DNA of 35,630 nucleotides, taken from positions 1 to 35,630 of the forward strand of contig JAKLQJ010000207.1 of NCBI GenBank assembly GCA_022013385.1, written 5' to 3'. Below the pieces are notes generated by a model, which saw nothing but the letters and a program-made list of their open reading frames with translations, was not told the DNA's origin and made no database searches. The position numbers and the translations under genes are program-made. Source of the stretch: Elusimicrobiota bacterium. GTDB lineage: Bacteria > Elusimicrobiota > Elusimicrobia > Elusimicrobiales > UBA9959. Position 1 is the first letter of the stretch, and each line of letters begins with the position of its first letter. Of this stretch, positions 1 through 35,630 are shown piece by piece.

Positions 1-58
1 CACTTCTTTACATTTAAATGCTTGTTTTTACCCCGTGGGTTGGGTAAACTTGGTTGTA

Positions 59-77
59 GAAAAAACCCGCGGGGTTA
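59..77 (-). terminator. Weak candidate intrinsic terminator at the left end of the minus-strand gene series
   Basis: Minus strand AACCC-CGC-GGGTT followed by T-run; short stem, and ~260 bp beyond the stop at 333. Confidence 0.25.
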
Positions 78-332
78 AAACCACGACGCAAGATGCGTAA
101 ATAGTAAATGTCAAGTTATTTACGACGCACTACACTAGCATAACCTTGAAATTCCTATACCTATATTTAGAATCAAATACAATGCGTTCCATTTTTCTAA
201 AATCTTCATCTTTTCCAGCTTTGCTAAAGCTCAGAGAAACAAATGTCATCTTTTGGAATTATTAAAAATGCGCCTCTAAAAACTCTCATTATAATGCGAA
301 TTTGATGTTTAATCTCCTTTTGCCTTTTACTT

Positions 333-1721
333 TTATTTAATGTTGAATTTCGACCTCAGGCGTTCCACAACAGAATCTTCAAAAAAAGCGAAAGAGATTT
401 CAAAAATAACACGCTCGCGATTAGCATTGACTGTATATCTTCCTTTCTCATGCTTAATTATGCCGCGAGAGGTTAAATCCTCCAACTTCGCTTTGAATTT
501 TGTCTTAAGCGATAAACCGAACTCCCGCTTAAATTCTTTATCAGAGACACCGCCGCAATTGACAAAACTTAAAACCATATAGTTGATCATATTGATCTCA
601 TTAGTCAGCGTCGCGCCTCTATCCACCGGCAGGTGTCCGTGTTTGAGCTTAGTCATATAATCAGAGAGCGCGCAGGTGTTCTGATAACGTAGGTTCTTGT
701 ATGCCACAGATAACGCTCCGGCACCCAAACCCAGTACGGAATGCCAATCCCCTTCATCATCTTTTTCGTCGTAAGTATAGGTATAGTTTGTTTCTTCGGG
801 GCCGCCCAAAACCCTCCAGTAATCCTCAGCATCGTCAACATTATTGTAGCCGATTGATTCCAATGCCCTAAGCCCTTTCTTCACCGTCGCCGCAATAGCT
901 CGCCACCGCTCATGAGTGATAATTCCTCCATGCCGGGAAAAAGATGTTCGGCTAGTGGGAGTGAACCCGAATACTATTACTGCGTTCGGCCTCCAGCTTG
1001 CCAAGGTTCGGATATCTCCCATGAAACTTTCTTCTGTTTGGCCGTTAAGTCCGTACATTATGTCACAGGCAATATTCTTAATACCCACTTTGCGCGCGTT
1101 TTCATAAGCCCGCTTGACATGAGCCGCCTTCTGCACGCGGTTTGCCAGACGTATCACATTGTCGTCAAGACTTTGCACCCCCATAATAATCCAGTTAACA
1201 TTGTTTTCTTTTAGCGCCTTGAGCTTTGGGAGGGTAAGAAACTCGGGATTTGCCTCAAACACAATGCCGCCTTGAGAAAGAGCGCGGCTGTTTTTTTCCA
1301 ACTCAAAATGCTTGTAAACAATACCGAAAAGTCGTCTTATTTGCGCGGCCGAAAACAAAGACGGTGTGCCGCCGCCGATGCGTATTCCGGTAATCTTGCG
1401 GGGAAATATACTAGACGCATACATGCCCGCCTCAAGGTTTAAAGCGTCAAGGTATTTGTCTAATCCGGCGGGCGATATCAGCTTTCCGGAAGATAAACCG
1501 CAGAAATTGCATATTGTTTTGCAAAAGGGGATGTGGATATAAATATCAATCTGCCCCTTAAGTTTTGCGGCCTTTTTCCAAGCTTTATAGACAATACTGC
1601 GCTTGCCTATCTTTTCCCAAGCCGCCTCCGGCGGATAGATGGGCGGCTCATAAGGCAGACTTTCTGAATGCAACTGCCGTAATATCCTGCTAAAGGACTC
1701 TTTAGACAACTTCTTCGCCAT
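333..1721 (-). CDS. HemN/HemW-like radical SAM protein (coproporphyrinogen III oxidase-like family)
   Basis: 462 aa; IHIPFCKTICNFCG cluster motif, IRIGGGTPS, GVQSLDD; N-terminal YPP...W extension shared with 19480-20841. Confidence 0.85.
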   Translation of the reverse strand: MAKKLSKESFSRILRQLHSESLPYEPPIYPPEAAWEKIGKRSIVYKAWKKAAKLKGQIDIYIHIPFCKTICNFCGLSSGKLISPAGLDKYLDALNLEAGMYASSIFPRKITGIRIGGGTPSLFSAAQIRRLFGIVYKHFELEKNSRALSQGGIVFEANPEFLTLPKLKALKENNVNWIIMGVQSLDDNVIRLANRVQKAAHVKRAYENARKVGIKNIACDIMYGLNGQTEESFMGDIRTLASWRPNAVIVFGFTPTSRTSFSRHGGIITHERWRAIAATVKKGLRALESIGYNNVDDAEDYWRVLGGPEETNYTYTYDEKDDEGDWHSVLGLGAGALSVAYKNLRYQNTCALSDYMTKLKHGHLPVDRGATLTNEINMINYMVLSFVNCGGVSDKEFKREFGLSLKTKFKAKLEDLTSRGIIKHEKGRYTVNANRERVIFEISFAFFEDSVVERLRSKFNIK

Positions 1722-1726
1722 CGCCG

Positions 1727-3472
1727 TTACCTTTTGCCTGTTCGCCGCACCGTAAGAGTACGGCCTTCCAATTTATGACCGGCTTTATTAAGAAATGCTC
1801 TGAGCGAACTTTCAAATCTCCGAGTAAATTTCACTAAATCGCATGTATCAATACTGCGGCTCAGCTTATCAAAAACCTTTTCCGCTCCCTTTATTAATTT
1901 CCGCTCCAACTGCCCGGCTTCCTCAGTTTCATCCTGAAACTCCATTGCAAAAACATTTTGCCCCGTCTCGTCATAGGACACTATTAGACGGCGCTCTTTC
2001 CCGTTTACGCCTATCGCCAATTCTTTTCCCCTTATCATATTGTTTACCACACTCGCCAAACGCCTATACTCTAACATAAACATTGCCGCCGCAAATCGTT
2101 CAACGCTGCCTATTGCCGGTAAAAGTCGGAAAGAATTTTCGGTTTCTTTTATCAATTTTAGAGCCTTTAGCGACGAGAGCCCATCAGCAAACGCATCTTC
2201 AAGCCTCACTCCGAACCATGAATAAAACTCCCGTTTGGCTACAGACTCCCCCTTCTCAAAGCGTTCCAGCAGGTAGTGTCTATACCGATCCTTTTCGGAA
2301 GATATCCGTCCTATGTAAACATTGCGCGCCGGATCATCCTTCAAGGAAACTGTTTCGTACTGAAACCGATTGAAAAGTTTGCTAGCATGCCAGCCGGCGC
2401 CGACATTAAAAACAGTCTCCACAGTATTGAGGTCTTGATAACTGTAATCACACTTCCCGGCGCATATTCCGTCCACGCGATGAAACTTGATACCATCGCT
2501 TATACGCGCCAGGCTCTCGGGCGCAATCGCGTAATCCAGCTGCTGCGCCCTAGCCTTGACCCGATCCAGCCAAAGCAATTGGCTATTCAGGTGAACCTCG
2601 AAGATGTCCCTGCGGTTCTTAAAGCGGCGCTTTAAATAGAATGCGCTAGGCTCCATGATGTAGAGAATAATCGTGTCAGGGCAAAGTGCGGCCACATCTT
2701 CAAATGACTTGATAAAACGATTCTCATCATTGCCGAAAAGGCCGAGAAGCATATCTACGCTTATTTCCGGAAATCCCAGCTGGCGGGACCATGTTATAGC
2801 GTTCTTGACCATATCCCGCGTCTGATGCCTGCGCCCTGATAGACTTAGAATCTCCGCGCTCATATCCTGAACACCCAGCGAAATGCGGTTGAAACCCCAT
2901 TTTCGCAGGATTTCCAGTTTGCCACGGGTAACACTGTTCGGGTGGGTTTCCACATCGCGGAGGCAGTTTTCTTCAAAATGAAAATTCCCAAAAATGGCGG
3001 CAAGCAACTTGTTGAGCTGCTTTTCGGAAAACAATGTCGGTGTTCCGCCGTCAAAATAGACACGCGAGAACTTGACCTCCTTAAAAAGGTCGGAAAAATA
3101 TCCGACTAAACGAATCATTCTTTTTGTATAAGTTTCGAGATCCCCCGTATGCGCCGTTTTTTTATAATAAAGACAGAAGTCGCAGCGCGAGCGGCAATAG
3201 GGGGTGGTAATGCCCAAAACCATCGCGTGTCTTTCTCCTCGCCGCTTGAGTTCGGATAGATGTTCCGCCCATGCCGATCTCACCTCCTCCGCCGCAAGCG
3301 GTCGGGATAAACTTGTAGAACAGAAATTACTGATGTCCACCAGGCGAAAACTCCAGTCATTATGCCTCAAAGCTATGAGCCGAGCCATATCCATGAATAC
3401 ACGATAGCGCCTCTGCGCAGAGAGCGTTGAATGCTCAATATCAATGCTGCCCGAGATTTTGCCGTCTGACAT
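1727..3472 (-). CDS. HemN/HemW-like radical SAM protein, long form
   Basis: 581 aa; TTPYCRSRCDFCLYYKK, VYFDGGTPTLFS, ISLGVQDMS motifs. Confidence 0.82.
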   Translation of the reverse strand: MSDGKISGSIDIEHSTLSAQRRYRVFMDMARLIALRHNDWSFRLVDISNFCSTSLSRPLAAEEVRSAWAEHLSELKRRGERHAMVLGITTPYCRSRCDFCLYYKKTAHTGDLETYTKRMIRLVGYFSDLFKEVKFSRVYFDGGTPTLFSEKQLNKLLAAIFGNFHFEENCLRDVETHPNSVTRGKLEILRKWGFNRISLGVQDMSAEILSLSGRRHQTRDMVKNAITWSRQLGFPEISVDMLLGLFGNDENRFIKSFEDVAALCPDTIILYIMEPSAFYLKRRFKNRRDIFEVHLNSQLLWLDRVKARAQQLDYAIAPESLARISDGIKFHRVDGICAGKCDYSYQDLNTVETVFNVGAGWHASKLFNRFQYETVSLKDDPARNVYIGRISSEKDRYRHYLLERFEKGESVAKREFYSWFGVRLEDAFADGLSSLKALKLIKETENSFRLLPAIGSVERFAAAMFMLEYRRLASVVNNMIRGKELAIGVNGKERRLIVSYDETGQNVFAMEFQDETEEAGQLERKLIKGAEKVFDKLSRSIDTCDLVKFTRRFESSLRAFLNKAGHKLEGRTLTVRRTGKR

Positions 3473-3509
3473 TTTATTTCCTCATTCCTTTAAATCCCCG
3501 CGCTGTTTT

Positions 3510-4562
3510 TTATGGTCTGCCGCCCATTGTAAGCGCAAGTATTGATTTTATGGTATGCAACCTGTTTTCAGCCTGATCAAAAACAATACTTTGCGGGCCG
3601 TCAATTACCGCGTCTTCAACTTCGGCTCCTCTATCGGCCGGAAGAGGATGCATATATACTGATCTTTTATCAGCGAGTCTCATTCTTTTTTCCGTGCAAA
3701 CCCACGATTTATATTGATTCAAGTATTCCATTCCTTTTTCCATTCTTTCTTTCTCGGGAATTTTTTGTTCGTCAAGAAACTGATGGCAGCCCCATGACTT
3801 TGGATAAACCACCATGGCATCTTTAAAAGCCTCGTCCATATCATTGACGATTTTAAATTTTGAACCGGATTCTTTGGCATAATTTTCGGCGGCCGCTATG
3901 GTTTTGGGCATAAGCTTAAATTCTTTCGGATGGGCAAGCACAACATCCATTCCAAATCTCGGCATCAAAGTTACCAAACCTTGGGGAACGGAAAGAGGGC
4001 GCGCATAAGCCGGCGCATAAGTCCATGAAATAACGAATTTCATGCCCTTAAGATTCGTTCCGAATTTTTCTCTTACCGTCATTAAATCCGCTATGGTTTG
4101 ACAGGGATGATCAACATCACATTGAAGATTGGAAACCGGTATTTCCGATTCTTCGGCTACTTCCCTTATATACTTATTTCCTATGCCATAGAAACAATTT
4201 CTTATTGCTATGCCATGACCGTACCTTGAAAGCGCCCTGCCTGTATCCTTGGGCGTTTCGCCGTGAGATATCTGCATTTTATCCGGGGTTAAATCATGGG
4301 CATGTCCGCCAAGCTGAGTCATAGCTGCTTCAGTTGAATTTCTGGTTCTCGTAGACTGCTCAAAAAACATCATAAATAAAGTTTTGTCTTGAAGAATTCT
4401 GTGCGCTTCTCCGAGCGAGAATTTCATTTTAAGATACTTGGCAATATCTAAAACGGTTTCAAGCTCTTCACAACTCCAATCCGCGGTTTCTATCCAATCT
4501 TTGCCTCTTAACATAGTTTTCATATAATATTTTTGCCCCTTAATCTTAAAAAGTTGATACAA
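3510..4562 (-). CDS. ygeW: YgeW-like knotted carbamoyltransferase
   Basis: 350 aa; FFEQSTRTRNSTEAAMTQLGGHAH, SWTYAPAYARPLSVPQGLVTLMPRFGMDV, VYPKSWG, YMHPLPADRGAEV. Start may be MKTMLRGKDW or slightly internal. Confidence 0.8.
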   Translation of the reverse strand: MYQLFKIKGQKYYMKTMLRGKDWIETADWSCEELETVLDIAKYLKMKFSLGEAHRILQDKTLFMMFFEQSTRTRNSTEAAMTQLGGHAHDLTPDKMQISHGETPKDTGRALSRYGHGIAIRNCFYGIGNKYIREVAEESEIPVSNLQCDVDHPCQTIADLMTVREKFGTNLKGMKFVISWTYAPAYARPLSVPQGLVTLMPRFGMDVVLAHPKEFKLMPKTIAAAENYAKESGSKFKIVNDMDEAFKDAMVVYPKSWGCHQFLDEQKIPEKERMEKGMEYLNQYKSWVCTEKRMRLADKRSVYMHPLPADRGAEVEDAVIDGPQSIVFDQAENRLHTIKSILALTMGGRP

Positions 4563-4724
4563 GCGTTGAAGCTATGCGAACAACCAAGCATTAATTTTCT
4601 TTATTATTTACCCTTTCCGCTGTTGCCTTGCAGAGTCGTTAGCAATAATAGCCAATATACTATAAAACAGTTCAATTCGGCAAGAGCTGAGCGCTGAAAT
4701 ATACCGACAATGAATTGGTTAAAA

Positions 4725-5657
4725 TTATGCAAAATGCGAAGATACATTTAGTCGCAATTGACCTTTTTTCACCTTGTTTATTATAGCCGAGGATTTTTTA
4801 AGAGAAGCGGAAATTTCTTTTTCGCCGAATAATTTCAAATAATCTTTTCTCGGCCCCGCGCATATATCCTTTAAACCGCAGTTTAAACATTCTTTTATAT
4901 GCTTTTTCTCTCCAAGATATATTTTATCGCCTCTGATTATTCTGTCAACATCTCTGGAGTATTCCTCATAACCGTTTATAATACATAAGGGGAAACCGTC
5001 CAATATAATGGGCATATGTAGCTTCTTGGCTTTAGTCAAAGCTTGAACAATATAGGGCCGCGCCTCGCTTAATTTCGGCACGAGATATTTTCTTTTTTTG
5101 ACAAGCCCCTTTATCTTGATAAAATTCAAAGCTATGTAAAACGCTTTAGGAAATTCCTCCGCTATGAATCCAATATATGCGGGCAGTGTTTTATAATTAA
5201 GCGTGTTTAAAACAAAGGTTATTATCACTCCATTGTTAAGGCTTTTAGATGTTCTTTTAATCATCAATATCCTTTTTGGAAACTGATTCTTAGATCCGGT
5301 TAAAATATCATGCAGTTTTACGATATGGGACGGCAAATTGAAATTAAACTTGCTTACCCCTTTTTTTATTAAGGCCTTCAAACTCCTATCAGTGAGCAAA
5401 AGACCGTTTGTAAACAATGTAATCTCATGCGCGCCGCTTTTTCTAGCCCGTCCAATCCAATAAATCAAATCTTTGCTCATAAGAGGCTCGCCGCCTTCAA
5501 TAGTAAGGGATTGATATCCCAATTTAAGACAATCCGAAAGCTCTTTTTCGGTCATAACCCTATTTTCGCCTTTTGCCGAACAAAAAATACAATTCTGATT
5601 GCATTCGGCGGTCAGAAAAAGATTAGGTTCAAAATCATTAAAAGAAGGTGTGGTCAT
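4725..5657 (-). CDS. Radical SAM protein, HxsC-like small paralog
   Basis: ECNQNCIFC, IEGGEPL, C-terminal FPLCIINGYEE...CLNCGLKDICAGPRKDYLKLFG. Start trimmed to MTTPSFNDF, giving a 4-nt ATGA overlap with the upstream gene. Confidence 0.8.
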   Translation of the reverse strand: MTTPSFNDFEPNLFLTAECNQNCIFCSAKGENRVMTEKELSDCLKLGYQSLTIEGGEPLMSKDLIYWIGRARKSGAHEITLFTNGLLLTDRSLKALIKKGVSKFNFNLPSHIVKLHDILTGSKNQFPKRILMIKRTSKSLNNGVIITFVLNTLNYKTLPAYIGFIAEEFPKAFYIALNFIKIKGLVKKRKYLVPKLSEARPYIVQALTKAKKLHMPIILDGFPLCIINGYEEYSRDVDRIIRGDKIYLGEKKHIKECLNCGLKDICAGPRKDYLKLFGEKEISASLKKSSAIINKVKKGQLRLNVSSHFA

Positions 5658-6907
5658 GAAAGAGATTTTAAATATTTCTTCAAAGCCCCGCAAAAGATAT
5701 CAATATCGCGTTTTGAGCTATAAATGAAAAAAGATAGTCTAACCGTTGATTTTATGCCTGAATTTAAAATAGCCAAATCCGCGCAATGCCGGCCGCATCT
5801 TACCGCCACAAAATATTTGGATGAATACTCATTTAGAAAAATATTAAAATCAATAATGGAAAATTGAATGTTTTCACAAACAAAAGATATTATACTGCCG
5901 TTTTGCAAATCTTCCCGTTCACCTAGAATTTTTATTTCTTTAAAAGACGACAGTTTTAAGCAGGCATATCGGATGATGTCTTGAATATGCGCCCTTATAT
6001 TTTGATAGCCGATTTTATGTAATAATTCAAAAGACCTTTTAAGCGCCGCAATACCCGAATAATTCTGAATACCGGCTTCATAAACCGCATTGTTTTTGAG
6101 GAAATCAACTTTATACACGCCGTCTTTGCGAATTATTTTTTTAACTGTTCCGCCGCCCAATTTTGAGGGGTTTAAGGATCTAAAAAGGCTTTTTTTAATG
6201 TATAAAACACCGGTGCCGAAAGGAGCGCCCATTTTATGACCGGAAAAAGCAAGCATATCCGCGTTTAAAACGCTTACATTTTCCTTATGAGTGGGAATAT
6301 ATTGAGCGTCATCAATAAAAACTTTAGCTCCTTTTTTATGCGCAGCATTTATAAATTTTTTAATGTCCACGATTCCGCCAAAAATATTAGAAGCATGAGT
6401 TATGCAAACAAGAGCCGTTTTGGCGGAAAGCAGCTTTTTATAAGCGTTAAAATCCGGCTTAAAATCTTTAAGCGGAATAATTTTAAGCTTTATTTTCCCT
6501 TGCTTGCTTAAACGATAAAAAGGAAGAAAAACGCTATTATGCTCTAAAGGAGAAAGAATAACTTCATTGCGGCAATAGAAGGGAAAACTCATTGCGACAA
6601 GATTGGCCGCTTCCGTCGTTCCGCTTGTAAAGACTATTTCATCTTGACTCTTGGCTCCGATAAATCCCGCAACGGCTTTTCGCGCTGAGCAAAAATCGAT
6701 ATCTACCTTGCGGCTAAGCAAATGCGCTGACCTTTTTCCGGCGCAAGCGCCTAATTTAAGCAGGAAATCGCTCTGCTCTTTGGCCGCGGATTTCATTTTT
6801 AAAGCCGTACAAGCGCTATCAAGATACACTATCGCTTTTTTTGAAATCTTGCGGCCTATTGCCGGAAATTCTTTTTTTAAAGGCAGAATATTTTTTTTGC
6901 CCGACAT
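5654..6907 (-). CDS. Class V aminotransferase fold, SufS/NifS-like cysteine desulfurase
   Basis: 417 aa; FTSGTTEAANL, SPLEHNS, VFIDDAQ, PLP-lysine motif FSGHKMGAPFGTGVLY, VAVRCGRHCADL (SufS RTGHHCA-like catalytic Cys region). Confidence 0.85.
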   Translation of the reverse strand: MSGKKNILPLKKEFPAIGRKISKKAIVYLDSACTALKMKSAAKEQSDFLLKLGACAGKRSAHLLSRKVDIDFCSARKAVAGFIGAKSQDEIVFTSGTTEAANLVAMSFPFYCRNEVILSPLEHNSVFLPFYRLSKQGKIKLKIIPLKDFKPDFNAYKKLLSAKTALVCITHASNIFGGIVDIKKFINAAHKKGAKVFIDDAQYIPTHKENVSVLNADMLAFSGHKMGAPFGTGVLYIKKSLFRSLNPSKLGGGTVKKIIRKDGVYKVDFLKNNAVYEAGIQNYSGIAALKRSFELLHKIGYQNIRAHIQDIIRYACLKLSSFKEIKILGEREDLQNGSIISFVCENIQFSIIDFNIFLNEYSSKYFVAVRCGRHCADLAILNSGIKSTVRLSFFIYSSKRDIDIFCGALKKYLKSLS

Positions 6908-7752
6908 TATATGTCTCCGTATATTTTAAGATAATCTTTTCTCGGTCCTGAGCAAATATTAACATATTTGCATTTTAAACATCTTTTTACATAAGTCTTT
7001 TCTTTCCTATACAAACCCTCTTTATTTCCGGCCACTTTTCCGATATCAACATTTAAATAATAATAAGCTCCAAGCATGCAAAGAGGAATATGGTCAATTT
7101 CACACTTAATTTTATTTTTCGCGCAAAGCGAAGCAGCTTTAATAATGTATTTTGACGCGGTCAAATATTTCGGAACGATTTTTTTTGTTAAAGCTTTTCC
7201 CATAGCTTTAACAAAACTGAATTGCAACCACTTAATGCCTGGCAATCTTTTAAGCGTAAATTTCACAAATTCCGGCGCTTGCCTGTAATTTAACCTGCAA
7301 ATAACATAAGTCAGCCTTATATCGGCGCCAAACTTAAGCAATAATTTTATGCCCTTTATTTTATTCAAAAAAATATTTTGAATACCGCTTATCTTTTCGT
7401 CCATAGCTTTATCAGCCGCCGAAAGATTGATATTAAAATACCCCCCTGATAAATTAACCGCCTTAATGAGCTTTTTTAAAACATTTAAAGGAGTGTTTTT
7501 AATAAGCGACGCATTGGTTTGTATTTCTATTTTCTTATTATTTTTAGCGGCGCAAAGCGCAAGCTTTAAAAGATGCATGCCGCCCAATAGAAAAGGTTCG
7601 CCGCCGGATATCTGAATAAGATTATCTTTTGAACTTGCTATTTCGCGGCAATAAAGATTAGAATCATGCTTCTTATTCTTGGCGTTTTTTCCGGGATATG
7701 AACAAAATACGCACCCTTGATTGCATTTATGAATAATCCGCAGCAAAGCCAT
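6907..7752 (-). CDS. Radical SAM protein, HxsC-like small paralog
   Basis: 281 aa; HKCNQGCVFCSYPG, ISGGEPFL, IPLCMLGAYY...CLKCKYVNICSGPRKDYLKIYG. Confidence 0.8.
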   Translation of the reverse strand: MALLRIIHKCNQGCVFCSYPGKNAKNKKHDSNLYCREIASSKDNLIQISGGEPFLLGGMHLLKLALCAAKNNKKIEIQTNASLIKNTPLNVLKKLIKAVNLSGGYFNINLSAADKAMDEKISGIQNIFLNKIKGIKLLLKFGADIRLTYVICRLNYRQAPEFVKFTLKRLPGIKWLQFSFVKAMGKALTKKIVPKYLTASKYIIKAASLCAKNKIKCEIDHIPLCMLGAYYYLNVDIGKVAGNKEGLYRKEKTYVKRCLKCKYVNICSGPRKDYLKIYGDI

Positions 7753-8916
7753 TTACTTTCCTTTAAGAGCCCAATAATAGCGCCCTTTTTTAAAAACCTT
7801 TTCAACAATATTTTTATTTATGAGAGTTTCCGCCGCGGTTATGACTGCATTCCCGTCGGAACAATCACGGCATAAAACTATATTTTTTGCAAGTTTTAAT
7901 ATTTCAGCGGTTGAAACATGGGATTTTTTTTTAAGTATTTCAATAAAACACCTTTCATTGTCCGAGAAAAAAACCTTTTTTCCGCGCGCTATTATTTTTT
8001 TCTCTTTTTTTACGGAACTAAAACCTGTCCAACCCCAAATATCAATATAACTCTTATCAATGCCGAGGCACTTTTCTTTGAAAGAACATTTATGGCATAA
8101 GGGGGCGCGAAGTTTGGCTTTATCGGCGTTTTCATCCAAATCCGTCTTAATGCCCGATGGGTCGGTAACCACAGTATTAAACCGTTCAAGCCCTATGGAC
8201 AATGACTCATATCCTTTTAAAAAACAGGGCGGCACATTAAGAAAAAGAATTTCATCTTTTAAACCCGCCTTTTTCATAAGTTGAATCGCGCCCATAAAAT
8301 ATTTTTGTGCCTTATAAAGAGAAACCCCCAGCTTCAAATGGTTTTCTCTCATACTCCCTATATACATCGGATAGATTATTACAAAGTTGCTTATTCCCTT
8401 TTCAATGAGATAATATATTATCTTAGGCAAATGATTAAAATTGCGTTTATTGATAAGTATATTTGTCCCAATCCTTATTTTAAGCTTTTTTAAATTTTTT
8501 AAGCCAAGTATGGCTTTTTTCCATGCTCCTTTAACACCGACCAATTCGTCATGAATCTCGGCATTATCGCTTAAAAAAGAAAATTTGCAAAATGTAAGGC
8601 CGGCTTCAACCAATTGCCGCGCAAATTTTTTATCCGCCAGTTTTATGCCGTTTGTCTGAATTCTTATAAAATCAAATCCCACGGATTTTGCCAGAGAAAC
8701 AATCTTTATTATATCGCCGCGCAATAAAGGCTCGCCGCCCGTAAAACCAAGCTTGCGATAACCTTTTTTATAAGCTGAATAAATATTTTTGGCTATATCA
8801 TTGAAGCTCGCATTCAATGACTTATCAAATGAACCTTGCGAGCAAAACAGGCACTTGGCATTGCAATTATAATTGAGAATTATCTCATAACATTTATTTG
8901 AAGTTTTCTTTTTCAC
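7753..8916 (-). CDS. Radical SAM protein, HxsC-like small paralog with C-terminal extension
   Basis: 387 aa; YNCNAKCLFCSQG, FTGGEPLL, VPPCFLKGYES...CHKCSFKEKCLGIDKSYIDIWG plus ~80 aa tail. Confidence 0.8.
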   Translation of the reverse strand: MKKKTSNKCYEIILNYNCNAKCLFCSQGSFDKSLNASFNDIAKNIYSAYKKGYRKLGFTGGEPLLRGDIIKIVSLAKSVGFDFIRIQTNGIKLADKKFARQLVEAGLTFCKFSFLSDNAEIHDELVGVKGAWKKAILGLKNLKKLKIRIGTNILINKRNFNHLPKIIYYLIEKGISNFVIIYPMYIGSMRENHLKLGVSLYKAQKYFMGAIQLMKKAGLKDEILFLNVPPCFLKGYESLSIGLERFNTVVTDPSGIKTDLDENADKAKLRAPLCHKCSFKEKCLGIDKSYIDIWGWTGFSSVKKEKKIIARGKKVFFSDNERCFIEILKKKSHVSTAEILKLAKNIVLCRDCSDGNAVITAAETLINKNIVEKVFKKGRYYWALKGK

Positions 8917-8951
8917 GAAGCTTCCTAAATTTTTTACATCGGCGCAGCTTG

Positions 8952-8973
8952 TCCGCCTGTGTTGTGTGGCGGA
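8952..8973. repeat. Mini-palindrome TCCGCC-10nt-GGCGGA
   Basis: Same architecture (6-bp arms, 10-11 nt loop) as the units at 30991-31038. Confidence 0.7.
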
Positions 8974-9081
8974 AAGTCCCCCCTGCTTAGATTTGGAACA
9001 AATTTAGAGGGATAGGCATCTATTATTTTTTATTCATTTTAGCTTTTTGAGACTTTCACCAAGATTAGTTGCTCATGTCGC

Positions 9082-10176
9082 TTATAGCGCCAACACTTGC
9101 CTGTGAATTTCTCTAAACGCCGGATATTTTAAAGCCCGCTTAAATAATGACGCATAGTTCTTCTCTATTGCGGCGGATAATCTTATATGCATTCTTACCG
9201 CTTTTTTAATTTCAAGTGTCTTGTTCTTGGAAACATATTTTTTAAACGCGAAAGCGCCGACCGGACACATCAACTCCTTCACCCTTGCGCCATATTTCAA
9301 AGCTTCTTTAAAGAAAAGAGTTTTTTTCTTTCCGCCCGACATCCGTTTAAAAGTATATTTTTCAATGCCTTTACTATCGCTTCCGATAAGCTTATCGCAA
9401 GGAATAAAATTCCCGTCGGGACAAAGAACGGCGCTCATGCAAGATTTATTAAAAGGACGATTGAGAATTTTATCTATAATTTCATAGGTATTCGCGATTT
9501 CATAGATTTGAAGACCTTTTTTAATCAATTGAAAATAATGCCGCCTTAATTTAAGCATTTGGCGCTTTAGCGCCAAAATTTCTTTATCATTCCACACCTT
9601 CGTTATATCCGGCGACCATGCTATATGCCGAAAACCCAATTTATACAAATTCAAAATATCTTCAAACAACCGATTTACCGATTCCTTTTCTATTACGATG
9701 GAGACGGACGTCTTTTGAATGTCAATATATTTTAAAACTCTTTTAATGCCGCTTCTTGCATTATATAACCCCCCCGCAATTTCCCGTTCATTTACGCTAA
9801 TGACCAAATTAACATCAAACCAATTGATGAAACGCGATATTTCTTCATTGATTAAAAGACCGTTGGTAAATATATGAACAGGCAAATCATTCTTTTTTTC
9901 TTTCCTTATAAAAATCAAAACGGCTTTTATCAAATCAAAATGCAAAAAAGGCTCTCCGCCAAGAAATGTTATTTTTTTACCCGCATTTCGTTTATTTTTG
10001 GCCGAAGACTTAAGAAAATTTGAAACCGCGCCAAGTAAAACCTTTTTTTCTATCGCCTTTTTAAATACAGCCCCTCGCGCATAGCAATAATTACATTTGA
10101 GATTGCATAATCCGCTCATGTATATGACAAGATTATTCGGCGCGGTCATAAATTCAGTTTTTGTTATTAACCTCAT
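9082..10176 (-). CDS. Radical SAM protein with partial SPASM-like C-terminus
   Basis: 364 aa; SGLCNLKCNYCYA, FLGGEPFL, IFTNGLLI, CPDGNFIPCD, MCPVGAF; resembles the N-terminal half of the ~700-aa paralogs. Confidence 0.8.
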   Translation of the reverse strand: MRLITKTEFMTAPNNLVIYMSGLCNLKCNYCYARGAVFKKAIEKKVLLGAVSNFLKSSAKNKRNAGKKITFLGGEPFLHFDLIKAVLIFIRKEKKNDLPVHIFTNGLLINEEISRFINWFDVNLVISVNEREIAGGLYNARSGIKRVLKYIDIQKTSVSIVIEKESVNRLFEDILNLYKLGFRHIAWSPDITKVWNDKEILALKRQMLKLRRHYFQLIKKGLQIYEIANTYEIIDKILNRPFNKSCMSAVLCPDGNFIPCDKLIGSDSKGIEKYTFKRMSGGKKKTLFFKEALKYGARVKELMCPVGAFAFKKYVSKNKTLEIKKAVRMHIRLSAAIEKNYASLFKRALKYPAFREIHRQVLAL

Positions 10177-10194
10177 ATTCTCTATCGCTATTAT

Positions 10195-11124
10195 TCACTT
10201 CACAGCTTTGAGTTCACTATCGCCGTATCGCTTGATATATTCCGCCCATATTCCTTCGCAGGCATTATAAACCGCGCAACCTTTGCATCGCGCCGTTTTC
10301 TTTCTTGAAATTATTTGTCTTGAAACCAAAGCGTTCGTATTTTTAAAATCCGGCGCCCAATGTTCTGTAAAAAAAAGAATTCTTTCATTTATCTCGCTTA
10401 TATGTCTTTCATAGCCATTGAAATAACAAAGCGGAACATATCTGACCTTCCATTGTTTATAACCGCAATTAATGCCGATATCTACGGCTTTCCTCATAAA
10501 TACGCTTGCCTTTGATATTTTGGGCACAAGTTCTTTAAAATTATCGTAGGCCCCGCCATAAGTGGGGTCAACAAAAATATATTCAACATTGCGTATTTTA
10601 TATTTGGCATATAGCTCCGCTATGCGCGGTAAAAACCGCATATTCGGCTTAACAATGGTAGTATTGCCGTTTATACTTTTAAAACCAAGCTTTTTTAAAT
10701 TCTCTATTCCTTTAATCAATTCATTAAAACTGCCTTTGCTTCTGGTTAAATAATCGTGTGTTTTTGAATTATGCCCGTGTAAAGAAAAAATAAGCCCGCT
10801 AATGCCGGAATTCACTATTTTTTTAGCGGCAGAAAAATCCGAGAATATTTTTCCGTTTGTGGCGCTTAAAACCTCTTTAATCCCGATTTTTTTGGCAACT
10901 GAAATCAAGTGAGTATAATCATGTCTTATCGTGGATTCCCCGCCTATTATTTCTACAATATCCGCTTTTTTCTTTTTCGCCAGATAAATTTCTTTAATTA
11001 ATTCATCCGTTGTCTTTTCCAAAAGCTCTCGTTTATTTGAGTTTATGCAAAATCTGCAGTTATTATTACAGGAATATCCTGTAAAAAGAACAATCTTTGT
11101 TTTTTGGGGCGCGTTTTTTTTCAT
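10195..11124 (-). CDS. Radical SAM protein, HxsC-like small paralog
   Basis: 309 aa; YSCNNNCRFCINS, IIGGEST, VPLCYFNGYER...CKGCAVYNACEGIWAEYIKRYG. Confidence 0.8.
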   Translation of the reverse strand: MKKNAPQKTKIVLFTGYSCNNNCRFCINSNKRELLEKTTDELIKEIYLAKKKKADIVEIIGGESTIRHDYTHLISVAKKIGIKEVLSATNGKIFSDFSAAKKIVNSGISGLIFSLHGHNSKTHDYLTRSKGSFNELIKGIENLKKLGFKSINGNTTIVKPNMRFLPRIAELYAKYKIRNVEYIFVDPTYGGAYDNFKELVPKISKASVFMRKAVDIGINCGYKQWKVRYVPLCYFNGYERHISEINERILFFTEHWAPDFKNTNALVSRQIISRKKTARCKGCAVYNACEGIWAEYIKRYGDSELKAVK

Positions 11125-12290
11125 TAGCGAAATATACCGCCTATATCAACGATATTATTATTGAAGATAAGAAATATGGCCGCTCCCACAAATATCCACA
11201 AAGCGAACGGCCGCCCTTTTATAATTTCCACTTTTGGTTTTTCCACCTTCAATTTACCAAGCCAATCCTTTAAAATATCAATTTGTTCGGCCGTAAGTCC
11301 ATCCTTAAAGCAATCGTCAAAAGCCCCCTCAAAAACGGAATTATCTCTTAAGGTTCTCAACATCCTGGAAGATAAAACCATATGACTCTCAAGCTCCTGT
11401 GCCTCAATAAACCGAATATCTTTCTTTTCCATGATAAATTCAAACATATATCTTCCGACAAAAAGTATAACGCTAAATTTAAGAACATTCATCAGCGCAA
11501 TCATCAATAATTCCATAAGCCTGTAAGGGAAAAGGAAATAGCCCATAATAAAATACGCGCCGTATGCCGCAAGCGATATATAAACCCATTTTTTGCTTCT
11601 AAAATTTTCAGCCACTTTTTCCCATAAAAAGAAAAGAACGAAATAAATTATTTCCGTCCTCAATATAATCTTACCGAAGGTACCCTTTAATTCCATCGCG
11701 AATATCTGATGAAGCAAAAAAACAAAGCCTATGTTTATAGCGTAAAAAAATATATAAAATTTTTTTAGTCCTCCTTGCTTAGATAGAGCAATCGCTCTCT
11801 CCCGCAAAGCCTGCCATTGCGCGTTAAAAAAATCCGAGGGACTTGCCTGCCTTATACCCTCTGAAACATAATTTATAAACGCGAAAATGGCCGCCGCAAC
11901 AAAAATATTGATAAGCAAGCTTAAAAAAAGATAATGGGGAAAAGTCCTTATAAAAGGGTTTATGAGAGGAAGACAGGAACTTATCAAAATAAAAAATTTA
12001 GCATCCCCCGCAGGCCAAATTTCGCCATACCAAAGTATTATCGCGGCAAGAAGAGTCCAAGCGAAATGAATAAACCAAAGACCGTAAAAACCAATATTAA
12101 GAAAACTGTCTACCTGACCCGCATAGCCCAAATATGTATTATAAGCCATTGCCAAAAAGAATAAAGCGAAAAGTTTTATACCGAGCAGTATTTTTTTATT
12201 GAGGATTTTTTGAATTTCAAAATCTTCCTTTACAACCGCAATGCCCCAACCGGCAAAAACAATTAAGGCTATAAGAGATATTTCGTTCAT
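11124..12290 (-). CDS. Polytopic membrane protein resembling A24 (type IV prepilin) peptidases
   Basis: 388 aa, many hydrophobic segments; two candidate catalytic Asp motifs: VVKEDFEIQKILN near the N-terminus and WPAGDAKFF (compare GxGDxK). Confidence 0.55.
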   Translation of the reverse strand: MNEISLIALIVFAGWGIAVVKEDFEIQKILNKKILLGIKLFALFFLAMAYNTYLGYAGQVDSFLNIGFYGLWFIHFAWTLLAAIILWYGEIWPAGDAKFFILISSCLPLINPFIRTFPHYLFLSLLINIFVAAAIFAFINYVSEGIRQASPSDFFNAQWQALRERAIALSKQGGLKKFYIFFYAINIGFVFLLHQIFAMELKGTFGKIILRTEIIYFVLFFLWEKVAENFRSKKWVYISLAAYGAYFIMGYFLFPYRLMELLMIALMNVLKFSVILFVGRYMFEFIMEKKDIRFIEAQELESHMVLSSRMLRTLRDNSVFEGAFDDCFKDGLTAEQIDILKDWLGKLKVEKPKVEIIKGRPFALWIFVGAAIFLIFNNNIVDIGGIFR

Positions 12291-12301
12291 AATGTTAAAT
12301 A

Positions 12302-13186
12302 TTATAGAGCGCGAATTTCATCGCCGCCGAAATGTTCCGCGTAAGTTCTCATAAGTCCCAGACATTTCTTTTTCTGCGCGCATTGCCGACATTCTTTTAT
12401 ATATATTCTATCTTCCTTGGGCAAAGTAATCCACGCTCGCTCGCGAAGTTCGGCGCCCAACAAACACAACGGAAAATGATACAGCCTAAAATCCGCGAAT
12501 TTTGAAATGAGTTTAAAACTTTTGTTTATAGTTTTTGAAGATTCTTTTAAATTTAAAGCTATCCTCTTATGATTTGTTAAAGACATTCCTTCAATTTCAT
12601 AATGAACGACAATAACCTTATATTTTGATGTGTCCGGAAATTTTCTTAAAAAAAGCCGCAAAATATTATCAAAATCTTTTATATTTTGTTTGATGAGCAC
12701 GATCCTTATTTCCAGTCTTTGGCTCCGGGAAAACTTTAATATATTTTCAATGCCTTTTAACGCTTCTCTAAAACTTCCCTTTGTTTTTGTAATAGATTCA
12801 TGTTTTGCCGCGTTTGAACCATGAAGAGCGCAAGCTATTTCAAAGGGAGGTTTTGCCACGCTCATAAATTTTTTGGTAAAAACTATGTTTGAAAATTTTC
12901 TGGCATTAGTAAGCAAAACAATTTTGGTCAGAGGAACGCGTCTTCTAAAATAAGCGATAAGCTTGAAAAAATCCGGATGCAAAGTGGGCTCGCCTCCGGT
13001 TAAATTAAGAAAACTATTATCCTCGGCATTTTTTAAATAAGTTCCTCCTCTGAACAGATAATTCTCAAATTTTTTAATTTGATGCTTTAGGTCATACTGC
13101 GCGGAATCTTGATTAATAAAAGAAGCCATATTGGTGCACATTATGCATTTACTATTGCACTTATTCCAGAAAGCTATATCAGGCAT
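12302..13186 (-). CDS. Radical SAM protein, HxsC-like small paralog
   Basis: 294 aa; NKCNSKCIMCTNM, LTGGEPTLHP, FPLCLLGAE...CRQCAQKKKCLGLMRTYAEHFG; TAATG-type 1-nt overlap with upstream HxsB-like gene. Confidence 0.8.
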   Translation of the reverse strand: MPDIAFWNKCNSKCIMCTNMASFINQDSAQYDLKHQIKKFENYLFRGGTYLKNAEDNSFLNLTGGEPTLHPDFFKLIAYFRRRVPLTKIVLLTNARKFSNIVFTKKFMSVAKPPFEIACALHGSNAAKHESITKTKGSFREALKGIENILKFSRSQRLEIRIVLIKQNIKDFDNILRLFLRKFPDTSKYKVIVVHYEIEGMSLTNHKRIALNLKESSKTINKSFKLISKFADFRLYHFPLCLLGAELRERAWITLPKEDRIYIKECRQCAQKKKCLGLMRTYAEHFGGDEIRAL

Positions 13187-14604
13187 TATTCAAACCAACT
13201 TTCAAAGATTTTTTTATAACTGTCTTTTTGAAGTTTTTCCGCTATAATCTTAAAAATCCCTTTTTGCAGCCTGCACCAATCGCTATCAGCCATATTGCCC
13301 CACGGAGAGTCTTGTGTTTCATAATTATGCGCCGGACATACGCCGCAAAAAGGCTTAAAGGCGCAGCGAAAGCATTTAATCTGATTTTCAAGACATGAAG
13401 AAATAAGACATAGCTTGGACGCATCAGAGTTGAGCAATTCTTTATATGTATTCTTTCGCGCATTTCCTATTTTAAAAGAAGTATCGCCCTTTGCCGCAAT
13501 CATTCTTCCCTCATCACAAGTATAAATATCTCCGTTATAGTTATAAGCCATTTGCCCTATGCTTCCTCCGCATGGCGAGCGCAAATCCAAATAATTGGGA
13601 TCCTCTTTTTTTATGATTTTACGCAATATTATGGCGGCTGTCCGCTCAATAAATTTGCCTTTGTTTTTGTTTATCTTCAAAATATAATCCAGAGCTTTTT
13701 CATAAAACCAAATATAGTCTTTGGGGGAATATCCGATCTCTTCCCAAACTTCTTTAGCATAGCCTATAGGGGAAAGCGGACGGAGAAAAATTCCGCCAAA
13801 ACCCAAATTATAATATTCGTCCACTATTTTTTGGGGATAACCGAGAGAATATCTTGTGGTGGTCATAAGAGCCGAAGGCAAAGAATCTTTTTGCGCGCCT
13901 GATGATACTGTTTTTTTAAAAAATTTCTTCAGCCATTTAACCGTCAAATTATAAGAATTTCCGCCCAAATAAACTCTATTTTTATTATGAATAAACTCAG
14001 TGCCGTCCAGAGAAGAGCAGATAGATATATTTTCATCTGATAAAAATTTAAATTTTTCATTGTCCATTAGGCTCAAATTGGTAACAAGCGAAATAATAAG
14101 ATTTTTTCTAGCTTTTTTATTTTTCGCTTTGGCATATTTGACAGCCTTTTTTACAATCGCCCAATTCATAAGCGCTTCGCCGCCTTGAAATTCTAGGGTT
14201 ATATTCGGGTTGGGGCTTTCAAACGCCATATTTATACTTTCTTGAACAGTTTCAAAAGACATGTTCGTATTTAAAAAATCACGCTGACGGCTAACGGCTC
14301 TGCAATAAAGGCAAGTATGATTGCATTTAAGAGTTACCACTATGATGTGCAAACTCGGTCCGCCAAAGCGAAAAGGCATAAGTTTATTAAGCTGACGCGA
14401 TAATCCTTCAAAATCCAAATAATCCCTCAAAAAACCTTCTTTCTTTAAATCCTGATAGATTTTGGATTTCTCGGAAAAATTATCGTTTGAAATTTTATTA
14501 AAATCTCCGGCGCTAATCATCAGCCAATTGCCAAAATCGTTTGAAATAAAATACTTTTCTCCGATTTTTTCAAAATTTAAATTACATAAATTGCTTTTTT
14601 TCAC
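13186..14604 (-). CDS. hxsB: HxsB-like radical SAM/SPASM maturase
   Basis: 472 aa; N-terminal YFISNDFGNWLMIS, LKCNHTCLYCRA, FQGGEALMNW, CGGSIGQMAYNYNGDIYTCDEGRM, FRCAFKPFCGVCPAHNYE; GTG start preceded by AGGAGGTGG. Confidence 0.78.
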   Translation of the reverse strand: MKKSNLCNLNFEKIGEKYFISNDFGNWLMISAGDFNKISNDNFSEKSKIYQDLKKEGFLRDYLDFEGLSRQLNKLMPFRFGGPSLHIIVVTLKCNHTCLYCRAVSRQRDFLNTNMSFETVQESINMAFESPNPNITLEFQGGEALMNWAIVKKAVKYAKAKNKKARKNLIISLVTNLSLMDNEKFKFLSDENISICSSLDGTEFIHNKNRVYLGGNSYNLTVKWLKKFFKKTVSSGAQKDSLPSALMTTTRYSLGYPQKIVDEYYNLGFGGIFLRPLSPIGYAKEVWEEIGYSPKDYIWFYEKALDYILKINKNKGKFIERTAAIILRKIIKKEDPNYLDLRSPCGGSIGQMAYNYNGDIYTCDEGRMIAAKGDTSFKIGNARKNTYKELLNSDASKLCLISSCLENQIKCFRCAFKPFCGVCPAHNYETQDSPWGNMADSDWCRLQKGIFKIIAEKLQKDSYKKIFESWFE

Positions 14605-14618
14605 CCTACCACCTCCTC

Positions 14619-14742
14619 ACCAGTTACCAGTTTACTGTTTACCGCTCACCGTTTACTGGTTTGCCGATTACCAGTTACCAGTTACCAGTTACCAGTTACC
14701 AGTTGGCCGGTTGGCTGGTTTACTGTTCACTGTTTACTGTTC
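14619..14742 (-). repeat. Degenerate heptanucleotide tandem repeat (minus-strand unit TAACTGG/TAAACAG)
   Basis: Five perfect TTACCAG copies at 14668-14702 (plus strand) flanked by degenerate units TTTACTG, TTCACTG, TTGGCTG; ends at the Shine-Dalgarno of the hxsB-like gene. Confidence 0.88.
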
Positions 14743-14764
14743 TCTACCTAATTGCCTTTATCCC

Positions 14765-15667
14765 CTATTTTCTTATCGGAACAAATTCGTCCCATCCGTA
14801 AATTTTCGGATATTCCCGCCAAGGTCCTTCGCATTTTTCAAAATATAAACATTTTTTACATTTTTTATGCTTTATTTTTCCCTCATTTCTTCTGTAATCT
14901 CCGTAACTTTCAACATAAATATCGGCGTCCGACACCGGACCTTCCGGAATTATTTGTTCCGCCACGCAATTTTCATAACCTTTCATAAAACAATAAGGTA
15001 TAGCTTCGGTAAAACAATTAATGCCTTTTTTTAACCCAATATCAAGCCCTTTATGCACATATTCCATAATCAGTTTTTTTTGAGGAACTATCCATTTCTT
15101 ATTTTTCATCGCTGTCCCTATAATATGGACAAAAGCGAATTGAAAATGATCCACTTTAAGAAAAACTAATAATCTTGCTAAATCGGGCAAATTTTTATAA
15201 TTGGCAGTCGTTATAACGGTATTGGTTAAAACATGCATACCGAGTTTTTTACAATTGATTATGCCTTTGACAACCTCTTGAAAACTTCCTTGTGCATGCG
15301 TGAGCTTATCATGAATTTCGGCTTTAGAGCCATGCAATGACGGTCCCATTTCGGTAACGCCCGCTCGCTTAAGCTCAAGGCAGTAATCATAATAAGCAAA
15401 TCTCCGACCATTGGTTTGAATTTGAATGGATGAAAAACCCATTTCTTTCGCAGCTTTAACGGCATCAATAAGATGAGGATGCATCGTGGGCTCGCCTCCC
15501 GTAAAAACCGTTCCCAAAATTCCTTTTTTTCGCGCGGCTTTAAGCACAGCAATTATTTCTTTTAAAGACTTCCTCTTAATACCTTCCCTTTTATTACCTT
15601 GCGCGCAGAAATCACAATGATTATTACATTCAAATCCGATTTTAATATCTATTCTTTTCATAATCAA
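14765..15667 (-). CDS. Radical SAM protein, HxsC-like small paralog
   Basis: 300 aa; FECNNHCDFCAQG, FTGGEPTMHP, IPYCFMKGYEN...CKKCLYFEKCEGPWREYPKIYG. Confidence 0.8.
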   Translation of the reverse strand: MIMKRIDIKIGFECNNHCDFCAQGNKREGIKRKSLKEIIAVLKAARKKGILGTVFTGGEPTMHPHLIDAVKAAKEMGFSSIQIQTNGRRFAYYDYCLELKRAGVTEMGPSLHGSKAEIHDKLTHAQGSFQEVVKGIINCKKLGMHVLTNTVITTANYKNLPDLARLLVFLKVDHFQFAFVHIIGTAMKNKKWIVPQKKLIMEYVHKGLDIGLKKGINCFTEAIPYCFMKGYENCVAEQIIPEGPVSDADIYVESYGDYRRNEGKIKHKKCKKCLYFEKCEGPWREYPKIYGWDEFVPIRK

Positions 15668-15709
15668 ATATCGTTAAACTCTATTAAATTTTCAGTTGCG
15701 GCCGAACAT

Positions 15710-17116
15710 CTACCCATTGTAAAGAGAAAGCCACCCTTCAAATATTTTTCTCTCGGATTTCTTATTTAATCGCTGAGATATCATATTAAAAATTCCACAA
15801 TAAATCTTGCATCTGTCATTAGTCGCCATATTCCCCCAAAATGAATTTTGGGAAGAAATATTTAACGCGGGCATTATATGACAATAAGGACTCCACGGGC
15901 AGCGAGAACATTTCGGCTGACTTAAAAAATTAAAATCGGCCAAAAGCAGAAGTTTAGCAAGAGGTTTTCTCAAAATATCGGTTAAACTGTCATTTTCAAG
16001 ATTTCCAAGTTTAAGCAAATCAATTCCCGAATTGGACAACATCCTAGCTTCATCACTGCCATAAATGCTCCCGTCAAAGTTATAAGCAATTCTTACCAAT
16101 AAATCAAGGTTATGATATCTTGGCCTTTCCGCGGTCAAAATCTGCTTTATGAACATGAAAGCGCCTTTTTCGTAAATAGGAACGCCTTTTTTATTCAAAA
16201 CAACAATATAATCAAACAGTTTATTATAGAACTTCAGAAATTCATTGGGCGAATACCCGACCTTATCCCAATTTGTTTTTGCCCTCCCCGCTTTATCCAA
16301 TGGCCCCACTTGAATTCTATTCAAGCCAATCCTTAAATGCTCATCAACTATTTCTTTTGACCGGCTTAAGGACTGCCTGCTTATAGTGCAAATTGCATTA
16401 GGCTGTTCGGTTTTACCTTTTTTAGCAAAAGAATTTATTTTTTTAAGCCATTTTGAAACTGTTTCATAAGATGATGTGTTATCTATAGGCCTCCTGTTCA
16501 AATCATGCAATCTGCGATGGCCATCAAGAGAGCCGCATATCGCGACTTTGTGTTTTAATAAAAACTCAAATTTTTTATTGTCCATCAAAGACAAATTCGT
16601 GACGATTGAAAAGTTTAGGTTTTTTTTATGAATTCTGTTTCTTTTTTCAGATTCCTTGATAATATATTCGACACCCTTGAAATTCAAAAGAGGCTCTCCG
16701 CCCTGAAATTCTACCATGAGATTTTTATTATCAATGGAAAAAATGAAATTAACCGCTTTTTTTGCGGTTTTAATTGTCATGTCGCTTTCAGATGGACTAA
16801 AAAGTCCTGAATTCGCTCCGCAGTAATGACAGAAAAAATTACATCTTTTTGTCACGCTTATGATATGGACATGGGGGCCTTTCCAATTTGTAAAAAATCT
16901 TTCCTTTATAATGCCAAAAACTTTGTCAAAATCAAGATAATTGCCAAAGAAAAAATTATTAAGCAAATCGTTCTCGGCCGACCTGCCAATCTTCTTTTTT
17001 TTTACCATGGCATAAAAATCAGACGAGCTTAAAAAACAATTTAATCCCATAAAGTTGCTTAGAAAATACCTTTTTCCAACTTTCGCAAAATTGAAATCAA
17101 ATATATTCTTTTTCAT
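15710..17116 (-). CDS. HxsB-like radical SAM paralog with degenerate SPASM region
   Basis: 468 aa; TKRCNFFCHYCGA, FQGGEPLLNF, SLDGHRRLHD; aligns with the other HxsB-like proteins but lacks several C-terminal cysteines. Confidence 0.75.
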   Translation of the reverse strand: MKKNIFDFNFAKVGKRYFLSNFMGLNCFLSSSDFYAMVKKKKIGRSAENDLLNNFFFGNYLDFDKVFGIIKERFFTNWKGPHVHIISVTKRCNFFCHYCGANSGLFSPSESDMTIKTAKKAVNFIFSIDNKNLMVEFQGGEPLLNFKGVEYIIKESEKRNRIHKKNLNFSIVTNLSLMDNKKFEFLLKHKVAICGSLDGHRRLHDLNRRPIDNTSSYETVSKWLKKINSFAKKGKTEQPNAICTISRQSLSRSKEIVDEHLRIGLNRIQVGPLDKAGRAKTNWDKVGYSPNEFLKFYNKLFDYIVVLNKKGVPIYEKGAFMFIKQILTAERPRYHNLDLLVRIAYNFDGSIYGSDEARMLSNSGIDLLKLGNLENDSLTDILRKPLAKLLLLADFNFLSQPKCSRCPWSPYCHIMPALNISSQNSFWGNMATNDRCKIYCGIFNMISQRLNKKSERKIFEGWLSLYNG

Positions 17117-18195
17117 GTGTATCCCTTTTTAAATTCCTTTATGAGATACTTTAGATATCTTTTAAAATTTGTTTCTTTTCGCGACAAGAAAATTATTTTT
17201 TTTACAGCATCTTTTGAAATTTCGGTTCTCATTTTATAAGCCAAACTTCCCGCCCGCAAATGATTTAATTTGTAATAATTTTTAAGACAATTTGCGCATT
17301 TTTCCGAATTTAAATCAGGCAAACATTTTAGAAATTTTTTCTCAATACCCTTTTCAATATCCCCTATGACCACCTTTTTTCTTTCAGACAAATTTTTTAT
17401 AAAAGGATAGGGATAAAGCGAAAAAGAACCATCCGGATACATTTCAAAGTCCCTCAAAAACGGACAAAAACTGTTTTTATATTCCCTTTCTCTAAAAAAC
17501 TCCAAAAAAGATTCTAGTAAAATAAAATCAAGCTTCCGAGCTCTTTTAAGTATAAAGGAAATTATTCTTCGCATATTTTCATCAAACTGCCGATAATCGC
17601 CTTTTCTCCATTTAAATCCGTGGACGCATTCTATTCCTATATTTTTAAAACCCAATTCAATCAGTTTTAAAAAATCCTTGCGCATATATTTGACTCTTTC
17701 GGGATGAACACAAAAAATAACATGCGCATTTTCCCTCATAATGGAAAGCATACGGGGTATTTTGGATTTCAGATATTTATGAGTGCCTTTGCCGGAATGA
17801 AACTTTCGATTAAAATTCTGAGTAGTCCTGCTTCCGGAAAAACTGATTGAAAAACGGATATTATTATCAGCCATATATCTTAAAGATTTTTCATCCATAA
17901 GCACGCCATTGCTTGCCACGGAAATAACAAGGTCTTTGTTTTGTATTTCGGCCATTTTAAAAGCTTTTGAAATAATTTTATCAACCAAATCAAAATAAAG
18001 CAGGGGTTCTCCGCCATATATTTCCAGCAGTTTCTTTTTTCCGGGAGAAGCAATAAAAATCTTCACAGCCCTGAGCGCTTTATCAAATGAAACTTTCTCT
18101 TTCAAATTTTTATCAATAAAACAATGCGAACACCTGAGACAACAATCCGATGTCAAAGCTATTTTAAATTTGTTTATTTCTTTGTTAAATGACAT
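17113..18195 (-). CDS. Radical SAM/SPASM-like protein
   Basis: 360 aa; SDCCLRCSHCFI, IYGGEPLLYF, CPFLRDFEMYPDGSFSLYPYP, KCANCLKNYY; 4-nt overlap with the downstream HxsB-like gene. Confidence 0.8.
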   Translation of the reverse strand: MSFNKEINKFKIALTSDCCLRCSHCFIDKNLKEKVSFDKALRAVKIFIASPGKKKLLEIYGGEPLLYFDLVDKIISKAFKMAEIQNKDLVISVASNGVLMDEKSLRYMADNNIRFSISFSGSRTTQNFNRKFHSGKGTHKYLKSKIPRMLSIMRENAHVIFCVHPERVKYMRKDFLKLIELGFKNIGIECVHGFKWRKGDYRQFDENMRRIISFILKRARKLDFILLESFLEFFREREYKNSFCPFLRDFEMYPDGSFSLYPYPFIKNLSERKKVVIGDIEKGIEKKFLKCLPDLNSEKCANCLKNYYKLNHLRAGSLAYKMRTEISKDAVKKIIFLSRKETNFKRYLKYLIKEFKKGYT

Positions 18196-18216
18196 TATTA
18201 AAAGGACAAAAACGAT

Positions 18217-19281
18217 TTAAAACATCGTTTCAAAGTAATTCTCAAGATTTTCGCTTTTTATGGGCTTAAATTCTTTTTCGCCGAAAAGTTCGGGATATTC
18301 GCGGTCTACGCCCCGGCACTTGCCGCTTAAAACGCATTTTTCGCAAGACGCGAGCTTTAAGGCCTGCTCGTTTTTCATCATGGACATATTCACCGTTTCC
18401 CCGCCCGGAAGCAAAAGCGGATCCCCGCCTTTTTCCTCCGATTCCCAATCGGCTATAATATTGAGATATTCGGGAAACACACATGGCGGAAAGTTAACCA
18501 GCATCCTGGAAAAAACCGGCATTTTAAGATCTTTTATTATCTTCAAGCCTTCTTTTATTTTTATAGCGGCTTTCGTAACGGGAAGCTTGAGCGCAAGCTT
18601 GTTTTTCCACATTATTCCTCGATAATGCGAATAAATAATATTGTAATAATTTATCCCCAAATCACGATATGCCATCTTGAAAAATTCCGGAAAATTTTTA
18701 TAGTTAAGCCTATTGACAACTTGATTTGTCCCCAGTTCCATGGAAAAAGCTTTTACATTTTCGGCGGCTTTCATGACTTTTGAAAAAGCCCCTTTAGAAT
18801 TAACGAGCTTATCATGAACTTTGGCATTATGCCCGTGTATGGAAATATCAAACATATTAAAGCCGCTTTCAACCAAATGCCGAGCATAAGATTTATCCGA
18901 AAGCTTAAGCCCATTGGTGCATATTTTCACGCAATCATATCCTATTTTTCTCGCGAAAGCGGCAATTTTTCCTATATCATTATTTAAAGTGGGCTCTCCT
19001 CCTATAACGGCCGCTATCCAACACCCTTGTTTTCTTCCTTCATATAAGGCTCGGCAAATCGTCTTAAAATCGGCATCGGGAAAACGCCCGAAATCTTCTT
19101 CTCCGTTATAGCAAAACAAACATCTGTTATTACATATTGAATTTACCGTAACCTCGCACACTTTGGCTTTTTTATTTACAAGCCATTTAATATTTTTAAT
19201 TCTTTCTTTGGCTAAATTTTTATTAATCGGAGGATATTTCTTAACAAGAAGTTCGAGATTGGAAACAAAAATAGACATCAA
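18217..19281 (-). CDS. Radical SAM protein, HxsC-like small paralog
   Basis: 354 aa; NSICNNRCLFCYNG, VIGGEPTLN, FPPCVFPEY...CEKCVLSGKCRGVDREYPELFG. Confidence 0.8.
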   Translation of the reverse strand: MMSIFVSNLELLVKKYPPINKNLAKERIKNIKWLVNKKAKVCEVTVNSICNNRCLFCYNGEEDFGRFPDADFKTICRALYEGRKQGCWIAAVIGGEPTLNNDIGKIAAFARKIGYDCVKICTNGLKLSDKSYARHLVESGFNMFDISIHGHNAKVHDKLVNSKGAFSKVMKAAENVKAFSMELGTNQVVNRLNYKNFPEFFKMAYRDLGINYYNIIYSHYRGIMWKNKLALKLPVTKAAIKIKEGLKIIKDLKMPVFSRMLVNFPPCVFPEYLNIIADWESEEKGGDPLLLPGGETVNMSMMKNEQALKLASCEKCVLSGKCRGVDREYPELFGEKEFKPIKSENLENYFETMF

Positions 19282-19479
19282 ACCCTTTAAAATAGTATAA
19301 AATTATGCATATCGCATTATGCTGATTTCGCTCAGAAAAATCGCATTAGAGAATTGCTATCTGACTACTAAGAATCATGGCATCTAACACCGTCTAAGAA
19401 ATGATTGGCATTGCCGGCAAGAATTAATAGTTTCTTCTAACGGATCAAAGAAGAGCGACTATTATGTATTATACTAAAA

Positions 19480-20841
19480 ATGATAAATGTAAAACCCAAC
19501 ATTTTTAACAGGATTCTTGAGAAATTTAAAGCGCTGGATTATACAGGCTACAGCGAGCAATACCCGCCTTTTGCCTCATGGAAAAAAGTCTCTAAAATCA
19601 ATAAAACTGTCGAAAAAGCATGGAGAAAAAGTCTTAAAACAACCGATAAGATAAACTTGTTTGTAAATATCCCTTTTTGCGCCCATAAATGCGCTTTCTG
19701 TTTCCTGCCCGTTATCTGCGTAGGAGAAAAACGAGAACAAATCGACAGATTTATAGAAAAATATTTCAGCGCCCTGTCCAAAGAAGCTCAATTTTACTCC
19801 AAAATATTCAAAGGTTGTGAATTTTCAACTTTATATGTGGGAGGAGGAACTCCTTCTCTGCTTTCTGTATCCCAAATCAATAAATTCTTTGACCTGTTGA
19901 AAAAGAATTTTTCCTTCAGAAAAAACTTGCAAACAACAGTTGAAATGTATCCCCAAAATATAAATAAAAATATTGTCGAAGCATTCAGGAAAAACGGAAC
20001 CAACAGGGTATGCATAGGAGTTCAGAGTTTAGACCAAAAAGTGCTGACGGGAATACAAAGGCGGCAAGATATCAAAGAAGTAAAAAAGGCGTTTAATATA
20101 TTGAGGGAATTAGGTATTTCCAAGATAAATATTGATTTGATATGCGGGCTTCCATGGCAAACCCAAGAAAGTTTTATAAAAGACCTGAAAAGCACAATCA
20201 AATTAAAACCCGATCAGATACATATAAACGCTTTTATGAATACGCCATATACCATATATTCCATAAAAGGCGGCAAACAGCCCGATTATAAAAAAATAGA
20301 ATCAATAAGGAAAAAATCTTTTGATATTCTAAAATCCATAGGATATATAAAAGTTGATTCCGATTCCATGGGGCTTACGCCAAAATCAAAAAATTTTCAA
20401 ACAGCCGATTTATGGGATAAAAAATCCTTGCTAGGCATAGGACTCGGAGCAATATCGAGAGCCTACGGGGAAATAAGAAGCATAAACACCATAACATGGA
20501 AAGACTACTGCGACGCTCCCAAAAATGGGAGAATACCCCTAGAAAGAATCTCGCAAATGACATTGGAAGATGAAATGATTTTCTATGTTCTTGAAAAGGC
20601 GGCAAATTTTGGTTATATAGATTTAAACGAATTTGAAAAACTTTTTAATAAAAAATTTGAAAACATATTTGATGAAGAATTTAAAGTGCTTGAAAAATTT
20701 GGAGCTAAACGGAAAAAAGAAAAATTAATAATTCCGCATAAACTCAGAAATGATTTGCGCAGATTATTTTACAAATTGCCGATCATCGCGCAAGGATTGA
20801 GAAATTCAAAATTGAAACCCGAATTTCTAAAAAAATTTTGA
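19480..20841 (+). CDS. HemN/HemW-like radical SAM protein (only plus-strand rSAM)
   Basis: 453 aa; VNIPFCAHKCAFCFLP, LYVGGGTPSLLS, IGVQSLDQ; similar layout to 333-1721. Confidence 0.85.
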   Translation: MINVKPNIFNRILEKFKALDYTGYSEQYPPFASWKKVSKINKTVEKAWRKSLKTTDKINLFVNIPFCAHKCAFCFLPVICVGEKREQIDRFIEKYFSALSKEAQFYSKIFKGCEFSTLYVGGGTPSLLSVSQINKFFDLLKKNFSFRKNLQTTVEMYPQNINKNIVEAFRKNGTNRVCIGVQSLDQKVLTGIQRRQDIKEVKKAFNILRELGISKINIDLICGLPWQTQESFIKDLKSTIKLKPDQIHINAFMNTPYTIYSIKGGKQPDYKKIESIRKKSFDILKSIGYIKVDSDSMGLTPKSKNFQTADLWDKKSLLGIGLGAISRAYGEIRSINTITWKDYCDAPKNGRIPLERISQMTLEDEMIFYVLEKAANFGYIDLNEFEKLFNKKFENIFDEEFKVLEKFGAKRKKEKLIIPHKLRNDLRRLFYKLPIIAQGLRNSKLKPEFLKKF

Positions 20842-21007
20842 CCTTTGAAACAAACTCACACCATCCGCAACCTTTTTATTTCCTCGTTAAAAACAACTGT
20901 GCTACGCCCGCAGCGATTGGAAAAAGAAAAGGCTGCGGTTTTCCGCCTGATTGCGCGCTTAGGGCAACATCAGTCCGCGAAGAAGGATTAAAACATTCGG
21001 TAAATTA

Positions 21008-21967
21008 TCATACCGCTAACTTAATCGGTTTATTTTTCTCAGTTTTTGCGCCTGTTCTCCTGCGTCTTATTTCTTCCAATATTACCTCGGCGGATTTATC
21101 CGAAGCCTTCAATTCTTTTGCGCCGTAAATTTTAAAATAGGCATTATCAAGGCCTGGACAAATACCCGAAAGCTTACAACTCATGCATGATTTGCGATGT
21201 TTTGCGTGAGGAAGATATGACTTATCGCCATTAGGCAATGTCCACACATAAATCGCAAGAGTTTCAAATCCATTCATAAAACACAAAGGGACATCGTCAA
21301 CAACCATAAGCATATCGCGCTTTTTGCAAAACTGAGCCGCTTTAATCAGATAAGGCGATATATCACTTAATTTCGGCACCAAATATTTCCTATTCTCCAC
21401 CTGACCTTCAACATGAACAATATTAAAGCCCATACAAAGAATTGACGGGAAATGTTTTGCTATGAACCGAACATAACTCGGCATTGTGGTATAATTCAAT
21501 TTATTAATTACAAAGGTAACACGCACTTTATCCCCTCCGGCAATTTCAATGAGGTTATTAAGAGCCTTGACCTTTTTATTATAAGAGCCTTTTGTCTGCG
21601 TAATAAAATCACATACCTTGGAAATATGAGACGGGAAATTAACATTAAACTGATCCACCCCCGCATCCACCAGTTTACGGATTAAATCAACATTTTGCGC
21701 CAATAATACCGCATTAGTACGCAATATAATAGATTTAACGCCTCTTTTTTTTGCATCCTTTACCCAACGCACCACATCTTTTGACAGCGTAGGCTCCCAG
21801 CCTCCGACTTGCAAAACATCATCGGCCAGTTTAATACTTTCCATAACCTCATTATCGCTTTGTTTGATATTCCTGTTTTTAGCTGAGCAAAACACGCAGT
21901 TTAGATTACACCTTTCAGAAATGGTCAAATAATTATCACTTTCTTCAATTTTTTGTTTTCTTTTCAT
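21008..21967 (-). CDS. Radical SAM protein, HxsC-like small paralog
   Basis: SERCNLNCVFCSAK, VGGWEPTLS, VPLCFMNGFE...CMSCKLSGICPGLDNAYFKIYG. Start set at MKRKQKIEE because GGAGGGG lies just upstream of that ATG. Confidence 0.78.
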   Translation of the reverse strand: MKRKQKIEESDNYLTISERCNLNCVFCSAKNRNIKQSDNEVMESIKLADDVLQVGGWEPTLSKDVVRWVKDAKKRGVKSIILRTNAVLLAQNVDLIRKLVDAGVDQFNVNFPSHISKVCDFITQTKGSYNKKVKALNNLIEIAGGDKVRVTFVINKLNYTTMPSYVRFIAKHFPSILCMGFNIVHVEGQVENRKYLVPKLSDISPYLIKAAQFCKKRDMLMVVDDVPLCFMNGFETLAIYVWTLPNGDKSYLPHAKHRKSCMSCKLSGICPGLDNAYFKIYGAKELKASDKSAEVILEEIRRRRTGAKTEKNKPIKLAV

Positions 21968-22196
21968 ATCCCCTCCGTCTAAAGAACGCTTTTTACATTG
22001 ATAGCCATGCATACGGAAATTAGGACTTACCTTTAATTGTCGCGTTTTTAGAATATAAACGATTATACCATAAATGGACACCAAATCATCTCATAAATCA
22101 GCACTAAATATAAATTCTAAAAGAGCTTTAAATCAACGCGTTTTAGCAAAATTGTTTCTTTGTTTTTCAGAGCCTTAGGCTCTGCAACAAAATTAC

Positions 22197-24236
22197 TTAA
22201 TCGTTGCTCCGCTTATCAATTTCTCCGCTAAAAAGTCCCGAAGCAAGTTTTAGATTTTTTAATGCCGAAACCGCCAGATTCCTCCGCTTGCGGTCATGCA
22301 GATACATTTCCACAGAGAGCTTTTTCCACCATTTCAAAACCATAGTGTCAAAAGCTTGTTTAGAAGATAGGCTTGAACCCACTCTCTCTTTTTGAATATT
22401 TTGAACTGTTAAGCAAATATTTCCGCCGCAATCAAATGAAACACAAGCTGTAGAAGAACCGCCATTTCGCGCTAAGTAAGGAGCGCAATTTTCAATAAAA
22501 ACACCTTGCAATCCTTTCAAATATCGCCCCGTTTTTTCCAAACTTGCGCTAAATTTCAAGCAAGAATTCAATGATGCTTCCGCGGGAATTTTTATTTCCA
22601 ACCGAACAATGCTCGCCCCGCGGTAAACAATTTTTTTAATTCTGCGCTGGGGATTCTCGCCATGCATAATGTTAAGACCGCAAATGAGCCGATCTGAACC
22701 AAGTTTTTTAAGCAAATATTTAAACTTACTTCCCGCAATATTCTCAACATTTCGCACACATAAAAAAATATTGTGTTCCGCAAGAAATTCTATTTCTCCA
22801 AAGTCCAAACAATAATCGGATACTTCCGCTATAATCCGCAGTTTTTTGCCAAGCATTTTGGTTTTCATAAGAGAATAAAACACAATTTTTTCAAAAATTT
22901 CAAAAACATCGCATGAACCTGATATAAAGAAAACAAGTTCCTTGAAATTCCCTTTAGAATAAATAAAATAATCAAAAGCCTCTCTTAAATCGGCAAGTTC
23001 TCCGTATTTTTCGTTCAGTTCAACCTTTAATCGCTTAATTTCTTTGTCACATATGCGGGGAGGCAAATGTTCCATATCACCAAATTTTCTATCACGAGAA
23101 AGATCCGACATTATTCCTTCAGCCCTAAGATATTGGCCCAGTTTCTCCTCAAAAATTCTGAAGACATTTACTGTGCTGCCAAACAGCTTATCGGGGTCAA
23201 TTCCTTTTAGCTTTATGCCGAAATAAAGCAAAATGGGATTAGAAATGTATTTGGTAAGATTATAACGCTTGTCTGTTTTTCGAAGAAAGCGAGCGGCAGA
23301 AACTCGCAATCGCGCAGCTTTAATATAATCCAGTCCGGACTTAATGTCGCCTATTCTATATTTGTATCTATTTTTTCCGTAGGTTGAAACCAATCCGCAC
23401 GGATAAAAAAAACCATCGGGTCCCAGAGACACTTCTCTAAATCCCGGCAGACAGGAAAGCGCCTCTCCTCTCTCTTTCAATTGAAGAAAATCCAATCCGA
23501 AACGGAAAGTATTAAAAGACGATATTCCAGCAGGCACGAGCTCTTTGTAATAAGAAGCTAGGCGTTCCAATCCGATTTTAAGAAGTTTTAGACTCCCTGC
23601 ATCCCAGACTTCCAAATATTTCATATTGATTTGAACTTCCTTAAAATTAAGACTCCTAAGAAACTTGACATTATCGGCAATATCCATAACATTATTGCTT
23701 GTCACTGTCATGCCAACAGATATATTGCGCACCAGTTCCGTCGGTATTTTCTCCAAATTTTTCATAACTATTTCAAAAGGAGAACTCAAGCTGTTTGCGC
23801 GAAACACACGATTGCGATCATTTGATGACATAACTCCGTCCAAACTTAGCACAAGCTTAACGCCTTGTTCCAATAAACGGGAAACATTATCTTCGTTCAA
23901 GAGAATTCCATTGGTAAAAACCTCTATTTTTAACGGATATTTCACCTTTTTTCTGAGAAACCTTACGGTTTTATCCACCACAGGAAAACATAGAAACGGT
24001 TCGCCTCCGGCTATGGCTATTTTCTCTATCTTGGAAATATCCCTTCCTCTCATATAATTTTCAATTCCGGTCTTGACCTGTTCAAAAGACAAGAAAGTCG
24101 GTTTTCCGCTGTTCAGTGTTTCGTAATAACAATAACGGCATGCCATATTACAACGATTGGTGAGACAAATATCAAGAGAACAGGCCGTATGCATGCATTT
24201 TAAAGCCACATTATCGTTTTTTAAAACTTTGCTCAT
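22197..24236 (-). CDS. Large (679 aa) two-domain radical SAM protein: N-terminal rSAM plus C-terminal degenerate rSAM-like domain
   Basis: TNRCNMACRYCYYE, IAGGEPFLCF, VFTNGILL, LSLDG; C-terminal half homologous to those of the next two genes. Confidence 0.78.
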   Translation of the reverse strand: MSKVLKNDNVALKCMHTACSLDICLTNRCNMACRYCYYETLNSGKPTFLSFEQVKTGIENYMRGRDISKIEKIAIAGGEPFLCFPVVDKTVRFLRKKVKYPLKIEVFTNGILLNEDNVSRLLEQGVKLVLSLDGVMSSNDRNRVFRANSLSSPFEIVMKNLEKIPTELVRNISVGMTVTSNNVMDIADNVKFLRSLNFKEVQINMKYLEVWDAGSLKLLKIGLERLASYYKELVPAGISSFNTFRFGLDFLQLKERGEALSCLPGFREVSLGPDGFFYPCGLVSTYGKNRYKYRIGDIKSGLDYIKAARLRVSAARFLRKTDKRYNLTKYISNPILLYFGIKLKGIDPDKLFGSTVNVFRIFEEKLGQYLRAEGIMSDLSRDRKFGDMEHLPPRICDKEIKRLKVELNEKYGELADLREAFDYFIYSKGNFKELVFFISGSCDVFEIFEKIVFYSLMKTKMLGKKLRIIAEVSDYCLDFGEIEFLAEHNIFLCVRNVENIAGSKFKYLLKKLGSDRLICGLNIMHGENPQRRIKKIVYRGASIVRLEIKIPAEASLNSCLKFSASLEKTGRYLKGLQGVFIENCAPYLARNGGSSTACVSFDCGGNICLTVQNIQKERVGSSLSSKQAFDTMVLKWWKKLSVEMYLHDRKRRNLAVSALKNLKLASGLFSGEIDKRSND

Positions 24237-26326
24237 AGCGAAACCTTTGTATGATTATTAGCGCTCTCAAGGCAATGAAAAGAACTATGTCTTTCCGATT
24301 CTCGATAACATTGTTTAATATACCTACGCCCAATTCCGGAAATAAGAAGCTTTCCAATCAATTCTTTAAATTTTTTATCAAGGTTTGACTGCATAATATT
24401 TTCCGCGGTATTTTTAAAGGAACAATGAGCGCATCTGCTCGAATATCCTTTGCGAACGCAAATTTTCAATTCTCTCTCAAATACGCTCATGGTTTCACCA
24501 ATATTTGATTTTTCTCCTTCAAAACTTAAAAAACCGTTGCCATTCATTTTTAGGCGCCGAGATAAGGGACATTTAATGGCCATTTTGGATTTATCTGAAT
24601 TTTGTAATAAGCTAAGAAAATTCATAAAGAAAATGGGGCGCTCTTTATTTATAAATCGTGAAAAAACCATTTTCTTAAAATTTTCCCAGACTCGCGGACA
24701 TATACGCTTTCTTGACATTATGATAAAATGAAAAAAACCGGTCATTGCAGTTTTGCTAATTTTTATAGGCCACATTGAGCCGATTGCTTGAATCTCAATT
24801 TGAATCTTTTCAGGCCGAAGTTTTTGTAACAGCTCAGTCAGCCTTCCGCTCCTAGGCAAATTGCGGCATAATCTGAGAAAAATATCATGTTCCGCCATAA
24901 AATCCGCTTCCTGAAAATCCGGCCATTCATTTTTTACGGCTTCTATTATAATCCTTATCCTTTTTTTTAAATATTTCGCCTTAAGAAGACTATAAACACA
25001 TATTCCCTTTACATTCTCAAAGGTAGCCGAACCAAAACATCCGCTCAATATAAGTTCTTTTTCATTGCCTTGAGAATATAGCATGTTATCGACAGCCTCA
25101 CGGGCCTGCCATAATTTCAAAAATTTTCCCCTGTCCGTCATTTCTACGCGCATACATTTTATAGGCTCCGAGCATTCATTTTTTGGTTTATGAAAAAAAT
25201 CGCCAAAATCCCTGTCGGATTCTAAAAGTGCGGCAATACTGTCGCTATCCACCACTTGATGAACACTTGAAGAAGAAAGATAAAGACTTTCTCCGCTACT
25301 AAGCAATTTTACGGGATCATTTCCGATTATCCTGCTGTAAAAATAAAGATTAACGGGGCAAGCTGCATAACCCTTAAAATACGCCATAGAAAAATAATCT
25401 TTTACTTCTTTCAGAACAATTTTTATTTTTTTCAAATCTATTCCGTCTTTTAAATTTCCAAGTTTGTATAAGCTTCGGGCTGAGTCTTGCGCCGAAATAA
25501 GCCCTGTCGGATAAAAACTTCCATCCGGACCGAGAGAAAGTTCTCTAAAAGAAGGCAATCTGAGTATGGCATCCTTTTCCTCTCTTGAAAAAAGAAAATC
25601 CAGTCCCACAGGGCTTCTTCCATAGTTTTGAAAAGATTGTCCGGCCATTTTAGCGCATATGCTCTTTACTTTAAGCAAAACTCTTTCAAGAAGTTTCAAT
25701 TTAGACGGCTTCCAAATCTCAAGAATATCTATGTCTACAAGCACTTCTTTAAACCCCAATCCGGCCAAAAACTTTATATTGGTGTCCATATGTTCAACGG
25801 TTTTGGAATTAAAAGTAACTCCGGCATACATCTTTCCAACCCTTTTGGAGCCAAGTTTCCTGAGATTTGCCATAATAACATCAAAAACGGAATGAGAACT
25901 TGCCGCTCTAAAATGACGATTAATATCCGTGGTTTTTTTGTCTCCGTCAATGCTTACTATAATTTTTATCCCTTGAGACAATAAAAAATCTATTTTGTTT
26001 ACAGTCATCAATGTCCCATTCGTAAAAAGTTCTATTTCAACTTTGGGGCCAACCGCGCGGCGCGCATATTTCACCACCTTTGCCAAAAGCGGAAAATCCA
26101 AAAAAGGCTCTCCTCCTCCTATGGATATTTTTTCTATCCCGCCGCCGCGACTTTTGAGATAAAGATCCAATCCGTGCGAAATCTGTTTAAAAGAAAGTTT
26201 GACCGGTTTCGCCCGCGCTTTTGCGGACCAATAACAGTATCGGCAAGACATATTGCATATATTGGAAAGACAAATATCAAATTCGGGCGGTATGGCGGAT
26301 TGAATGACAGAATTGCTTTTTTTCAT
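24233..26326 (-). CDS. Large (697 aa) two-domain radical SAM protein
   Basis: SNICNMSCRYCYWS, IGGGEPFLDF, LFTNGTLM, VSIDG; paralog of flanking genes; 4-nt overlap with 22197-24236. Confidence 0.78.
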   Translation of the reverse strand: MKKSNSVIQSAIPPEFDICLSNICNMSCRYCYWSAKARAKPVKLSFKQISHGLDLYLKSRGGGIEKISIGGGEPFLDFPLLAKVVKYARRAVGPKVEIELFTNGTLMTVNKIDFLLSQGIKIIVSIDGDKKTTDINRHFRAASSHSVFDVIMANLRKLGSKRVGKMYAGVTFNSKTVEHMDTNIKFLAGLGFKEVLVDIDILEIWKPSKLKLLERVLLKVKSICAKMAGQSFQNYGRSPVGLDFLFSREEKDAILRLPSFRELSLGPDGSFYPTGLISAQDSARSLYKLGNLKDGIDLKKIKIVLKEVKDYFSMAYFKGYAACPVNLYFYSRIIGNDPVKLLSSGESLYLSSSSVHQVVDSDSIAALLESDRDFGDFFHKPKNECSEPIKCMRVEMTDRGKFLKLWQAREAVDNMLYSQGNEKELILSGCFGSATFENVKGICVYSLLKAKYLKKRIRIIIEAVKNEWPDFQEADFMAEHDIFLRLCRNLPRSGRLTELLQKLRPEKIQIEIQAIGSMWPIKISKTAMTGFFHFIIMSRKRICPRVWENFKKMVFSRFINKERPIFFMNFLSLLQNSDKSKMAIKCPLSRRLKMNGNGFLSFEGEKSNIGETMSVFERELKICVRKGYSSRCAHCSFKNTAENIMQSNLDKKFKELIGKLLISGIGRRYIKQCYRESERHSSFHCLESANNHTKVSL

Positions 26327-26331
26327 AATTT

Positions 26332-28458
26332 TCAGTCTTTATTTGTAAATAGGCCGGAAAAAATTTGTTTCATTTTAAGCATATCCTTAAGATATCTCTT
26401 ATTCGCCAAAAAGATTATTTTTTCAAAAATGCCGCTCAAAAACCTCTCATTAAACACAACGGTCAGGTTTTTCCGGCGGACAAGGCCGCTGCACTTTTTA
26501 CATTCGTATGACAGTGATGAAAAAGAGCATTTGGAATAATGGCTACAAAAACCGAATCCGCTTTTACCGACAAAGGTCATATCGGAACAAGGAAAAAACC
26601 CATAAACACCTTTGGCGCATAATTGCAGAAAATGATTGAACGGACATTCCGTTTTGTTTCTTTTTTTATCCAAAAAAATATCCAAATTTTTCAAAAATAT
26701 CGGCTTTAACGCCGTATTATTCTCAATTTGTTTTACCGCCGCGCCAAGACAAGAAGAAAATTCTTTGTAATTCGCTTTAGATGATTCAACGCTAAAAGAA
26801 ACAAATCCGCTTCGCAAAAGGCTTTTAAAAATACTATTCCACCGCATCCGTTTTCTTCCGGGCCTCACAATAACCGCGACAAACTCAGGTGAAATGCCTG
26901 ATGGCATATGTAAAACCTTTTCACCGTCATAAACAATCTCAAGGAATAATTGATGTTCCCGAATAAAATTACTCAAGCGTTTGTCGTATCCGCTTTTATT
27001 GAAACACACAATAAGACGAAGCTTCTTGCCAAGTTTTTCCGACTTCATCAATGCGTAAGCGGATACTGTAAAAATGAAATCGCAATCCCCTGCCGGATCC
27101 TCGATTTTAAGACGAATTTCCTTTTCATTGCCGGGAGAATAAAGCGCGAAATCAATGCCTTCTCTTACAGCGCTCAAAGAAAGCTGACCGTCCTTTCCCT
27201 TATGTCCCACTTCCACCGTTATTGTCGATATTTCCTTGTCGCTCTTGAAAACAGGGGGATGATTTAAATCTCCAAACTTACCATCTTTAATCGCGGCATT
27301 CAACGCATTATCCAAAGTTATGATACCGCCAATCTCTTCTCTGAATATGTCCGAAATCTTTCTGTCGCTTTTAAAAAATTTCGGAACATTTTTTTTCATC
27401 ATCTTACAATCAAAAAAACCGCCTACCGGGCATTGCGCGCATTCACTGGCGTCATGTTTGCCAAGAACCGAATCCACTTTTATCAGTTCTCTTCGCAATT
27501 TAAGAAGATCTATCCCGGTTCGAAAATGCCCTATTCTGTACGCTTTTCTTGATTCAGGACCCAAAGCGGGAACCGTACACGGATAGAAATATCCGTCATA
27601 ACCTAAAGCTATTTCGTCTGAAATACGAGGAATCCTGCGGCTTTTTAAATCCGGAAAATAAACAGGAAACATATAAGTCGCGCTATACGGCCAATTACCG
27701 GACATAAGTCTTTTTTTATATTCGCTTTTCAGCTGACACAATGCTTTGCGCAGGCGTTTTATTCCTTTTTTATTCCATATTTCAAACATATCCAAACCCA
27801 ATGAAATTTCTCCGAAACCAAGTTCAAGAAGACATTTCACGCTTTCAAGTAAACTGGAAACTGTTTCGGAAGTAGTGGTGGAAGATGCAACAAGACGAGA
27901 ACGCATATTAGGAGTCAAACTACGCAAATTGGATGCCACAGCATCAAAAACAGATTCCTCGGGATGATCAATAAACACTCTGTTTAGGTCATTGATTTTT
28001 TTAGCGCCGTCCAGACTCACAACTATTTTAACCCTTCGTTCCAATAAAAAAGCTACATTCTTGCGATTCAGAAAATATCCGTTGGTATAAACGCCGATTT
28101 CAAGGTCGTTTCCCGCCTTGCGCCGCAAGTATTCAATAGCCTTTTTAAGAAGTTCGTAATGCGAAAAAGGCTCCCTGCCGGCAAAATCCACTTTTCTGAC
28201 TAAAGAAAGTTCTGTGCCAAGATCAGCTACTTTATCCGACGCGGTAAGAGAAAGCCATTTATCCAAACCTTCTCTTAATTCTATCCATCTCAAAGTTTGC
28301 TGCGGCCCCCGCGCATCCATTCTGTAATAGCAATATCGACAAGCCATATTGCATTCGCTTGAAAGGCATACTTCAAGTTCGGTCGGAACAAGCATAAGAC
28401 ATGATTTAATATCACTACCCCATGCTTTTGAAGTATTATCGGCGCTAGTCATAATCAC
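26332..28458 (-). CDS. Large (708 aa) two-domain radical SAM protein
   Basis: SSECNMACRYCYYR, FAGREPFSHY (GREP instead of GGEP), VYTNGYFL, VSLDG; Cys-rich C-terminus. Confidence 0.78.
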   Translation of the reverse strand: MIMTSADNTSKAWGSDIKSCLMLVPTELEVCLSSECNMACRYCYYRMDARGPQQTLRWIELREGLDKWLSLTASDKVADLGTELSLVRKVDFAGREPFSHYELLKKAIEYLRRKAGNDLEIGVYTNGYFLNRKNVAFLLERRVKIVVSLDGAKKINDLNRVFIDHPEESVFDAVASNLRSLTPNMRSRLVASSTTTSETVSSLLESVKCLLELGFGEISLGLDMFEIWNKKGIKRLRKALCQLKSEYKKRLMSGNWPYSATYMFPVYFPDLKSRRIPRISDEIALGYDGYFYPCTVPALGPESRKAYRIGHFRTGIDLLKLRRELIKVDSVLGKHDASECAQCPVGGFFDCKMMKKNVPKFFKSDRKISDIFREEIGGIITLDNALNAAIKDGKFGDLNHPPVFKSDKEISTITVEVGHKGKDGQLSLSAVREGIDFALYSPGNEKEIRLKIEDPAGDCDFIFTVSAYALMKSEKLGKKLRLIVCFNKSGYDKRLSNFIREHQLFLEIVYDGEKVLHMPSGISPEFVAVIVRPGRKRMRWNSIFKSLLRSGFVSFSVESSKANYKEFSSCLGAAVKQIENNTALKPIFLKNLDIFLDKKRNKTECPFNHFLQLCAKGVYGFFPCSDMTFVGKSGFGFCSHYSKCSFSSLSYECKKCSGLVRRKNLTVVFNERFLSGIFEKIIFLANKRYLKDMLKMKQIFSGLFTNKD

Positions 28459-28658
28459 TATTGAAATTTTTCATTATTCTTTCCGGATATAAATGTTGTG
28501 AGAAAGTTATCAGTATTGAAAACAATCAATACAGATATTCCGCCAAAAATCCTATCTTTTATTGGGACTCTCGCGGTTTTCACAATAATCAGCTTAGTAT
28601 TTCATTGTTTATGAATGCGGAAAACGACGCTATATCTTTATCATACGGAAGAAATACT

Positions 28659-29786
28659 TTAATCTTCTCTACCCAAAATTTTCTTGACGCGCTTGTTTAT
28701 TTCTTTCAATTCCTTTTCCCTTTCTTGTTTTTGTTTTTGTTTTATTGTCTCCAATTCCCTTTTCTTTTCTTGCGCCTGTTTTATTTTTTCAAATTCCTTT
28801 TCCTTTTCTTTCGCCTGTTTTATTTTCTCTCTTTCAGCCATTATCTTTTTGTATTTTTGTAAATTTTCGCAATACAAAAAGCTCAATCTTTTAGCGATAG
28901 GCTCGCAACTTTTGGAATTATGATTTTCAAAAGCTTCGCAAATCTCTTTGTAGCCCTCAGGGCAATCTTTCGGCCTTGAATTTTTTATCGCCTTATAAAT
29001 CTGCAAGTTGTCCATACAAATTTTGGAACTCTCCCCCTCACAATCTTTTTTATTCTTGGGAAAAGTTTTAAGACAAAGACTGTTAGCGGGGAGATATTTT
29101 GAAATTGAAGAACAAATATTTTCCATGCCATTTGAAGCGACGGAGCAAAAATCACTAATCGGAACGCTCAAATCTTCCATATCCATAAACTCGGCAGTTA
29201 TGAATGCGTGGCAAGTTCCTTCATCTTTATGTTTGCCGGCCATATAGCCTGCGAACATTACGCGACTAGACATACCCCTGCATATACCTCTCAAACTCCT
29301 GTCCTTGTCATCTAATTCATCCTCCGGGGTTAATATTTTTCGGGGAAGAGATATGATATTGGGGTCTGTTGACGAATTACAAAGGCGCATATCGCCAGAA
29401 GACGCGGCTTGGCAAGAGAAATAACTACTGATAAGCTTATACATCTCGGAATCTTCTCTCAAAAAATAATTTTCTCCGATATCGGCATCACCCCAAATCT
29501 TTCCGTAGGAAGACATGATATCTCTCAAAGAACCTTCTTTGCAAACGCCTTTCGTATTCTTTAAACCGGGAGAATCACTGTCTTCCAAACCTGTTAAATC
29601 GCGAGTCATCGCATCAAGAGCTTCTATATGGTCAGTAGCATCAGGCGGCAAAGAAACACCTGCCGGTTCAACATAAGCCTTTTGCGCCGTTTGCTTTTCA
29701 TGGCCATAATATTTTCTCTGCATTATCTGCAAAGCGGCTAAAAAAGCAAGTATCACGACAATAATTAAAATAAGCCATTTATTCAC
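28659..29786 (-). CDS. Cys-rich membrane-anchored hypothetical protein with coiled-coil tail
   Basis: 375 aa; N-terminal hydrophobic segment MNKWLILIIVVILAFLAALQ, about 14 Cys in the middle, charged K/E/Q heptad-like C-terminus. Confidence 0.7.
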   Translation of the reverse strand: MNKWLILIIVVILAFLAALQIMQRKYYGHEKQTAQKAYVEPAGVSLPPDATDHIEALDAMTRDLTGLEDSDSPGLKNTKGVCKEGSLRDIMSSYGKIWGDADIGENYFLREDSEMYKLISSYFSCQAASSGDMRLCNSSTDPNIISLPRKILTPEDELDDKDRSLRGICRGMSSRVMFAGYMAGKHKDEGTCHAFITAEFMDMEDLSVPISDFCSVASNGMENICSSISKYLPANSLCLKTFPKNKKDCEGESSKICMDNLQIYKAIKNSRPKDCPEGYKEICEAFENHNSKSCEPIAKRLSFLYCENLQKYKKIMAEREKIKQAKEKEKEFEKIKQAQEKKRELETIKQKQKQEREKELKEINKRVKKILGRED

Positions 29787-29962
29787 ATTTGCCTCCGTTT
29801 TATTTCTGAATTGTTATTGCTTTCCCCCAAAAAAATACAAATTCTAATTACCCAGTCAAATAAACAAAATAAAACCGCAAACTTAATGCAACAATAATTA
29901 AAAATGTGCTAAGGAGCAATTGACCCATGGAACCACTGCGCTTTCCGGCATCATAGGCGACA

Positions 29963-29991
29963 TTGTCTTGTCAAAATACTAGCGCTATAAT
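29963..29991 (+). promoter_or_regulatory. Candidate plus-strand promoter pointing into hxsA antisense
   Basis: TTGTCT (29963-29968), 17 bp, TATAAT (29986-29991). Confidence 0.3.
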
Positions 29992-30074
29992 CGAAAAACC
30001 GACTTTTTATGTTTTTTTCAACTTTCAAAGATAAAGTCTAACATGAAGCATTTAAAAAACTATAGCGGCTGTTG

Positions 30075-30458
30075 CTAACACCAACCTCCACGGGCATGTG
30101 AGCCGTGTGAGCCGTGTGAGCCATGCGAGCCATGCGAACCATGCGAACCATGAGAACCATGAGAACCGTGAGAACCGTGAGAGCCATGAGAGCTATGAGA
30201 GCCATGAGAAGCATGAGAACCGTGTGAGCCGTGTGAGCCGTGAGAGCCATGACTTTGATGGCTTACATGATAGTTCGATTTGAAATAATTTGAATGAATC
30301 GCGGCATGAGTCACACTCGCATCCATTATAGCTCCGCCAAGAATTCCAAGAGCGAGACCGGTTTTAACAATATCCGAATCAAGCATCTTGCCTTCTTCAC
30401 TGCTCAAAAACATTTTTATGTTTTTGCTTATTCTGTTTTTTTTATTTTTTTTGTCCAT
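30075..30458 (-). CDS. hxsA: HxsA-like His-Xaa-Ser repeat precursor protein
   Basis: 127 aa; FLSSEEGK..., hydrophobic segment, then 19 HxS tripeptides (15 HGS plus HVS, HQS, HAS, HSS), ending HARGGWC; AAGGAACAGGGG upstream of ATG. Confidence 0.88.
   Translation of the reverse strand: MDKKNKKNRISKNIKMFLSSEEGKMLDSDIVKTGLALGILGGAIMDASVTHAAIHSNYFKSNYHVSHQSHGSHGSHGSHGSHASHGSHSSHGSHGSHGSHGSHGSHGSHGSHGSHGSHGSHARGGWC
30096..30269 (-). repeat. 9-bp coding repeat encoding His-Xaa-Ser
   Basis: 20 in-phase His codons spaced exactly 9 bp, with synonymous variation among CAC/CAT, TCA/TCG/TCT, GGC/GGT. Confidence 0.95.
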
Positions 30459-30610
30459 AAAAACCCCTGTTCCTTCTCTAAAAGTTTTCTTCCGCGCTTA
30501 CTGCTCATTTCAACTATTTTGCCTTTTTCCGCCTAAAACTTTTCCTCTTCATTCAGGTTTTCTATATTCGCCTTTTTCAATTTTCCAAAACTTTTTTCTA
30601 ATAATCAACC

Positions 30611-30916
30611 TCATTGCATATGCTCTCCGGCCGCAGATAGCAGAGCCTTTGTCACTATTATTTTGGAAATCCGAGAATTTTTTTTAGTTAAATCTATTCT
30701 GCATTGCTGGTTTAAAATCTCATTGATAAAGTCATCGGCCATGTTTCCTTCATTTGATTCATTCGCTTTGAATTTAATTTCAACTTTTCCGCTTTTAATT
30801 TTGCGCCTTATATCTGCCCTATCCGCATAAATATAAGTAGCCAAAGCAATAGCCTCTTCGGAATATATATCCCCGTCAAGGATAAATGTTTTAATATCAC
30901 TGTCGTTTTTTTTCAT
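30611..30916 (-). CDS. hxsD: HxsD-like protein
   Basis: 101 aa; ...YSEEAIALATYIYADRADIRRK... FINEILNQQCRIDLTKKNSRISKIIVTKALLSA resembles the HxsD layout (LLNDYxLRE-type motif); AGAGGTG upstream of ATG; adjacent to hxsA. Confidence 0.65.
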   Translation of the reverse strand: MKKNDSDIKTFILDGDIYSEEAIALATYIYADRADIRRKIKSGKVEIKFKANESNEGNMADDFINEILNQQCRIDLTKKNSRISKIIVTKALLSAAGEHMQ

Positions 30917-30954
30917 CCTATCACCTCTTTAACTACTCATGATCAACAATTCAA

Positions 30955-31078
30955 AGTTTAGAGTTTTTTCTCTCAACTCCTAAACTCTTTCCCGCCACTA
31001 CAGCGTCGGCGGGTCTCTGCCACTGAATCTTCGGCAGACGCACCAATGTAGTAGTGGAGAACGCCAAAGAAGTAATGG
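30955..31078. repeat. Cluster of short palindromes between hxsB and hxsD
   Basis: AGTTTAGAGTT/AACTCcTAAACT (30955-30986), CCCGCC-11nt-GGCGGG (30991-31013), TCTGCC-11nt-GGCAGA (31016-31038), and CGCCA-9nt-TGGCG further on. Confidence 0.75.
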
Positions 31079-31089
31079 CGGAAAACTCT

Positions 31090-32568
31090 TTAACTCTCAA
31101 CTGTTTTTTGCACCCATTTCCTTAAAATAGCCGCTTCCTTAGGTTTAGCAAGCAATTCGAATATCGCGTCAAATATACCCATAAACAATTTGCATCTTTC
31201 ATTGGACGGCATATTGCCCCAAAGATTTTGCTGAGTTTCATAATTATAAACCGGACAAACTCCGCAAAAAGGCTTATACGCGCAACGAAAGCATAAAGGC
31301 TGTTGTTCAAGATTTGAAGACAAAACACAGCTTTTAGTTACCGGACTGCCCATAACAGATAAATATGTATCTTTAAAAACATTGCCCGTTTTAAATATTT
31401 CATCTCCGCTCCAGCCTATCATTCTTCCTTCATCACAAGTATATAAATCGCCGTTATGATTATAGGCGAGCTGACCTATTGAAGCTCCGCAAGGGCATCT
31501 CATGTCAAGATAGCCTGGATCATGAGCATTCAATACTTTATCCAATATCATCATGGCCGTTTTTTCTCTTATAACCTTCTTGGCATTAAGCCGAACTATG
31601 TGATTGAGAGCTTTTCTATAAAAAGAAATGAAATCATCCGCCGAATAACCGATAATATCCCAATATTTTTTCGCATATCCTATCGGCGCCAAAGGCCTTA
31701 TAAAAATATCTTCCAACCCTTGTTTAACATATTCGTCTACGATTTTCTCGCCGCTGGCAAGAGAGTTTTTTGAAACCGTAAGAAGAGCGCTGGGTTTAAA
31801 TATTCTATAATTTTCATTCTGTCTGTCATGCCTAGCATTAAAATATTTCAACCATTTAATCGTCACATCATATGAACTTGCTTTGCGGAACATTCTATTT
31901 TTATCGTGAATACTTTTGGGGCCGTCCAAAGAAGTGCAAATAGAAACTTCATGTTCCATTAAAAACCGCGCTTTTTCTTCGGTCATTAAAGAGAAATTGG
32001 AAACCAAAGCAAGAATTAAACCTTTTTTTAATTTTTTTTCCACACTTCTGGCATATATCACGGTTTTTTTGAGAACATCCCAATTTAAAAGCGGCTCTCC
32101 CCCTTGAAATTCTATCGTTATTGAAGGATTTGGACTTTTGAAAGCAAAATCCACACTGGCCTTGGCGGTTTTAAATGACATATCCGTATTTTTTTTAGAA
32201 GAATCAACCGCGCTCGACTGGCAATATACGCAGGTATGATTGCACCTTAATGTCATGACAAGAATATGCAGCCCCGCTCCGCCAAACAAATAACTATTCG
32301 CGCTTCTCCATCTCGCGGACAAATTGTCAAAATTCATGCGAGTCCTGATAAAACCTTTTTCAGCCAAACTCTCAAAAATCTTGGATTTTTCAGGCAATTT
32401 GGATTTAAGCCACTTATCAAATTCAAGAGGCTTCAAATACTTAAAATTACCGAAATCGTTAACTAAAAGATATTTTCCGGGAAATCTCCGCCAACGACTA
32501 TCGGGAATAACTCCATAAGCGCGACGAGCTTTCGCTTTATTTTTTGTTCTTTTTGTTTTTACCGGCAT
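31090..32568 (-). CDS. hxsB: HxsB-like radical SAM/SPASM maturase
   Basis: 492 aa; YLLVNDFGNFKYL, LRCNHTCVYCQS, FQGGEPLLNW, CPCGASIGQLAYNHNGDLYTCDEGRM, FRCAYKPFCGVCPVYNYE. Confidence 0.82.
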   Translation of the reverse strand: MPVKTKRTKNKAKARRAYGVIPDSRWRRFPGKYLLVNDFGNFKYLKPLEFDKWLKSKLPEKSKIFESLAEKGFIRTRMNFDNLSARWRSANSYLFGGAGLHILVMTLRCNHTCVYCQSSAVDSSKKNTDMSFKTAKASVDFAFKSPNPSITIEFQGGEPLLNWDVLKKTVIYARSVEKKLKKGLILALVSNFSLMTEEKARFLMEHEVSICTSLDGPKSIHDKNRMFRKASSYDVTIKWLKYFNARHDRQNENYRIFKPSALLTVSKNSLASGEKIVDEYVKQGLEDIFIRPLAPIGYAKKYWDIIGYSADDFISFYRKALNHIVRLNAKKVIREKTAMMILDKVLNAHDPGYLDMRCPCGASIGQLAYNHNGDLYTCDEGRMIGWSGDEIFKTGNVFKDTYLSVMGSPVTKSCVLSSNLEQQPLCFRCAYKPFCGVCPVYNYETQQNLWGNMPSNERCKLFMGIFDAIFELLAKPKEAAILRKWVQKTVES

Positions 32569-33016
32569 ATTTTTCTTCCCATGTTTGGTTTATTTTTAAC
32601 GGATCCTGCTTCTTGCAGTCTGAAGATTCCTTTTTTATTTCTTTCTCCACCTGACTGATAAGCTCATCCAGCTCTTTTTCCTGCTCAGGAGTCAAACCTG
32701 CATCTTCCGCTTGCGGTTGCGATTTTTCTTCATAAGACAATGCTTTGAGAATTAAAAACTCTCTAAGCTCTGAATTATTTTTAAATATGTCCGCGCGAAT
32801 CTTTTCGTTTTTAAGCTCCTCTGTAAACCGCATTGCCGTCTTTTTAACGGAATTTCTGCCCTTTTGTTTAAGAGAAACCTCAATTATCTTAGAGCTCAGT
32901 TTCTTTAATAAAACATACGCCTCATCCGTAACGGAATAAGCGGCATATCTTATATTATCCAAGGGATACTCCCGTAAATTGGATTTTAATAAAATTTTCT
33001 CTTTTGAATGTTTCAA
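32537..33016 (-). CDS. Second HxsD-like protein (long form)
   Basis: 159 aa with TTG start at 33014-33016 behind AAGGAGA; IRYAAYSVTDEAYVLLKKLSSKIIEVSLKQKG...RFTEELKNEKIRADIFKNNSELREFLILKALS resembles HxsD. The ATG at 33076 in the ORF track would overlap the upstream CDS. Confidence 0.6.
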   Translation of the reverse strand: MKHSKEKILLKSNLREYPLDNIRYAAYSVTDEAYVLLKKLSSKIIEVSLKQKGRNSVKKTAMRFTEELKNEKIRADIFKNNSELREFLILKALSYEEKSQPQAEDAGLTPEQEKELDELISQVEKEIKKESSDCKKQDPLKINQTWEEKYAGKNKKNKK

Positions 33017-33039
33017 TTTTTCTCTCCTTAAATCGCTAT

Positions 33040-33879
33040 TTACTGAATCCTGCAACATAACATCTGCCCATTCCAATCTTGACCAAGGGATATAAGACTT
33101 CCAACGCCTCCGCCCTCACCAGATGCCGGCAAAAATCCCACTACTCTGGGCCAACCGTCACCATACAGAGCAAAAACTCTTTCATTGGCCGCGCAGAATG
33201 TAGTTGCGGCCGCAACAGTATAATCCCTAAGCGTGCACATTCCTGTAAGTATGCCGGACATATAAACATTACCAGCGCCGCCTGTACTAGCATCATTGAC
33301 TGACATCACAAGGGAAGCCATATTATAATCACTATAGAATCTCATGCCGTTATAGCTAGCATTAGCCCCAAACTTGATGCCTGTATGGAATGCTATCCTA
33401 AGATCAGGATAGGGATTAGACCATGCGCCCGCTTCTCTATATATTCCATAGGCATCACCGGCATGCCAATAAATTCCGGCTGTTGAATCGGTGGCAACAC
33501 TTCCTGCTTGCGTTAAAGATATTTGACCTCTAACAGCATCTGTGCCACCGATATGAAGCGTTCGCGCAGGATTTACCTCTTTAATGCCGACTCTGCCCGA
33601 TGTGTTGAACAGGACATTCCCCGCCCCTTCTACATGTAGTTTTCCGGCCGGCGTCGCTATCCCAATTCCAACATTACCGCTATCTCTCGCCAAAACAGTC
33701 TGGTCCGTAGTGAGAAGCTTGGCATATCCGCCATACGGAGATGGATAGTATGTGGTAAGGGTCAATTGTTCACAGCCCAAAATCTTAGGATGGAAACAAA
33801 TAAAGAACGCCGTCAAAAGCGCCAATGCTTTGAACCTTGTTAGTTGAAATTGAATAATCAGAATTTTTTTATTTTCCAT
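33040..33879 (-). CDS. Secreted fibre/adhesin-like protein with NVGIG repeats
   Basis: 279 aa; N-terminal hydrophobic export signal, LTLTTYYPSPYGGYAKL, GNVGIGIATPAGKLHV, GRVGIKEVNPARTLHIGG, C-terminal CTLRDYT...MLCCRI. Confidence 0.7.
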   Translation of the reverse strand: MENKKILIIQFQLTRFKALALLTAFFICFHPKILGCEQLTLTTYYPSPYGGYAKLLTTDQTVLARDSGNVGIGIATPAGKLHVEGAGNVLFNTSGRVGIKEVNPARTLHIGGTDAVRGQISLTQAGSVATDSTAGIYWHAGDAYGIYREAGAWSNPYPDLRIAFHTGIKFGANASYNGMRFYSDYNMASLVMSVNDASTGGAGNVYMSGILTGMCTLRDYTVAAATTFCAANERVFALYGDGWPRVVGFLPASGEGGGVGSLISLGQDWNGQMLCCRIQ

Positions 33880-33953
33880 AAAACCCCCGTACCTGAGATT
33901 AAGAAAAACGCATTTATTCTCAAAACGGTGCCTGTTAAGTATAATTATAGGAT

Positions 33954-33982
33954 AGTTTAAGATAAAAATCTGCTATTGTCAA
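33954..33982 (-). promoter_or_regulatory. Candidate sigma70-type promoter for the NVGIG/hxs gene series
   Basis: On the minus strand: TTGACA (33977-33982), 17-bp spacer, TAAACT (33954-33959), about 75 bp upstream of the 33879 start. Confidence 0.5.
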
Positions 33983-33983
33983 T

Positions 33984-34028
33984 ACCCCATTTTTACCCCA
34001 TTTTTACCCCATTTTTTGCTCCATTTTT
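33984..34028 (-). repeat. 11-bp direct repeats upstream of and abutting the -35 element
   Basis: ACCCCATTTTT x3 at 33984-34016 (plus strand), then a degenerate fourth unit CTCCATTTTT to 34028. Confidence 0.85.
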
Positions 34029-34070
34029 ACAAAAACGAATATGGTTTGATTTGTGAAAAGGTATAAAACA

Positions 34071-34087
34071 TGGCGCCATAGGCGCCA
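34071..34087. repeat. Perfect inverted repeat TGGCGCC-ATA-GGCGCCA
   Basis: 7-bp arms, 3-nt loop, between the ygeY-like gene and the hxs promoter. Confidence 0.9.
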
Positions 34088-34095
34088 CGGGAATA

Positions 34096-34155
34096 AAGCA
34101 TAGCTTCGTTCATTGAAAATTTGAGTGATTTTAATCAAATTTGGAAGCTATGCTT
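34096..34155. repeat. Nested inverted repeat: outer AAGCATAGCTTC/GAAGCTATGCTT, inner AAATTTGA/TCAAATTT
   Basis: Outer arms 34096-34107 and 34144-34155 (12 bp, perfect); inner arms 34117-34124 and 34135-34142 (8 bp, perfect). Confidence 0.9.
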
Positions 34156-34189
34156 CATAAGGTGTCGGAAACTATGTGGACGACCAAAT

Positions 34190-35380
34190 TTACAGAAATT
34201 TTCCTATGCTCGCATAAAAAACCGCCGCTTTAAGCAAATGATTTACAGGCATATTCTCCCTAACCGTATGCGCATAAACCTCATTTGAAGGGCCAAACCC
34301 TATTGTTGGTATTTTCAGCCGCCCCGCGCTGGCAACGCCATTGGTGGAAAATACCCATTTATCCACAACCGCTTTTTTTCCCAAAGCAATTCGGCCTGCT
34401 TTTTCTCCGGCCCGCACAAGCTTATTATTTGCCGGTAAAACCCAAGTGGGAAAATATTTTTCCTGCCTGACTTTTAATCCCTTCCATGAGACGGCTTCAT
34501 ATTGCAAAATTTCAACTTTAGCCTTAAATTTTTTGACGGACGCAAGCCGCTTAATCTCAGCCACCGAAGTTTTAAGCGTTTCACTTGCGCTAAGTCTTCT
34601 GTCCAAATAAATCGAGCATTCATCAGGAACAGCATTTAGAGAAGGAGTCTTGCATTCTATAGAGGTTACAGCCACAGTGCCTTTGCCTAAAAATTTATCT
34701 TTTTTTAATTTCTTGTTAAGCGCTGTTATTTCTTGCGCTATTGTGGTCATCTTAATTACCGCATTATCTCCGCGTTCAGGCGCGCTGGCATGGCAGGATT
34801 TACCTTTAACTATAACTTTCATTTCCATTCTTCCTCTATGGCCTCTATAAACGGCAAGATTGGTAGGCTCGGTCAAAATAACATAATCGGGTTTTATCTT
34901 CTCTTCTTTTATTATATGCAATAAAGGGAGACCGTCACAGTCTTCTTCCTGACAAGAACCGACAGCTATAAAAGTAAAGTCATTGTAGAGCTTCAACCGC
35001 TTTATTAGTTTTCCGGCATACACAATTGAAACCATTGATAATTTCTGATCGGTGGCGCCTCTTCCGTAAATGGTATCGTTTTTTAAAACGGCAGCGAAAG
35101 GTTCTATTTTCCACGCGGCTCTATCGCCTATTCCAACGGTATCTATATGCGCGTCCAGCATTATTTTTTTTTTGCCATTTCCAATAAACCCCAAAATATT
35201 CCCCATTTTATCTATTTTTATTTTATCAAAACCGACTTTTTTCATTTCTTTAGCTATTCTTTTAACAAGATGCCCTTCCTGTCTTGAAAAACTCGGAATC
35301 CTAATCATGTCTCTAGCGAATTTCACCATATCCCTTTTATATTTTAAAACCTCATCATGCAATTTTTTGGCTTCTATCAT
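34190..35380 (-). CDS. ygeY: M20 family metallohydrolase, YgeY-like
   Basis: LDAHIDTVGIGDRAAWKIEPF, GRGATDQKLSMVS, CQEEDCDGLPLLHII, TEPTNLAVYRGHRGRMEMKV, SAPERGDNAV. Start set at MIEAKKLHDE after GGGAGAG. Confidence 0.82.
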   Translation of the reverse strand: MIEAKKLHDEVLKYKRDMVKFARDMIRIPSFSRQEGHLVKRIAKEMKKVGFDKIKIDKMGNILGFIGNGKKKIMLDAHIDTVGIGDRAAWKIEPFAAVLKNDTIYGRGATDQKLSMVSIVYAGKLIKRLKLYNDFTFIAVGSCQEEDCDGLPLLHIIKEEKIKPDYVILTEPTNLAVYRGHRGRMEMKVIVKGKSCHASAPERGDNAVIKMTTIAQEITALNKKLKKDKFLGKGTVAVTSIECKTPSLNAVPDECSIYLDRRLSASETLKTSVAEIKRLASVKKFKAKVEILQYEAVSWKGLKVRQEKYFPTWVLPANNKLVRAGEKAGRIALGKKAVVDKWVFSTNGVASAGRLKIPTIGFGPSNEVYAHTVRENMPVNHLLKAAVFYASIGKFL

Positions 35381-35458
35381 ATGCTCTCCCGTCCTACTTA
35401 CCCTTCCGACAGTTTTTAAACGAAAAAGTTCCAATATTGCGGATGAATTTCAATATCA

Positions 35459-35630
35459 TCACTTATGATTTGAGTTTTTATTAAGTTTCTCAAAATTTTT
35501 TAGTTTTTTCTTGGCCTTTTTAAAATCTTTCCAATTTGTAGGCGCTTTTCTTAGCGCTTTTTTTAAATCAAAAGACGCCTTTTTATATTCTTTCATATTG
35601 CCGTATATTTCAGCGCGCAAAAACAATATA
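35459..35630 (-). CDS. C-terminal fragment of a TPR-like protein, truncated by window edge
   Basis: Minus-strand translation ILFLRAEIYGNMKEYKKASFDLKKALRKAPTNWKDFKKAKKKLKNFEKLNKNSNHK*; TPR-like alpha-repeat pattern. Confidence 0.55.
   Translation of the reverse strand, partial: ILFLRAEIYGNMKEYKKASFDLKKALRKAPTNWKDFKKAKKKLKNFEKLNKNSNHK

Follow-up and report, generated by a model that had tools for sequence, protein, structure and literature searches.

Three tandem radical-SAM proteins with a predicted degenerate second barrel in a His-Xaa-Ser locus of an Elusimicrobiota bacterium

Tandem proteins with a live and a degenerate barrel

Three adjacent genes in the window (the whole stretch of 35,630 nucleotides of Elusimicrobiota DNA that was analysed) encode proteins in which a live radical-SAM barrel is followed by a second half that is predicted to form a partial alpha/beta barrel, homologous to the radical-SAM fold. 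They lie on the reverse strand as tandem protein 1 (26332..28458, 708 aa; live N-barrel, linker and degenerate C-barrel), tandem protein 2 (24233..26326, 697 aa) and tandem protein 3 (22197..24236, 679 aa), in a tight co-directional run with a 4-base overlap between genes 3 and 2 and a 5-base gap between genes 2 and 1. All three reading frames, with the same coordinates as in an earlier note on this DNA, are open; together with independent copies in two other genomes, this rules out a frameshift or assembly artefact. The domain order is shared: an N-terminal radical-SAM barrel with CxxxCxxC, a helical linker closing in FGDxxHxP, and a second barrel with neither CxxxCxxC nor GGEP.

Pfam recognizes a single Radical_SAM domain in each protein, confined to the N-half, and the PF04055 scores of the N-halves (58, 63 and 45 bits, cut-off 29.5) place them in the radical SAM superfamily. 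The SAM [4Fe-4S] cluster motif reads CNMACRYC in tandem protein 1 (28330..28353, residues 36–43), CNMSCRYC in 2 (26234..26257) and CNMACRYC in 3 (24129..24152), all on the reverse strand, and is kept in 23 of 23 N-type barrels. The GGEP-type motif is GGEP in tandem proteins 2 and 3 and GREP in 1, where GREPF (28165..28179, reverse strand, residues 94–98) replaces GGEPF.

The C-halves occupy 26335..27279 (residues 394–708), 24236..25210 and 22200..23087 of the reverse strand in tandem proteins 1, 2 and 3 respectively. None of the 22 C-domains examined has CxxxCxxC, and they show no conservation at the GGEP position; the earlier note had reported both motifs missing in the three window proteins. 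Having lost both the loop that carried CxxxCxxC and the turn with GGEP, the C-half should not, to judge from its sequence, make a radical. The description of these halves as cysteine-free was literally wrong: each has 10–12 cysteines, and two carry a four-cysteine set resembling that of an auxiliary cluster.

Homology of the C-halves to radical-SAM barrels is apparent in several comparisons. The isolated C-half of tandem protein 1 matches the NCBIfam families TIGR04064 (E 8.8e-7), PapB NF047865 (E 0.0044) and HxsB TIGR03978 (E 0.0094), in each case over the region that follows the CxxxCxxC motif. Against the profile of a live family of about 360 aa, represented in the window by the protein at 17113..18195 (reverse strand), the three C-halves scored 25.5, 29.1 and 54.6 bits, where the maxima from 2000 shuffles per C-half were 7.3, 8.1 and 8.9. 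In hhalign the C-domain family matched this live family at E 1.5e-19 and HxsB at E 3.8e-10, with reversed or unrelated controls at E 0.09–0.85; radical-SAM families were the only ones tested there that gave a match. The likeness to an HxsB-type barrel proposed earlier is thus real as homology, but the nearest live relative is the 360-aa family, and the C-half of tandem protein 2 scored only 5.0 bits against HxsB, not above its shuffles (7.3). Nor is the likeness confined to the beginning of the barrel, since in tandem protein 1 it is collinear until near the C-terminus.

For an AlphaFold model of the C-half of tandem protein 1, the input alignment was free of live stand-alone radical-SAM proteins. 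The model shows a partial alpha/beta barrel with the order beta1-alpha1-beta2-alpha2-beta3-alpha3-beta4-beta5-alpha-beta6-alpha and pLDDT mostly 67–92 up to about residue 160. Its best PDB matches in Foldseek are radical-SAM peptide maturases, with CteB first (5why/5wgg, E 1.4e-4 to 6.9e-4) and anSME next; CteB, a sactipeptide maturase and the nearest solved fold (PDB 5wgg, 5why), differs in being a live single-barrel enzyme. The predicted partial barrel and the radical-SAM matches in the PDB and in profile comparison together make a tandem fusion of a live and a dead barrel well supported, and the second, degenerate domain proposed for all three paralogs is borne out by HMM scores against shuffles, profile–profile comparison, the tree, AlphaFold and Foldseek. 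That the C-half might be an unrelated alpha/beta domain merely resembling a radical-SAM barrel draws on the lack of a meaningful match to the C-halves in Pfam and on a direct PDB sequence search that gave only weak, non-significant matches; contradicted by the profile, shuffle, tree and fold evidence, it has a negligible probability.

Two donor families

The two halves point to different origins. The family nearest the N-halves, by HMM scores and tree, is that of a stand-alone radical-SAM protein in the window (9082..10176, reverse strand; the 9082 family). Its profile, made from matching ORFs only, is the top HMM for all 21 N-halves (21/21), and in the ML tree five N-halves, among them all three from the window, cluster with the family (93/89), although some N-halves of two other genomes, G013 (Elusimicrobia bacterium WAS_Bin_5) and G232, are placed outside the group. 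The end of the 9082 protein (PAFREIH) falls at the start of the tandem linker (FGDxxH).

For the C-halves, profiles and tree indicate that the 360-aa family of 17113..18195 gave rise to them: it is the top HMM for 21 of 22, and the C-domains form one clade (100/98) that is sister to this family (97/86), not nested within it. The C-half starts where a 360-aa protein itself would start (KEIxKLK). On sequence grounds the donor is therefore better placed with this unnamed family than with HxsB, which is weaker as a candidate by profile comparison, HMM scores and tree; HxsC gave no signal (E 0.1). Internal duplication of the N-half was also rejected, as the C-halves fit the 360-aa family better than the 9082 family or their own N-halves, and the two halves do not group in the tree.

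In relatives, where the two donor families are encoded by separate genes, one is seldom present without the other: both are present in 24 genomes, neither in 31, and four are discordant (Fisher 3.1e-12, uncorrected for kinship). Within one genus, the sole check on shared ancestry, the counts were 10/1/0/21 (p 1.7e-7).

A conserved core and an eroding remainder

Conservation in the C-half is concentrated at its start. The linker motif reads FGDLNHPP in tandem protein 1 (27253..27276, residues 395–402), FGDFFHKP in 2 (25184..25207) and FGDMEHLP in 3 (23061..23084), with G, D, H and P invariant (alignment A1). The linker and the following beta1-alpha1-beta2-alpha2-beta3 half-barrel make up a core at 26980..27279 (residues 394–493), 24911..25210 (residues 373–472) and 22788..23087 (residues 384–483), again all on the reverse strand, in which G21, D22, H25, P27, R52, D56, Y89, K93 and L97 are invariant in 17 sequences. 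The fusion is rare, occurring in 3 of 342 Elusimicrobiota genomes. It has expanded in one of them to about 15 copies, mostly trimmed to beta1-alpha1-beta2-alpha2-beta3; most C-halves in this other many-copy genome end after beta3, so a complete second barrel is dispensable there.

Outside the core the C-half is variable or deleted, and this raises the possibility that it is a leftover of the fusion, drifting and being lost stepwise, with no role except harmlessness to the enzyme. Its sizes form a graded series (full length, about 250 aa, and remnants of about 90 aa), a vestigial CxC loop survives in L022:29-1567 and L051:2749-3744, and beyond the core the window C-halves are 16–20% identical, the level of shuffled sequences (19.9%). 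Against this stand the retention of the core in 21 of 22 copies, across three genomes of two families, with its invariant residues and an identity no lower than in the catalytic half (mean 36.5% versus 31.8% for the N-halves, 210 pairs), and the recurrence of a terminal SGLL/SGLF motif among several full-length forms. We regard a mere leftover as improbable.

The four-cysteine set, CP plus Cx8CxxC, is invariant in six live members of the 360-aa family and is kept, in matching alignment columns, in tandem protein 1 (Cx8CxxC at 26491..26529, CP at 26644–26646; Cys605, 644, 653 and 656), tandem protein 2 (24422..24460 and 24569–24571; both Cx8CxxC on the reverse strand) and one G013 protein (L021:324-2507). 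The C-halves of tandem proteins 1 and 2 may also hold an auxiliary [4Fe-4S] cluster. Such a cluster would allow the C-half to be mainly an electron-transfer module that has lost its SAM site and serves an N-half devoid of auxiliary ligands, and most N-halves indeed have too few post-barrel cysteines for a cluster of their own. The set is lost, however, in tandem protein 3 (where the CxxC is gone), in the long G232 forms and in every short form, the N-half of tandem protein 1 has four late cysteines of its own, and pLDDT falls below 50 in the auxiliary-cysteine region; as the main role of the C-half, electron transfer is unlikely.

The predicted barrel shell is preserved in the full-length forms, and could in principle bind SAM, a nucleotide or another small molecule or regulator at the old active-site mouth, with allosteric tuning of the N-half. 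We consider this very unlikely: the former SAM site has no conserved residues (GGEP, ECVHG and CxxxCxxC are all gone), and a closed pocket is missing from the short forms.

A possible role in the His-Xaa-Ser locus

The window contains a His-Xaa-Ser (Hxs) system, with an HxsA repeat peptide, three HxsB and HxsD. On the reverse strand are HxsB itself (31090..32568, 475 bits to TIGR03978), HxsD (30611..30916, TIGR03976, 53.6 bits, cut-off 50) and the His-Xaa-Ser repeat precursor HxsA4 (30075..30458, NF038313, 77 bits), the presumed substrate of the locus; HxsB paralogues are at 13186–14604 and 15710–17116, and several HxsC-like proteins fall below the TIGR03977 cut-off. No separate precursor peptide was found adjoining the tandem genes, so that their substrate is assumed. 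Strong NifH-like matches occur in G013, G021 and G232 and none in the window's own genome, and a link to a nitrogenase-like gene was rejected. A relative's version of this cluster encodes another dead radical-SAM fragment, distinct from the C-halves and fused to a pyruvate-phosphate-dikinase-like enzyme.

The reading we favour, at a probability of roughly 0.55, is that a 9082-family enzyme has been joined to a protein related to the 360-aa family, giving a permanent pair of barrels. The N-half would act on a peptide of the Hxs RiPP locus by SAM-radical chemistry, and the C-half would be an integral, non-catalytic partner, holding the substrate or docking the enzyme to other maturases. Substrate binding or scaffolding, as the earlier note suggested, would be a plausible role. 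In the thuricin CD system, the radical-SAM proteins TrnC and TrnD act on RiPP precursors in a single complex, on whose formation TrnC depends although TrnD's own radical reaction is not strictly needed (PMC12093266). The C-half would be comparable to TrnD, in that the complex is required and the partner's own radical chemistry is not strictly so; TrnC and TrnD are, however, separate and both active, whereas in the tandem proteins the partner is fused and lacks the SAM cluster motif.

More tentatively, and with odds well short of even, the FGDxxHxP linker and beta1-alpha1-beta2-alpha2-beta3 half-barrel might be a portable adaptor derived from a dead enzyme, which by mimicking the 360-aa partner plugs 3 to about 15 paralogs into one Hxs complex. 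If so, many different modifications could be made on one or a few peptides, and the dead fragment on the pyruvate-phosphate-dikinase-like enzyme would be another such adaptor.

The forms found in one phylum make a series from a live stand-alone donor, through a full dead barrel with auxiliary cysteines and one without them, to a half-barrel remnant. With it one can test what in a radical-SAM partner is important when a peptide is modified, the question that TrnC–TrnD poses. The series also singles out the stand-alone proteins 17113 and 9082 as probable partners.

Two radical-SAM units in one protein are known from FbiC, a CofG–CofH fusion. Dph1–Dph2 pairs two such units as a heterodimer, as described in PMC11048331. 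In both, each unit binds a cluster, whereas in the tandem proteins one unit has no motif for it. Pseudoenzyme partners are well known among kinases, but among the open-access papers searched we found no described fusion of a live and a dead radical-SAM barrel, and TrnC–TrnD and Dph1–Dph2 were the only useful precedents for a degenerate or fused pair. The NCBIfam name of TIGR04347, a radical-SAM-like family, includes 'pseudo-SAM/SPASM', so dead members have already been noticed; to our knowledge they are not in tandem with a live barrel, and the isolated C-halves gave no match to this family at E ≤ 1.

Of the named families, PapB (NF047865, ranthipeptide maturases) fits two of the tandem proteins best; all three score 105–118 bits against it, with 134 bits for the 17113 protein and 100 for the 9082 protein; every window protein scored falls below the curated cut-off of 340, and we know of no second barrel in PapB. 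HxsB, the radical-SAM maturase of the His-Xaa-Ser system, shares the locus, its live barrel is homologous to both tandem halves, and its SxDFAFxSPN...EF segment can be aligned to the core of the C-half. It differs in consisting of a single live barrel, extended at the N-terminus and SPASM-like at its end, and the tandem proteins reach 68–76 bits against the TIGR03978 cut-off of 370.

Architecture of the tandem proteins

The three tandem genes (22197-24236, 24233-26326 and 26332-28458, each called here by its first coordinate) are intact and form a same-direction run on the minus strand. Pfam and NCBIfam recognize one radical-SAM domain in each protein, always in the N-terminal half (N-half). 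Taken alone, the C-terminal half (C-half) of 26332 matches NCBIfam radical-SAM models over the region that follows the cysteine motif (TIGR04064, E 8.8e-7). The C-halves of 22197 and 24233 gave no NCBIfam match, and relatives of the proteins were therefore needed. The N-barrel of 26332 carries GREP in place of GGEP (28165-28179); one paralogue in Elusimicrobia bacterium WAS_Bin_5 has GNEP.

The earlier note proposed a live barrel followed by a dead one, and profile, shuffling, tree and fold evidence upholds this architecture, to which we assign a probability of about 0.95. The two barrels have separate origins, and the dead one retains a conserved core. AlphaFold, given an alignment of the tandem proteins only, modelled the C-half of 26332 as the anticipated partial barrel, confident to approximately residue 160 and poor over residues 199-284 (mean pLDDT 62.9, pTM 0.64). 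In a Foldseek search of the PDB with this model, the best matches were radical-SAM maturases, CteB (E 1.4e-4) followed by anSME; only three CteB chains passed E 0.001, with ChlB and other barrels at E ~0.1. In the full-length 26332 model a long helix, residues 358-391, connects the two barrels (mean pLDDT 70, pTM 0.63).

Origin of the two halves

Profile comparison, the HHpred-type check suggested earlier for the C-half, matched radical-SAM families, with controls at 0.09 or worse. The proposed resemblance to HxsB is real (E 3.8e-10; own N-halves, E 1.8e-9), but the live barrels of the unnamed 360-aa family (window member 17113-18195) are closer, at E 1.5e-19, in a match that begins close to that family's N-terminus and stops just short of its C-terminus. 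Shuffled C-halves never approached the real scores against this family. A maximum-likelihood tree unites the C-domains in a single clade (100/98) and places the 360-aa family as their sister group (97/86), with HxsB next. Five N-halves, among them the window's three, cluster with the stand-alone radical-SAM family of 9082-10176, while four N-halves from the other fusion-bearing genomes form a branch of their own. Every one of the 21 N-halves scored best with the 9082-family HMM, and 21 of 22 C-halves did so with the HMM of the 360-aa family; the scores of the shortest C-domains are close to zero. The two parts meet cleanly: stand-alone proteins of the 9082 type terminate with PxFxxxH where the tandem proteins have the FGDxxHxP linker, after which the C-half opens in the manner of the 360-aa family (DKEIKRLKVEL versus NKEINKFKIAL).

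The fusion, counted as full-length matches to the C-domain profile with linker included, occurs in only three of 342 genomes of the phylum: the window's own, WAS_Bin_5 from the same family and G232 from another family of the same class, all with the same architecture. A stand-alone 360-aa gene is present in all three. WAS_Bin_5 has ~15 copies, mostly of 450-500 aa and ending directly after beta3 of the second barrel, and a single full-length one of 727 aa. The several G232 copies carry C-halves of ~250-280 aa or ~130 aa.

WAS_Bin_5 also encodes a pyruvate-phosphate-dikinase-like protein (L021:6860-9157) that starts with a radical-SAM barrel fragment lacking CxxxCxxC (E 2.4e-13 against the N-half profile, model positions 146-228), and the G232 cluster has a similar dikinase-like gene (L050:5095-6903). 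Two further WAS_Bin_5 genes, which share a contig with tandem genes (L023:8128-10752 and 12092-14560), encode 822-874 aa polypeptides in which a NifH-like domain precedes a weak nitrogenase-component-1-like match; the window's genome has no strong NifH match.

Retained residues and possible role of the dead barrel

The earlier note's claim that CxxxCxxC and GGEP are missing holds for every C-half aligned: none retains a CxxxCxxC loop linking strand beta1 to helix alpha1, or a GGEP turn. In two orthologous-looking copies (L022:29-1567 and L051:2749-3744) the loop is longer and still contains CxC, likely a half-way stage. Residues common to the C-domains are GDxxHxP, an R and a D of helix alpha1, and three in alpha2/beta3 (Y, K and L). 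Conservation of the linker and beta1-beta3 equals that of the catalytic half (mean identity 36.5% versus 31.8%, 210 pairs); distal C-half identity among the window copies is at shuffled-sequence level.

The second domain had also been called cysteine-free, which is literally wrong: CxxxCxxC is gone, but other cysteines remain, among them, in some copies, CP + Cx8CxxC, probably an auxiliary-cluster site. 24233, 26332 and the full-length WAS_Bin_5 copy retain these residues, which are invariant in six live 360-aa family proteins (spacing there 6-8); 22197 and the G232 copies do not. The site may serve an auxiliary cluster in two of the window's three tandem proteins, but such a role is not general.

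We lean slightly towards the dead barrel being a built-in partner of the live one, which it might serve by docking or by holding the substrate. TrnC-TrnD offers the best precedent, a tight complex in which the strictly essential radical chemistry is TrnC's alone (PMC12093266).

Donor families and the Hxs locus

A fused partner pair predicts that the separate donor genes co-occur. Among the 59 genomes of the window's family, the 360-aa gene is present in 27 and the 9082-type gene in 25, 24 of which also have the 360-aa gene; the two families travel together as separate genes. HxsB scores above cut-off in 54 of the 59, with one to four paralogues per genome, and a third, divergent, low-scoring HxsB occurs in exactly the same 27 genomes as the 360-aa gene (read from the table, with borderline cases assigned by score).

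The window is itself a His-Xaa-Ser locus, with HxsA4, HxsD and three HxsB paralogues (13186-14604, 15710-17116 and 31090-32568). A second HxsD-like protein (32537-33076; 40 bits, under the TIGR03976 cut-off of 50) overlaps the hxsB start. Between 333 and 32568 of this 35.6-kb contig lie 19 PF04055 radical-SAM matches, mostly HxsC-like, HxsB-like or PapB-like; the whole genome has 52. A secreted-looking TTYYPxPYGGY protein with no Pfam match (33040-33879) and a membrane-anchored, Cys-containing protein (28659-29786) both recur beside HxsA/HxsB in relatives (L025, L055, L056).

Follow-up and report, generated by a model that had tools for sequence, protein, structure and literature searches.

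The locus examined here raises the question of why one HxsB maturase should be flanked by two HxsD-like proteins. Hxs systems occur in many phyla. The systems comprising HxsA, HxsB, HxsC and HxsD are credited to Haft and Basu as cited in PMC9062424, and the HxS peptides are putatively dependent on HxsB and HxsC for their maturation (PMC9062424). A literature search found no paper on HxsD function and nothing on radical SAM clusters of Elusimicrobia. The window, i.e. the whole stretch of DNA that was analysed, is a complete contig of 35.6 kb from an uncultured member of the Elusimicrobiota. The genes for HxsA, the short HxsD paralogue (D-S), HxsB and the long HxsD paralogue (D-L) are all intact ORFs on the minus strand within 30075-33016 (Table 1). 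D-L lies directly upstream of HxsB and overlaps its start by 32 bases, and D-S is the next gene downstream of HxsB. The mechanical ORF of D-L is 179 aa long and begins at a TTG farther upstream; the TTG at 33016 is preceded by AAGGAGAG, and the 159 aa of the original prediction are therefore correct. Likewise, exactly 19 HxS units were counted in HxsA, as predicted, and its HARGGWC end was confirmed. The genome of the window holds only two HxsD matches (D-L and D-S), three HxsB and one HxsA4 match. The two conserved neighbours in Table 1 are counted over the 59 loci read in the family of the window (f1; 58 plus the window itself); c3 has no Pfam or NCBIfam match, and c9 no confident family match in the same search.

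Table 1. Features of the window, with coordinates, strand and the evidence for each.
Feature	Coordinates	Strand	Characteristics and evidence
HxsC-like radical SAM protein	12302..13186	-	TIGR03977 154.3 bits, E 3e-45; cut-off 267.9 not reached
Second HxsB (B3), then HxsC; no HxsD adjoining	13186..14604	-	TIGR03978 486.2 bits; HxsB tree
Third HxsB (B2p clade), fewer SPASM cysteines; no HxsD adjoining	15710..17116	-	TIGR03978 369.2 bits, just under cut-off 370; HxsB tree
Conserved neighbour c9, near HxsA and D-S	28659..29786	-	375 aa; 18/59 loci
HxsA precursor, HxsA4 type	30075..30458	-	127 aa; 19 HxS units; C-terminal HARGGWC; NF038313 77.2 bits
D-S, short HxsD paralogue	30611..30916	-	101 aa; with NE-x-L-N-Q; without R84; without C-terminal tail; AF2 pLDDT 88.5
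HxsB radical SAM/SPASM maturase (B1), between both HxsD	31090..32568	-	492 aa; TIGR03978 475.1 bits
D-L, long HxsD paralogue	32537..33016	-	159 aa; with R84 and DPLxI..TWEEKY tail; N65 and hydrophobic-68 lost; added helix 110-134; AF2 pLDDT 84.7
Likely ribosome-binding site of D-L, AAGGAGAG	33022..33029	-	sequence context, 5' of TTG start
Conserved neighbour c3	33040..33879	-	279 aa; N-terminus looks secreted; as a rule immediately upstream of D-L; 38 members, 34/59 loci

D-S and D-L are both HxsD homologues. D-S scores 53.6 bits with TIGR03976, above the NCBIfam cut-off for HxsD (50 bits), and D-L is a clear homologue (40.8 bits, E 2.1e-10) under this curated cut-off; no NCBIfam model is matched by D-L above its cut-off. 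The HxsD-like model NF038315 weakly matches D-S (29.2 bits), although under its cut-off of 41 bits, and does not match D-L. Direct comparison of the two proteins with hhalign, from alignments without common sequences, gave a probability of 97% (E 1e-10), and the same type of comparison related each of them to canonical HxsD (D-S, E 6e-12; D-L, E 3e-13). The motif proposed in the original prediction fits both proteins (DFINEILNQQCRIDL..KAL and RFTEELKNEKIRADI..KAL), and both are encoded beside HxsB, the gene context of an HxsD. Of the remaining core genes, HxsA exceeds the NF038313 cut-off of 55 bits in addition to carrying its HxS units, and HxsB exceeds the TIGR03978 cut-off of 370 bits and has an intact CxxxCxxC motif and intact SPASM cysteines. 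The HxsC cut-off (TIGR03977, 267.9 bits) is reached nowhere in the window, the best score being that of the protein at 12302-13186. As in the HxsA4/HxsC4 subtype (NF038313, NF038332), the HxsA of the window passes the HxsA4 cut-off and HxsC4 is the best-scoring model for several of its radical SAM proteins, but these scores (at most 138.1 bits, at 14765-15667) are far under the HxsC4 cut-off of 500 bits. The window shares with canonical Hxs systems an HxS-repeat precursor, an HxsB maturase and an HxsD immediately upstream of HxsB. It differs in having two HxsD per HxsB, where the canonical order HxsD-HxsB-HxsC has one, and in its HxsC-like proteins, which are under the cut-off and the best of which is about 18 kb away.

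The HxsD pair recurs as a conserved variant of the known Hxs system and is not confined to one genome. A search for HxsD in relatives was positive in 53 of 101 genomes, all of f1 and most with two matches about 1.9 kb apart; in one further case (G021; L140, 8419-10848) both HxsD were missed by TIGR03976 and recovered with better models. Both paralogues are present in 47 f1 loci of the D-L/HxsB/D-S type; D-S occurs alone in one, at a contig end, and D-L never occurs alone. The arrangement is found in all 48 untruncated f1 loci of this type (G021 counted), and a further 11 f1 loci have an ordinary, single HxsD. Including the window, D-S has 48 family members and D-L 47. A contig scan with the window HxsB returned one near-identical locus only. 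Sixteen Hxs loci from outside (plasmids; Pseudomonadota, Bacteroidota, Cyanobacteriota and Spirochaetota; L134-L139 and L143-L152) have the order HxsD-HxsB-HxsC, with HxsD upstream of HxsB wherever it was recovered; the 14 HxsD recovered are all single, and in two plasmid loci (L147 and L150) no HxsD was found with the profiles used. The pair was originally called unusual, which holds against other phyla (14/14 single) and fails within f1, where it is the rule. Three sister families (f12, f14 and f15), which belong to the same class, have a larger array, HxsC-D0a-D0b-B0-D-L-B1-D-S-B2-HxsA. D0a and D0b form a second pair of L-type and S-type, side by side in f14 and f15, and look as if they had been duplicated as a pair; the limits given for each of them are approximate, since some of the small genes share GC-rich DNA with other reading frames.

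The two paralogues have lost complementary features of the single HxsD. In the joint HxsD alignment (positions in D-S numbering), a hydrophobic residue at position 68 is present in 13/14 canonical and 17/17 single Elusimicrobiota HxsD (together 30/31) and in 63/63 D-S, and is absent from all 62 D-L. Arginine 84 is present in the same proportions of canonical and single Elusimicrobiota HxsD (13/14 and 17/17, together 30/31) and in 56/62 D-L, and is absent from all 63 D-S. R73 is retained in nearly all HxsD. Position 65 is conserved in only 4/14 canonical HxsD, which leaves 68 and 84 as the losses to be counted from a general ancestor. The DPLGI..WE (WEEKY) tail is found in 11/11 f1 single HxsD and about 40/48 D-L entries, compared with 0/48 D-S. 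The same division into L-type and S-type residues is seen in D0a and D0b. Positions 68 and 84 both lie in the long C-terminal helix, equidistant from residue 76, a placement that antiparallel packing of two such helices would lead one to expect.

A heterodimer is proposed mainly because the two features are united in the single HxsD and divided between the members of the pair. The best explanation, to which we give an even chance, is that the single HxsD of the Hxs locus has been replaced by specialised D-L and D-S, most likely a heterodimer acting with the HxsB encoded between them. The ordinary HxsD would be a self-pairing adaptor. After duplication each paralogue would have kept one side of the common interface, D-S contributing hydrophobic-68 and D-L contributing R84. 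The tail of D-L may dock HxsB or the substrate, and the D-L:D-S pair would hand HxsB the HxS-repeat region of HxsA, to be modified by radical chemistry. The genome G012 (96% complete, 30 contigs) has D-L, D-S, HxsA and a single HxsB, and thus two HxsD can serve one HxsB; this speaks against one HxsD per HxsB, though the sister families alternate HxsD and HxsB genes. In f1 both HxsD always flank one HxsB. The HxsB tree places the HxsB at 31090-32568 in one clade together with its counterparts from f1, and the two other HxsB of the window in two further clades without HxsD neighbours, except in one rearranged locus (L043). In a mirror-tree analysis the correlation of D-L and D-S distances after correction for HxsB was 0.26, no better than the controls (0.10-0.30), and it is therefore not used as support. 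The gene tree leaves the D-L of f1 and f15 unjoined, a point against this reading, although their joining is not rejected (AU p 0.39).

The strongest competing explanation, rather unlikely in our judgement, is that of two maturation complexes, in which each HxsD serves a different HxsB (D-L with B1, D-S with an HxsB elsewhere) and HxsA is processed in two steps. It draws on the order D-L-B1-D-S-B2-HxsA of f12, f14 and f15, where an HxsB directly follows each HxsD, as it does in canonical loci, on the f15 B2, which forms a clade of its own and adjoins D-S, on the three HxsB of the window, and on B1 distances that correlate with those of both D-L and D-S. That D-S is followed by its own HxsB in the sister families counts against a joint pair and fits separate partners, which are possible in f15. 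That D-S simply belongs to B2 was considered and rejected, since it agrees with f12, f14 and f15 but not with f1. Within f1, no HxsB follows D-S except in L043, the distal HxsB lack an HxsD, and the extra HxsB are not orthologous to the f15 B2 in the tree; G012, moreover, keeps both HxsD with one HxsB. The complementary losses, the strict co-occurrence, G012 and the extra HxsB without HxsD are together better fitted by a joint D-L:D-S unit. The original prediction had offered either two complexes or a discriminator for different HxsB or HxsC partners, and is borne out in part. The joint unit fits better than the first; the second finds real support in the alternating genes of f12, f14 and f15.

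The AF2 models of D-L and D-S, built from alignments with the plasmid proteins left out, have confident cores (pLDDT in Table 1) with the common order b-a-b-b-a. The search with the HxsD model that had been suggested as a check is significant for both proteins and the two share one predicted fold, so neither outcome named beforehand as speaking against the pair (no significant hit, unrelated folds) was obtained. A profile search of the sequences of solved structures with D-L and D-S gave nothing significant. Foldseek against the PDB most often gave Pcc1, Pcc2 and Gon7 of KEOPS as neighbours, and with D-L also Rpb11/RpoL-like proteins, none of them significant (E 0.02-0.3, TM mostly 0.4-0.55). 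Pcc1/Pcc2/Gon7 and the Rpb11/RpoL-type polymerase subunits are all small dimerising subunits, and Pcc1 forms a heterodimer with its paralogue Pcc2 (PMC9889334). The likeness to the HxsD pair consists in a similar predicted b-a-b-b-a fold and the same proposed path, in which a dimerising subunit is duplicated to give a heterodimer. The differences are that Pcc1 and Pcc2 have no detectable sequence relation to HxsD, that the fold match is not significant, and that KEOPS acts in tRNA modification. The comparison is thus an analogy and not proof of homology.

That the two HxsD divide the work without forming a heterodimer, one binding the HxsA leader and the other passing the substrate on to HxsB or an HxsC-like enzyme, is doubtful. 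It would account for D-S adjoining HxsA in some loci and HxsC in others, and for the extra helix and tail of D-L that D-S lacks, but a common interface is the better explanation of complementary losses that fall in one helix, and neither HxsD model resembles the leader-binding RRE/PqqD fold. That HxsD is itself an RRE/PqqD-like protein finds no support in the models: their order is b-a-b-b-a, and neither has a PqqD in its top 50 PDB matches. Neutral duplication, with one HxsD redundant or decaying, is very improbable: the D-L of one genome (G020; L049, 10490-10986) is out of frame in its C-terminal part with no HxsA nearby, through possible decay or a sequence error, but both paralogues are conserved across f1, with group-specific invariant residues and strict co-occurrence.

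The C-terminal end of HxsA varies with the third HxsB. HxsA ends in RGGWC in all 26 f1 genomes with a B2p-clade HxsB and in none of the 20 with the HxsD pair but without B2p, where it ends in HGSY (20/20); B2p was assigned by the HxsB tree or, for unread loci, by a lower TIGR03978 score. One genome (G049) has both HxsA forms, and in another (G004) two short HxsB fragments do not permit clade assignment. In the HxsB1 tree RGGWC and B2p change in concert at least three times, independently and with support; these events are too few for a claim of significance, and further genes of the module may vary along with them. That RGGWC goes with the HxsD pair was rejected, as 20 genomes with the pair lack this end. 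In an outside case from f15 (L132), RGGWC occurs with a single HxsD. The RGGWC end is probably handled by the HxsB at 15710-17116, and not by the HxsB between the HxsD pair. Three extra SPASM cysteines are present in f1 B1 and B3 and in the HxsB of single-HxsD loci, and are absent from canonical HxsB (L134-L139), most f15 B1 and B2, and the B2p enzymes. B0, the first HxsB of the f12/f14/f15 array (L117, 6966-8714; L122, 6590-8542; and similar), has lost CxxxCxxC in 11/12 cases and kept the SPASM cysteines, and is likely an inactive radical SAM protein encoded next to an HxsD pair. In all, the contig has 19 radical SAM genes (333-32568), among them three HxsB, several HxsC-like proteins, one PapB-like protein and HemN-like proteins. 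At 22197-28458 three radical SAM genes lie in tandem, whose products are about 680-710 aa long and have long C-terminal parts of unassigned kind, and a membrane-like protein of 388 aa (11124-12290), without a Pfam match, is kept in 14 loci and often adjoins HxsC.

A fuller account can be put forward tentatively, as something short of probable. HxsD would be a dimerising adaptor, the homodimer of which has become in Elusimicrobiota an obligate D-L:D-S heterodimer, with one half-interface kept by each partner and the same split repeated as D0a-D0b beside a dead HxsB; separately, the RGGWC end would be the substrate of the dedicated HxsB at 15710-17116. The near-perfect match between an extra HxsB and a short end motif of HxsA makes the two a candidate enzyme-substrate pair. 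The apparent splitting of HxsD into complementary halves turns the dimeric adaptor into a testable idea, with residues 68, 73 and 84 and the WEEKY tail as the named positions.
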